Part shown: piece after piece, positions 1-64,000 of the stretch
How positions within the stretch are numbered: position 1 is the stretch's first letter
Layout of the letters: each line of letters starts with the position of its first letter
Assembly (NCBI GenBank): GCA_949710005.1
Contig: OX453277.1
Span: forward strand, 1,305,001 to 1,369,000
Reading direction: 5' to 3'
DNA from: Ricordea florida
Lineage: Eukaryota > Cnidaria > Anthozoa > Corallimorpharia > Ricordeidae
Length of the DNA: 64,000 bases
Notes under the pieces: model-generated
Seen by the model: only the letters and a program-made list of their open reading frames with translations
What the model was told of the DNA's origin: nothing
Databases searched by the model: none
Position numbers and translations under genes: made by a program

Positions 1-1285
1 GCACATTGGGAAGAAACAACATTCACGTTCCAATCAATTTACCAGTTAATTAAATATGTGGTGTGGTGACAATTTGCAGCTTCAACAATTAGTAATGTCA
101 TACAATTTGGATACAAAAGTCAATGTTACAATGATCTAATATGACCACCAAATTGTGCTGTTCTGTAGGGATTAATCATAATAAATTTTATCCCTATACT
201 ATGGTTTTACACTTCTATCAATCTGAGCTGCTTTGAACTGCAAAACGTTCACACAGTATTGAGTAAGGGCAATGTTGCATGTTACAGATTTGTTAAGACA
301 AAACTTGTCATTTCTCGGATGTTTATACATGAACTGAGTCAAAATTACCTTGCGCCAGTCCCTACCAGTATTTCCACTTGCTTGGGCGAGCGATGAACAA
401 AAATATTCACATCGGTCGAAATACGGTTTGCCATGGATAGCAGGCATTCTGAGTGGGCTCAGAGAAGGAGAAATAGAGTGGTCTGCATACAAGCTTCAGA
501 AATATGCGATGTGATTTCAACAATCAGTTCACCGTGGAAATGTTCGTCTGCAAGCTGCAGCAACTGAATGAGCAGAGCCAAGTGTCTTTATGAATAATAT
601 AACCGATATTAATCTATCGATTCCGGTAAGGCCACGTTGTAAAAACCTTGAATAATTAAAAAAATGTTCCAAAACTTCGACGCTTCATGTTTGTATTTAA
701 GACACTATTTTGCTAAATTGGACGTATTTCCCTGAAAGAAATGGAAACGGTTTCGGTTTTTAAAGCTAGAGAGAGCACAGCCATTCGTAACAAGCACCTG
801 GTGTTTATTCACACATTTCAGATCTACTGTACTGCCCGTATAGTGTTTCTATTATTAATTTGAAAGAGGAAATTACAAGGTTCATTGAAGTCTGTGAGGA
901 CGTTTACTTCAAACGGACTTCCGTGCTACAGAGTACCACAAAACTGGTTAATATCTGTTTACAGTTCATTATCAGCATCAATATTACCGAGAAAAAAAGC
1001 ACTTTACAGGCATCGACATTATTGGACAGTTTGCCTTGGATTTAGAGAGAGATGTCGAAATTGCAATCTACTGAGTGTTTTGAGGCGTTTCTAGGGAGGA
1101 AGCAGATTCCGCATAGCCGTGCAACAAGCGAAGTAAACTGGTTAAGAGGCGTTTCTACTCGCTAAAAAAGTTATCGCAACAGTACATTATTAAATTTCAC
1201 AACACAAAGTCAACAAGATCAGCTACCGAAAAGAAGAAAGCCTTAAGCGGCAAATCAAAAAGCTATCGTCAAACTTGCTTCGCTG
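1..1285. other. Gene-free stretch
   Basis: I see no convincing coding exon here. The open frames are short (under 100 codons), overlap on both strands and resemble no family I know. The base composition is AT-rich, as in the other non-coding parts of the window. Confidence 0.5.
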
Positions 1286-1327
1286 CATCACTGCAGACAA
1301 GACTGTCGGTCAGCGTCGGGTTGCAAT

Positions 1328-1660
1328 CTAAGACCGAGCCATGGAATTGCCAAATGGTGCCTTGACGCCAACTTCCTGGGCATCTTGAACCAAGGTACAC
1401 AGCGGACAACAGCAGTTAAGGAGCAAATCGCTGACAAATGTGCCATCAATTCCCTTCTGCTCGCGTATCTTGCCTCGAATTTGCGTTGCAAACCACAGGT
1501 TAGCCAAAGGAACCAAGGATACCAAACCGCACATCAAGCAGTCGTCCCCCACAGCTTCGGCCGTCTTTCCAAACGTGTAGCAGGGCACACAGTACGTAGT
1601 CAGACACAGTGGAATGTCACCCAAACATCCACATAATCCATTACTCCAGTCCTTAGCCAT
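1328..1660 (-). CDS. PLAC8-family cysteine-rich protein
   Basis: A complete 110-residue protein in one exon. It starts MAKDWSNGLCGCLGDIPLC and carries the cysteine-rich PLAC8 (placenta-specific 8/cornifelin/FCR) pattern: an N-terminal CGC-LC-C-PCYTFGK block (residues about 10-32), a middle CLMCGL plus hydrophobic stretch (about 42-58), and the conserved CCCPLCTLVQDAQEV block near residue 85. About 110 residues is normal for the family. Animal PLAC8 proteins are small, often membrane-associated; in plants and fungi relatives affect cell size and metal handling. The biochemical role of this copy cannot be told. Vertebrate PLAC8 genes are spliced, so the single coding exon could mean a retrocopy or simply a compact gene. 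A TATA-like stretch (1831-1840) and CCAAT sequences (about 1802-1815) lie upstream on the minus strand, but in the reverse of the usual order, so I do not call a promoter. Confidence 0.85.
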   Translation of the reverse strand: MAKDWSNGLCGCLGDIPLCLTTYCVPCYTFGKTAEAVGDDCLMCGLVSLVPLANLWFATQIRGKIREQKGIDGTFVSDLLLNCCCPLCTLVQDAQEVGVKAPFGNSMARS

Positions 1661-1839
1661 TTCTGCTCAATTGTTAACGGCGAAAACCCAAAAGGTTCAC
1701 GATGAAATCGCTTGCTGATAAACGCTTGGCCGATTCTGCCCGCTAACCACAGGGAACTGCCTGTCACACCCCTCTTTGACTGCTGTAAAAAGCTTAACCC
1801 TGATTGGTGGACCAATAAACTCCCCAGAGATTTATATTA

Positions 1840-3290
1840 GCACACCTCCTTTATTACTGTTATGTGACACGTTAGATTGTGAATTGCCCCAGGGTGAACT
1901 GTCGCCTTGATAGGGTCTTCATACATCTGGACAAGGCTAATAAAAACCCAGCTAGTGAGCTTATACTATGTCAATAATCTAAATGAAATCCCACAGCCTT
2001 TGTAATGTTCAATCCACCATGCTTCTAGATTCCACATTTCAGTTTCATTTTGTAATGTTTCCGATTTATCATAAATACATTTGTAATATCATAGAAGGCG
2101 TTCCGTTCTTCGAGTCACTTAGGTCCCTTAAAATCAAGGATGTTTGGAAACAAGAATGCACAAAATAGGATGGCAGAAAACGGGCAAAAACGAAGTAACT
2201 ATGGTGAAAACGATCGTAGATTTGTAATCGTGTTTTTTGTAGTTTTCACGTGGTGATTAATCCACCATTGTTATGTAAAACAGAAAGAAACCGAAAGACT
2301 CCAAGAAACCTTGACATCTGTTTGTTTTGGCTGAATGCAACAAAGCAGACGGCGACGGTTCTTGATGAAGGTTTCGGTTTTTGCCCTCCAGTCCTTCCAG
2401 CACCTTTTGAGACCGGGAAAATTCTTTTAACAAAATGTCTTAATAAATATTTAAATAATAATATATTTTTTTTGGGGGGGGGGGTGGGGGGGCTGCAGCA
2501 CCCCTCCCCCCGGCCTTTACACTTTGCAAATATATTCTATGCACACATCAAAATTCATCAATCAGTAAAATGGCAAATCGTCACTGATATTGAAAATAAG
2601 GTGGTAGATTAAGTAGATCACTCGACAAGTTATAGAACGATATAGCCAGTAGCAAAAGAGGTTCTATGTCAGCGCACAGGCTGTGATGTAATACCATGGT
2701 ATATGACAGTGCCTGCTATTGGTCAATGATATTCATGACGTTATAAGTCTTTCCTCTCATAGAGGTCACAAATGTCATGCTACACACGGTACCCATGTGT
2801 GACGCAGCTGTGTGACGTAGTGTTATGCGTGCATATCTTGCACTACAATGTACGCTTGAAGTGCTGTTTGTTGTAATGAAATCGGGTTCACCAATCAAGT
2901 CATGCCTTATATCTGCTACATTTTATGATCGTTTTATATATCTCGCGAACCCTATGTAGCCATGCTTTCCTTCCAATGCGATCGATTCTTGTTTGTCACA
3001 CAATGCTTCTCCGTTTATTTGCCTTTTTTACGATGTCTCAAGTCCGTAGCCGAAAGTCTCGATCTCTCTCATTTAGGTGCCTCCAAACAAGGTCCGAAAC
3101 ATTAAAACTTAGGACTAAGACACCTCTGATTATTTTGATTTCTCAAGGATCTAACGATCGGGCACAGAACACAAAACATTAACGTTACCACAGTAATCAG
3201 TGCACTACAGTCAGTGACTTTACAAATGATGGTTACGCGAGGGAAAGTCCCCTCCTGGGGGAGGGGGTACTGCCATATACGGGCTATACA
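1840..3290. other. Gene-free stretch with G-run repeat
   Basis: No supportable gene. A T-run followed by a G-run and a C-rich segment (about 2463-2512) looks like the inner part of a dispersed repeat of the kind that also occurs at about 17.4 and 46.2 kb. Confidence 0.45.
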
Positions 3291-3299
3291 CAGGTAAGT

Positions 3300-4127
3300 G
3301 CTGCTGTGCACGTGAAGGGTATGGTTTTCGAGCAGTCTCTTGCAAGTATCACAAACTGGTCCCAGGAGTCCGTACTTGGGGTTCACATGACTGACACCTT
3401 GAAGTGGGATGATCACGTCAGGCATCTCGCCTCATCTTGTTATGGTGTCCTAACTGCGCTGAGAAAAATCAAGAACTTTACCAACTACCATCTTAGAAAA
3501 CATTTAGTTGAATGTCTGGTTCTATCTCGCCAGACTTTAATGATATAATCTTCTATCCAATTACTGATTGCCTTTTAAAAAGGTTACAGCGCATCCAGTT
3601 TACGGCAGCCAGTTTTGTTTTTGGACGCTATGTGAACAATATTGACTCTATTGTTAAGTTAGGCTGGTTGCCTATGAAAGAACGTAGGGAATGGCACGTT
3701 CTAAAGGCCGCGCACAGAGCTATATACTCTCATGATTGGCCCAGAAACCTTCAGCTTGAGCAAGTAAGACATTCTAGAATTTTACGGTCATCAAGTCAGT
3801 AGCATAAATCTAGTTATTCTCCACTCGTCGGACACTTTTCAGTATAGCGCGGCAACTCTCTTCAATTCTCTGCCATCCAATGTTAAATATTGTGATAATT
3901 TTAAATCCTTTAGTAAGCAAACATTATGTATTTTAAGGGAGCGCTGCCGGAATAGGGCGGAATGGTTTCTTACTTAGTTTTAGATAATGTATGTATATTT
4001 TGAATAATCCATTTTACTGTTTATTACTTAGCTTTTTACAAATTCATAATTCAGATTTATGTTAATTTCCTCATTTTACTTTTATATCAGGCGAAGAGCC
4101 ATATCATGGATGTACTGATATTAAACC

Positions 4128-4177
<50 letters not shown>

Positions 4178-4180
4178 GTC
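3300..4180 (+). mobile_element. Decayed LINE 3' end (reverse-transcriptase C-terminal region)
   Basis: Two adjacent reading frames encode the region downstream of the reverse-transcriptase core of a non-LTR retrotransposon. The first (3306-about 3530) contains a LGVHMTDTLKWDDHV block followed by a conserved cysteine/LRK stretch. After a frameshift near 3530, the second (to 3802) continues with LKRLQRIQ and LGWLPMKERREWH. These blocks are typical of metazoan LINE ORF2 tails. The copy ends in a (TTA)n tract at 4124-4177, a usual simple-repeat LINE 3' tail. The catalytic core is absent, so this is a dead 5'-truncated fragment. Confidence 0.8.
4124..4177. repeat. (TTA)n microsatellite, LINE tail
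   Basis: About 18 perfect copies of TTA directly after the LINE fragment. It is most simply the 3' tail of that element, possibly expanded since insertion. Confidence 0.9.
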
Positions 4181-4429
4181 TAGTCTGAATTTGGGTATAG
4201 AGGGTATCAGAGGAATTGGGTCTAGATTAGGGTATCATTTTCCAGGAAACTGGTGATTTTAGTCTAGACCAGGGAAACCGGAAATTTCAACACAAGAAAA
4301 TAAACGACAACTCGGTCCAATTCGCCTTTATCATACAGCAGCCATCTTGGATTGACGTCATGTATTTTTGTCACCAATGCGAGGCCACGCGTGTAAAGGT
4401 CAACTTCCGGCGATCGAGGATTTGCCATC

Positions 4430-5195
4430 ATGCCGAACAGAGATCACTGTTGCGTGCCGCAATGTCAAAATAATCGCTAAAAAAATATTCAAGGTCTTAC
4501 CTTTCACCAATTTCCGAGTGATCAATCCCTTCGAAAGCAGTGGGTTGTCAAAATACGGCGAGACGTGGGCAAAAGCTTCAAGGTAAGTTGGTGACGTTAT
4601 CGATGTCATTTTTGCGCACATATTATCTGGCCCATCTCCAGATAACCAACAGCACAGGAGTCTGCTCTGTACACTTTAAGGAAGGGGATTTTAAGACCAC
4701 TTTAACAGGGAAGCATGTTCTGGAGAAGCATGCAGTTCCGAGTTTATTTTGCTGGTCAAGTTCACCAGAAAAAGAAAATCTCCGAAGACGCGAGAAGCAC
4801 CGCGTGCACGAGTGCGATTATTCGATGTAAGCGTGTCATCGGCTGCTACTGCAACTCCACAGGTAAATTCATGTTGTCACTATTGTTTTAAACATTTATT
4901 GGTTAAAATCGTACTTATATGTTTTCATTTTAATCCATAGCATCAACTTCAAGCGGCCAAGTTTCTGATGAGGAAATTCCAATGGAGGGCCAACCGGAAC
5001 TGTCACCCTGTGCATCCTCTTCTGTTCTTGTCGACTCCCGCGAGCCCATATACACACCTACCTTGAACTGCCACGATTACATTTTTTCTGGTGAGCCTCC
5101 CAAGACCACAGAGGAGCTGCTTGAAGCAGCTTATCAGAGAACTGGGGAGCTGGAGGCAGCACTGGAGAAGCAAACAATATATGTACAACTAAAAA
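4430..5195 (+). pseudogene. THAP-domain N-terminal part of the transposase
   Basis: Exon 1 (4430-4582) starts MPNRDHCCVPQCQNNR, the first half of a THAP C2CH zinc finger. It is cut by a TAA at 4478-4480, after which the frame continues with THAP-like sequence (FHQFPSD, LRKQWV) to a GTAAGT donor at 4583. Exon 2 from 4642 supplies CSVHFKEGDF and the AVPSLF block that ends THAP domains; a frame change near 4765 is needed to stay in the expected lysine/proline-rich linker. The next exon (about 4941-5195) encodes a polar segment and a short helical stretch (TTEELLEAAYQRTGELEAAL) before the frame is lost again. The domain would bind the transposon ends. Confidence 0.75.
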
Positions 5196-5362
5196 TGTAA
5201 CCTAACAGCAGTATTAGGTTTTACACAGGTTTTCCTTCCTTTGATGTTCTTGTTGCAACGTTTAGAGCTCTGAGTCCCACTGCACAGAATATGTATTCTT
5301 GGTCCCAGATGTAGCGCCTTAGAAATAAAGGGATTAGGGATGTTGAAGGCCTAAGGCAAACT

Positions 5363-6121
5363 ATGCAAGGCTGCAAACTAAGTTTATTTGACCAGTTCTA
5401 TTTAGTTCTTCAAAAGTTGAGGGTTTGTACTTTAAACCAAGTATTAGCTGATAATTTTAATATTTCCCAAACAACTGTAAGTAGGGTTTTCATTTCTTGG
5501 ATAAAATTTCTTTATTTCATGCTTGGGAGTATTCGTATCTGGCCATCTCGGGCAAAAATCCAGAAGCACATGCCTACTTGTTTCAAGTCTCTGTACCCAG
5601 ACTGCAGGGGTATTATTGATGCATATGAGATAAAGGTTCAGGCACCATCAAGTTTAGTGTTAAATAGTGAAATGTATTCATCCTACAAAAGCCACACCAC
5701 CTACAAGGGTAATGTTGTTATTTCACCATCAGGGGAAATAATTCACATAAGTTCTTTGTTTGAGGGGTCAATATCAGATAAAGAGCTGGTCAAGCAATCT
5801 GGTCTCTTGCCATTGCTCCAGTCTGGAGATCAGATTATGGCTGATAAGGGCTTTGTAATACAGGATCTACTCACACCTCTTGGTTGCAGTGTAGTGATGC
5901 CATCATTTTTAAGCAGCAAGCAACAGTTTTCGAAAGATGAACTCCAGGAGGGCAAAAAAATTCACAACCTTCGAGTGCATGTTGAAAGGGCCATTAGAAG
6001 AGTCAAGGAGTTTCATTTTTTTGATAGGGTCATCCCACTAACCATGGCTGGCAGCATCAACCAGATATGGACAGTGTCATGTCTTATTACAGACTTTCAG
6101 GGACCTTTATTTTATGAATGA
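5363..6121 (+). pseudogene. DDE_Tnp_4-type transposase (C-terminal half)
   Basis: 252 codons are open. A helix-turn-helix of the HTH_Tnp_4 type lies at residues about 20-50 (ADNFNISQTTVSRVF). The RNase-H-like DDE nuclease follows: first Asp in RGIIDAYEIKVQ (the usual family form is DATEI), second Asp in GDQIMADKGFV, and the Glu in LRVHVERAIRRVKEF. The catalytic triad is therefore present although the frame upstream is broken; the segment between 5195 and 5363 holds the rest of the N-terminus in other frames. The product would cut and join the element's ends. The ATG at 5363 is only the first Met after the break, not a natural start. Confidence 0.8.
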
Positions 6122-7775
6122 CTTCCTAAACTAATGCATGATAAATACACCACAAATCCTTGCTTACTTGATTTTAAGGGTAGGTGCCTAAGCACACATG
6201 TTATCATTTGTTACATTCCTTTTTCTCACCTGTAGTTGCTCATCTTGGAGGGAGCAAGAGGTCAAAATGTAGAATTTCACAGTCTATAATAACATGTATA
6301 TGTTAAAATTACCATTAGAGTTGAGTCATATTCTTTCGCTTTGTTATTGCAATCAAGTAAGCAAGGTCTAAGGTACAGATACAGAAAATTATAGTACTTT
6401 TACATGTAATTGTTATTGATAATTTCAAAAGCTTTTTGTGTAAAAGGTACAGGAGTCTTAATGAAAATAACTGTCTAACAAGGCTCACAAGATGAGGAAT
6501 GCTCGTTGAGACTATGACATGACACAACAAAGTCTTGAAAATTGTTCACAGTAAACATACTATGTGAATTTCTTTGACACAATACAAAATCATCATTTTG
6601 TCATTAAATCGCCTCAAAAGCATACATTCATTGAACAGAAGCATTAAGATGGATGTCAAAGTCACCTTCACTGGAAGGTTTTCACTGGCCATTTTTTCAA
6701 TAAAGGCGTTTGTGAATGACGGTATGTGCACCAGATTGCGGTGCCAAAACTCTGAAGAAATCGGAGTACTCGTTGAGTCAGCCATGATTGTTTTAACACG
6801 CGTGGCCTCACTTTCGTGCGAAAATGATGACGTTGCATCCAACATGGCGGACTGTGATTAAGGCGAATAGCAAAGAATGCTTTGATAGGTGCTCGGAATG
6901 GATCCCCGGAATGGATGGCTAACATTGAAATCAGCCAGTGCTGGATCTTAGTTAATCGGGATTCTGACGGAAATCGGTGGTTTTAACGCATAGCGCTGCG
7001 TGCACCAGGCAGTAGTTTTTGTAAAGAACAAGTAGTAATCTTGGATTAGTAACAGAGTACGTTCGATCTCTAGTAAAATATTTTTTTTATTGTACTGATT
7101 GCCCAGAAATGTTCAGGGAAAGTGGGACTTGTGGGGTGCTTTCAGGCAGCAGTGTCATAAGCCAGTTGCCAAGTTAAACACAACAACAACGTTTAATTGC
7201 TGAACATTTTGGTAATGCAATTGATACAATGGCGACGGCCAAAACGAATGGCAGAGTAAATTTGACATCGCTAGAAACAGGGGACATTTGAGCCAGTGCG
7301 TGCACTTAGGCACTAATTAATTTTTATAAAGAACTAAATGCATATCTGCGTGAACTGGGGCTTTCCTGATGTCCTGGCTCGTCAAATGAAAAGAAAAAGA
7401 ACTGCAGTGGACATGTTCACTCAATTTGAACTTACAGTAGTTCGCTACCCTGGTCAGAGTTTTGTAAAGAGTACTCGGTCTGTCACTAGAAAACAACTTG
7501 ATGAACTCTCCTAGAGCAGTTCCGAAAACGCTTGTTATCTTTCAGTGTGGGTCTACCGCGAACGGCGTGTGCGTTTGTATGTGGTTTGAGCGTATTTGGA
7601 ATCATAACGGCGCTTTCCACTAAGCCAAAATTTTCGGAAATTCCGATCATTAGTCAAATGGAGTGGTAGGTTTCGGTTTGGTCTGACCGAAATTTTTCGG
7701 ACCTCCTCCAGATCGGAAGGTGGTCCACTTTATCGGTTGGACAAAAGACAGACTGAAATTAGGAAAGATCTCCAT

Positions 7776-7892
7776 GTATATACCCACCACGAGTCCCCAA
7801 CTACGTAACACATGTTAAATTATTCAATGCACCATTGAATTACGTCAACGTACCATTAAATTACGAACAGGGGACTCGTGGTGGGTATATAC
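7776..7892. repeat. Palindromic MITE (117 bp)
   Basis: A 23-bp perfect inverted repeat begins GTATATACCCACCACGAGTC at 7776-7798 and returns at 7870-7892. The 70-bp loop is AT-rich and carries a repeated CACCATTGAATTACG-like motif. It has the form of a small foldback or MITE element. Confidence 0.75.
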
Positions 7893-8984
7893 ACGAGATT
7901 TCTGCCCTGAAATTTTACATTTGGTTCCCAGTACCGCTCTTCCGTTCCTTGCTCTTCCCGCTCATTCCAAAATAGCCAATATGCCGGGCACAAGTGAACA
8001 GACAGTCGTGTTTACCAAGTGTTCATTTTGCGAGTATAGCACCCGTGACTTATCAGCCTTACTGATGCACCCATGTTCGACGATTTCAGGTTAATGTCTC
8101 ATGGGAAAATCTTACATGTGAAACTATTTTGTTTCGTAATAATTCGGTAAACATTCTTACGCGTATTTTCCCGCGTTTTGTTTTCCAAAATTCTGTTTAT
8201 ACAGAAGTTGAAGGGGATCCTTTTGGATACGCTAAGTCAGGCCTCAATTATCACGATTACCAAATGATGAGATCTCCTTTGAACAGTGATCAGTCAAGTA
8301 ATAACCAGGAGAGGTGGGACGATCAGAACGTACGCGTACATATATAATTATAGTTTGAAGAAATTTCAGAGTGGGAGAATGTGGAAGAGATTACGATTCG
8401 ATCAGAAATTGCCGGTCCTTTTTTTCATTAGTAGGTTCGGACGGTCTAAAACCGGTAGATCTTATAATGGGAAGCATCCATAGTGTTCGTTCTAACTTTT
8501 GACAACGACACCGGCGTTTTGCAAGCCATTGCAAGCCATCAATTTCATTCCCAAAAGCTGCGATCCCTATGGTCAGCACCAGGAACCCGTTCCGCTGGAC
8601 AAAGGCAACGCAGTTAGATTTCACGCATGCGTTGTAGAGCCTCGACGGCGATTTTGTGACTGAGCGTGGAAAACAACGAAGCCCAATTTATAACCCAGGA
8701 CTCCTACGGAGTGCCTGGGTAATACCAGGAGCCAGGAGCTCATTACCATCAATAATGGTGATGGGCTTCTGGTATTGTGAACAATATTGATTTCAGAGGT
8801 CTCTCACAGAAGGGTCGCCCTTTAAAATATACGGAGGTCAAAGCAGTACGACTGGGACGTCCCCCTTCTGTGATGTTAATCTTTGACTACATGTAACTTG
8901 ATAGGGGATTGTAAAAATAAATGACACAGATTTGATCTACAACATGGCTCGCGTGGTCACTTTAATTCAAAGCTAGAAATCCTA

Positions 8985-9540
8985 CACCTTCCTAAAGAAA
9001 TGAATGGGCTATGAAGGTTATTTGAAGAGATAAAGAGGCTACAACTGAAACATCGAGTTCCCAAGATGTCTACGACCTGAGCATTATTCGGGTGCACCAG
9101 AGTTACATGTATTTGCCAATGCAAGTGTCATGATCAGCGCATGGAGCCGTAGCTTACCTTTTGTCCACTTCACATGGCCCAGAGGTCCGGCTTATCTCAG
9201 CAAAGACCAGAGTTACGCCTCTACGTCAGACAACCAACCTAGACTGGAGCTCATGGCTGCCTTAGTTACATCGAGGCTTGCCAAAACCATCTGTGATGAA
9301 TTCAAGAACAAGCCTTCCTCTGTCACCCTGTGGTCAGACTCCGAGATTGTATTGCATTGGTTGTTCTCAGAGTCCGCCGTCCTCAATCCCTTTGTCGGAG
9401 TCCGTGTGGCCGTGATCCAGTCAACGTGGGACCCTCAAGCCTCAATGGAGGCATGTTCAAACCGAGCGGAACCCAGCGGACGACTTAAGTCGAGGCATTT
9501 CAGTCGAAGAGGTTTATGGGCACTGGATGGTGCTTAAGAT
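8985..9540 (+). mobile_element. BEL/Pao retrotransposon fragment (RNase H region)
   Basis: The frame at 9130-9537 reads through the RNase H part of a BEL/Pao-type polyprotein: QPRLELMAALVTSRLAK, then VTLWSDSEIVLHWL (the conserved Asp-containing strand), then a tryptophan-rich end. In an intact element this follows the reverse transcriptase. Upstream codons in another frame (about 9060-9130) resemble the preceding ELHVFANAS segment. No protease, reverse transcriptase, integrase or LTR is visible, so this is an isolated scrap. Confidence 0.75.
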
Positions 9541-10142
9541 GCATGGCCGGCTAACATTAGAGTCAACATAGAAGACCATCGCGTCAAATCTTAATCGCTT
9601 CCGAGGAATTCCAGTGCCGTTTTGGCTAGGTTTACATGAAGTATTATCAAGGTGAGATTTGTTCGCAAGGTACAGTGAAAACATGTTCACTAAATGTACT
9701 GAGAAAAAGTGCAACATACCTTGAGATTCGGTGCGACAAGCATTGTGAAAACTTTACGAAAGTTGCATTGAGAATATAAATTATAAGTTGCAATCCTTGT
9801 TTATGACGTATTTCACGCTAATGCCCAAAGATTTCAGTGCATGTCTTACAACTTTCATACAACGATGTGCGTGATTCAATATGGACACGTATTTTTCGAA
9901 AAAACTGTTGTTCATTTCAACGGCTCAAGTGAGAAAAAGTATGAATTTTGAAAAACATGGCGCCTCATAGATGGTGTGATGAGTAGGACTCTTGTTTGTA
10001 AATTCCGCCTGAATAATCCATAATACATATTCAAGAACATCTCGCGGCTCTTGAATAAATACAGATAAATAAAGATGCTGACCTCTCGCAAAACGTACTT
10101 CCGCTTCTATAAATAAATTTACTGAAGTTTTCATATCTCGGC

Positions 10143-11702
10143 CGACGCTCTGAGCGTCCCTCTTTGTCCCTCATCCTCTCTTGACTGGGAGTGTCCCTCT
10201 TTGTCCCTCATGCTCTCTTGACTGGGAGTGTCCCTCTCTGTCCCTTATGCTCTCTTGACTGGGAGTGTCCCTCTCTGTCCCTTATTTTCTCTTGACTTGG
10301 AGTGTCCTTCTCTGTCCCTTATGTTCTCTTGACTGGGGGTGCCCCTCTTTGTCCCTTATGATCTCTTGACTGGGAGTGCCCCTCTTTGTCCCTTATGCTC
10401 TCTTGACTGGGAGTGTCCCTCTCTGACCCTTATGTTCTCTTGACTGGGAGTGCCCCTCTCTGTCCCTTATGTTCTCTTGACTGGGAGTGTCCCTCTCTGA
10501 CCCTTATGTTCTCTTGACTGGGAGTGTCCCTCTCTGACCCTTATTTTCTCTTGACTTGGAGTGCCCCTCTCTTTCCCTTATGCTCTCTTGACTGGGAGTG
10601 CCCCTCTCTGTCCTTTAGTTTCTCTTGACTGGGAGTGTCCCTCTCTCTTCCTTATGTTCTCTTGACTGGGAGTGCCCCTCTCTGTTCCTTATGTTCCCTT
10701 GACTGGGAGTGTCCCTCTCTGTCCCTTATGATCTCTTGACTGGGAGTGTCCTTCTCTGTCCCTTATGTTCTCTTGACTGGGAGTCTTCCTCTCTGACCCT
10801 TATGATCTCTTGACTGGGAGTGCCCCTCTTTGTCCCTTATGATCTCTTGACTGGGAGTGCCCCTCTCTGTCCCTTATGCTCTCTTGACTGGGAGTGCCCC
10901 TCTCTGTCTTTTAGTTTCTCTTGACTGGGAGTGTCCCTCTCTCTTCCTTATGTTCTCTTGACTGGGAGTGCCCCTCTCTTTCCCTTATGTTCTCTTGACT
11001 AGGAGTGCCCCTCTCTGTCCTTTAGTTTCTCTTGACTGGGAGTGTCCCTCTCTCTTCCTTATGTTCTCTTGACTGGGAGTGTCCCTCTCTCTTCCTTATG
11101 TTCTCTTGACTGGGAGTGCCCCTCTCTTTCCCTTATGTTCTCTTGACTAGGAGTGCCCCTCTCTGTCCTTTAGTTTCTCTTGACTGGGAGTGTCCCTCTC
11201 TCTTCCTTATGTTCTCTTGACTGGGAGTGTCCCTCTCTCTTCCTTATGTTCTCTTGACTGGGAGTGTCCCTCTCTCTTCCTTATGATCTCTTGACTGGGA
11301 GTGTTCCTCTCTGTCCCTTATGCTTTCTTGAGTGGAAGTGTCCCTCTCTGTCCCTTTTTCTCTCTTGACTGAGAGTGTCCATCTCTGTCCCTTTTGCTCT
11401 CTTGACTGGGAGTGTCCCTCTCTGTCCCTTTTGGTGTCTTGACTGGGAGTGTCCCTTTCTGTCCCTTATGTTCTCTTGACTGGGAGTGTCCCTCTCTGTC
11501 CCTTTTGATGTCTTGACTGGGAGTGTCCCTCTCCCTTCCTTATGTTCTCTTGACTGGGAGTGCCCCTCTTTGTCCCTCATCCTCTCTTGACTGGGAGTGT
11601 TCCTCTCTGTCCCTTATGCTTTCTTGAGTGGAAGTGTCCCTCTCTGTCCCTTTTGCTCTCTTGACTGGACATGTTCCTCTCTGTCCCTTATGTTCTCTTG
11701 GC
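10143..11702. repeat. 37-bp minisatellite, about 42 copies
   Basis: A long tandem array of a 37-bp unit built around TTGACTGGGAGTG, CCCTCTCTGTCCC and TTATG(T/C)TCTC. Successive GACTGGGAG motifs at 10183, 10220 and 10257 give the 37-bp period. Units differ by single substitutions (GTGTCC or GTGCCC; CTGTCCC, CTGACCC or CTCTTCC), and some variants recur as blocks. One strand is pyrimidine-rich. The 37-bp period is not a multiple of three, so the array is not a protein repeat. Confidence 0.95.
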
Positions 11703-12119
11703 GCATTTTAATTAAGCCAACATGCATACGTGGCACTCAGCGAAAATGGCGTTGTTGAAAATATGATGTCTGATATGCTCAATCCCCATACAAATGCACA
11801 AACCGTTCGCGGTAGACCCGCACTAAAATATGACGAACGTTTTCGGAACGGGTCTTTATGCGAACTTTACGAGCTCGAGAGATCTTTTTAGTAGCGAACA
11901 TTTATGAGTGGCAGGAGCCCATTAATGGGCTTCTGCAGGAGCGAATCACTGCTGGCTCCTTTGAGTGGACATTATGAGAATCATGTCATATCAATGGGGT
12001 TAGCTATCAAATTTTACTCTAACAGAGAATCCACCGAATCATCATCAGCATCATCATAAAAATATCGTGAAAATCAGAAAAGCCCGAGTTCACGCAGATA
12101 TGCGTCTAATTGTTATTTG

Positions 12120-14670
12120 GTAGTCTGTGTTCACGTGTCCCGCGAGTGATGGGCTGCTGGTCCCGCAAAGCATGATGGTTCTGCCTATATAGAACATGAA
12201 CATGTATGACATGAGATCAAGTGTTTCACATTGTTCTTCTGATGCCGCGCGACCTCACAAGAAGGCATTTCTCCCTGTAGGTCAGTAATTGATACGAAGA
12301 ATAAAATCATCCAGTCATCTTGAGTGCTGTAAGCGAGTTTGGTTTTCACAAGTCAGATTCCTTTTTTCCTTATTTACTGCCGCAGTTACAAAACATGGCT
12401 TGGTGGAAGTTTCTTTATGTTACTCTGTACTTAATTAGAAGAATAGTTATGTGTATACCCAAGGCTGATCATAAAATAACACCAGTAAAACTTAACATAA
12501 TATCCACTAAATCTGTTTTCCATCAATGGCGCTTTCCAAAGTGATGACGAAGAAATCTTTTTAATTGTCTGAACTTATTTTGTTACCCTACGGTTATGGT
12601 GCAGGCTGTCTCAGAGGGTGGTATGTTGTTATGGGGCAGGCTGTCTCAGAGGGTTGTACCCGGATACAGCTATCAAACTCGATTGACTTTTTTCTCATGC
12701 CCCGCAGTTTCTTAATTGTAGCCTTTGCTCCCTTTTAATTTATTCTCCGCTTAGTGCGCGGTAGATTTTTTGCCCTGTTCATCACTTTAAGCGGTCACCC
12801 GTGACGTTTGTGCATTTCTTGTCGGTTTAATCCGCTAACTTAAGCTGTAAGAACCCCTAAAATGACTTTGAAGGCTTCGGGTTTCTAGAATTTAATAACA
12901 ACTATATGTGAATTAAGAAATACCTCTTACTAACTGAGTTCAAGGTCCTTACTGTAAGTTACGGACCGAATATTTTCAGCTCGCATTTAAGGCTCATTTA
13001 ATTTAAAAAAATGTATGAGCCGGAAAACATCAGTGTACACATTTAAGATTCAAAACCAGCGAAATTACCGTTAAATCTGTCACTTTTTGTCAGTCAAAAC
13101 TGTACACTGCAATCTGCAACAAATTTTGTTCCTATTTCTAGTGATGAAACCCGGCAAGAGCCCCTGGTTGGAACTGTATATACATCAGCGGCTTGCTTGA
13201 AAAAAAGTTAAACTGGTGCAAGAGCTTCAAGGGCGGCACCAGGCTCCTGGCGGCACTTGAAGGTCATATTTTTATAAAACAGCTTCTCCTAAATTTTACG
13301 TGTGACTCATTAGCAGCCAGAGCTCGCCTTTATCAGGGCTGATTTGTCCCTTTCCATCCCGTAATGGGTTGGTGCTTTTGACTTTTTGGCTGCACCGTAA
13401 TATATTCTAGTCTAAAGACTGCTATGTCGCCTCAAATAACTTTCTGCCCTCTTACTGGGTCATCACCTTTATCAACGGGATTGATAGTCTGATCCAAAGA
13501 AAATATTCTGTTATCTTACATTGAACAGATCTTTATATACGATATAATTGTGTGCGATAAAATTACATTCACAGGTCAGAAAATCATGTGTTCCGTCCGT
13601 GCAAGGGAGTTAAATTATTGATTGTACGATAAGACCTGTCTACAGTAAAGTGCGCACAGAGACATAACAAAACAAGCAAAGTTCGTGTGTAAACAAAATA
13701 ATGGATTGTGACAAAGTGAACTAAAAAATGTTAAACGCGAGCTTTGAAAAAGAAGAATTACATCTTAAATTCTCGTGGGTCAAATTTGGCTCAATCCTCG
13801 GTGTAACGACCAGTTACGTTCACGAATGACGTAGAACAACGAAAACCAAGGATACAAAGCAACAAGGACTAGGAAAATAATATTGAAAAAAAAAAACAAA
13901 GAAAAACTTCACAGGTTTTTACACCGAAGTAAACCCCAAATACGAATTGTCTGAGTCGTCGTTTTAACTAAATGAATTATTGAAGTTTTCTTGTTCGCCC
14001 GTTCAATTCCATGGGAACGTGATATTCGTCTGTAAAATCTGCGATTTCCTGTCGCATGATGGCCAAAGGTCCCTGTTAATGACCGATAAGCTTCGTAAAC
14101 CTTCTTGTTTTGTCAAGAAAGGATGCAGTTGAGTGGTAATTAGTGAATATACCTCATGAACATGCGTTTCCTGGAATGTTGTTATTCGTCGGAGTTTAGA
14201 GCATAGCAGTGAAAAATGTGTCCTAGCATTTTCGTTATTGACATTTTGTGAAGGGTTTTAGCGGCGCAGTTTGACTAGGAACAGTTTTGTGATAAAACAT
14301 TTGGTGGTTTGTGTTAAATAAGGAAACGTGACTCTCCCGGCTTTGATGGTGGATATAGGTAGGCGTTGACGAGAGTTAAGTGAATAATGCCAGGGTATCG
14401 GGTGTTCACTTGGCTAGTTTTCAGGAAAATTCTGTTGGCGAGAATTAGCACCAGGTGAACTACAGAGGAGTCACAGCCTCATCCTTATTTCACGGTACAC
14501 CTACACCCCGTCAGCAGTCTTAGGAATTTGCAAGAGGCCACTGAAGTGAAAGTGTGTCGGAAGGTTGCATTCAGTTTTAGTTTTGAAGAGGAGTGAAAAG
14601 CCTGCTTTCAAGTTCAGGCGAGTAATATTGGCTGGCTCTGACAACCCATCTCTGGTGTTACAGAAAAAGT
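12120..14670. other. Gene-free stretch upstream of the first ankyrin gene
   Basis: No exon can be supported. There is a short tandem duplication around GGCAGGCTGTCTCAGAGGGT (about 12602-12660). The last few hundred bases before 14675 could hold the 5' untranslated region of the ankyrin gene; a TTACAG acceptor-like site lies at about 14656-14663. Confidence 0.45.
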
Positions 14671-14674
14671 AGAT

Positions 14675-15205
14675 ATGATTCCACTAAAGAAGATAGAGAA
14701 GAATCCGGAGAGAAATCCGGAGAAAGCTGGAGAAAAGCGAAGAAAGGGGAGAAGTAGGTCTCTAAGGCCTCGGAAGACGACAACTGCGACCACCGTTTTC
14801 ACAGACACAAAGAACAAACGTGTGGATGTCGGTAAAGTTCGTAATAGAAAAGCTTCGTGTCCCGAAATACTTCTCCACAACACACGTCTCTTTGGTAAAG
14901 AACTCCCCGAACTTTTTAAACTGATAAAGCTCGGCGAAGCAGATTTAAATTCTTTGGCAATGATGGGAATTTTTCCGCTCCACGATGCGGTGGCGCAAGG
15001 GTTGACGGACTGTGTTAAACTGCTCATCGAACGAGCAAGCAACATCAATGTACGAAACACAGAGGGCCATTCGCCATTGGACGTAGCGGTTGAAACAGGA
15101 AACTTTGAGTGTGCAGAACTGTTGATCAGGCATGGAGCGTCCATAGATGGCATACGAAACGGATTTAAACTAAGATCGAGCTCTATGCGCAAAAAGACAT
15201 CATAA
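14675..15205 (+). CDS. Ankyrin-repeat protein, PPP1R27-like paralogue A
   Basis: A complete 176-residue single-exon protein; an in-frame TGA upstream makes the ATG at 14675 the first possible start. Residues 1-60 are basic and low-complexity (RRKGRSRSLRPRK). From about residue 68 (CPEILLHNT) the protein aligns with paralogue B at 19198 and then has about two ankyrin repeats: GIFPLHDAVAQGLTDCVKLL (about 98-117) and EGHSPLDVAVETGNFECAEL (about 130-150), ending in a short basic tail. This layout (leader, CPEILL block, two ankyrins) is that of vertebrate PPP1R27, a small protein phosphatase 1 regulator. At the place where B has RAVSF, this copy reads NRKAS, so the canonical PP1-docking RVxF motif is lost. 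It may bind something else, or PP1 weakly. The assignment rests on layout and motif, not on a search. Confidence 0.8.
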   Translation: MIPLKKIEKNPERNPEKAGEKRRKGRSRSLRPRKTTTATTVFTDTKNKRVDVGKVRNRKASCPEILLHNTRLFGKELPELFKLIKLGEADLNSLAMMGIFPLHDAVAQGLTDCVKLLIERASNINVRNTEGHSPLDVAVETGNFECAELLIRHGASIDGIRNGFKLRSSSMRKKTS

Positions 15206-15984
15206 ACAGAACACTGAGTGTTATTACGTATCGTGTTTACACGCATCAGTTAAGGCAGTTGACGTATCCATGGAATACTGCTGAGCGAAACAGACTAATC
15301 TTGGGATCTTTTTCAACAAAAGAGACCTAAGCAACATGTACAATAAATTATATCGCTGGATTCTGTTTAATCGTGAAAGATTAACTCATGGTGAGGATTA
15401 GCGGAGAAAAGAATTCACTGTAAAGTCGTTTATTGCCTCTTTAAAAGGCATGCTAGAGTGAACCTAATATTTTTCCTGAGTGCTGCCGGATAATCTGTTT
15501 AAATTTTTGTGCAATAATTATATGAGTTTAAGGTTTGTTTCAGAACTGATTTTCTTCTTATTTCTGTCCTTCATGTTATCTCTATTGTATTAAATATTTT
15601 TATTTCATCAACGCTGTACAGCTATGCCTGTATCTTTAATAACTGGTAAAAGATGAGTATCTTTGTAGCCTCCGGCTGGTCAGGATTCAAAACGGATTCT
15701 ATTTATTGTGAAATCATTTCACAATGAATGGAGTCAGTAGTGACTCAGTAACAAAATCGTACAATGCTTCTAATTTGTCTATTTTGTTTTACACTGATGG
15801 AACGTAAAAGCTCTCAGTGATGAAACTAAACGAACTCAGGAATGTTTCGTTGGCTGATAGTAGGTGTTATGGAATATTTTCAGATTACTAATACCGGAAT
15901 ATATACGATTCCGTTGGAGAGATATCATTTTCATAAACATGTCATATGGACCGTCTGCCACTCGCCACTGAACCAGACTTTCGT
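15206..15984. other. Gene-free stretch, 3' of ankyrin gene A
   Basis: No coding exon is supported. The AT-rich sequence after 15205 may include the 3' untranslated region; AATAAA-like AATAAATTATAT occurs near 15341-15353. Opposed reading frames at 15836-16138 fall inside repeat sequence. Confidence 0.4.
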
Positions 15985-15989
15985 CAGTA

Positions 15990-16829
15990 ATAGCATTTGT
16001 TCCGGTTCGCACTACGCGAAATTTTGTTTGTTTTGCAAAAAAATCTGTCAACGCGAAACCATTTGTAGTGCGAACGATTTTCGTGACCCACCAAAATTTT
16101 CGCAAGTGCCACCAAACTTCAAACACGCCGTCGACTAGCTTTGGAGGCCTACAACTTTTTGTGCGGCGAGCAAATGTATTGTTCCTTGACAGATACCCTT
16201 CAACGGGTCATCATATCTCGTAATTGATACCAAGCAAAACTTTCTCGGGCGGTATGCAATCTCGGAATCGAGTGTTCTCTCTCAGAACGTATCCTCTTAA
16301 GAGCGTTAATAAATTGTCGAATGACTCTCTCCCCATTCTCAAATGTCTACGGAAAAAGGCTTCAGGGAAGGTACGCTGGTGCATGTGAATTTCAAACCAG
16401 GATTCTACAGGTCGAGGAAATGTCCAATACGGGTGAAAACGACGGCGGCGTCGACGTCTGTTGAGCAGCTGCGTTAAAGTTTCCATGATCCGTAAAAGCC
16501 GAATCCTTCCTAGCAAAACCAGAAGTAATTGTTGACTAGCCACAATCACGTTTTGCATGGCAAGAAAACAGCAAAGAAGGGCGATTAAAACATTTCACGG
16601 GAGCATTTTGCTTTGCGATCAGTCCTTGACCGGAAACGACATAAAAAGAACATACTGTCACGAAATCTCGGTATCTATTTCGATTGATTGACATTTGTGG
16701 TTTTACAAAAAATTTGCAAGTCTCAAGTGCGAACGCGCCCACAAAAACCAAAAATTCGCATTTACAAAATTTTCAATTTTCTTGTAAACACCAAACCAAA
16801 TTTTTCGTCCTAGTGCGAACAGGCCCTTA
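15990..16829 (-). mobile_element. Harbinger-like DNA transposon, internally truncated
   Basis: The ends are related inverted repeats. The right end reads, on the minus strand, GGGCCTGTTCGCACTAGGAC (about 16809-16828). The left end contains CCGGTTCGCACTACGCGAAA (about 16002-16022). A TTA follows the right tip, the usual Harbinger target triplet. The interior keeps only the N-terminal part of a HARBI1-type protein. Confidence 0.6.
16217..16558 (-). pseudogene. HARBI1-like nuclease, N-terminal fragment
   Basis: About 114 codons encode a basic stretch (NRRRRRRRFHPYW) followed by FFRRHLRMGRESFDNLLTLL and an IPPEKVLLGIN block. This matches the region before the DDE nuclease of PIF/Harbinger transposases and their domesticated relative HARBI1 (the 'FRMSKESFDYLL...LSPEKRLAI' pattern). 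The frame stops at 16211 before any catalytic Asp, so the nuclease domain has been deleted. Confidence 0.65.
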
Positions 16830-17360
16830 GTCCTGGCTCATTTGTTCCTCCCACGTTCGTTATTGAGATATCACGTTCGTAATCATGTAATGAAAACCCT
16901 ATACCGCTCGTCACTGAACCCAACTCTAATGAGAACATTTGTCCCGTGTTCTGGCACCAGTGAAATGGCCTAGTGCCTCATTTTGTTCTGAATTTGAAAT
17001 GAGAGTCTATTTTAAGCAGTTTGTGTCTAAAATAAGACAGGGGTCTGCAACATGATCTTGTACGGGACTCCGGCATTGGGTTTGTTATCTTTGCTTGTTT
17101 CTTGTTTTGAATTTACTTTTATCTTTCATTTAGGCGTAACTCTTTTGTCAGGTGAAACATAGTAGCACACTCTCTCGCAAACTTTTGCCGCAGCTGTCGC
17201 GAGGATTGGAAGTCGGTTCTGTTTTTTTCGCGACGCTTTTGGCAAAGCTGCAACAAGTCTTTCAAGCGTTGTGTAGAATAACATGTTTCTCAGTTGCAAC
17301 TCTTTCCGACGTAACGCTGTGTATCATCAGCCAGTAAAACTGTTTTGTTTCCACATATTA

Positions 17361-17685
17361 GGGACTGTTCGTTATTTATGGCTGGGGGGGGGGGGGCGGT
17401 GATTAGAGTGGGGGGGGGGTAAAATTTTCAAAACCAAGGGAAATGAGGGTTTTTTTTAAATACAGTAGAATTGAGGGGGGGGGGGGGGTTCAACCCATTT
17501 GTTGCCGTTTTGCAGATATATTAATTGAGCTTTGTCTTGGGCCAGTGGAATAAACTGGGGGTGGGGGGGGGGGGTAATTTTTGGATACATGCACTTTCGG
17601 GGAGGGGTACATTTTTAATCTGCCTTAGTTGGTTAAAAAATCACCGACCCCTTCCCCCCTCTAGCCGTAAATAACGAACAGTCCC
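17361..17685. mobile_element. 325-bp MITE with 22-bp terminal inverted repeats and TTA duplication
   Basis: The left tip GGGACTGTTCGTTATTTATG (17361 on) returns inverted at 17664-17685 with one mismatch over 22 bp. TTA directly flanks both ends (17358-17360 and 17686-17688), as expected for a PIF/Harbinger-type insertion. The interior has long G-runs (17383-17400, 17411-17420, 17475-17489, 17560-17573) and no coding potential. Confidence 0.85.
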
Positions 17686-17689
17686 TTAG

Positions 17690-19190
17690 TTTCCTTGCAT
17701 AGTGTAACACTGCTCAAGTAACTTGTCTCGTAGTTCCGCAACGTAAGGTTTATACTTGTTCCGAGACAGGTTGCAGGAAACGTTGCCTGGAAACGTTGTC
17801 TTTACATACCTTAATATAGCATGAATCTAGCGCCTGGAAGTAGCTAAGTCGACATGTACTTTCTAGTGTCAAATTTCTTTTTTTCAAAAAGAAAGTATGT
17901 ATCTCCTTCCCATCCAACGTCATGGTGCTAAAACAGAATCCCTTTGTCTTGGTGACATGCATTTTTACAAGTCAACTTCTCGAAGTGCCGAACATCGTCA
18001 CGTAATACTCGAGACACAGAAAGACACTTTAAGAAAGCCTACTGCGGAAGTCAGAACACTCTTCATTGAGGCTACTTAAAGACGTACTCGTACCAGGAGG
18101 CCATATATTAATAATAAGCATGTTTTTTTTTTTCTTTTTTTTTTAACTCATTGGTCATGGAGTCAAAGAAAATAGTTGAATTCAAATTGATTGTGAACTT
18201 GTCATGGAATTCCCCAAGCGAAATTACTTACTTTGCGGTCACCAGGAGTCAAGTAATACCAAGGATTTAGCTAGGAAAGCAAAGAATAAAACGCTACTGC
18301 TGCGGTTAAGAACGTGGCTGTGAAACGCCTTCTAATTCTTCAATGCATCATTGCTTGAAAAGTTCCGGGAGGAGTGAGAAACGCCCATTGGACTAAATGA
18401 TGACCTTACTCCATTTTGATAATTGAGTTTGTTGTTTGTTTGAACCTCGTGCAGATTAATGGTATTTTAATGGGTCATTCATCAATGAGCGGTTGTGGGA
18501 ATCCCAATGAATATTAAGATTTCTCAAGCTAATGTTGCAACAAAAAAGGAACGCTTAATAATAACAAAGGTAAATTTATGGCAATAAAACTGTATCGTAG
18601 TTAAAGAAACTTACTACGCTTGTTGTTTGCAGAGTGTTTACAAGGCACTGTTGTTTAAATCACAAACTTATTTGTCACAGCGCTTTTTATTTACTCCATT
18701 CGACACAAGACAGGGAATAAAATACCAACAGCTGTGGAGCCTTTCTCTCTGTGAATGAATGTTTCTAAACAGGAATTTTGCTGTTGACTGTTTCGCTCAC
18801 CGGGGAACCCGACTCCACGTCTTCTTCACATGATGAAGTCTTTTCTATTCACACTGGCGTGACTCGCACTGTCCCGCGTCTAAAAGAGTGTATTTGAAAA
18901 CTCTTTGGACCTCCTGTGGTGGTATTCTTTCCAACAAATAAAAAAAATGCTAAACGTCAAGTACATTCAGCAAATTTGTGCCCGACTTTGCTGTGTTCAT
19001 TGGGGTCCGTGTTTGCAAATGTCAGTTTAACATAACTCGCGCCTTCAAAGCTGATGGAATTCAAAGTATTGTAGTCATCGAGAAGATAACAAAATTTGTT
19101 TTCTGCTGCTGTTTGTTGCTGGTCCTTTTAACTGGAGAGTGTTTATAAGTTTGCAGATAGAATCACAACGCCGACCAACGACGAGGAACT
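17690..19190. other. Gene-free stretch upstream of ankyrin gene B
   Basis: No coding exon is supported. Short open frames on both strands near 17750-18080 overlap and look like shadows. The 5' untranslated region and promoter of the gene at 19198 are presumably here, but I see no clear core-promoter motif. Confidence 0.4.
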
Positions 19191-19197
19191 AGCGGGA

Positions 19198-19854
19198 ATG
19201 AGGGTGACTAAAGGAAAGAAGTGTGGCTCGGACTCGCTGAAAATGTCATCCATCAAAGGACAGTTAAAGAAGAGGAAATTTTCCTGTCCTGATGAAGCTC
19301 TTGCCAAGCAAGAAGATGGCGAAAAGCCTGAAGAAGCAAGACAGAGAAAAGGCTCGTCAGGGGAAGAACTGACAAACGCAATCGTGCGAAGTCGAAGGAA
19401 CATGGAAGGAACTGTTCGACGACGTTATCAATCAATGCCAATATTTTCCAAGGTTGAGGAAAGTCTAAAGCCACCCAGGGCAGTATCGTTTTGCCCCGAA
19501 ATTCTTCTTCTCTCCGCAGTAATGGAAAACAACATCGAAGAATTGGCGAAGATTCTCCGAGAGGGAAAGGTGGATGTAAACCAGCCGAACTCTATCGGTC
19601 GCCTCCCAATTCACGAAGCTGCTTCAGAGGGATTTGTGGAATGTGCACAGTTACTCATTGAAAACGGCGCCAACCTGACCATCGAGTGCTCGGAAGGTTT
19701 GACACCGTTAGAAACCGCTGTCATAAGTGGAAACTTCGAATGTGCCGAGCTGCTGATAAAGTGCGGTGCCCCGATTGACAAAATCAAAGATGGGTTCCGT
19801 GATCCAGTAATTGCAGGTGCAGTGAAAGAAACGGAGTGTACAGAACCGGAGTGA
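19198..19854 (+). CDS. Ankyrin-repeat PP1-binding protein, PPP1R27-like paralogue B
   Basis: A complete 218-residue single-exon protein. A charged leader (residues 1-95; many K/R/E, SFDEALAKQ-like helical segments) precedes RAVSFCPEILL at about 98-108. RAVSF fits the PP1-docking consensus [RK]-x-[VI]-x-[FW]. Two ankyrin repeats follow: GRLPIHEAASEGFVECAQLL (about 139-158) and EGLTPLETAVISGNFECAEL (about 171-191), then a DKIKDGFRDP tail. Vertebrate PPP1R27 (about 154 residues) has the same order: RVxF motif, then two ankyrins; MYPT/PPP1R16 proteins are larger relatives. I infer a small regulatory subunit of protein phosphatase 1, but the identity of the target is unknown. It shares the CPEILL, NFECAELLI and DGF blocks with paralogue A 4 kb upstream, so the two arose by local duplication. 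Confidence 0.85.
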   Translation: MRVTKGKKCGSDSLKMSSIKGQLKKRKFSCPDEALAKQEDGEKPEEARQRKGSSGEELTNAIVRSRRNMEGTVRRRYQSMPIFSKVEESLKPPRAVSFCPEILLLSAVMENNIEELAKILREGKVDVNQPNSIGRLPIHEAASEGFVECAQLLIENGANLTIECSEGLTPLETAVISGNFECAELLIKCGAPIDKIKDGFRDPVIAGAVKETECTEPE

Positions 19855-20884
19855 AAGTCAAATTCAGTGTTGTTACTTCACAAAAATAGAATCTGGATGA
19901 GAGTATGGAAAATAGGAACAGACTACATTGCACCAAAAAAGCAAAACAAAAGACAGAAAGCAACTAAGTCCAGCAGGAAACGTTTCGGTGCGTGTAGAAA
20001 TCATGTTAAGGTGGACTTCAGTGTTAACTTAGTTGTTAACTGGCAACTGCATACGTTTTGGCACTACTGCAGGGCGTATTTTCTATTTTGTTCTTAGATT
20101 TTCAGGTTGCGTAGAGAAAGTTTCACCTTTTCGCGTAATGAAAGTTATTTTACCAGTGAAACCAGTCCTAAGTACTAGGTTTAATAGGACGATTTTCAAT
20201 TTCTACTTGAAATTGTCACGCTAGCTTGATCGAGCAAATTGCAGTAAATAGCGCAATCTCGTTCAAAATTAGCAGATAGACCAAACAGTGATCTTGTTGA
20301 AAGCAAACCTTTAACAATGTCTGAATATACACTACCATATTTAGTGCGCGAAAGCAATTGTTACGACAATGGCAGTATTCAGAGTTAATATTCCCTACGA
20401 CACTAGCGATAACGGGTGATTATCGACAATTAAAATAGATAATTGCATTTCAAAGCTTCCTCCGTCAGCATTCCCCATTACAGTTGACGTTTCTTTATTT
20501 ATTTTTTCAGTCAGTGACTTGTTTCGAAGCAAAGATTACCGAACATTCATTCACTATTTTCGTCGTTTCTAAGTTTCTAGTAATTAGGAACTTTCTCGTT
20601 TTAGTGTGTGATGTCTTGCCAATGAAAAAACAATCGATAGCTTTTTATTCTCAACGGTGCAGATTGTTAAAAATGTTAAGAATTCAGTTTGTACTTGGTG
20701 GAATATAAACATTGGTCATATGACAATGCTGTACTTGTTGTGCCTAGTGTGAGTAATATTATCTGCGGCACCTAGGGTGTAGAAAGTTGTAAATCAGAAT
20801 TGATGTAATTGTGTCCAAGTACAGAGACTAAAAAATACACAAGCTTCTTGAATGAAAGAAGTAAATAGCTCAGGATGAAATGGA
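19855..20884. other. Gene-free stretch, 3' side of ankyrin gene B
   Basis: No coding exon is supported; the sequence is AT-rich. The proximal part may be 3' untranslated sequence of the gene ending at 19854. Confidence 0.4.
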
Positions 20885-21081
20885 TGATTGCAAATAGCCA
20901 ACTGGTCTGCCTTCCGCTTGTTGGGATTCTTAGCAAAACGTTTACGTTGTGTTTAATGTAAAATTGACTCTGAAAAGCCCCGTGGGGACGAGCCAATAAA
21001 GTACGTACGTATGTATGTATGTATGTATGTATGTATGTATGTATGTATGTGTGTCATTTTTGTGTGTGTGTGTGTGTATGA
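20885..21081 (+). mobile_element. SINE 3' part with (GTAT)n and (TG)n tail
   Basis: The segment GCAAATAGCCAACTGGTC... GGATTCTTAGCAAAACGTTT (about 20888-20942) is homologous to the downstream part of the tRNA-derived SINE at 23.0 kb (AATAGCCAACTAGTC... GAATTCTTAGCGAAGTTTA). It ends in CCAATAAAGTACG and a (GTAT)n microsatellite (about 21003-21050) and (TG)n (21061-21078), which serve as its tail. Confidence 0.6.
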
Positions 21082-23000
21082 TTTCTTATAAGATAAGGTC
21101 TAAAAGTAGATGGTTAACGCAACAGCAGAGAATGTTGCCACTTTTGTCTCTGTAACTACTTAGTTTTCCTTCTAATTGTTTTGGTTGCGGATAATGCACA
21201 TCACAAGCTGTCAGTTGTGTAAGTTATGATGCCGTGCACTTACTCAAGTCAATCCCAGTTGGCTTTTCTTTTCACACGTTCGTGTCACAGATGAAAGAGT
21301 CACCTAACCGTGTGAAGAATTCAATTGCTTTTCGAATTAGGGTTTTTAGGCTTGCTCTGATTGCCATGTTATGTAACAGTTCGATTCAGCGATGCATATC
21401 ATCTCATGAATATAATGCCCAGTATACTCAGGTTTTTGGTTCAACCTGCTGAATACGTGGGAATAGGCTCCCGAGCGCATGGACTTGTGGATTGCCATTA
21501 TGTGGGGAATTTGTAGGGGCGGTAAAAAGTTTATAACATCCAAGGCTGCCAGGGTTGAGAAGAAGAAAGTGGTCGACAAATTTGATAAATATTATACATG
21601 CAAAACTTTCAGCGCGCTGATTGGCTGACAGCACGTCAATCAACAGGGAGCTTACGAAACGCGACATTTTCACAAGGACGCCGTTGGATTGAGTCACATG
21701 CCTATTGCGCATGCCTATCTGATCACTGGCCGGCGTCGCATCAAAGCCGGCGACATTGATGAGAGATATTTACCGGCGTCGAGGATTGTCTGAGTAGGAC
21801 GTAAGGGTTGTTTACGAAGTTTTCTTTGGATACTTTCAGTGATTTGGCCAGATAATCTACATATCACACAAATAACAAGTTTTTCACACATGGTTCTGTT
21901 TTTTGGCCAGTTTCAGTCATTCAGCTAACGAACCAGGATAACGCTCTTGGATAGCTCGAAGAGCGAAAAAGCGAGTTCGAAGCGAGTGAAAGCACAGCGT
22001 CTGATAAGCTGTTTCATGTTAATCATTCTTGATTGGGGTCTAACAGACTATTAAGTGTAACGTGAATTCGAAAGGACTGAAAAGATATCTATATTTTTAA
22101 AAAGGCCTGTCAGGTTATTTCGAAGTAGAGCTAAGTAGCAGAGAACTACTGTTGCGGATATTATAGTATTTGAACACAGCTGTCGATTTTCTTCAATTTA
22201 TTTTACATCCTACAGTACTTGCACCAGTAGATTGTGTTGCTGATCTTGAATTATAGTGTGTTTCTAGAGCTTTTCAAGCGCTTGGAGTGTTATTTTTGTT
22301 TCACCAGTGTATTGCAGCTCTATCTTAGGAACGTTTTTTAGATAGCGGAGCTACAGCTGAAACGTAAAGTAGTTATCTCGTCAACTAGCCGCATCTTCTA
22401 AGCAAAGGGCTAAATGCGTAATATCCTCTTGTGGAAACGAAAAAAGGTTACGCATTCATCTTGACTTGTTTTCTTCGTCCAAATCGAACCTTTCGTAGTT
22501 TCAGTGCGGAAGCTCTGGATTTATTGATTTCTCAACTTCGTGCCGGGTAAAAGCGTACTGATTCTTGTTCGCTTATATATCTGTTCCCATAAGCGTAAAT
22601 AATACAAAGTTTAACTTCGTTTCTCTCAGAATTTCGGCACTTTGCTTTACATTACTCCGCTAGTGAAAAGTAAAAACAAAGAAACTTCTGGAACGTTTTA
22701 CACGGGACCACAACGATGTCGTCGTCGTTGCTGCCAATCGTAGAGGACGGCGACGTGGTACAGCAGAAGTGAACCAGCGGCGTCGTCGTGAAAACACGGT
22801 CTTCGATTCTTTTAAAAGCTCCCTAAAGTTTTCCAAGCATATTATTAACAAGTAATCAAATGATTTCGAGTGCAATTCTGTATAAATAAGCACTCGTAGT
22901 GTTTTCAAAGACAACAAATTTTGCCAGTCTTTAAAAAATTCATTTGTGCTCATTTATTCCAAATTGATTACCAATGCAAATTGCCTTCTCAGAAAGACAG
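21082..23000. other. Gene-free stretch
   Basis: No supportable exon. Short overlapping open frames on both strands show no recognisable domain. The GCGCGCTGATTGGCT motif at about 21612 recurs at about 55415, suggesting a dispersed repeat. Confidence 0.4.
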
Positions 23001-23007
23001 CGCAAAC

Positions 23008-23265
23008 GAAGGGGAGGTAGCGTGGTCAAGTGGTTAGGGTGTTGGACTTGTAATCTGGTCACTGCCCCATCCTGACCACTACCTGGATATGTAATACGGT
23101 AATCATGAATTTCAGATCCTCCACCACACTTGTAAATAGCCAACTAGTCCCCCTCCCGTCAGTTGGAATTCTTAGCGAAGTTTATGTTCGTGGGTAGTAT
23201 ACAGACCCCACAAGCTTGTTTGCTTTAAATCATATCGTGTAAAAATAAAGGTTTTGTGTTTTTTA
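23008..23265 (+). mobile_element. tRNA-derived SINE
   Basis: The head GTAGCGTGGTCAAGTGGTTA (23017-23036) reads as a pol III A box within a tRNA-like start; the B-box region is degraded. The body shares AATAGCCAACTAGTC and GAATTCTTAGCGAAG with the copy at 20.9 kb. It ends in an AATAAAGG-like A-rich tail near 23246. The tRNA fold is no longer intact, so it is a SINE and not a tRNA gene. Confidence 0.65.
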
Positions 23266-23337
23266 TGTATGTCATGTTTCATTAACGTAATTTTCCCTGA
23301 TAATGGTTTGGCCTGGAATTCGAAGCTGCGCCTCGTG

Positions 23338-23672
23338 AATGGCCGTTTTTATGCTAGAGACGCTTAGGTCGACTAGACTTCTTTAACTTCTAAGACGTTA
23401 AAAGCAACTGGTGTAAATACTGGACGCATTTAAGTAGACGGCCTAGCATAAAAAAAGAGTGCGTTCTCTCGGAGAACACTCGATTTCAGGACGAAAAGCT
23501 GACTCGTCGTAGTTGTCTCTGCGGGACAAGTCAGGGCTAAATGCGTTTAACGTGTTAGACATTAAGGGCATCTGCGTCTTTCCTATTTACCGCTTTTATA
23601 CTAGACGTTAAAGTCGTCTCCAGATAGCATTAACGTCTCAGACGACCTTAACGTCTCTAGCATAAAAGCAGC
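23338..23672. mobile_element. MITE with GGC-TTTTTATGCTAGAGAC ends
   Basis: The left end GGCCGTTTTTATGCTAGAGA (23340 on) is mirrored by TCTCTAGCATAAAAGCAGCC at about 23650-23670. The interior repeats GACGTTAA/GTCGTCT motifs in both orientations. It belongs to the same family as the element at 33.4-33.8 kb. Confidence 0.65.
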
Positions 23673-23846
23673 CAATATCGGTGCGATGCTCTTCCGGTTG
23701 AGCTAGGAAGTTGGGAACACTTTTTTTAAATGTCAACAAAGACGTAATCTATCGAGAAAACTCCATGTTTTTCTTGCGGGAAATAAAACAACTTGAAGTG
23801 GCTCCGCTGAGGGATTGATTTTTTAACCTTAGTCCAAAAACTGCCT

Positions 23847-26800
23847 TTACACAGGCTTCATATACTCTTTCAACCACGCTCCGATTCTGTCCGTGTTCGT
23901 CTTCAGTTGAGGAGGTCTGCCTGCAATGCGGCGTTGAATTTTCTCTATCGTTTGACTCTGGGCTCTTTTAGCAATTTCACCGCTTCCAAGCGAGTTGAAG
24001 AAATCTATCACCTAGGGAAATAAAGGCATTGTCGGTGGATGAATTAGTCAGGGTTAAAGCAATTTAAACCAAGAAGGCATCAAGAATTGAAATCAAATCA
24101 TTGTTAGTTAAATCGTGGTCACGAACTGTGGAACGCGACTGCCTTCATGTAAACGAACTTCTTAGGGTGCGTTCCTTTCAAGGGCTTGATCCAGATTTGT
24201 ATTTGTGGTGCGAGATCACACAGATCAGGGCACATTATAGGAACTGATGAATCCTTGCCCAGAGCCGGTGGATTCATCGGAGTATTTACTGTTTCATGAC
24301 CCGTGTGATTTCGGATGACAAAGCCAAATCTGGATCATACCAAAGCCGGGAACGCACCCTAAGTATCCAATCATCGAATATTTGTCAGCAAACATAACTC
24401 ACTTGTATTTAACCTCCAAAAATATGAAGAAGCTTAGGCAAAGGGTACTCTTAGATCAATTTCTGGCTAAGATTTAAAACAGTTAGTTTTGTTTTCCCGA
24501 GAGTCCTCATGTTTCCCGAGGCAAAGTCGAGGCAGGACTCGAGGGAAAACAAAACTAACTAGTTTCCCGAGGTACCATAGATTAAGTGCTTTGTTATATA
24601 TTTAGACTTTCCCTAAGCAATCATAATATTACAGCAAAAACAAACAAAACAAAGGCGGCACAACTGGTGCACGGGTCAAATTCAAATGTATCCCGGTCGG
24701 GATGCATTTGAATTTGATCAGGGGCACGTGACCAAGAATCAACCAATCACAGTGCTCGTTTTGTTGAGTGACAGTCTAGGTATATAACAATAAGGAATGT
24801 AGTGAGCAGGAGAAGTGTGTAAACTGAGGAACAGGAGAATATTCTGAAAGGGTTCCACGTCTGAATTAATCAAAGGCATCCCATGGTGAGCTCGTGGAGC
24901 AAAAAGGGCTTCGTGTCATGTCCCGCTACACGTTTCTGAACTTGAGTTGAACATGTAAAGATCACGTGGCATATTCTAAATGTTGATGGACCGCCGTAAA
25001 AAGAACCTTTTAAAGATCTTGAGATGATTGGGTTCCTAAAATTTTATTGTTTACACCTGACATCCCAATTCCCCCATCCATCAGAATACCTCTTGAGCTG
25101 AAGTTCCACGAGCTAAAAAGTAGCTCAGGCCATCTAGGAGAATTCTTCGAAGTACCCGGAGAATTCTCCAATCTCCAATGCCTGATAAACGCCCTGTTTA
25201 AATAGGGTGAAAAACGTTAATGTTGGAGAGGATGAACCACTCCACATGTTACCTCTTTTAGTTGATACTCGGTGTGAAAGCTTCCAGTCACCGCTTTGAT
25301 CATATTTCCAAGCTTGTAACTCCCGCCATACCTGATGAATAAGAAATGCCACTGAACCACAAATATACTGACACTCGTGAAGTATCTATAGCCACTGCGG
25401 GATAAATCCCAGTGTAAAAGCAGAAGTGCGACTTCTGATGGTTTTTTCCAAGGAACGATGATTAGCAGTTGAGGCACAATTTGATCTGAACTGAACGTAG
25501 ATAAAGCCTTAGTCATAACAAGAAAAAAATGAGGAAAGAGAACATAACCCCGTCTTATATGACAAGGGGAAAGAATCTATTTTTAGCCATATCTCGTCCA
25601 TGGCTGCGTGGTTTCCACATTCCAAATTACAACCATGTGATGAGAAGGACATCGGCCATTAGTCGATTAAAATAGTTTCCGGATCTAAAAATAGATTCTG
25701 TAAGAGAACCCAGTATGGAAGATACGTTCTCTTACCCCATTTTCTCTTTGTCATAATCGTTCCCAAAAATTGCACAAATATTGCCTTACTCTTCAACTAC
25801 ATTTCCATCCGCAAATATATGATTGATTCCATATATTCAGATGGTTAGAACATTTCGCTCACGGTCATTGAATGAGGGCCATTTTAGAGGAAGAGAGGAT
25901 GGACTAGAAAGGGGAAGAAAAGCACTTTGCCGGCTATGATAAAAGTAATTTACCGCCTGTTAGGAGCTTCAACTCGGCCTAAATCAGCGCACCCATGGTA
26001 TAAATTGGTTAATGCCTTGCATCACTCACTGCCTTGTCAGAGATTTCCAGTTTTTGGTGATAAACTCCCAGCGTGCATCACTCTTCCCATGCCCCTTGTC
26101 AATTGCCTCAATCCAGTACAGGGTGTCCTGCGGGCGCACTTTCGTCTCATCCAAACTGTAATTCAGACTCCTTGACAGATAAGTAAATAATGTATTTCTG
26201 AATGCCTAAATAGTCAGGTTCATACTCTGTATGCACAAAATCGTCTGGTACGATACATATTCGAAGACTATTGTGGATCTATGTAAGAAACTTTACCTGT
26301 TCCTTATGTTGTCTGTGTTGAAGGACGCCAAAATGTACATCAGTAATTTCCGGTCTGAATCAAATGGTGACTTCCGGTACACTGACCAAAGGAAGTCCCA
26401 GTCTTCTTCGTTTGATTTGTTAGCTCCGAAGGTAAACGCCAGGCTACGAAAGTTGGGACCCAGGTGAGGCGCGCTGTGGATGGAAGAGGAGACTAAGTGT
26501 TTGATTGAGTTACAATGTAATTCGATGTGGGTGGCGGACACTTGTCACAGGGGGACCCACACAGAAGGCGTCGTACTTGGGTTGCCGTACATGGTTGTAT
26601 ATGTTTTTTTTTTATAATGAAGAAATTTCTTTTGTAACATAAGACTTCACAACTTCACAGTCTGACGTCAAAAGCAACCCATGGGCAAATGGATGGCGCG
26701 TATTAGTCAGTCATAGCGCGCGCTTTCCCAAAGCTATGTTATAATGCATTGTTTGCATTGTGAAGTATGTGATGGTTAGCACTTCGTATATGTTCACGAG

Positions 26801-29800
26801 AAGTAAGTATCTGTTAAATACCGTTCGATCAAATTTTTAAAGTACAACTTCTCTTTTACGTATTCTGAAGATGTTCCTCCTTCAATTGCATTTACCTGCC
26901 AAGTGGGGTCTTCTTTAGTTCGTTGAACAAGCCAGTGAACTTGGATTTAATGTCCTTTCTCTGGCCACTTCTCATTGCTTCGGACAGTACATCATATCGA
27001 AAGAATCTAAAGAAGACGAGAGTCTATGATGTGTTATTTTGTGTTAGAATACTTAATGACCTGGCACTAGGGTAATAACAAATGTTATCAGAAGCCTCTC
27101 ACACTATTCTAAATCAAACTACAGTTTATAATTATCCTGAAATGCTTAATGAAACAGTTGATATACTAAGTACATTGGTAATAGCTACTGTCATGACATT
27201 CAAAATGATAAGAACACTTGCTATCAGCCATTCGCGCACTACTCTGGATCAAACTAATTGAAGTGCTTAATGAAACGATTCATTCCTTTTAAGAGCACAT
27301 TGCCTTTGGTTTTCATCTCAAAATCAAAACAAGATAAAGATAAGAAAATTATCAACCATTTTCACAGGAAATTCAACTGACGAGAAGCTTTATACTTGGT
27401 TATTCTTTAGGTTATTCTAGTTATTTCGGATAAAATGCGATGGAGGATGGCAACACATGCGCAGCGCTGAGACGGACCACGGCGGGGTCATACTCTTCCC
27501 AGAGCCCGCGGTCCCTTGAGCAGCGGTCGAGAACAACGACGAATTACCTTTCCTTGTCGGTTCCAGTGTCTTCTATGCCAAGCAATTTAATCAGATGCTC
27601 CTGGAGGCTCCACAAAAATTTCTGAAGGAAAACAGTTGTCATAAGCCGTGGCAAACTAAATGAACTGTGCTTATCTGCGTCTGCTGAACGATAAAAGCTG
27701 ATGTCAATTAACTTAGCGCACGAAATAAACCCCGCTATCAGTTAGTGCCAATTATCCTTTTCTATTCAAATATTGTCTTAAAGTACGCGAGTCTGCGATC
27801 ATTGCCAAAAATGGTTGCTAAGCAACCATGGTGTTCCGTCCTGGCGCGCATGTCAGCTGGCAGTGCTGCTGCCCCGGCTGTCCGCATTATCCTTTTTTCT
27901 CGTGTTTTAACGATACCAGCCCGTTATTCTTCCTAAACAAGGTTATTACAGTAGTCCTTCATATACCAAAAACAATGAAACTTATAATAGTGGAAATCAC
28001 ATAGCCAACAACTTCCAGGAGCATCAAGTAATTCATGTGTTGAAATTGTATATGGCAATGAAGGGTTAGACAGTTTTACAGCCTCGAAGCAACAGCGTTT
28101 TTACTATCATGTTAGAGACCCCAGTAACTCTCGACTAAACGGGCTGTGCAGAAGAGTTTTTCAGAGTAGCAGTAGCTTGAGCACCGATACCTTATAAAGT
28201 CTTTTTTCTTGCTTTTCTAGCACTCCCAACATGCACTTGGAGACCTTCCTCATCACGGCCCAGGGGACTTGATGCTTCTCTCTTACCAGGTATCTTGAGA
28301 GATTGAGGGCGAGGATTGGATCCAACAAACCAGCACTAGAGAGAAAGAAAGTTGAGAACTGCATTGAAGACATTAGGCCTTTGAAAAGAACCTCATGAAG
28401 GAGTTGATCTCTAAAGAAATTGGTACTGCATTGTTAGGAAATTTAAACACAAAAAATGGTTTATCCAACCGCTTGATAATGTTACCTGTATCACCGTAAG
28501 ATTAAATGGAAGTTAACGTTTCAAGCGCTTGGCCTTTGTCAGGGCAATCTCAGTCCCTTACTTACCAAGTCAGTGTAAATACATCATGGATTAAGCTGGC
28601 TCTGTCGGACGGGCTAAAAACCTGTAAAACAGGGAAAGCGAATGTGAATCGAAAATGAGTTGATAATACGACGTGCCTAGTGCAAGGGAGGAGCCAACCG
28701 CTGGAAATGTGTGAATGTAATTTATCAAACACGAGATGACCTGTTTCATCACATACCAAACACTGAGAAGAGGAGAAGAGAGGTGAAAATAAGACGCGCA
28801 GCGGAGTAATTTTTTGCGAAATTCAAGCTGTTCGATATGTGATGGAAAACATATATCGAGTGATGGATATAGCTTCTGAAACGAAATTATTTAGAAGGAG
28901 AAATCAGCGTTGCAAAAACTAGCCGTATTTCATGAGATATCCAAACATGATTTCCTTTGTCTTTCTCTTATGCATTATTGATGAATTTGAGAATGTAATT
29001 CGGAGGCTATTCTGAAGATCTTCAACTTTTAGAGTTCGACTACTGTTATTAAAACCTTTCGGTACAACCGCGACATGACTGCTATGAGAACTCTACCTAC
29101 AAAATATTATGCAAGAGGTTGGAAGAAGTCCACAAATTTGGTACGATTCAGGTACAAGACCGGAGTAATTCACCTGATGGTCTCGTGCAAGTTGGATCGC
29201 CAGCTTTCTCCAGTTATCAGCGTCGTAGTTGACTATAAAGAAACCAGAAGCGTCTACATTCGCTTTGATCCAGTCGCTCGCGGGCACGTCCGTGAGTGGG
29301 TAAGAATCTAAAAAGTCAGAGGATTTACTTAGACAGAGAAAATTGTTCACTTGGGGGAAAATAGCTTTGTTGTACATGCTCTATTACAACAGTCATGCAC
29401 AGTGACCACACTCACTGTTAATTGGTGGAACCATCAACAACTTTGGCTGCCGTTTCGACTGTGAGTAGTACGACAAAGGAACGAACCATTTTTCCCTTAG
29501 GAGGAAAAACACACCACATAAAATGACATTTGACAACAAAAAAAGATCTCCAGCAAATCTACAACGGAATCTAATTGCTTAGGCCCCGTTTATTGGACAA
29601 AAGATGTCCCGACTGAAAGGGTCACCCGCCCGCCTAGCCGAGCTACCCTGGGCTAGGCTAACTTTTCCCCCTTTCCTATAAATATGCGGCTAACAGTTTA
29701 CATGAAAAAAAAAATTGGCTCGGATAGAAGGGTTACCCGCCTGGCAGGGTCACCCTTTTTCTATGGTAGGGTAACCCTAATAGCCCAGTGGATATTTTGC

Positions 29801-32800
29801 ATTGTAAACACTTTGGCTCGCCTACCCGGGTCGACTCAGTAACGGATTACCTACAGGGAGAATGCGCCACGACAAATCGCCATTTTGAATTTGGAAAAAT
29901 CTTGACCATGGCTCATGCACACGGCTGGTTTTTGACTCGGTTACACGGTCCACGTTTTGCCATATAAACGTTCGCTAAAGTTGACTCGCTAAAGTTTAAT
30001 TTTCTTGGTTCTGCCGCCTTGCCTTTTGGTAGAATATTCTGTATTATTATCATTATTATTCAGAAGCTGCAGTGCCTCCTCTTGTTGGACATAAAATAAT
30101 TTTTCGTATTTTCGGATGTCAATGATTGGAAATCCATTCTGGTTGGTCCATACGCGCATCATTTTGACCACGTCTACGCCTCCGTTCGCCTGAAATACAA
30201 AGCAGAAAAAAATGATGTGAACTCATATTCATCTTCCAATAAATTTGGATCAAGGAGCGTGCCAGATATCAGTAAATTTATAAATTTACTCGTCTGTTGC
30301 CTCTATCCACTTACATCAGGCATGGAAACCACAGCAGCGAAGGCCAGTTACTGTGGTCCCTTTAAACTGTTTCCAGATCGAATTGGAATTTAGAGGTGTT
30401 GGTTTTTATGGAGGGGGGAAAACCGGAGAACCCGGCGAAAAACCATAGGTGCAACAGAGAACCAACAACAAACGCAACCCACATGGGACGACGGAAATTG
30501 AACCCAGATGACAGAGGTGGTAGGCGAGTGCTCTCATCGCTGCGTCAACGTTCCTCTCCAATAGTTTATGTTCAAAATCAGAGTTACTCACCTGGCCAAT
30601 GGCGCGCCACAATTCCTCAGCATCTGCATTACCATATTTGTACTTTTGTATATAACACTACAAATCAATCAATCAATCAATCAATCAATTTATTTATTGT
30701 CGATAACATGGGGAGTGGTCGCCCAATCTCCCGAGCCAGGGGCTCATGTAAGAAACGCTCGACATATATAAATTACAACTGCAACTACAAGGGCCTATCC
30801 ACAACACCGGGTTCTGCATTCCCTACTCCTCGCGAACAGTGTGTGGATTCTTTAACGTCCCACGAAGTTATTACGAACAAGGGTTGTGAGACGGGACCTA
30901 CGGTTTATCGTCCTTGTCCGAGAAGACTAGAAAGTCTAACCATTTACAGATGTCATTGCAAAGGCAGCACTTTCTACTCAGTTTTTTAAAGACCTTGAGT
31001 GATGGTTCGGCCGAGGTTCGAACCAACGACCTCCCGCACGATAGTCCCGTGCTTTATCAACTGAGCTAACTGGTCGGCGGTAAAATGAGAGTACAGGGTG
31101 ACTTAAGAGTTAACCTGACGGGTGATTTAAGCGGAAAAAGGCAACTGTGATAATTGAGAAAAAACAGATTGGCGTTAAGATCACAGAAGTCTTGAATGAT
31201 GTGCAAAATCTTGCGAAAACCGAAAAAGAAAAGCATACGCGGTTAGTAATTCACTGACAAAGAGCCTCTTGATATGTGATTGCTTCATCTTTCCCTCGCC
31301 ATCACTCGCCCTCCCTTTCCTCTTTCTTTACAACTCCGTTTTCTTAAAAAAAACTGGTCTTTTGTGAGTTTGATGCTACGCTGGTTTGAAATTATGAATG
31401 AATGTAACCTAGAAAGTTATAGTTCACGGACCCGACGTTTCAATACTCCTGTCTAGTGTCTTCTTCAAGGCTGATTGGGCGAGGCTGTGAAGTTCATTGT
31501 ATACCCACGATGAATTGTGTTGCTCAATTACAAGGTGTAGATAAGCGTCGGGTAACAACCCGCCATCATCGCGTATCAATGAAACGTGGGCGTTATCGGC
31601 GATATACTAAGCTCCTAAGGAACGTCTTTGATGTCACTAGACAGGAGTCGGGTCGGTGAATTGTAACTTGCTAAGTTACATTCATTATTTCAAACCAGCG
31701 TAACATCAAACTATGTGTGATGGTCCACCTGGGTGCAATGTGCACTTTTTCTCTTTAAGTTCCCCATCTCTGTTAGCATAAGTGGTAGTGAGATTTCCAC
31801 CTTCTAAATGCCGAGAAAGTGAGCTAACATCACTGAACAGTCAGACAGAGTTTTCAAAAAATTCACTCGGTAGCGCTAGTAGAAATTACTGAATTTTTTT
31901 CTATTTATGTCAATAATTATCTTTGTACACCTACCTTAACTCCGTTCATAAAGTTCTCCTCACCGAGGAAATTCATCAACATTCTCAATGTCATTCCTCC
32001 CTTTACGAAAAAGAAAGAGTCGACAACCAAGTTACATCAGACAGGAGTTTTCTGACATCGGATTACAGGTACTTCAGGATAAAGTATTAATTAAGAATTG
32101 GTTTATGCTAAGCGTGCGTATATCGAGTTATTGATGCACGCGGGAAGTTTGGAGAGCACGAGAGAAGTGTAAAATTGTGAAAGAAATATTAGCTTCTTCT
32201 AATAAGTGAAAATCTAGGCAAAAAACGTCGCAATTCTCAATGGAAATGTCTACAAACTCTGTCAAAGTTTTAGTAACCAACTGGCTTAGTAAAAGTCAAA
32301 CGGCCGAAGTAGAGTTTGGATTGTTAACAACGGTGTTCGCATCGCCGTGTATGGTGCAGCTGTCGAAGAAGGACTCTAAGAAATCCGCAGTTTTGTCGTT
32401 AGCGACCACCACACTGTTAGTTTGACCAATAATTATACCAGTGGAAGTCAAAGAAAATCACTGCTTTCTTACGCCGCCTGTGGCGCGTACGATAAAGAGA
32501 TAATCTCTCACCTTTAGATATGAAATGCTGTCAAAAATATCATCAATCTCCTCCGGGCTGTGTACCGGCACGCTGATTGGATGAGAGTTCCATAGCGAGT
32601 CGGCTTGTAATGCACTCTGCCAGCTACCAGAAACGACGAGCTCTCGCTTAATGAAAAATGAAGAACCGGTTCAACTGAACAATTTATGGTTTGTTCTTCG
32701 ACTTGGGAAGACTGTGACACCTTATCTTGAGTACTTACCATATCCCAGCCTTTGATCACGTGATTACTGCCGAAGTCGTCTTGAACAAGGATGGCGAAGC

Positions 32801-35800
32801 CTTCATTCAACCAAACATCATTCCACCAGTTAAGGGTTACTAGGTTGCCAAACCACTGGAACAACAGAAACGCGAGTCAACCACACTACCTACTGACTGC
32901 TTATACCACAGTACAGTACTGTTCAGTAACTTTGTAAAGAATGGTCACACTGCATGGTTTTTTGATCCACAGGTGAAAAAGTTAGAACAACACTGTATAG
33001 TAAAACAAACAGTACCACAGTACAGTACTGTTCAGTAGCTTTACAAAGAATAGTCACACTGCATGGTTTGATCCACAGATGAAAACGTTCGAACCACACT
33101 GTATATCAGTTAAAACAAACAGTACCAAAGTACAGTACTGTTCAGTAACTTTCTAAAGAATGCTAACGCTGCATGGTTTGATCCACAGATGAAAAAGTTA
33201 GAACCACACTGTAAAGCAAAACAAACAGTACCACAGTACAGTACTGTTCAGTGGCTGTAGCGTAATTTGTTTATTTCGTTGGTACTGAAATCTATTTGCA
33301 AGACTTGTTGAATTTAATGAAGTTTGGTTTTTACCAAAGGCAGACAACCGGAACGCAAACTTCACCACGAAGGATTGGCCGTGTTTGTACTAGAGGACGT
33401 CTATGACGACTAGTATGAATACGAGAAATAAGGTGGACGCATTAAATGTCAGACGAATTAAACGTCTAAACAGACGTCTAAGCCGTCTAGTATAAAGACG
33501 AGACACACTAATCAGACGTCTAAGCCGTCTAGTATAAAGACGAGACACACAAAACAGACGTCTAAGCCGTCTAGTATAAAGACGAGATGCACTAAACTGG
33601 TACGCACTTGGCAGTGAAGGTCTCTGAGGTATCCAGTTTCTTTGGATATTAGATATTCCAGTATCTTTTGAAGAAAACCGTGAATTTGATTTATTGCCGT
33701 AGAAGTTAAGTGCGTCTCGTATTCAATATTAGTCGCACTTAGTCCAGACGTTTAATGCGTCTTGACGTCTTAGACGCCCCGTCTAGTATAAATACGGCCA
33801 TTTATTTTCACAAGTCAAGAATCTTTGCTTGAATTTTTGTCTTGATAATTTACGAGCGTTATTAAAGAGCGTAAACTGATCAGTATCTGTAGAACAAAGT
33901 GATTGACAGAGCAGTTTTCTCACCTGGTGTGCCAGCTCATGCGCAATGACCTGGATGTTTTTTAGTTTGGCCGCAGTGGTACAGAACTGTTCGTCATATA
34001 TCAGATATGCACGGCGGAACATCACCAGACCCCACTCCTCCATAGCGCCGATCAGAAAGTCAGGTACAGCTAAAAGGTCTGGGAATGAAAAAGTGAGTTT
34101 TGAATCGTTTGAGAAGTGTATAATTACACTGCTCAATCTGCCAATGAGACTAAAGGATAAATGCAAACTTAGTTCGTATTACAGCTACAGATACAACAGT
34201 ATCACAAAATCTGCTCAGCGGATGATAGGCCGCTTGAGCTGGATTCACTCTGACGCAGTGCTAACACTAAAAAAGTCAGCTCCCTTTGAATTTTGCCGTG
34301 GTACAACTTACATTATCTACTGGTTTGACCAACCATTTTTTGTGTACTTGAGCTGAAGTCTTTTAATTTTGGCTAGCGCACAGACTCTCTTTTCCCGCCG
34401 TTTACTTTATTGGCCGCCTGCGACAGGCGTGGGTCTACCATATTTTATTGTCTCCAATTCAACGTGTGTTTTAGGAAAACTTCAGGAGGAGTATAAAAAC
34501 ATATTAAAGTTGCATATTTATAAACTCACCAAGTTTTGGAAGGGGAAAAGGTTCTCCAAATAACTTCTCATAGTAGGACAGAACCTGGACACCAGTCTTC
34601 AACGCAAGGTCTAAACGGTTGAAGTCATCCGGTGGAGCATGGACACGAACCTGATTGGAAAGGAACAGGGATTGTCTTCAAACTAACATCAAGCAGCTAT
34701 TATGCACCATATGTTTCCTTCGCTGTCTCCTAAAACCAAACAATGCAGGGCTTCCTCAGATAGTAACGTTTGTTTTTGACAGTTTTTCAAAAGGAATTTT
34801 TAGACTGTTTGGTCCAGTTTTACATTATTCAGTGATATGGTGGGTCCACAAGCTGGGCCTGGATCAAGGCTGGTGCGTCAATGGATGGGTTAAAACTCAT
34901 TCTGTTGGAGAAGAGTTACCTGCACTCCAGAAGCAGTTTTCATTTCTTGATATTTGAAGTCCAAGACTGCAAACGCCACTAGGTAAGAGCTCATATTGAC
35001 GCTGGGAGCGAAATGCTCCTCCACAAGTCCGTCCTCTCTGGTCACGCTCCGGGCCACTGGCATGTTTGATAGGGCGTAATATTGAGGATCATGAATGATA
35101 GATATGCTAAAGGACGCCTTGAAAGAGGGCTCATCAAAGCAAGGAAAGGCTTTACGGGCGTGCGCAGGCTCAAAATGTGTCATCGCTAGGCTCCTGTTTC
35201 AAAGAGTAGCGGAGTTAAAAGCTTGCATACCTGGCATCTGTTATAAAGCCAACTTGCTATATCGATCACGACAGAATGAATATTTCGATTTAGTATAAAT
35301 ATTCAGGTGATTATATAAAATCGCGAGCTCTGATTGGTTCGTTATCTTGGATTATCAGCCGATAATGGCTGCCAGTCGTTCGCGCGCTTTTGATGAAATA
35401 AGATTTTTTCGTGTTGTACAATGCTTTTTCTTTTCTTTTTTTGAAATAATCACCTGTGTATTTATACTAAAACAATTATTTGCCTCAGGCTCAGTGATTA
35501 TCGGTGAATACTCACCTCGCCTTCGTCTCGGTGAATATTCACCGATAATCACCTCGCCTCCGGCGAATAATTGTTAAGTATAAGTTAAAGTTATTTCTAA
35601 ATTCCCTGATACCTCTACTAGATTGTAATATTAATGTGTTAAGCCAGTCAGCTTGTTCCGTCTGAGTAGGTATTTTGTCCATCTATGGCAATATTTTATA
35701 ATACAGTGACTTTAACAAAATAAATGTTAAGCTGTTGTTATTGCCGATTTTGAGAGAGAATGCATGTGGAAAGCTTCCAGCTGCTAATGTAAGGAGTGTG

Positions 35801-36618
35801 TTTCTGTGAAGCTTGTAAAAATGCGTGCGCCCGAATCAGTTGTGCAGGTGCCGTAAGGTTATATCTGTGACTGTCTATGACTGTCTGTCTTCCTTCCCTA
35901 TGACCTGACGATACCTCTCCTCTCCAGTATTTGATGTGTACGTACTCCTATAAAATCCTTCCAATCTGTGAGAAATCTTGGATTTAAACTCCAAGGTAGC
36001 GTAGTAAATGTCTCCCTTTAGAAGAGGTTCCATAAGCTCTATACAAAGCAGTTGGTATTTCTTGTAAGCAAGAATTCTTTGTACAACCATCCTTTCTTCC
36101 TCGTCTCCATTTCCCTGCGCTTTTGACACCAAAACATTCGTAATGTCCAGATCTCCAGAATGAAAAATATAATATCGAGTTGAATTTTCGCAAAGAGTTT
36201 CTATCCTGACCTTCCCTCGAAATCTCTGCGTGGTGAGATTAACTCGTAAGTCCAACTGGTATGTAAGCGGTTTTAAGTCTTTCGGAAGCCTCACGTTTTT
36301 ATGAGGAAACCTTTCAATGTTTCTGACCCAGTGGAACTCCACCCTCTCCTCCCTGGTGCGATGTTTCGATAGCTCCCGTGCATGCTCAGTGAAGAAAGGA
36401 ATGAAATCATGGTTTGTAATGACGCCGACGAAAGCCGCTGCAAATGTTAATACTAGAATCGTGAACACGAGTCTTAAGAACCGTCGAAGGAAAAGTTGCA
36501 TGTTGGTTGAACAGCGATTTCCGTTTTGACCACAGCGGCCTTTCTCCCTCTCTTCTGTTTCCACGTCCTCTTCCTCTGTCTCCATTCCTTTTAGAAACGT
36601 GTGGTACCTAGGTTTCAA
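23847..36618 (-). CDS. M1-family membrane zinc aminopeptidase (aminopeptidase N-like), 18 exons located
   Basis: A type II membrane metalloprotease that removes N-terminal residues from peptides at the cell surface. Exons on the minus strand: 36618-35915, 35193-34920, 34650-34530, 34078-33924, 32855-32739, 32646-32512, 32000-31935, 30189-30023, 29495-29416, 29307-29174, 28621-28566, 28335-28191, 27621-27548, 27006-26896, 26473-26297, 26170-26030, 25331-25253, 24011-23847. Their lengths sum to 2901 bases (967 codons with stop) and every junction is in phase. One more in-phase exon of about 60 bases, expected between 31935 and 30189, was not found. In order: acidic cytosolic tail, one membrane helix, M1 N-domain, catalytic domain (GAMEE, HELAHQ, then NEGFA with 18 residues between the last His and the Glu, and ISYLKGG with the catalytic Tyr), and a helical ERAP1_C-like domain ending EYMKPV. 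The closest paralogue type (APN, APA, ERAP) is uncertain. Confidence 0.9.
24161..24363. mobile_element. MITE with 15-bp inverted ends
   Basis: CTTAGGGTGCGTTCC at 24161-24175 returns as GGAACGCACCCTAAG at 24349-24363. If the tips are GGGTGCG, a TA flanks both sides, as in TA-target elements. The subterminal parts (GATCCAGATTTG and CAAATCTGGATC) also pair. It lies in the last intron of the aminopeptidase gene, between exon 17 and exon 18. Confidence 0.85.
24478..24560. repeat. Inverted repeat (hairpin)
   Basis: GTTAGTTTTGTTTTCCC at about 24482 pairs with GGGAAAACAAAACTAAC at about 24543-24559, with further pairing of GAGTCCTC and GAGGCAGGACTC-like sequence inside. It is probably a small foldback element in the last aminopeptidase intron. 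Confidence 0.7.
24676..24717. repeat. Near-perfect 42-bp palindrome
   Basis: TCAAATTCAAATG(T)ATCCCG is followed at once by its inverted copy CGGGATGCATTTGAATTTGA. One mismatched pair interrupts an otherwise complete stem with almost no loop. Confidence 0.85.
28715..28998. repeat. Dispersed repeat, copy 1 (intron of aminopeptidase)
   Basis: This stretch matches 50060-50340 in order: AAACACGAGAT, CAGCGGAGTA, ATATCGA, GATATAGCTTCT, ATTTCATGAGATAT, CCTTTGTCTTTCT and TGAGAATG all occur in both copies with similar spacing. I see no coding sequence in either. Confidence 0.7.
30023..30189 (-). CDS. M1 aminopeptidase exon 8 with probable GC-AG donor
   Basis: Encodes [20 protein letters not shown], the conserved WT-Q-GFP block that links the catalytic domain to the beta-sandwich. 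There is no GT dinucleotide in a usable position between the block and the stop codon. A GC donor, AAAAG/GCAAGG at 30023/30022, gives the phase required by the next exon (29495). The reading frame otherwise runs into a stop at about 29989. Confidence 0.75.
30660..31080 (-). mobile_element. tRNA-derived SINE with (TTGA)n tail
   Basis: Reading on the minus strand from 31080, the head is GCCGACCAGTTAGCTCAGTT with GGTTCGAACC downstream. These are well preserved pol III A and B boxes in a tRNA-like arrangement. The body contains AGACTTTCTAGTCTTCTCGG and CCCACGAAGTTA-type sequence shared with the SINE at 40.66 kb. It ends in a (TTGATTGA)n tail at about 30663-30690. It is inserted in the aminopeptidase intron between exons 7 and 8, close to where the missing exon is expected. 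Confidence 0.8.
31368..31765. mobile_element. MITE with about 85-bp inverted ends
   Basis: GTTTGATGCTACGCTGGTTT (31369 on) with AATGAATGTAACCTAG and TCCTGTCTAGTG is mirrored at about 31633-31715 by CACTAGACAGGAGT and AAACCAGCGTAACATCAAAC. The 3' flank from 31689 is shared with 52297-52365. The element lies in the aminopeptidase intron. Confidence 0.75.
32512..32855 (-). CDS. M1 aminopeptidase exons 5 and 6: third zinc ligand and catalytic tyrosine
   Basis: Exon 5 (32855-32739) encodes [13 protein letters not shown] then VWLNEGFA, with the third zinc ligand Glu. Exon 6 (32646-32512) follows a short 92-base intron with a TTCATTAAG acceptor. I placed this start because it is the only one that keeps both the phase and the family's spacing to SHPISVPV. 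It ends FDSISYLK, whose Tyr corresponds to the transition-state tyrosine of the family. Confidence 0.85.
32900..33250. repeat. About 108-bp tandem repeat, 3.2 copies
   Basis: The anchor CCACAGTACAGTACTGTTCA occurs at 32906, 33015, 33125 (one change) and 33231, giving a unit of 106-110 bp. Each unit contains the palindrome AGTACAGTACT-like core and GCATGGTTTGATCCACAGAT. A second array of the same family is at 38490-38780. Confidence 0.9.
33372..33802. mobile_element. MITE with internal 42-bp triplication
   Basis: The ends GGCCGTGTTTGTACTAGAG (about 33378) and GTCTAGTATAAATACGGCC (about 33781-33799) form an inverted pair. Inside, AGCCGTCTAGTATAAAGACG starts at 33481, 33523 and 33565, an exact 42-bp period. 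It is the same family as the element at 23.34-23.67 kb. It is located in the intron between exons 4 and 5 of the aminopeptidase gene. Confidence 0.8.
33924..34078 (-). CDS. M1 aminopeptidase exon 4: substrate motif and HEXXH
   Basis: Encodes [18 protein letters not shown] and then [12 protein letters not shown]. The zinc-binding HELAH is intact. The exopeptidase motif reads GAMEE, where nearly all active M1 aminopeptidases have GAMEN. The glutamate usually found in the following YRE is arginine here. The exon ends in phase at CAG/GTGAGA. Confidence 0.9.
35291..35469. mobile_element. MITE with 24-bp inverted ends
   Basis: TAGTATAAATATTCAGGTGA (35291 on) is repeated inverted at 35446-35469 with two mismatches over 24 bp. 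The sequence lies in intron 1 of the aminopeptidase gene and abuts a second inverted repeat at 35471-35575. Confidence 0.85.
35471..35575. repeat. Inverted repeat next to MITE
   Basis: AACAATTATT at 35471 and AATAATTGTT at 35566-35575 bound two arms that both contain GTGATTATCGGTGAATA/T. It forms a strong hairpin over about 105 bp. Confidence 0.8.
35915..36618 (-). CDS. M1 aminopeptidase exon 1: cytosolic tail, membrane anchor, N-domain start
   Basis: 234 codons plus two bases, ending at a GAG-AG/GTATCG donor. The first Met is at 36618 and a second, followed by [13 protein letters not shown], at about 36585; either could start the protein. The basic FLRRFLRLV flank and a hydrophobic run ([15 protein letters not shown], residues about 53-67) give a type II signal-anchor. 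The lumenal or extracellular part begins [18 protein letters not shown], the usual first strand of the M1 N-domain. Confidence 0.85.
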
Positions 36619-37339
36619 ATCAAAACTGTTAGCTTTTGTTTGTCTTCCATCGACCAGTTGAGGACAGACGCCGAGCTATGCACTGTGGAATTAAAAAAAC
36701 ATCTTAATGGATCATCGCGAAGAACAGAGGAAGCAGGAAGTTAGTCAGTGATGCCCAAGTTTAAAATACCGTAAATATGCCGACCACCCCCCCCCCCCCC
36801 ACGGTGTATGTACTATTATCGGAGGCGAAACGAAGAGTGGAATGATTCTAGATGATTACAAGATCAAGGCCTAAGGTCAACTAACCTATCACATGAAGCA
36901 TCAGGACTATTTCAGTCAAGTGTCGTTACTAAGAAAGGGCATTAATGGTCTAATCCAATATATAAGCCACCTCTCTCTAAAACAAGGAATTTAACAATTC
37001 ACTCTCTTCAAATAAGCTGCCCTCCACCCGTGAGCAAAAAATACCAAGCACTATGTTTCTTGGTGGGATTGCAGTTGTAAGTACTACGATTTATTCACTG
37101 CTAAGCTGTTCAACTTGTGGTGTCATCGCACTATTCATTAGGGGAATAATCATCCTGAAATCATAAGTTGCAAGACTGTGGGTTGCCTGCTAGCCGGCTC
37201 TCCTGTAGGTTTACATGGTAATTTGTATTTTTAGAGTTTCGACAATCTTGTAGCACAAACAAGGGTGAGAGAACTCTGGATTCTAAAAATTAAAATCTTT
37301 CTATACGGTAAACCTATAATGCTGCGTTTAGCTAAGTTA

Positions 37340-37990
37340 ATAAACCACCTTCTATCAAGCCACCTCCTCTAATAAGCCACTGCTCTCTAATAAGCCACTG
37401 CTCTGTAATAAGCCACTGCTCTCTAATAAGCCACTGCTCTGTAATAAGCCACTGCTCTCTAATAAGCCACTTCTCTGTGATAAGCCACCTCCTCTAATAA
37501 GCCACTGCTCTCTAATAAGCCACTTCTCTGTAATAAGCCACTTCTCTGTAATAAGCCACCTCCTCTAATAAGCCACTGCTCTGTAATAAGCCACCTCCTC
37601 TAATAAGCCACTGCTCTCTAATAAGCCACTTCTCTGTAATAAGCCACTTCTCTCTAATAAGCCACCTCCTCTAATAAGCCACTGCTCTGTAATAAGCCAC
37701 CTCCTCTAATAAGCCACTGCTCTCTAATAAGCCACTTCTCTGTAATAAGCCACACCCCTCTAATAACCTGTCCCCCTCAAATACGTTTCCCCCCTCTAAT
37801 AAACCACACCCCTCTAATAAGTTGCCCCCTCTAATTAGCTGTCCCCATCTAATGAGTTTCCCCCCTCTAATACGCCACGCCCCTCTGACACGCCGCCCCC
37901 TCTAATAAGCTGCCACCCCCTCAGCTCTGATAAGCTGCCCCCTCTAATAATCCGCCCCCCCTCCCATTCGTAAGCCACCCCCTCAAGGTA
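37340..37990. repeat. 17-18-bp minisatellite (TAATAAGCCAC family)
   Basis: Dozens of TAATAAGCCACTGCTCTC (18 bp) and TAATAAGCCACCTCCTC (17 bp) units run from about 37340 to 37760, then decay into C-rich TAATAAGCTGCCCCCTC-like units up to 37990. The array lies about 700 bp upstream of the aminopeptidase first exon. Confidence 0.9.
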
Positions 37991-38111
37991 CATTACACAA
38001 ATACTCTGCCGCCGGGGTGGCAGAGAGGAGTTACGGTACACAAAGCCAGGTCTTTTGCTATCTCTGTACTCCTTGTCAAAAAGAACTCTACCTACGATCA
38101 TAGCTACGATA

Positions 38112-38139
38112 TGTGTGTGTGTGTGTGTGTGTGTGTGTT
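38112..38139. repeat. (GT)n microsatellite
   Basis: About 14 GT copies. Confidence 0.95.
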
Positions 38140-38489
38140 GAGTTATGGACGCGCATTGGGTTACCCAATACACCTTCGCTTTTATCATGATATTTAATTA
38201 CCGTCATTGGCTGCAACAAGCTTGTACTTGGCTTTCTGTATCTTTCAAAGTGTGCGAGCATTAGTTTTCAATTGCAAAAGACTGGAAGCGCAGGAAACAG
38301 CGTAATGATACAGACAAAAATTCGGACGCAACAAACACTCTTCTTAAGACATTTGGTAATGAGCACAAATAGGGTAGTATGAATTTAACCATAACTTATG
38401 AAATGTCAACTGTGAGATAATGGAAAACAAACCCAATCGCCTCAAACTACCGCCTAACCGCTTTTGATCTACCGCCGGGTGTAAAAGTT

Positions 38490-38780
38490 AGAGCCATACT
38501 GTATCATGAGAAAAGCACTGTCCAATAACTTTCTAGAGAATGGTCACACTGCATGGTTTGATCCACAGATGAAAGTGTTAAAACCACGCTGTATAGTAAA
38601 AGCAGCATCATATTACAGTACTGTTCAGTAGCTTTCCAAGGACTAGTCATATTCCGTAGTTTGATCAGCAGATCAAAAAGGTAGAACCACACTGTATAGT
38701 AAAATGTAGCACCACAACACAGTGCAATTTATTAGCCTTACAAAGACCAATAACACTGCTTGATTTTATCAAAAAGTGAA
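38490..38780. repeat. Second array of the ~108-bp tandem repeat
   Basis: Repeats of GGTCACACTGCATGGTTTGA, CACTGTATAGTAAAA and TACAGTACTGTTCAGTA occur in the same order as in the 32.9-kb array. There are about 2.5 diverged copies. Confidence 0.8.
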
Positions 38781-38789
38781 AGCGTAAGG

Positions 38790-40650
38790 ACGACATTATT
38801 ATGCCAGGTTTTTGTTGTGATAGCATCAGAGTGTAGCGCTTTACTTAGTTTGTTGGAGCGCAACTCTTTTATGCGACAGCAGAGGGTATACTTTATAATT
38901 TTCATGACTACACTCAACCACATATTCTGTGTTTATATAGAAAAAGTTGTTCTCTTTACACTGGCTGATAGCAAACTGAGGTGTGTGATAAGAGTGAATC
39001 CATAGGGGCTGTTAAATTTCTGGTACGTCGCACTAAGTGAATGTTACACCTGCTAGCACCTGTTCACATTACAAAAGTCGCTCACTAACAAATATACCTT
39101 AACACTCTCTTCCACTGGAACTTCAAGGGGCGCTAATGTCGAAACAATTTTGAACGTAGACTTACCACCAAAAGCGTAATCATTAATTGTGCCTACAAAG
39201 TATTACTAAAAATACAGTGTCGTGCAGTAGAACTGTAGACTTATACCATTTCATAGATTTAACGCCTTGGCGGGATAAACATCCTGCGGATCACATCAAT
39301 GTATTGCTCTATTAAGAACAAAATAGTTGAGACAGTTACCTTGTTAGTTATAATATCTCTGCTTTGCTTAACTCCATCATAGTCCGCCCGTGCCATGCCA
39401 TCAGTGAGTCGACAGAAAAGAATTTATATCCAACTAACCAACCACATTATAAAATGTGTGTTTTAGTTTTCATAGCTTCCTGTCTGGTGTGTAGTAAAAA
39501 TAGCAGCGGGTAAAGTAGTGCTACGCATGCGCGTTCGGCTGAGAAGTAAGTTTAAAAAAAAAGGCAAGAATTTCATGGTATTTATACATTTCCCATTGCA
39601 CTTTGGGGGGAGGGACGTAAGGTGTGTGTGTGTGGGGGGTCCAAACACTACAATACCGCTCGAAAATAAAGTAAAAATACCGCAATACTGCATCGAGATT
39701 TACCAAAATACCGAAACTACTTAGTCTTGCAATACCGCAATACCGTACTTTCAAAAAAAAATTACTGTAATACAGCACCAAAAATAACTTAACCCAATAC
39801 CGCTTTACCGCAAACTACGAGTTTCCCTCACTTTTGCTTACAATTAACGGCATGTTTTTTTGACTACTTTATAATGTTATGAAATAATGCAGGAGCCAAT
39901 ATGTCAAAGGAGACACGAGTGATTGAGTGAGTGAAGAAGCCAATCAGCGCGTGCCTAGTATTTAGACAATCACAATGCACAATATAGTTCGCGCACCGCG
40001 AAGAATTGTGGGAAATATCAACAAATTTACAGCGGCCGGCCTATATTTGGATGACATTACTAAAGGAAAGACACTAGAGTTTATATTTTAACTTTTATAA
40101 CGATTTAGTTTTAAACTCAGAAAAGAATATGTAAAAGTAATGAAGTCGAGGAAAGGAGATAGGTATAGGTCCGAATAAACTTAGTAGCTAAATGCATGCA
40201 ATGCTGGCCTATTTTTCAATAATGAATTGATCCATGCCAGACAAGGAGTTTTGATCGTGATAAATTTCTTGAAGATCTGCCAAAAGGAGTCAAACTTATG
40301 ATCACATCAGCTTTCTTGTTAAAAATAGGTGAACACGGATATAACAAGCGGACTCACTAATGCAGATATTTTCTTTAGAGAGAGGCAAATAATTAAGGTA
40401 TTTTTACGAGCCAAAAATGAAACTACCTTCAGGATATTTTATAATTTACTAAATCGTTCACTTAATCGGATTCTAAAACCGTGAAACCAAAACAATATCA
40501 AGTCCAGCTTAATTTGAAGAAGAGATTGTTATAGTCATTCATTCAATACGAGTTAGACCTATTACAGATATCAGGCAATTAACGTACACACTGAATATTG
40601 TTGTAAACTGCCACTTATAATTCTCTTATGATTTTTTTTATGTCATTTTA
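38790..40650. other. Gene-free stretch
   Basis: No supportable exon. Around 39650-39830 there are scattered AATACCGCAATACCG-type motifs, also seen near 46603, suggesting a degraded repeat. Confidence 0.4.
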
Positions 40651-40654
40651 TAAC

Positions 40655-40719
40655 CGGAGCCGGTTAGCTCAGTTGGTAGAGCACCGGCCCATCCCAGCTG
40701 GACCAACACTCAGGGTCTT

Positions 40720-40752
<33 letters not shown>

Positions 40753-40930
40753 GACATCTGTAAATGGTTAGACTTTCTAGTCTTCTCAGAATAAGGATGA
40801 TAAACCGTTGGTCCCGTCTCACAACTCTTGTTCATGTTAACTTCGTGGTATGTTAAAGAACCCACACACTGATCGTAAAGGGTAGGGGACCTAGTTCCCG
40901 GTGTTGTGTTTTGGCCTTTGGGTTGGCGCC
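40655..40930 (+). mobile_element. tRNA-derived SINE, second copy of the 30.7-kb family
   Basis: The head GCCGGTTAGCTCAGTTGGTA (40660 on) is a clear pol III A box, followed by GAGCACCGGCCC. The B-box half is missing. The body AGACTTTCTAGTCTTCTCAG (about 40770) and GTCCCGTCTCACAACTCTTG match the SINE at 30660-31080, as does the end GGTGTTGTGTTTTGGCC. Confidence 0.8.
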
Positions 40931-42300
40931 TCATCATTTAGGGATAACTACATGTACATACATTAATTGCGCCTTTCCCCCTTGGACAGAATTGTCGAAG
41001 AAAAATAAGTATCACTATGTAAGTATAATCAATTTCATTTTCTATTCGCTTGGCTTTACATCAATAAATCGTAATCAAACTGTAAATTTTTTTCCATGTA
41101 TCTGTCTAAAATTTGTTTTCGGTCAATCTTCCGCCACGACATCGTAAAATTTATTTTGAACTCTCAATGCGATGTCACTATTCTTTGGAAAGCTAAAAGT
41201 GAAACGTGCTATACTCTTAAAGAGTTTCTGTGAATTTCATTCTACAAATCCTTTTTCCTCTTTTCGAAAACTCACGGCTTGATCTCTTTTGATCAAGTTG
41301 AATCACCACTGTCGGTTCCTTTATCACGTCTAAAGCGACTTATAAAATATTTAATACCTCGCAAGCTTTGAAATGTAATTTAAAGGTAAAATTGGTTTAT
41401 ACATAATTTATCGAATCGAGTTTTTTTGGCCTTTTTGACACTAAAACTTAATCACCACATTGCTTGGTCTTTTTTTTTCGTCTTTTTCTTTCTCCGTGAC
41501 TATTTGTACTACTATCCTTTCAGTATTTTAACTATCTACACGTATTTTCAACGTCATACCATACTGTGGGCCAAAATAATATCCTCATGAAACTACTACC
41601 GCTTAACGAGTGACTGATTTGGCCTGGAAAGAGTTTCAACTGGATTCTCATCGTATTGAATATATAAGAGAGGAAAAAAATTGGATTCAAACTGACACGC
41701 AGTAACACATGATAAAACGCGAGCAAGGTTTCATAACCAGAAACAAATGGCATATTGTGTAATATTTGATTCTAAAATTATGTAACTGACTAAACAGTAA
41801 ATCACCGTCAGCCTGCTCGCACATATAAGTTATAAACAAATGTCGTATGATATGAAATAGATGACATGTCTGCACTGCCGTTGGAAGCGTAATTAATGGT
41901 TTCATCCTCGCAGTATCCTCCACACTAGAACGCCAAATGCTAAAATTGCGTAAAACCTGCATGAATCAAAATCTTAACTGGATGTTGACATCCGGAGTAA
42001 AACTTGCAGTGAAAATACTTAATTGAGAAGAACAAACCAAACGTAATTTGTTGGGAAAGTTTCACAGAAGGAAATCCACAAAAATATTTCGCACCGTGGT
42101 TTTGTGTTTCATATTAAAATGAAAAGAGAATCAGTTTGATACAGTCCGCTGCATATGTTTTCTTTACTTCAATGCAATCGCTTGTGCGGGGAAAAATTCC
42201 TTGCCCTCAATTCCTTATGGATTGTTTTTTTTTTTCTATATCTTTCAAGATGCAAGTAATCTTTTCATTGCTTTGCGTTGTAGTCACTGGGAGTCCATAG
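40931..42300. other. Gene-free stretch 3' of the GPCR gene
   Basis: No coding exon is supported; the sequence is AT-rich. The last part before 42321 would be the 3' untranslated region of the receptor gene on the minus strand. Confidence 0.4.
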
Positions 42301-42320
42301 TAACTGACTCACGGCTGAGT

Positions 42321-43247
42321 TTAAGCAACCTGAACTCTGTTCGCCACTGCAAAGTTCATTCTTAGCAACTTTCGAAAGGCTGAGCGGTATTTTGGAAGCC
42401 TCCAAGCGTACAAAAATGGATTCAACAGGGAGCTAGACATAAAGAGATAGTACGTAACACAAAATACGTACATCTCCCAAACCGTGTTCTCCTCGCATGT
42501 AGGACATGTATCGATAACTTGGTAAAGTACAAAAAATGGAAGCAGACATACCAAGAATACTGCTAACATATATACCATGGCCTTGGTCATTTTTTTTTCT
42601 CTTGTGTAAGCGTTCATTACAAGCCGTCCACCCTCGTCCAATGTCGTGATGCTTTTACGGTACACGTGTAACGCCCAGAAAAGTCGAATGTAGATGAGAA
42701 CAGCTGCAAACGATGGAACAACAGTGTGCATTGCTGCTGCAAATTGCGTCTCAACTTTGTGTTTATACTGGTGCACTTCGAACAACCAGTAAAATATCAT
42801 GTATACTAGGCTCCACAGCCATATTACCAGTAAAGCTTTCTTCACTCTTCGTTTGGTGAGAAACGAACTGTAATGTGTGGGCTTCATAACAGCAACAAAT
42901 CGATCCACAGTAATTACAAACATGTGAAGGACTGAAGATGTGAGAAACAACGAGCTTACAACCTGAGACGCATCAACAAGGTCTTCAGAGAATGTTAGCA
43001 GCCACCATGCTCCTAAAGGCTGCTGAATAAACCCGACAGAAAAGTCTGCAATGGCTTGACTCACTATCAGGTAACTGGAAGGTGAAGACCGGAGATTTTT
43101 GTAAGGATCCTTCCATACGGCCAGACCTATAAGCGCGTTTGTAATAGACGTTATTACACCTGTTAGTGCAACCACTGAAAACCAAAAGTACTTAAGGTGA
43201 AATGGTCTTGTTTTCCATGGCACCGAGAAATTAAAGAATTGACTCAT
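42321..43247 (-). CDS. Class A (rhodopsin-like) G-protein-coupled receptor, orphan
   Basis: A complete 308-residue intronless receptor with seven hydrophobic segments. Class A landmarks: Asn in TM1 (SITNALIGLAVW), Asp in TM2 (SQAIADFSVGF), TM3 end VDRFVAV (DRF instead of DRY), TM6 LLPFF (the toggle Trp of CWLP is Leu) and TM7 NPFLYAW (NPxxY). There is no Cys at the usual TM3 start and none in extracellular loop 2, so the standard disulfide is missing. Instead loop 3 has CPTC. Melanocortin-type receptors also lack the TM3-loop 2 bridge and have a loop-3 disulfide, so a melanocortin/adenosine-like affiliation is possible. Intronless receptors of this kind form large families in cnidarians. The N-terminus is short (about 18 residues, N-x-S glycosylation site at NFS) and the ligand is unknown. 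Confidence 0.85.
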   Translation of the reverse strand: MSQFFNFSVPWKTRPFHLKYFWFSVVALTGVITSITNALIGLAVWKDPYKNLRSSPSSYLIVSQAIADFSVGFIQQPLGAWWLLTFSEDLVDASQVVSSLFLTSSVLHMFVITVDRFVAVMKPTHYSSFLTKRRVKKALLVIWLWSLVYMIFYWLFEVHQYKHKVETQFAAAMHTVVPSFAAVLIYIRLFWALHVYRKSITTLDEGGRLVMNAYTREKKMTKAMVYMLAVFLVCLLPFFVLYQVIDTCPTCEENTVWEMYVFCVTYYLFMSSSLLNPFLYAWRLPKYRSAFRKLLRMNFAVANRVQVA

Positions 43248-43755
43248 TCTCTGAATCTGGTGCCAAACGTTTCGGTACAGTGTCTTGTCTAATAAACAGC
43301 CTGGATATTTCAGCCGATGTTTGGAACAAAAAGTTTTTTAAATATTTACACGTCACAGCTTCAGTTGATTTTAGCTTTGTGCTATGTAAACAGATCGAAC
43401 AGCTCTCAGATTAAATTTCTGAAAATTAAGGCGTCTTCCAAGTGAAACCTAATACTGAAGATTTGCTTGGTTTCAGTGCACGAGTGATCTTGCGAACCAA
43501 GGCTGACAGTATGGTGTGGAGAAGTGCAACTTGTCCGAGATCCCACGGGTGAGATAATCATGCATCATTGGTAGATAGCCACGGAAAGGTCCGCTACGAG
43601 TTCCGGCTGCATGTGACGCTACACGTGACAGTTTCCTAGCAACCACTTCACACACCCTTGTTCAGGGTTTTTAAAGGATGTTTTTTACTGATTTCAGCTC
43701 ACAGAAAGCTGATGTCGTGTAGTTTAAGACCATTTGAGAGCTTTCCAAAACACGT

Positions 43756-45815
43756 TTTTTTTTTTCTTTGGTTGACAAATTTTTTTTTAAATTTTTTTTT
43801 CTTTTTTATTCAAAACACTCAGATTACAAATTCAAAATGTAAATTAATTTTATACTAACACTACAATTTTTACATTACAATTACAATTGTTAGAAAGGGT
43901 ATTCACTACAACTACTGATAGAAATAGTTAACATTTTTCCTCCACTAAGAACAAAAAGAAAAAAAAAGTTATAATATTTGAAAAGCAGCCCATTTCTCTC
44001 TTAAAAATTCCAAATTGTTGCCATTACGTGCAATATAGAGTTCAGTTTCATACTTTATTTGAACTTTAAAATTAAAAGCTTTAATATTTGGAATAGTTTG
44101 GGTCCTTCTACAATCCCATAGGTAGAGTTTTGCAATGATGAGAAGATAGTTAAGTAAGGGGCACGTTCTTGTTATAATACCGACAATTATATCTGTTTTA
44201 CTAAGAGAAATTCTCTCCTTTGTAGTGGAAAACCAATACAGTTCAAATTCATCCCAGAAAGTTTTCGAGTATGGACAACTATATAAAAGATGATGTAATG
44301 TTTGTAAATCTGTTTTACAAAAGGAGCATTTATCACAGGTCCTGAAGCCAGTCTTGTGAAGTTTTGTGTTGGTAAATAAAAGATAATTAAGTACCTTATA
44401 CTGAAATGCTTCAACATAAGGCTCAAGTGCAACATTATGTGGAAGCATAAACACTTTCTGGATAGAATCAATGGAGAGATGAAACTCATCTTGCAACTTG
44501 TTAACGGCACTGGGGAATTGGGCCTTTTCACTTATTAACAATGAATAATAATGTTTTGATCTTTTCTTAGAGATATCAAAAACATTGTTATTGATGACAA
44601 AAGATAATGAAAACGTGGATTTTTCAATTCCCTGGGTACAGCATGACGAAGGCCAGCCCAGATGAGAAAATTTGTTTTATCAATCTTGTTCCTAGTAATA
44701 TTAAATGACTCAGTATTAGTTAAATTGAGCAACAAATCACTTACTAAAACTATACCGGAATCAAAAAAGTTTTTATAGAAGATTGGTAAACTGTTAATTC
44801 GGATTTCTTTGTTATTCCATATGATATTGCGCCAGTCTTTCGTTGACGCAAAGTTTTCTCGAAACTCTGACCACCACTTTAGGAGTTCAGAGTAAAAAAG
44901 TGAATTAATGTTGTAATCTTTTATATCAAAGTTGCATCGGAGAAAAAAAAGGCCTCCTAATTTAGCCAGGAGATGCCTTAAATAATTTTTCCATGTACCT
45001 TTACTTTCGCCGCATATTCTTTGTAACCAGGCCAGACGCAAGGATTTAATCATACATTCTAAATCTGTCATTCTCAAACCTCCATTCTCGAACTCGTTTA
45101 CTGTTGACAATCTAGTAACCTTGTCCTTACCATTCCATAAAAAATTAAACAGTAATCGATTCAATTCAACGACCACATCATTCGGGGTTGGCATCAACGA
45201 GGCTACATAGACAAACTTAGGAATCACTAAAGATTTTATTATGGTAACCTTACCATAAATAGATAGACCTCTAGAGGACCAAACATTAATTAACTTCTTT
45301 ATCTTGTCTAAATTTTCAATGAAATTCTTTTCAAGCAGCAAATTTTGGTCATAGGTGTAAAAGACTCCAAGGGCCTTAATTGGCTCGCTTGGCCATTTAA
45401 TACCTAATGGTTTAGTTTTATTATTCCTTGAGGACCCAATCCACATGTCTTCGGTCTTAGTAAAGTTTATCATTAAGGCGGATGCTTTCTTAAAAATTTC
45501 CAATAAATCAAGGAGTGCTTGAGCCGAGTTAACGTCTGCAAGAACTGCAGTCATATCGTCGGCACATTGAAGCAATTTCGTCTCTTCTCCTCCTACCGAT
45601 ATACCTTTTATTGTCGCGTCTTGACGAACAGCAATTGCCAGGGCCTCAGCTGCTAGAACAAAAATATATGGGGATAAAGGATCCCCTTGTCCAACGCCGC
45701 GTTCAAGAAGGAAATAATCGGATGTGTTACCATTATTTATTACACAGCTTTGAATATTCTTATAAAAAGTTTTTACCCAATGAATAAAGTCCGGGCCAAA
45801 ATTAAAGAACACTTT
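43756..45815 (-). mobile_element. 5'-truncated LINE (L1/Tx1-like) with AT-rich 3' tail
   Basis: The minus strand carries the second half of a reverse-transcriptase ORF2 and its C-terminal zinc-knuckle region. The element begins inside the RT palm domain near 45812, so its endonuclease and RT fingers are absent. The 3' end passes through an AT-rich untranslated stretch into A-rich runs on the minus strand (43757-43812 on the plus strand are T-runs). A 5'-truncated insertion with an A-rich tail is the usual outcome of target-primed reverse transcription. Confidence 0.85.
43969..45812 (-). pseudogene. Reverse transcriptase ORF2 remnant
   Basis: The frame 45812-44535 has RT motif 4 (ERGVGQGDPLSPYIFVLAAE) and motif 5 (LLQCADDMTAVL), in which the usual F/Y before ADD is Cys. 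It then has the thumb and the long L1-like C-terminal region (GGLRMTDLECMIKSLRLAWL). A frameshift near 44560 moves the rest into the frame 44541-43969. That frame contains LLFTNTKLHKTG followed by CDKCSFC...LHHLLYSCP, the CCHC-like zf-RVT element. The catalytic first Asp is upstream of the truncation. Confidence 0.85.
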
Positions 45816-46142
45816 GGTAGTTTATGAGTTTAGAAATCAATATAATATTTAAAATTGTGAATGTTAAAGGATAAAATTGTGGACTATTTTTCAAGTGCAG
45901 CCGCGATGCGCTCATGCAGAACCCAAAGGACCAGCTTTTACATTAGTTACCGCTTCTAGTTTGTAATAACTTCAATGTAACTTATAGTATTAGTTCAGTG
46001 TTTGCACACCGAGCTAATTGTTGCCTAAAGTTTGAGACAGGCACACATCACAATAGTGGATATGCGCCTAGAGTTGAATAAGATTAGACAATTCTACACA
46101 GCAAAATTTTCAGATAACACACCGGACACACAAAACTTCATC

Positions 46143-46598
46143 AGGGACGGTGGAGCGTATCTTGAAGTAGGGGGGGGGGGGGGGGGGCTGAAAACGAGCG
46201 CCGGAGAGTTGGTAGGGGGGTCTGGGGGCATGCTCCCCCAGAAAATTTTGAAATCTAGAGTCTCGCAAATCCTATTTATGACATTCTCCGCGACATACTT
46301 CTTGAAATAATTAGCCTGGATATAGCGTAAAATGAAAGGTACTTTTAATGCTTACAGCAATATTGTGGAGGTTATTTCTCAGCCTTCCGGTCTCCAACGC
46401 TAACCTGCGGTTTTTGGACACAAGCTTCCCGTCTGTGGGAAGGAAGCACACGCTGAGAAAATGTTAAAAATACGTAAACGCGAAAAGTTTCCGACGAGGC
46501 TTGTATAAAGTTGTAGCTTAAACAAAATAAAATGTCATCCTCCTCAAAAGTGGGGAGGGGGCTAAAGCCCCCTCGGCCCCCCCGGCTCCGCCGTTCCT
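46143..46598. mobile_element. Candidate MITE with AGGGACGGTGGAGC ends
   Basis: AGGGACGGTGGAGC at 46143-46156 pairs with GCTCCGCCGTTCCT at 46585-46598 (two mismatches). The interior has a G-run (46171-46187) and a C-rich segment (46545-46585). No coding potential. Confidence 0.5.
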
Positions 46599-46599
46599 G

Positions 46600-47630
46600 T
46601 TAATACCGCTCAAAAACTAAATACTAACCGTTCATTTATACAAATGACATATATCACACAATAAGGCTTCAGTAATAAAATGAATTGAGGCAATCTTCAA
46701 ATAAGAATGATTATACTTTTCTTGAGAATTTCTGTTTGATAAGTATAATGTCCAGCTATGTCACTGGAGGAAGACCCCATAGCAATAACTTTCCTCAGTT
46801 CGAGCTACCGCTGTTTCAAAATCATGTCCCTCACACTTTTCTCCTTAGCAGAAGAATTAATTATCGGTGGCGGATTTCCTGCTGATATTCGCTAGCAGAG
46901 TATAGCAGCCATTCTGTCTAGAAATGGAATTAGGAAAAGCCAATTTGGCTAATTTTCCCCTTAATCACAATAACTTAACTATTAATCAGTTTTTTGTTTT
47001 GAAATGGTATCACTTCCTGTTTTGACAACGGTTGGGTGCAGCTTAAATTAATTTTATCTGGCACTTGCTCACGAACGGTAATTGTCGAAAAATAAAAGTT
47101 TTTGCGGAAGAGAAAGCGATTTCATAAGCCATCATGTGTCTGTGTGTACGTGAGGCTGCGTGCGTTAGTGCGTGAAATGTGCGAGTGCGCGTGATCTCAA
47201 GTTTGCTTCCTTCATTGCCCCACTGAACTTTTGCAGTCTTCTTTAATAAATTCTTTGGATTTATCTGTTGCACCGGGACTGATATGCTATGTTTGTAGAG
47301 ATATCAAAGTGTTTTCCTTTTTTTATAAGTTCTCTTACATCTATAACAAAGTAAATAACTGCTGTTCGGGAACAATCTCTTATGTTCTCTTGTCGGGAAT
47401 AAATCGTAGGTATGCTAGCCAATCAGATTGTAGCATTCGTGATAAGTTGCAGAAGTTGACGCTGATATGAGCCTTTTGTGAGAGACTGGAATAGAGTGCG
47501 TCCGTGATGATACAGCGGTCTACCACCATGCTTTGTATTCGCAATCATTCGCAATTTCTAAAAAACACCGTACAATCTATTCTTTTTGTTTGTGTGTGTG
47601 TCTGTGCTGTCTTTCGTCGAAGTGCCCAGT
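46600..47630. other. Gene-free stretch upstream of POFUT1
   Basis: No supportable exon. The end of this stretch must hold the POFUT1 promoter and 5' untranslated region; I see no clear core-promoter element. A (TG)n-like run lies at about 47590-47602. Confidence 0.4.
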
Positions 47631-47634
47631 ATAA

Positions 47635-50600
47635 ATGATGAAGCTTAATTCTCTGGGTATCCTGCTTTATTTCATATTGCCCTATATTATTCTGAAGCAA
47701 ATCAGAGCATCTTACACCGATGTTAACTGGGACACGCGTGGCTACGTGATTTACTGCCCTTGTATGGGTGAGAACAAATTACAATACTTTGCAGTGTAAA
47801 AATTGAAAAACTCTTTAAATGGCCTAATGTTTTATCTTGGTTAAGTTTACCCCATACATATATTATGTATGCTGTAGCCTTACTGTTTCATAACCAGGAC
47901 ATGTTTGCACCTGTATTCTCAGATTATCCTAGACAATACCGCCCCTCAGTGATCTTGCTTAAAACATTTTGGGGTTAGATGGATATACAAATCTGGCCCA
48001 TGACACTAAGTGGTTTCCAATTAAATCTTGAATTTAATTTGAAAATTTGCATTGTAAAACGGTGTGAAGATTTTCTTTGTTTTAGACCATTGTGGTCGTG
48101 GTCTGCATTGTTTGAATTTTCTTTGCAATCTTTTGTTACGTACCGCACTTATTCGTTTTGCACCGAACATAAACCAAGACTTTGCTCTTATCGCTTGCAG
48201 ATTTCTTCTAAACAACCGGATAGTTTTTACTCCACTCTATAAAATAAAAGGTCTTTTTAACAATTGATGCTTAAATTTGGTTCTTGTTCTAATTCATAGG
48301 TAGATTTGGGAACCAGGCAGAACATTTTCTAGGAGCAATAGCATTTGCCAAGGCTCTTGATAGAACACTGATTCTACCCCCTTGGAGGACTTATGTAAGT
48401 TATTATTCAGTGGCTTCAATGGAAGCCCACTACATTTTTTATAATTCACCACTGTATTTTCTCCGATTCTTATTGGTTTAAATTGATCACATGACGCGGT
48501 AGCGTTCATTTGCGGAGTGACACTATCAGACCGTATAGTTCACCACTAAATTTTCTCCGATTCTTATTGGTTTAAATTGATCACGTGATGCGATAGTGTT
48601 TGTCTGCGAAGACACACTATCAGCGCATAGTGCCCTTCTGAGGAAAATACCCGGATGGATAGTGCCCGTCCGTGAAAATGTGAATTTTCTGACAGTTATA
48701 CCATATTTTTTAGGCAATGTACGTGGCGAATTATTGAAATTTCAGGCTGTACGTATGGATAAATATTTGAATGATCTGCATTTAGTGGGTTTTGACCGTT
48801 TTTCAACTGGCGCGCGGAAGAAAATTTAGTGGTGAACAATAAAGACAATAGAGTGTTTATGTCTTGGAACTATCGATCCGATAGTTGCCCCTTGGAAATT
48901 TGATGTTCTTAAAACTAGCATATTTGTTTTAAGAACATCAAATTTCCGCAGGGCAACTATCAGCCGATAGTTCCTCGACAGAAACACTCTATTGTTTAAA
49001 TAGTGCCCTTCTGAGAAAAATACCCGGATGGATAGTAGTCGTCCATGAAAATGTCAATATTCTGACAGTTATACAGTACTTTTTGGCCAATGCACATTGC
49101 AAATTATATACATTTTGGGCTGTGCGCATTGATAAATCGCTGATTGATCTGCATTTAGTGGATTTTGACTGTATTTCATCTGGCATGCAGAAGAAAACTT
49201 AGTGGTGAACAGTAAAGACAAAATAGTGTTTATGTCTCAGAACTATTGGTCCGATTTTTGCCCTTAGAAATTTGATGTTCTTAAAACTGGCATATTTGCC
49301 CTCGAAGCTGTGCTTCTTGGGCTAATAATGGTTTTAAGAACATCAAATTTCTGCAGGGCAACTATCAGCCAATAGTTCCTTGACAGAAACACTCTATTGT
49401 TTAAATATTTACTGGTGATTAATCTTTTGTCCTTTCCTCTAAACAGAAAAATGTTCCCTTCTCAGATTTCTTTCAAGTTAAGCCTCTTCTGTCCTATCAC
49501 AGAGTGATTTTAGCAGAAGACTTTATGAAACATTTAGCACCAACCTATTGGCCTAAAGGAAAAAGGCGTGGCTATTGCTGGCTACCCCCTGGTTCCACAG
49601 AGAAGTGTAAAATGAAGGTAAACGTACATTATTTTGAATCCAACAGTTAAATGTCCACATAATAGGGCTGAAATGTGATGTCTACTCAGAAGGCTATACA
49701 TCTGTTGATGAGCATTGAAACTAGTATTTTGATCAAAAAAGACATTATATAGTGTTGCATCCAGAGCATGTAATTGCATCTGGGGATGCAATATGTTGCA
49801 TTTGGACATCCTAAAATAATTAGAAGGGGTCCTTGTGGACACACAAATTTCATGTTTGAAATATCTGCAAATCCATAATTTTATATTTATCTTAACATGT
49901 CATTACTTTATATTCATTAGCATTCATCATCAAATTATGAGGTGATTGATATTAGATAAATATTTATGATAGGGCCCCCAGAGTTCTGGTCTGTACCCCT
50001 GAGTATTTCTCCAATGGGTGCAGAAGACCCCTACCAGTGTAACACTGATGACATATGATATATTAAACACGAGATACAGTGTTTCATTACAGATGAAGCA
50101 CTGAAAAGGGAGCTGAAAATGTCACATGCAGTGGAGTATTTCTCGTAAATTTTGAGGCATTTGATACGTGATGAAATGTGTATATCGAATGTTTGATATA
50201 GCTTCTCAAATGAAATTATGTTGAAAGATAAATTACGCTGCAAACATGAGCCATGTTTCATCAGATATCGAAACATGTCATGGTACAAAGTTGACTCCTT
50301 TGTCTTTCTGCTTATGCGGTATTAATAAGTTTGAGAATGATATTGATGTTTAATAAATTATATTTATTCTGTATGGTAAATGGATATTTCCAAAGAGAAA
50401 ACCTTGATCATTACTATTTCCTGACTAACTTGTTTTTTACTAATTGTCAGGATGGAAATCCTTTTCAACCATTCTGGGATGAACTTGGTATAGATTTTGA
50501 TGAAAAGATAGTTTATCATCTTGGGATCCGCTTAAAAGACCCATATGACAGAGATGAATGGCAGAAAAAGTAAGTTTTAACTTTGTATTCACAGAGTTGG

Positions 50601-52063
50601 GAAATTATTTAAGATCTGAAAGGTGCAAATATTTTATGTGATGGATTTTATGGGGGGTGGGGAAACTAATGTTTGACTTAGATAGGGAATTGAAACAGAA
50701 AAAAAAATTGAAGGTATTGAACTAAACTAGTTAACAATTTTACAAATAATGTTATTAAGAAGTATAGGTATTTGTTGCTGTAAACATTGTCTTCTGAAAT
50801 GCCCTTTCTTCTATGAACAAATCTGTCCTATTATGAGGAATTAAATTATGCTGTGATTGTCTTTGGCAGTTTTCCTCCATCTAGTCACCCAGTGTTGGCA
50901 TTCAGGGGGGCTCCAGCCAGCTTCCCTGTGGAGGAACATAATCGCCAGTTACATGCATTTCTAAAATGGTCAGACAAAATCAACAAAGAAGTTGACGAGT
51001 ATATTCACAACACTTTGCCAAAGGGCCCATTCATTGGTATTCACTTGCGAAATGGTGTTGATTGGGTAAGTGTGATTGTGCATGTCAAATTCAAACTCAG
51101 AGGTGACTATGTGTTAAGGTTCAATTTTTTCCTTGGTTTAAATTTTATTTTCCTTTGTTTTTTTTGGTATGGTTATGTGTGATAATAAGTTTGAAAGAAA
51201 AGAAAATATATAATTTGAACCAAGGATATAATTGAACCACAACATGTCTGCCTGCAAACAATCCTCATATCAATATACTTTTATCTGCCATCAGGGTTTT
51301 TGGAGTTCCAAAGACAAAGTATCCCAATAAAAAGAATACTTCATTACAGGTTACACCAGGGGTCCATTACCCGGAACGTGCAACTCCCATACGATGTCTG
51401 TGAAAGGGCATTTTCAAGAGTAAGGTTATTTTTAGGTCGTCTTTCCCGTGAATTGGTTCAGGAGAGCCAATTGCAAGCTAGTGCATGATTGATATGTAGC
51501 ATGATACAGTCGACATACACTATGATAGCCGACATGCACTAGTCTTCATCGGAGTGTTCGGACAGCATTTCTGACGAAAGTCAAGGTATTTACACAGAGA
51601 ATAGTAGCTCCGATGAGATATTCTGAGATAGCGGAAACATTACTTTTTTTGCGGCAGAGGCCACTCTAAAAATAAACTTACTTGTGAAAACACTGTTGCA
51701 CAAACCTATAGCAGTTGTGCGCTCCGGGTAATGGGCTCCTGGTTATACTTACCTAAAGCTCTGTTTCCACTGAGCTCCTAAAATAATTCTTAGTACTAAT
51801 ACTGTGAATTTTGGGTGTTTTTATTTTTGAAGGAAAATGCTTGCAAATACGTTCAGGATATGAGTAACTTCATGGCATCGCCTCAGTGTTTGGGATACTC
51901 ACGCTACAAAACTGTTTCCAAAGAGCTGTGCTTTCCACCTAAGGAGGACATTCTTAATCGGACAGAGAAGGCTGTAAGAGCAATTGGTGCCAAGTCTGTG
52001 TTTGTAGCTACTGATCATGATCCAATGTTAGAGGATCTAAAGTTCAAGCTCAAAGGATTAGAG
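47635..52063 (+). CDS. POFUT1: GDP-fucose protein O-fucosyltransferase 1, 3' end missing from window
   Basis: An endoplasmic-reticulum GT65 enzyme that transfers fucose from GDP-fucose to Ser/Thr of EGF repeats, for example on Notch. Exons: 47635-47767, 48300-48394, 49447-49617, 50451-50569, 50870-51065, 51833-about 52063; all junctions are GT-AG and in phase. Exon 1 gives a hydrophobic signal peptide ([16 protein letters not shown]), then [10 protein letters not shown] continuing into [16 protein letters not shown], the GDP-fucose-binding start. Exon 5 has the conserved [10 protein letters not shown] (family HLRxGxDW with the essential Arg). Exon 6 has [11 protein letters not shown] and VFVATDHDP. 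The frame stays open to 52210, but after VVKCADN the sequence no longer resembles the family. A GAG/GTAGTT donor at 52063 falls where I expect the last intron. The conserved C-terminal (G)QADHFIGNC-type region is not found up to 64000. The ATG at 47635 is directly followed by another in frame. Confidence 0.88.
48430..49405. repeat. Tandemly duplicated cluster of palindromic elements in POFUT1 intron 2
   Basis: Two units of about 370-400 bp lie in direct order: 48627-48998 and 49000-49402. Each consists of a first part ending AAAATTTAGTGGTGAACA-like sequence and a second, palindromic part whose arms are AATTTGATGTTCTTAAAAC and GTTTTAAGAACATCAAATTT, bounded by AATAGAGTGTTTATGTC and GACAGAAACACTCTATT. 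Before them, TTCTCCGATTCTTATTGGTT occurs twice, 92 bp apart (48459 and 48553). Confidence 0.8.
50060..50340. repeat. Dispersed repeat, copy 2 (POFUT1 intron 3)
   Basis: Matches 28715-28998 over its full length with moderate divergence. Shared anchors include AAACACGAGAT, GATATAGCTTCT, CCTTTGTCTTTCT and TTTGAGAATG. Confidence 0.7.
51351..51747. mobile_element. MITE in POFUT1 intron 5
   Basis: The left end has ACCAGGGGTCCATTACCCGG (51354 on) and the right end CCGGGTAATGGGCTCCTGGT (about 51724-51743). They form an imperfect inverted pair about 40 bp long. The interior has no recognisable gene. Confidence 0.8.
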
Positions 52064-52289
52064 GTAGTTAAGTGCGCTGATAATTGTTTTATCATTCCAC
52101 CAATGCTTTCAGCTTCTAAGTTTTGCCCAAGGAGAAACCTCTTGCATTTAGTTGATGGCACGTACATGCTAGAGTTGAACACTTTAGTACTTACAAATAA
52201 CAGAGCATAAACAGAATATTACTTTTTGTGTCAAGCATCACCATTCATTACAGGTATAAATGTGAATTGTAATTTTTTAAGTTAAATCC

Positions 52290-52365
52290 ATAGTTTCAAA
52301 CCAGCATAGCATCAAACTACGTCTAATTGTCCACCTGGTTGCAATGTGCCCTTTTCTTTTAAGAA
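52290..52365. repeat. Fragment shared with 31.69 kb MITE flank
   Basis: GTTTCAAACCAGCATAGCAT and TGTCCACCTGGTTGCAATGT match 31688-31760 closely. It is a partial copy of that dispersed element just after the last visible POFUT1 exon. Confidence 0.75.
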
Positions 52366-52639
52366 TATTACTTGTTGCAAAACCATAGTGTGACAATAAT
52401 CAGGAAGAGCATTTACTTCTTGGCAGTCTTACAGATTGTATAGTGTGCTCTTGGCCACATATGCTGCCTCTTTTAGGAACCTTTGGCATACTTTTTTCTC
52501 TTAGTCACTGGTACTACAGTACTAACCCGTATGCCTAGTATTACCAAAGATTCTGCACGTACTAACGTGATTACGTACTAAGCCTACGACTTGAAGTGTA
52601 CTAAGTGCCACCAAAACTCGGGAATAGCACTAGTGTACT

Positions 52640-55195
52640 AACGTACTAAGGGAATGAATAAGAACGTACAAGCTCATCTGTCCTTAGTACTAACGTACTA
52701 ACGTACTAAGGGAATAAATAAGAACGTACGACCTCATCGGTCCTCAGTACTAGGGTACTAACGTACTAAGGGAATAAATAAGAACGTACGAGCTCATCTG
52801 TCCTTAGTACTAGCGTACTAACGTACTAAGGAAATGAATAAGAACGTACAAGCTCATCTGTCCTTAGTACTAGCGTACTAACGTACTAAGGGAATAACTA
52901 AGAACGTACGAGCTGCTCTGTCCTTAGTACTAGCGTACTAACGTACTAAGGAAATGAAGAAGAACGTACGAGCTCATCTGTCCTTAGTACTAGCGTACTA
53001 ACGTACTAAGGGGATAAATAAGAACGTACGAGCCCATGTGTCCTTAGTACTAGCGTACTAACGTACTAAGGGAATAAATAAGAACGTACGAGCTCATCTG
53101 TCCTTAGTACTAGCGTAATAACGTACTAAGGGAATAAATAAGAACGTACTAGCTCATCTGTCCTTAGTACTAACGTACTAACGTACTAAGGGAATAAATA
53201 AGAACGTACGAGCTCATCTGTCCTTAGCACGAACGTACTAACGTACTAAGGGAATAAATAAGAACGTACGAGCTCATCTGTCCTTAGTACTAGCGTACTA
53301 ACGTACTAAGAAAATGAATAAGAACGTACGAGCTCATCTGTCCTTAGTACTAGCGTACTAACGTACTAAGGGAATAAATAAGAACGTACTAGCTCATCTG
53401 TCCTTAGTACTAACGTACTAACGTACTAAGGAAATGAATAATAACGTACGAGCCCCTGTGTCCTTAGTACTAGCGTACTAACGTACTAAGGAAATGAATA
53501 AGAACGTACGAGCTCATCTGTCCTTAGTACTAGCGTACTAACGTACTAAGGAAATGAATAAGAACGTACGAACTCATCTGTCCTTAGTACTAGCGTACTA
53601 ACGTACTAAGGGGATAAATAAGAACGTACGAATTCATCTGTCCTTAGTACTAACGTACTAACGTACTAAGGAAATGAATAAGAACGTACGAGCTCATCTG
53701 TCCTTAGTACTAGCGTACTAACGTACTAAGGAAATGAATAAGAACGTACGAGCTCATCTGTCCTTAGTACTAACGTACTAACGTACTAAGGAAATGAATA
53801 AGAACGTACGAGCTCATCTGTCCTTAGTACTAGCGTACTAACGTACTAAGGAAATGAATAAGAACGTACGAGCTTATCTGTCCTTAGTACTAGCGTACTA
53901 ACGTACTAAGGGGATAAATAAGAACGTACGAACTCATCTGTCCTTAGTACTAGCGTACTAACGTACTAAGGGGATAAATAAGAACGTACGAGCTCATCTG
54001 TCCTTAGCACTAGCGTACTAACGTACTAAGGGAATAAATAAGAACGTACGAACTCATCTGTCCTTAGTACTAGCGTACTAACGTACTAAGGGAATAAATA
54101 AGAACGTACGAACTCATCTGTCCTTAGTACTAGCGTACTAACGTACTAAGGAAATGAATAAGAACGTACGAACTCATCTGTCCTTAGTACTAGCGTACTA
54201 ACGTACTAAGGGGATAAATAAGAACGTACGAATTCATCTGTCCTTAGTACTAACGTACTAACGTACTAAGGAAATGAATAAGAACGTACGAGCTCATCTG
54301 TCCTTAGTACTAGCGTACTAACGTACTAAGGAAATGAATAAGAACGTACGAGCTCATCTGTCCTTAGTACTAACGTACTAACGTACTAAGGAAATGAATA
54401 AGAACGTACGAGCTCATCTGTCCTTAGTACTAGCGTACTAACGTACTAAGGAAATGAATAAGAACGTACGAGCTTATCTGTCCTTAGTACTAGCGTACTA
54501 ACGTACTAAGGGGATAAATAAGAACGTACGAACTCATCTGTCCTTAGTACTAGCGTACTAACGTACTAAGGGGATAAATAAGAACGTACGAGCTCATCTG
54601 TCCTTAGCACTAGCGTACTAACGTACTAAGGGAATAAATAAGAACGTACGAACTCATCTGTCCTTAGTACTAGCGTACTAACGTACTAAGGGAATAAATA
54701 AGAACGTACGAACTCATCTGTCCTTAGTACTAGCGTACTAACGTACTAAGGGGATAAATAAGAACGTACGAGCTCATCTGTCCTTAGTACTAGCGTACCA
54801 ACGTACTAAGGGAATAAATAAGAACGTACGAACTCATCTGTCCTTAGTACTAGCGTACTAACGTACTACGGGGATAAATAAGAACATACGAGCTCAACTG
54901 ATTACTAGCGTAGTAACGTACTAAGGAAATGAATAAGAAGGTACAAGCTCATCGTTAAGTTAGTACTAGCGTACTAACGTACTAAGGGAATAAATAAGAA
55001 CGTACAAGCTCATCTGTCCTTAGTACTAGCGTACTAACGTACTAAGGGAATGAATAAGAACGTACGAGCTCATCTGTCCTTAGTACTAGCGTACTAACGC
55101 ACTAAGGGAATGAATAAGAACGTACGAGCTCATCTGTCCTTAGTACTAGCGTACTAACGCACTAAGGGAATGAATAAGAAGGTACGAACTCATCT
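52640..55195 (+). repeat. 60-bp satellite, left array (about 42 copies)
   Basis: A strict 60-bp period: TCCTTAGTACTAGCGTACTA begins a unit nearly every 60 bases from about 52680 to 54900, then with a small phase slip to 55195. Each unit also holds ACGTACTAAGG, AATAAGAACGTACGAGCTC and ATCTG. The left edge decays over 52500-52640. CCTTAGTAC and GTACTAAGG form a dyad in each unit. The same satellite in reverse orientation lies at 61190-64000. Confidence 0.97.
53521..54720 (+). repeat. Duplicated 600-bp higher-order block (10 units) in the left array
   Basis: The ten units at 53521-54120 carry a pattern of variants (AATTCATCTG, TAACGTAC, AGCTTATCTG, TCCTTAGCAC and others). The same pattern recurs in the same order at 54121-54720. 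The match ends at 54721, where the expected variant is absent. This indicates a recent unequal exchange of ten units. Confidence 0.9.
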
Positions 55196-55439
55196 GTCCT
55201 TATTGTTCAAAGATGGCGTGTGGGTTTGTCATGGCTGCAGCTATGTATCTGTAGGAGAAGGCGGCTGCTCTAATTTGATCTTGTACGGGGGGCGGAGAGC
55301 AAAGATAATGCGGGAGTACTTTTGCGCATTCAGCTTTGCAAGCATGGACTGCTGTTCTACCGCGGGAAGCTCCGCAGCGTAATTCTCGAAGATACATTTT
55401 ACAATAACTGAGCGAATTCTCGCGCGCTGATTGGCTAAT

Positions 55440-55564
55440 TTTTATCATCAATAAGAGTACAGACATTGTCAAAGTTTGTTGTAGATCCACTCGCCTATCG
55501 GCTCGTGGATCTACAACACTTTGACAATGTTATGACGCAATTTATCATCAATAAGAGGACAGAC
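55440..55564. repeat. Foldback element flanked by ~24-bp direct repeats
   Basis: TTTGTTGTAGATCCACTCG and CGTGGATCTACAACACTTTG-type arms with ACATTGTCAAAG/CTTTGACAATGT outer parts form a stem of about 30 bp at 55463-55530. On both sides is ATCATCAATAAGAG(T/G)ACAGAC (55447-55468 and 55545-55566). It lies just past the truncated end of the ATPase gene. Confidence 0.8.
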
Positions 55565-55580
55565 GCATAAAAAACTGACG

Positions 55581-56092
55581 TCAATTTGTTAACTTCATAT
55601 CTTTCCAGGAGGGGGTATAGAACAGAACAATGGCCGTAACGTTCTCCCGGAACGGCTTTGCGATACTAGTAAACTGCTGTGTCAGCAGCCAAACGCTTAT
55701 TCCTAGGTGGCGGGCGCTATAGGCCAGATTTATCTGTTGGTTAGAGCGTTTCTTCACGTCTTTCGACGCGGCGCAATCGTCCAGAACATAGTTAGTAGAG
55801 GAGACTATGTCCAGAATGAGGAGACAGTTGGTTTTCTCGAACAGTGCACTCAGCCAGGGTAGAAGCCTATCCACTGTGTCGTCTTCCTGCGGGGGGACGC
55901 AGACGAAGAAGCGGTTGTCGCCTTCTGCGAAGTCTTCGTAAGTCTTGTTGTGTATGTAGGTGGGGCAAACCAAAACAACGTAGTCGAACGCACCCCGATA
56001 TGGCCCGAGAAGCTGTTCGACCACGTTTTCCCACAGTTCGTTGGACCGACTACAAGCGCGTTGAACGGAATTTTCTCTGGATCCATCCTCAA
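55581..56092 (-). pseudogene. Viral genome-packaging ATPase (FtsK/HerA, A32-like)
   Basis: The N-terminal frame (from 56092) starts MRMDPEKIPFNALVVGPTNCGKT, whose GPTNCGKT is a Walker A loop; a frameshift at about 56020-56035 follows. The rest is in the frame ending at 55581, with FDYVVLVCPTY, the hydrophobic Walker B strand followed by an acidic DD pair and CAASKDVKKRS, and the sensor-like ISVWLLTQQFTSI. This order is that of the packaging ATPases of Polinton-like viruses and their relatives, which pump DNA into capsids. The C-terminus stops at WKDMKLTN, shorter than I expect, next to the foldback element at 55440-55564. One frameshift and a probable C-terminal loss make it a pseudogene. Confidence 0.8.
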
Positions 56093-57286
56093 TATTGGAT
56101 AGAGTCGAGCTGTCCATTCAAAAGGTTGAACTGTGCATCGGCGATAACGAACACGTGGCAGTTCAGATTTCCAGACCCGCCGGAGGCCCGTCGGATCTCG
56201 AGCTGCACCCCATCCTTGCTGTTCACAAGACGCAGGCCGGCCCCGTGGAGAATTGTGTCCTCTGTGGACCGCAAGTCGACGAATAGCCTAAACTTGTTTT
56301 CTGTGTGGAATCGCGTGACATCCATGTCGCTGTTTTCGTTTTCATCTTGGACGAAGTGCCGAGCCGCCTCCTCCCACAAATCCCTTCCCATGAGGCCCTG
56401 GCTGTAGACCTTATTGGGCATCCCCTCGACCGCCACTCTGACCGAGGATATCCCCGGGCTGACGAACTTTTCGGAGTCTCGTGCCCCTGCGGCATAGGGC
56501 TCGACGAACAGGATCAAAAGCCCCTTCATGGAGCGACGAGGCACGTTGACCGTCTCGTTGACTATGGAGTCGGCCCCCCTGCTCACTGTCAAGGTCTTGT
56601 GGAGGGTCTCGTGGTCGTAGAAGAACATCTTCCCCCCACAGTAGCTGTTTGCGGTTTCCCTTGCGAGGTCTGCATTACGGACAGCCTCGTACTCCAGCTC
56701 GAGGTTGCTTAGCTCGTTCCCCAAGCAAGTAGAGTCTTTCCCCACAAAGACCTGGCCGGCGGGGGCCAGCGTTACCTCGAAGGTGAGGGATTCAGTCAGG
56801 GCCCTGGGGTAGAAGGCCCCACGGTCCCCCAAGATCTCGTGATCCAGCGGAATGCGGTACTTCGAGCCAAACACGCCATTCAAGGCGTTCTGCGGTTTTG
56901 GCATCTTTTGTCCCAGACCGTAGCTTCCCGAGGTTCACCGACTGTACGCCTTCAAGAGTCCTGTTCTGCCTCTCTTTTGCCGTCAGAAAAAGGTCAGAGA
57001 ATAGGGCGTAGAGGTCAAACCTGTTGGTGTCCTGGATAGCCTCCCCTGCGGACTTTAAGGTCATTCGGTTCACGTGCGCCCGGGCTACATCGTTGACGAC
57101 GCTATTGCCCGCATCCCCGCTAACCACGAGGTCGAAAACTAGAGCCATGCTGCCGGGGATGATCACCACCCCCTCGTCGAGCTGGGGTACAGAAACATAC
57201 AGGGTTCCCCCGGCGAGGCGTTTGACGGATTGAAAGTAACCCGGTGCCGGGTTCTTTCGCCCTTCATTGCCCGGGGCATTTTCCAT
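56089..57286 (-). pseudogene. Probable major capsid protein, frameshifted
   Basis: Two overlapping minus-strand frames make up one gene: an N-terminal part from 57286 (MENAPGNEGRKNPAPGYFQS) to about 56930, and a C-terminal part from about 56910 to 56089 (contains FYPRALTESLTFEVTLAP near its start). The frame change lies at about 56905-56935. Together they give nearly 400 residues of mainly beta-type sequence, with few lysines and many Gly/Val/Thr. The neighbouring packaging ATPase, which starts 3 bases before the stop (overlap ATGA-like at 56089-56092), and the size suggest the double jelly-roll capsid protein of a small dsDNA virus. I recognise the sequence type from cnidarian virus-like loci, but the fold is inferred. 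Confidence 0.6.
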
Positions 57287-57371
57287 GCGTGGTTGGGATC
57301 TAGCTTCGCGCTGAGTGACATTTTCGTTTATAGCTCTTTTGAACGTATGTTCAAAACGGATTCATACCAAC

Positions 57372-58287
57372 ATGGAGGAAGAGGACACTATAGAGCCCGG
57401 GCGCGAAGACCCAACACCAATTGATGACGATGACGAGCGTCGACCTTTGCTCAACGACCCGCGGGGTGAGGAGGGCGGCGCTGAAAACATCCCAATGGAA
57501 GAGCGTGGTGCGCGACGCAGGACGACGACTTCGGTCAATTACAGAGAAAGAGACGGATCCATAGAAGAGACCTTGTTCTTAGAAGACCCGCGAGAAGGAA
57601 CCTCTGTGGCAGAGATCTTCCAGGAAAGTGCCAGGCAAGAGTTAAAATCCAAGTTCCCCAGAGCCAGCCCATTGGTTCAAGCCTCTTATGAGGATGGACG
57701 ACTCAAGGTTAAGTTCTTCGGGAAGGCAACGAAATACCCGCTCTTCACTGAAAACAGGAAGACTGGAGAACAAAGGCTCCATCCTAATCTCCCCAAGGAG
57801 ACTAGTGGGCGGAATGACCAGGAGATCAGCGACCTGAATCGGAGTATAGCAGAAAATGAGGAGGTGGCGAACGACCCCACAGCCAGCGAAACGGAATGCT
57901 AGAGCGCGCGTGCAAGGGTACAGGAAAACACCGCGCGGCTCGAAGAGCTCGAGAGGGAACAGGCTTCGGGAGCGTCTCAAAGCCAACTTCAGGAAGTGCG
58001 GGTTCACTCTGACAGCCGCCGCGCCAGCCGTGGGCACAACGATTGGGGTTGTCATAATTTCTCTCACCAAAGGACTAAAGTAGGTCTCCGCTGGAGTAGG
58101 GAAGGGCCTCCAGGAACTAGGCAAAAAAGTAGCCTCGATCCTGCCAGGCCTCCTCGGCTCAATAGCGAGCTTCGTGTTCAGAGCTGCCGGGGAAGCCGTA
58201 AAATTTCTAGGCAAAAATGCGTGGCTCCTCATTCTCGCTGTGGCCGCGTATTTGATCGACCACACGACAAAGAGGCCTTCAAAGTAG
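57372..58287 (+). pseudogene. Acidic/membrane virus-like protein with dileucine motif, multiply broken
   Basis: The start is taken at the second Met (57372; MEEEDTIEPGRED), because the acidic leader begins there. Residues about 21-29 hold DERRPLLND, a [DE]xxxL[LI] sorting-type signal. The first frame stops at a TAG at 57900-57902. The same frame then continues with a helical, Glu-rich segment (ENTARLEELEREQ), after which a frameshift near 57970-57995 leads into RLKANFRKCGFTLTAAAP and a hydrophobic stretch (VGTTIGVVIISLT). A TAG at 58081-58083 interrupts that frame, which is otherwise open to 58287 and has two more hydrophobic segments (about 58165-58190 and 58213-58255). The likely ancestor was a membrane protein of about 300 residues. 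No function is known to me. Confidence 0.6.
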
Positions 58288-59559
58288 ATACCTCGAGGCG
58301 ACAAAGCCACCCAACGCCGTCACGGTTATTACGGCTATTTTCTGTGCTTCATGGCTGCTGGTCGGCGCGGAGGGTTCGGGCGGGGTCGGCGGTGTAGAGG
58401 TTGAGGTGGCCGCGGATCGGTTTGTTTTCGGTCTTGGAGCCGGAGCAGTTGTTGACGTGCCGATTGGTCGGTGCGTGTTCGGGCTCGGGCCCTCCATGTC
58501 GTGCACGCCCACCTTCTTGGATTCGAGGTTGACATCCGTGTTAACTCCAAGTCGCATCCCGTCGCCGGTGCGCTGAAGCGCATTGTTATACCCATGAACG
58601 CTTTCGGTGTTCAAGACCATCCGTGCCGGTAACAACCATGCGCCTGGGCTGATCGCGAGGTTGAGCCGCACTTTTGCTTCATCCACCGCTAACTGATACC
58701 ACTGTACGCTTTTGCTGATGTCGGGCAGAACAATGCACTCTTCGACGTGCTGCAGGAACTCTTGCTGTGCCTCGACCGCTGAGCCGGAATTACCGAGAAT
58801 CGACGAACGGACATCCACCTGGGAACCTAGGATGCTGTAAACATAGGGAGTCGGTAGAATGGTTAATCCTCGCCTGGCCAGATTTGGTAAACCCAGGGCA
58901 AGCAGGAGGGATGAAGTAGTCCCATTGCCCGGGTTACGGTGTAGGACTATTTTTCCATCCCAGTTAGTGAAGTCGCAGCTGGGGGGTATTCTAAATTCTC
59001 GGCACAGCCGCTCATACGCGACCTCGACGAAACGGTTATTTGTTCGCGAGAAGGTTGAGTCCGCTGGCAGTGCTAACACACTGTCGGGCCCCCCGAGCCC
59101 AAAGAGTACTCGTCGCACAGTGAAATAAGTGTGAAACCGGAATAGACTGACAACTATCGGCGGCAGATCGAGTCTGGCGTCCGGTTGGAGAACTTGATAC
59201 GACACTCCACATCCTTCCGTCGCGCACCAGACCGCGAAGTTGAGCTGATTACACCAATAGTGCATGCTGTTGATGTGCTGCTTTTCTGCCGCCCTGAAGA
59301 TGTCTCAAAACTCTACTGCCAACCACTCCGAAGGCGTGAAGTAGATAAGCTGCCTAACAAGGAGGTCTTTATGCGCTGGCGGAGTTGAATAGAAATCACA
59401 GGGCGGGACTCGGAGCCTAGGAGCCGGGTTGAACTGGAGCTCGATAGGAAAACCGGGGTTGGGGTTTTTTCGGGCAACCTCTGCGGGTGTATCGGCAGCG
59501 TTTGCCTTGCTTGAAGATTTCCCGATCGGAGTAAGACCATAAAGACTCTCCGACGACAT
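58279..59559 (-). pseudogene. Virus-like structural-type protein with C-terminal membrane anchor, one nonsense codon
   Basis: Start at the Met of MSSESLYGLTPIG (59559). The frame runs to a TGA at 59305-59307 and then stays open, in the same frame, to 58279 (about 427 codons in all). The region before the stop has PPCDFYSTPPAHKDLL; after it come MHYWCNQLNFAVWCATEGCG and VRLNLAISPGAWLLPARMVL. A Pro/Thr/Ser-rich linker (about 100 residues from the end) leads to a single C-terminal hydrophobic segment (IAVITVTALGGFVASRYLL), a tail anchor. It overlaps the converging gene at 57372-58287 by 9 bases. I associate the sequence type with cnidarian virus-like loci but know no function; a minor capsid or surface role is a guess. 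Confidence 0.6.
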
Positions 59560-59621
59560 TTCAAGGTACGGTTGTCCAACTGAACAATAGCACACATCCC
59601 CCTATGATCTGTTGTCTCAAA

Positions 59622-60285
59622 ATGGTGGTGCTCGTAGTTGATGCCCCCTCTAGTAGCCACACGGTCTACTTCGACAAGCCGCTCGTGGCCCCGCGGTTCG
59701 TGTCCCTCATCTTGTGCACGCTCTACAACTCGTGGCACAATTTGAAAAGTCCGGGGACCACTGCGTTCAAGAAGGATAGAAGTGGCATTGTGGTGCGGAT
59801 TTGGAGCCTGGTCACGACACACCCTATTCTCTGGCAGGAATCTTTCGGGTTCGAAAATCGCGCGCTTGCCCGCTATTACCCCCCATCCGACGGTTTCTCG
59901 ATCGACAAAACAGAGAACGCCGACTCCTTGCGAATCAATCAAGAACTCGCAGACCTCTTAGGCACGAAAGACAAAGAGATAACCATCATCTCCGTTCTGC
60001 GTTTAAACACGCCCAGCACCTATTTCATCTACTGCGACCTCCTTGACCCGGAGCAAACGCTGTGCAACGGGAAGTCGTCATTCCTCTTGGCTCTGTTGGA
60101 GAAGAAAGGAAGGCCTTACGAAAAAGTCACTTTCACCCAAGTAGGAGGGGGAGTGTGCGGTAAGCCAAGTGTGTAAGCAATCGCAAGATATTCACTCAAT
60201 GACTCTGACCGTCAAAGACGAACACGGAGTCTTGCTCGATTTCCGCTCCCTGCCCTTACGTTTTGTATTGGAGATTTCACCATAG
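59622..60285 (+). pseudogene. Virus-like protein of unknown function, frameshifted near the C-terminus
   Basis: The main frame begins at MVVLVVDAPSSSHTVYFDKP (59622; an upstream in-frame ATG at 59604 is less likely because the VVLVVD strand starts the fold) and stops at 60174-60176. A short frame at 60199-60285 (MTLTVKDEHGVLLDFRSLPL) has the look of the protein's last beta strands, so one frameshift lies between about 60160 and 60199. The ancestor would have had about 215 residues and no membrane segment. It could be a minor capsid or penton-like component given its neighbours, but nothing in the sequence proves that. Confidence 0.5.
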
Positions 60286-60295
60286 CAAGGAAACG

Positions 60296-60931
60296 ATGGA
60301 CATGCAACCTAGCGCTCCGCCCCTATACCCCAGACTAGGGAACGAGGCTCAGGTCTTCTGGCTGCAGCGCGTGAACAAAATCGCGAATAAACTCCGTGTG
60401 GCAATCGAGAGGAGCGAAAATACCGCGGGCAACTACAAAAAAGCGGTCATCGGCCTTCGGAACGCGTCGATGGTCTCAGGATCATTCGCGGTTGTCTTAG
60501 GAGCCTCGGCGACCGCCACTTCGATGACAGGCATCGGGGTAATGGCCGGGATACCCCTCGTGACTGTCGCAGCCGTGCTTGGGGTAACCAGTGTAACGAC
60601 TGCTGCGATCCGGTTACGGCTGCAACGAAGGCTCGAGAAGCACGGGCTGACGACCCCGCTTACTAAAAGCAAGCTGGACGGCATCTCGAGAATCATCTCG
60701 AAGACACTCGTAGACAATGCCATTTCCGACGATGAATACCAAATGGTATTGGAAGCGCTCGAGCGGTACCGAAAAATGCGATCGGCTTTAGGGCCGAAGG
60801 GTCGTTCGCCAGCGCCTGCGGGGGAGGACAGCCTTCGGCGTCAAATAGCGAAAGAAGTTAGAAAGGAGCTGAGAAAAAAACCGGACCTAGAGCACGAGGG
60901 GGTTGGAGCGTCCGACACGAGAGAGGTGTAA
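60296..60931 (+). CDS. Virus-like membrane protein with overlapping PSAP/PPLY late-domain motifs
   Basis: The only intact gene of the cassette: 211 residues from the Met at 60296 (an in-frame ATG at 60263 precedes it). The N-terminus reads MDMQPSAPPLYPRLG; PSAP is a TSG101-type and PPLY a NEDD4-type (PPxY) late-domain motif. A helical region with basic residues is followed by two adjacent hydrophobic segments (about residues 61-80 and 84-104, Ala/Val/Thr-rich), then a charged helical C-terminal half rich in Lys/Arg/Glu (RRQIAKEVRKELRKK). Late-domain motifs let viral proteins recruit ESCRT budding machinery; that role here is inference. It ends 260 bases before the right satellite array. Confidence 0.65.
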   Translation: MDMQPSAPPLYPRLGNEAQVFWLQRVNKIANKLRVAIERSENTAGNYKKAVIGLRNASMVSGSFAVVLGASATATSMTGIGVMAGIPLVTVAAVLGVTSVTTAAIRLRLQRRLEKHGLTTPLTKSKLDGISRIISKTLVDNAISDDEYQMVLEALERYRKMRSALGPKGRSPAPAGEDSLRRQIAKEVRKELRKKPDLEHEGVGASDTREV

Positions 60932-60986
60932 CAGGCTTGCACCGGTACTGATAACCGCCGCTGCGAAACGTTTTCCGAAATATAAG

Positions 60987-61012
60987 TGTACGCGAAGGCC
61001 TTCTCGCGTACA
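60987..61012. terminator. GC-rich hairpin downstream of the last cassette gene
   Basis: TGTACGCGA and TCGCGTACA form a perfect 9-bp stem around AAGGCCTT, 56 bases after the stop codon at 60931. It may be a transcript-end structure or simply the decayed inner edge of the terminal repeats; there is no T-run. Confidence 0.35.
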
Positions 61013-61189
61013 TGGAAAATTTTAAAAGATGTGTGTACGTGAGATAGAAAAGTGGCCCGAGTTTAAAAATTTTACGAATTATTCGTGTGCGCCGTGGCCC
61101 TTTGGCTTGAGTTCGAAAATAAACCCAAAACCCCGTCTAAGCCGCGACGCCACGAACTACGGGCCAAGCCAATTTCCCTGAAATTCATA

Positions 61190-64000
61190 AGTCCTACCCG
61201 TACGCTAGTACTAAGTACAGATGAGCTCGTAAGTTCTTATTCACTCCTTAATACGTTACTACGCTAGTACTAAGGACAGATGAGCTCGCACGTTCTTATT
61301 CATTTCCTTAGTACGTTAGTACGCTAGTACTAAGGACAGATGAGCTCGCACGTTCTTATTCATTTCCTTAGTACGTTACTGCGCTAGTACTCAGGACAGA
61401 TGAGCTCGTACGTTCTTATTCATTCCCTTAGTACGTTAGTACGCTACTACTAAGGACAGATGAGCTCGTACGTTCTTATTCATTCCCTTAGTACGTTAGT
61501 ACGCTAGTACTAAGGACAGATGAGCTCGAACGTTCTTATTCATTTCCTTAGTACATTAGTACGCTAGTACTAAGGACAGCTGAGCTCGTACATTCTTATT
61601 TATTCCCTTAGTACGTTAGTACGCTAGTACTAAGGACAGATGAGCTCGTACGTTCTTATTCATTCCTTTAGTACGTTAGTACGCTAGTACTAAGGACAGA
61701 CGAGCTCGTACGTTCTTATTCATTCCCTTAGTATGTTAGTACTAAGGACACATGGGCTTGTACGTTGTTATTTATTCCCTTAGTACGTTAGTACGCTAGT
61801 ACTAAGTACAGATGAGATCGTACGTTCTTATTCATTTGCTTAGTACGTTAGTACGCTAGTACTAAGGACAGACGAGCTCGTACGTTCTTATTCATTCCCT
61901 TAGTACGTTAGTACTAAGGACACATGGGCTTGTACGTTCTTATTTATTCCCTTAGTACGTTAGTACGCTAGTACTAAGGACAGACGAGCTCGTACGTTCT
62001 TATTCATTTCCTTAGTACGTTAGTACGTTAGTACTAAGGACACATGGGCTCGTACGTTCTTATTCATTCCCTTAGTACGTTAGTACGCTAGTACTAAGAA
62101 CAGATGAGCTCGTACGCTCTTGTTTATTCCCTTAGTACGTTAGTACGCTAGTACTAAGGACAGATGAGCTCGTACGTTCTTCTTCATTTCCTTAGTACGT
62201 TAGTACGCTAGTACTAAGGACAGATGGGCTCGTACATTCTTATTTATTCCCTTAGTACGTTAGTACACTAGTACTAAGGACAGATGAGCTCGTACGTTCT
62301 TATTCATTCCCTTAGTACGTTAGTACGCTAGTACTAAGGACAGATGAGCTCGTACGTTCTTATTTATTCCCTTAGTACGTTAGTACGCCAGTACTAAGGA
62401 CAGATGAGCTCGTACGTTCTTATTCATTCCCTTGGTACGTTAGTACGCTAGTACTAAGGACACATGGGCTCGTACGTTGTTATTTATTCCCTTAGTACGT
62501 TAGTACGCTAGTACTAAGAACAGATGAGCTCGTACGTTTTTATTCATTTCCTTAGTACGTTAGTACGTTAGTACTAAGGACACATGGCCTCGTACGTTGT
62601 TATTTATTTCCTTAGTACGTTAGTACGCTAGTACTAAGAACAGATGAGCTCGTACGTTCTTATTCATTTGCTTAGTACGTTAGTACGCTAGTACTAAGGA
62701 CAGATGAGCTCGTACGTTCTTATTTATTCCCTTAGTACGTTAGTACGATAGTACTAAGGACAGACGAGCTCGTACGTTGTTATTCATTCCCTTAGTACTA
62801 AGGACACATGGGCTCGTACGTTCTTATTTATTCCCTTAGTACGTTAGTACGCTAGTACTAAGGACAGATGAGCTCGTACGTTCTTATTCATTCCCTTAGT
62901 AGGGTAGTACGTTACTACTAAGGACAGATGAGCTCGTACGTTCTTATTTATTCCCTTAGCACGTTAGTACGCTAGTACTAAGGACAGATGAGCTCGTACG
63001 TTGTTATTTATTCCCTTAGTACGTTAGTACGCTAGTACTAAGGGCAGATGAGCTCGTACGTTTTTATTCATTTGCTTAGTACGTTAGTACGCTAGTACTA
63101 AGGACAGACGAGCTCGTACGTTCTTATTCATTCCCTTAGTACGTTAGTACTAAGGACACATGGGCTTGTACGTTCTTATTTATTCCCTTAGTACGTTAGT
63201 ACGCTAGTACTAAGGACAGACGAGCTCGTACGTTCTTATTCATTTCCTTAGGACGTTAGTACGTTAGTACTAAGGACACATGGGCTCGTACGTTCTTATT
63301 CATTCCCTTAGTACGTTAGTACTAAGGACACATGGGCTTGTACGTTCTTTTTTACTCCCTTAGTACGTTAGTACGCTAGTACTAAGGACAGACGAGCTCG
63401 TACGTTCTTATTCATTCCCTTAGTACGTTAGTATGTTAGTACTAAGGACACATGGCCTCGTACGTTCTTATTTATTCCCGTAGTACGTTAGTACGCTAGT
63501 ACTAAGGACGGATGAGCTCGTACGTTCTTATTTATTTTCTTAGTACGTTAGTACGCTAGTACTAAGGACACATGGGCTCGTACGTTCTTATTTATTCCCT
63601 TAGTACGTTAGTACGCTAGTACTAAGAACAGATAAGCTCGTACGTTCTTATTCATTTCCTTAGTACGTTAGTACGTTAGTACTAAGGACACATGGGCTCG
63701 TACGTTGTTATTTATTCCCTTAGTACGTTAGTACGCTAGTACTAAGGACAGATAAGCTCGTACGTTCTCATTCATTCCCTTAGTACGTTAGTACGCTAGT
63801 ACTAAGGACAGATTAGCTCGTACGTTCTTATTCATTCCCTTAGTACGTTAGTACGCTAGTACTAAGGACAGACGAGCTCGTACGTTCTTATTCATTCCCT
63901 TAGTACGTTAGTATGTTAGTACTAAGGACACATGGCCTCGTACGTTCTTATTTATTCCCGTAGTACGTTAGTACGCTAGTACTAAGGACGGATGAGCTCG
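61190..64000 (-). repeat. 60-bp satellite, right array, inverted relative to the left
   Basis: The plus strand reads TTAGTACGTTAGTACGCTAG then TACTAAGGACAGATGAGCTC and GTACGTTCTTATT(C/T)ATT, the exact reverse complement of the left unit. At least 46 units are present and the array continues past the window end. A second variant with CACATGGGCTCG alternates with the CAGATGAGCTCG form. Several units lack 8 bases (ACGCTAGT), giving 52-bp units (for example near 61735 and 61915). Confidence 0.97.

Follow-up and report, generated by a model that had tools for sequence, protein, structure and literature searches.

Virus-like elements whose inverted repeats contain tandem repeats are known from Tetrahymena, where the Tlr elements have a 19 bp unit; compared with the element described here, the Tlr arrays are much shorter, and both the host and the gene set are different. 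Tetris, an apparently non-autonomous foldback transposon of Drosophila virilis, likewise has tandem repeats inside its terminal inverted repeats, and these have become satellite-like arrays, but its unit is ~220 bp and its abstract mentions no viral cargo, whereas here a 60 bp unit accompanies a Polinton capsid module (PMC4079207). Galileo, of the P superfamily, resembles our element in its long, internally repetitive terminal repeats, in the unequal lengths of its ends and in chimeric copies without matching target duplications; it differs in its 7-bp duplication, in having its own transposase and in its ~210 bp repeats, present two or three times and so far short of kilobase arrays (PMC3573991).

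A DNA transposon and a virus joined into one mobile unit are described in medaka as Teratorn, a piggyBac-herpesvirus fusion which is 180 kb long, transposition-active and largely herpesvirus (PMC5601938). The element here is by comparison 9–15 kb long with partial Polinton genes and satellite ends, and no transposase was seen in the window cassette. Like Polintons (Mavericks), it has a capsid protein and a packaging ATPase, and it shares three more genes with a Polinton of the same genome, but Polintons have a 6-bp duplication instead of the element's 8 bp and different tips, and the element is without a polymerase-like or integrase gene (PMC8097293, PMC4028283). Borrowed ends also occur outside DNA transposons: in one account, Penelope-like terminal repeats enclose a module that was moved with them, the duplication being 8 bp (PMC6431247). 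Here we describe a 9–15 kb element that has satellite in its terminal repeats and is probably moved by a transposase made elsewhere in the genome, with a broken Polinton capsid module as its cargo.

Results

Tandem Repeats Finder, run on the 64-kb window (the whole stretch of DNA that was analysed), returned 43 copies of a 60-bp unit at 52625–55202 and 47.5 copies of the same unit in opposite orientation at 61200–64000. A satellite pattern of 57 bp out of the 60-bp unit, with up to 3 mismatches allowed, had 79 matches in the window, every one of them plus in the left array and minus in the right, where 100 shuffles gave an expectation of 0. Mean monomer identity is 93.6% within the left array, 91.2% within the right and 91.9% between the two, and by identity the monomers of the two arrays are almost inseparable. 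Repeat finding, pattern matches and monomer identity thus confirm what the earlier note had described, one 60-bp satellite in two opposite arrays, and the open reading frames between them are virus-like, as it also held.

The element, whose features are collected in Table 1, consists of a tip (~160 bp), a satellite array, a cassette of 5.5–6.8 kb, an inverted array and a second tip. Its first base in the window is 52458, and a tip of 156 bp precedes the left array; the right array runs 323 bases past the window, ending at G000:C6:1369323, and the right tip ends at C6:1369502, 502 bases beyond the window end. Where they were read through, arrays are 0.8–6.2 kb long, the longest being at least 6.2 kb. 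Some copies carry the cassette in reversed orientation with respect to the tips.

Table 1. Features of the element in the window (positions within the 64-kb stretch).
Feature	Position	Strand	Evidence or remark
Left outer tip, "end A", starts CATATGCTGCC	52458..52613	+	98% identity to end A of another copy
Left satellite array, 43 x 60 bp	52625..55202	+	Repeat finding, pattern matches, monomer identities
Cassette, 6.0 kb, common to 16 loci	55201..61200	.	blastn pieces 87–99.9% identical in 13 other fetched copies
Hairpin, ~30-bp arms, between 24-bp direct repeats	55463..55530	.	Present in 6/14 fetched copies
Packaging ATPase, C-terminal piece (A32 type)	55581..56117	-	Pox_A32 E 7.8e-4 (19.4 bits, below the curated cut-off of 22.8); 53% to local Polinton ATPase
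Packaging ATPase, P-loop piece, different frame	55850..56092	-	ORF; Polinton comparison
Major capsid protein (MCP), C-terminal piece	56089..56904	-	428 homologs; family fold double-jelly-roll
Major capsid protein, N-terminal piece, different frame	56792..57286	-	47% to Polinton MCP over 111 residues
Membrane/coiled-coil protein, N-terminal piece	57360..57902	+	ORF
Membrane/coiled-coil protein, C-terminal piece, different frame, interrupted by one stop	57901..58287	+	51% to Polinton 426-aa protein, E 3e-34
"p540", fragment of a Polinton protein of ~540 aa	58279..59265	-	998 homologs, alignment; 43–49% to Polinton protein
p540 upstream piece, same frame, ahead of in-frame stop	59305..59595	-	
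190-aa protein	59604..60176	+	13 homologs; no match in local Polinton
211-aa protein, hydrophobic stretch, common to Polinton	60296..60931	+	32% to Polinton 162-aa protein, E 1e-18
Right satellite array, inverted, with 323 further bases outside the window	61199..64000	-	End B at C6:1369334-1369502

Searches of the genome with the MCP and with p540 led to the identical 16 loci. Fourteen of these were fetched, another was viewed from its two ends and the last from a single end. All 16 capsid-gene copies with at least 84% identity adjoin satellite arrays (on C12 one side was seen). Three more distant capsid copies, at C8:16.90, C3:20.96 and C3:21.39, have 77–80% identity. Among the matches listed (~150 of 764, with 40 of 47 candidates scored), the satellite is present at at least 17 places, and 16 of these hold the cassette; at 14 of 17 such places its listed matches are plus to the left of a 5.5–6.8 kb cassette span and minus to the right of it. 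The sole place among the matches listed with an array and tip and no cassette is C14:22.00. Satellite and cassette, whose joint occurrence across the assembly the earlier note had raised, are thus found together at 16 loci. They meet at cassette base 1 in 14/14 fetched elements (one read over two stretches) and at cassette base 6000 in 13/14. Cassettes are 87–99.9% identical among copies, with group-specific indels; the closest are 99.5–99.9% identical, and the window cassette has 8 differences in 6000 bases from the copy at C13:12.54. Array monomers show no grouping by element. The same arrangement is found again at other loci and contigs, which makes it very unlikely that two arrays were joined in assembly.

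A perfect 8-bp target-site duplication abuts the tips at 8 of the 11 loci having both tips (that of C2:4.28 was read directly from its flanks). The other three are C3:8.38, C4:3.43 and the window copy, whose flanks, CTTGGCCA and GTTGCCCA, hold no perfect 8-bp duplication; when the unpaired 8-mers of these three copies were cross-matched by eye, no partner was found. The 40-base flanks are all different among the 14 fetched loci (the right flank of C6:22.66 is N). Because the duplications sit outside the tips that bound arrays and cassette, we conclude that the element inserted as one unit with transposon-type ends. The assembly itself yielded the outer ends, target-site duplications and further copies that the earlier note had suggested looking for.

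The tips are of the form CATAT/TATAC, and end A and end B form an imperfect inverted repeat (alignment score 63.5; maximum of 1000 shuffles, 49). End A contains the motif GTACTA 5 times, as many being reached in 0/2000 shuffles, and end B contains it 2 times (19/2000 shuffles, a weak excess); each satellite monomer has 4 and the cassette has zero. Tips were also found at 24 further places with no listed cassette match within 20 kb, and because none of the 24 showed both ends together, these may be remnants.

According to the earlier note, the satellite might be the terminal repeat of the virus itself, which would give a host satellite a viral origin. What stands of this is that the satellite is the inner part of the element's terminal inverted repeats. 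A viral origin does not follow, because GTACTA is shared by tips and satellite and is missing from the viral cassette, because tips occur without a listed cassette match nearby, and because the 8-bp duplication differs from that of the local Polinton; for the same reasons, the satellite most likely belongs with the transposon that carries the virus genes.

The genome also holds a full Polinton, and five genes of the cassette have matches in it, namely those for the capsid protein, the ATPase and three further proteins, and the cassette has the double-jelly-roll major capsid protein and A32/FtsK-type packaging ATPase of Polintons (the ATPase of the local Polinton matches Pox_A32 at E 1.1e-11). 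The genes of the window cassette are frame-broken. In 23 stretches that cover the greater part of the cassettes in 14 elements, the integrase of the local Polinton, a Pfam rve match, was found in no cassette; 1/23 matches it, in DNA that flanks the C3:8.38 element and is not part of it. The polymerase-like protein of the local Polinton, taken as the counterpart of the protein-primed PolB of Polintons, matched 0/23 at E 1e-3. That name is our assumption from the motifs YLDANNLYG and DTDS; the protein has no polymerase match in Pfam, NCBIfam, PHROG or PDB, and Pfam and PHROGs mark in it a stretch of endonuclease VII and some further, weak matches. The ends of the local Polinton are AGAGAG..CTCTCT and its target duplication is 5–6 bp, in contrast to the CATAT/TATAC and 8 bp of the element, which has neither the AG/AGT-type ends nor the 6-bp duplication of Polintons. 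Judged by these comparisons, what the cassette holds is the structural module of a Polinton (Maverick), with the polymerase-like and integrase genes missing.

A Pfam scan of 8 ORFs in the cassette of the window gave no transposase match. The 190-aa protein may, by resemblance, be the minor capsid protein, and the structure model of the p540 family is poor (pLDDT 62, pTM 0.52). The hairpin was considered as a replication origin and rejected, being cut in C2:30.7 and absent from the 4 and 3 copies of the other two groups. No relative emerged from IMG/VR when it was searched with the capsid piece, with two family profiles and with a satellite word of 16 bases; the single match to this word, on a 17-kb contig (L001) without a close tip copy, may be chance. 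A p540 profile scan of GTDB genomes also found no relative.

Discussion

The element is likely a non-autonomous foldback-type DNA transposon that carries a viral capsid module and is moved in trans. As in other foldback-type transposons, its inverted repeats are mainly tandem repeats and its duplication has a fixed length. The hAT and P superfamilies have an 8-bp target duplication. A DNA transposase acting in trans would cut the tips, and the GTACTA motifs may be its binding sites; the satellite could have grown out of subterminal motifs of this kind, and the Polinton module would have been captured between the transposon ends. The variation in array length between copies would arise most simply through unequal exchange, and cassettes that are reversed with respect to the tips can be accounted for if one inverted array recombines with the other. 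A split MCP frame of 281 aa is identical in length in seven copies, and because of this the seven most simply would have spread after the capsid gene broke.

An unlikely alternative is that Polintons have here a satellite virus that codes for its own capsid, with arrays and tips as its own genome ends and with polymerase and integrase borrowed from full Polintons. The capsid and packaging genes are indeed retained as a set, but the 8-bp duplication is unlike that of the local Polinton, tips lie elsewhere without a listed cassette match, and the GC content of the cassette is 54% compared with 40% in the arrays. Two copies have an open 423-aa MCP frame, and in the subgroup C4:11.9, C4:35.6, C2:4.28 and C4:3.43 the larger capsid piece has a dN/dS of ~0.10, a value that comes from six non-independent pairs averaging 2.5 and 7.5 changes; on the other side, the other gene pieces of that subgroup have dN/dS of 0.36–2.0, and the capsid frame is split in seven other copies. 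We also doubt a version in which the viral module, with no polymerase or integrase of its own, is a capsid-coding satellite agent that foldback ends insert and helper Polintons replicate and perhaps package, its terminal motif having become the host 60-bp satellite.

The earlier note had also considered a Polinton-like virus that integrated in a pre-existing host satellite, one flank being inverted later. This is contradicted, and very improbable, since the cassette is missing at just one of the at least 17 listed satellite places, the fetched loci, 14 in number and spread over different contigs, have tips and junctions in common, and the DNA flanking the tips is different at each, with duplications at eight; the ungrouped monomers are nonetheless what one shared pool predicts. 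That segmental duplication or an assembly artefact made all 16 loci out of one original locus is scarcely credible: although near-identical cassettes exist and three loci with both tips have no duplication, the 40-base flanks are unlike, eight loci have 8-bp duplications of their own, and the range of cassette identity and the group-specific indels also speak against it.

If the element is a transposon with viral cargo, then the structural genes of a Polinton can, as a module, part from those for replication and integration and spread via ends with a different target duplication. Capsid-gene-based counts of endogenous viruses can then include transposons that carry viral cargo. The copies are graded both in cassette identity and in array length (0.8 to at least 6.2 kb), which makes satellite growth and homogenisation traceable copy by copy inside a mobile element. 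The element thus links viral capsid genes, transposon ends and the birth of a satellite, which are usually studied apart.

Structure and distribution of the element

The earlier note described virus-like genes between two arrays of the same satellite in opposite orientation, and this is what we observe. Of 79 window matches to a pattern derived from the 60-bp unit, for which the chance expectation is none, all on the left are on the plus strand and all on the right on the minus strand. Virus-like ORFs fill the approximately 6 kb between the arrays, where GC is 53.6%, as against 40% in the arrays and 40% in the window's first 52.4 kb.

Outside the arrays lie tips of ~160 bp each, end A (CATATGCTGCC...) and end B (TATACCATGCC...), and their alignment to each other beats all of 1000 shuffles. 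We read 14 elements, 13 fetched piecewise plus the window copy, and 11 carry an A tip at one end and a B tip at the other, outermost bases included. In the exceptions (copies are named by contig and Mb position), end B is truncated (C5), the element runs into N (C6:22.66), or end B is on both sides with an extra piece of end A ~0.9 kb beyond (C2:30.7; stretches L021 and L023). The target-site duplication that the earlier note proposed to look for is present as a perfect 8-bp repeat abutting the tips in 8 of the 11 two-tip elements, where a random match has a probability of 1.5e-5 per locus, but not at the window copy itself (6 of 8 bases alike), nor at C3:8.38 or C4:3.43. Galileo copies without matching duplications are described as chimeras of two copies (PMC3573991), and by analogy our duplication-less elements could be such chimeras.

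Arrays read through measure 782–6214 bp, with the two sides of one element unequal. Four of 28, namely the two C5 arrays and the right-hand arrays of C13:12.95 and C2:4.28, contain an unread central part spanned by satellite matches; the longest would be 7.9 kb. The right array of C6:22.66 ends in N. Array monomers do not cluster by element.

We searched the whole genome (538 Mb, 48 contigs) with the satellite dimer and obtained 764 matches (40 of 47 first-look candidates scored). The matches listed (~150) fall, as we read them, in at least 17 places, 14 of which have both strands among the matches listed, plus to the left and minus to the right. Other cassette copies do carry the satellite, a point raised by the earlier note: the same cassette lies between arrays on both sides in all 14 elements read. 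Its base 1 is the array junction in all 14 (C2:4.28 read across two stretches) and its base 6000 in 13, the exception being C3:5.46; cassette pieces are 87–99.9% identical to the window. A 15th element (C8:24.55) is known from both ends and a 16th (C12:11.29) from its right end only.

Satellite and cassette go together at these 16 loci. A search with a piece of the capsid gene yielded 5545 candidates, 142 of them scored matches (19 at 77–100% and 123 at about 48–50%), and the 16 copies at ≥84% are the 16 satellite elements; p540, a Polinton protein of about 540 aa, gave the identical 16 loci at ≥68%, with weaker relatives elsewhere (best 64–67% over a partial query, among the matches listed; 122 of 5477 candidates scored). 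Among the matches listed, no tip or satellite falls at the three capsid copies with 77–80%. At C14:22.00, one of the 17 satellite places, an array and tip A are present while the adjoining 10 kb lack the cassette; this may be a remnant or a relative that carries different cargo.

Coordinates of features (plain numbers, window positions; L-numbers, fetched stretches)
Feature	Position	Remark
Left array	52625-55202	
Cassette bases 1-6000	55201-61200	
Right array	61200 onward	
Hairpin	55441-55564	strong, DNA fold z -8.0; flanked by 24-bp direct repeats
8-bp duplications		ATCCAGAG, TCTTCCTT, ATGGGGGA, ATTTTGAA, GAGAGCGA, ATTATTAT, CCCAATAA, AGTCAAGG
End B	L034:2212-2380	some copies self-complementary over a short stretch (query bases 36-75)
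C14:22.00 array	L043:558-1644	
C15:2.49 Polinton	L044:1917 to L050:2227	several long open frames
Polinton integrase	L031:7903-8499	86% to that of C15:2.49; ~3.6 kb past end of C3:8.38 element
Tandem repeat, 106-110 bp	32904-33252; L042:395-998	second site near C14 array; same by eye, opposite strands
Minisatellite, 37-bp unit	10152-11700	host part of window
Minisatellite, 18-bp unit	37338-37963	host part of window

The 106-110 bp tandem repeat is another dispersed satellite.

Origin of the satellite

The earlier note had raised the possibility that the satellite is viral, and the evidence points instead to the transposon ends. The motif GTACTA occurs five times in end A, twice in end B (a count reached by 19 of 2000 shuffles) and four times per monomer, with a background of 0.19 per kb in the window's first 52 kb and no occurrence in the viral cassette. 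Tips also occur at 24 further places, A at 15 and B at 9 and none showing both, with no capsid or p540 match within 20 kb among the matches listed. From this, we infer that the array grew out of the transposon's subterminal motifs. For Galileo it is reported that terminal tandem repeats can serve as sites to which the transposase binds (PMC3573991).

The cassette as a Polinton module

C15:2.49, which belongs to the capsid copies at ~50%, is a full 15.3-kb Polinton with an rve integrase (E 3.1e-8), capsid, A32 ATPase (E 1.1e-11), membrane protein, 162-aa protein and p540. Its 1345-aa protein we take, by its motifs, to be polymerase-like, an identity confirmed by none of the libraries searched. 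The ends (AGAGAG..CTCTCT), with a duplication of 5 bp, or 6 bp counting the last T as target, are of the Maverick type (PMC8097293).

Five window genes match this Polinton (capsid 47–50%, ATPase 53%, membrane protein 51%, 211-aa protein 32%, p540 43–49%); the window's 190-aa protein has no match in it, and gene order differs. In 23 stretches covering most of the 14 elements' cassettes, the polymerase-like protein has no match and the integrase has one, outside any element. The cassette is therefore the structural module of a Polinton, lacking any recognisable genes for replication and integration. Because its GC is 54% vs 35–36% in C15:2.49, that Polinton is probably not its direct source. With 5545 first-look candidates for the capsid, a number of candidates rather than of copies, the genome's Polinton load looks high.

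Spread and rearrangement of copies

The capsid frame is split with the same 281 aa in seven copies and open over 423 aa in two. dN/dS between copies is mostly 0.4–1.1, and comparisons with few changes give outlying values of 0 to 4.6; within the group formed by C4:11.9, C4:35.6, C2:4.28 and C4:3.43 the larger capsid piece has 0.10, again with few changes. Comparison of the window cassette with that of C13:12.54 gives 8 differences in 6000 bases, yet the left arrays measure 2.58 and 1.92 kb, respectively. The common split frame, the dN/dS values and the near-identical cassettes would thus be explained most simply if copies spread as passengers after the capsid gene broke, although the split may instead be a programmed frameshift.

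In C6:6.29, C7:28.6 and C6:22.66 (L034, L035, L036, L037, L026, L027) the cassette has the reverse orientation with respect to the tips, which would be the expected outcome of recombination between inverted arrays. The hairpin is present in 6 of 14 fetched copies, those of the window type, cut in C2:30.7 and missing from the other two groups.

Relation to known systems

We found no report of a Polinton module between satellite ends in titles and abstract openings of the open-access PMC literature. Tetris is a precedent for foldback ends giving rise to a satellite (PMC4079207), Teratorn for a transposon-virus fusion (PMC5601938), and cnidarian capsid genes fall outside the main Maverick cluster (PMC10120064). 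The transposase is the missing piece of this foldback-satellite-Polinton unit. The element joins components of known kinds in one unit: ends of the foldback type, a satellite and the structural module of a Polinton.
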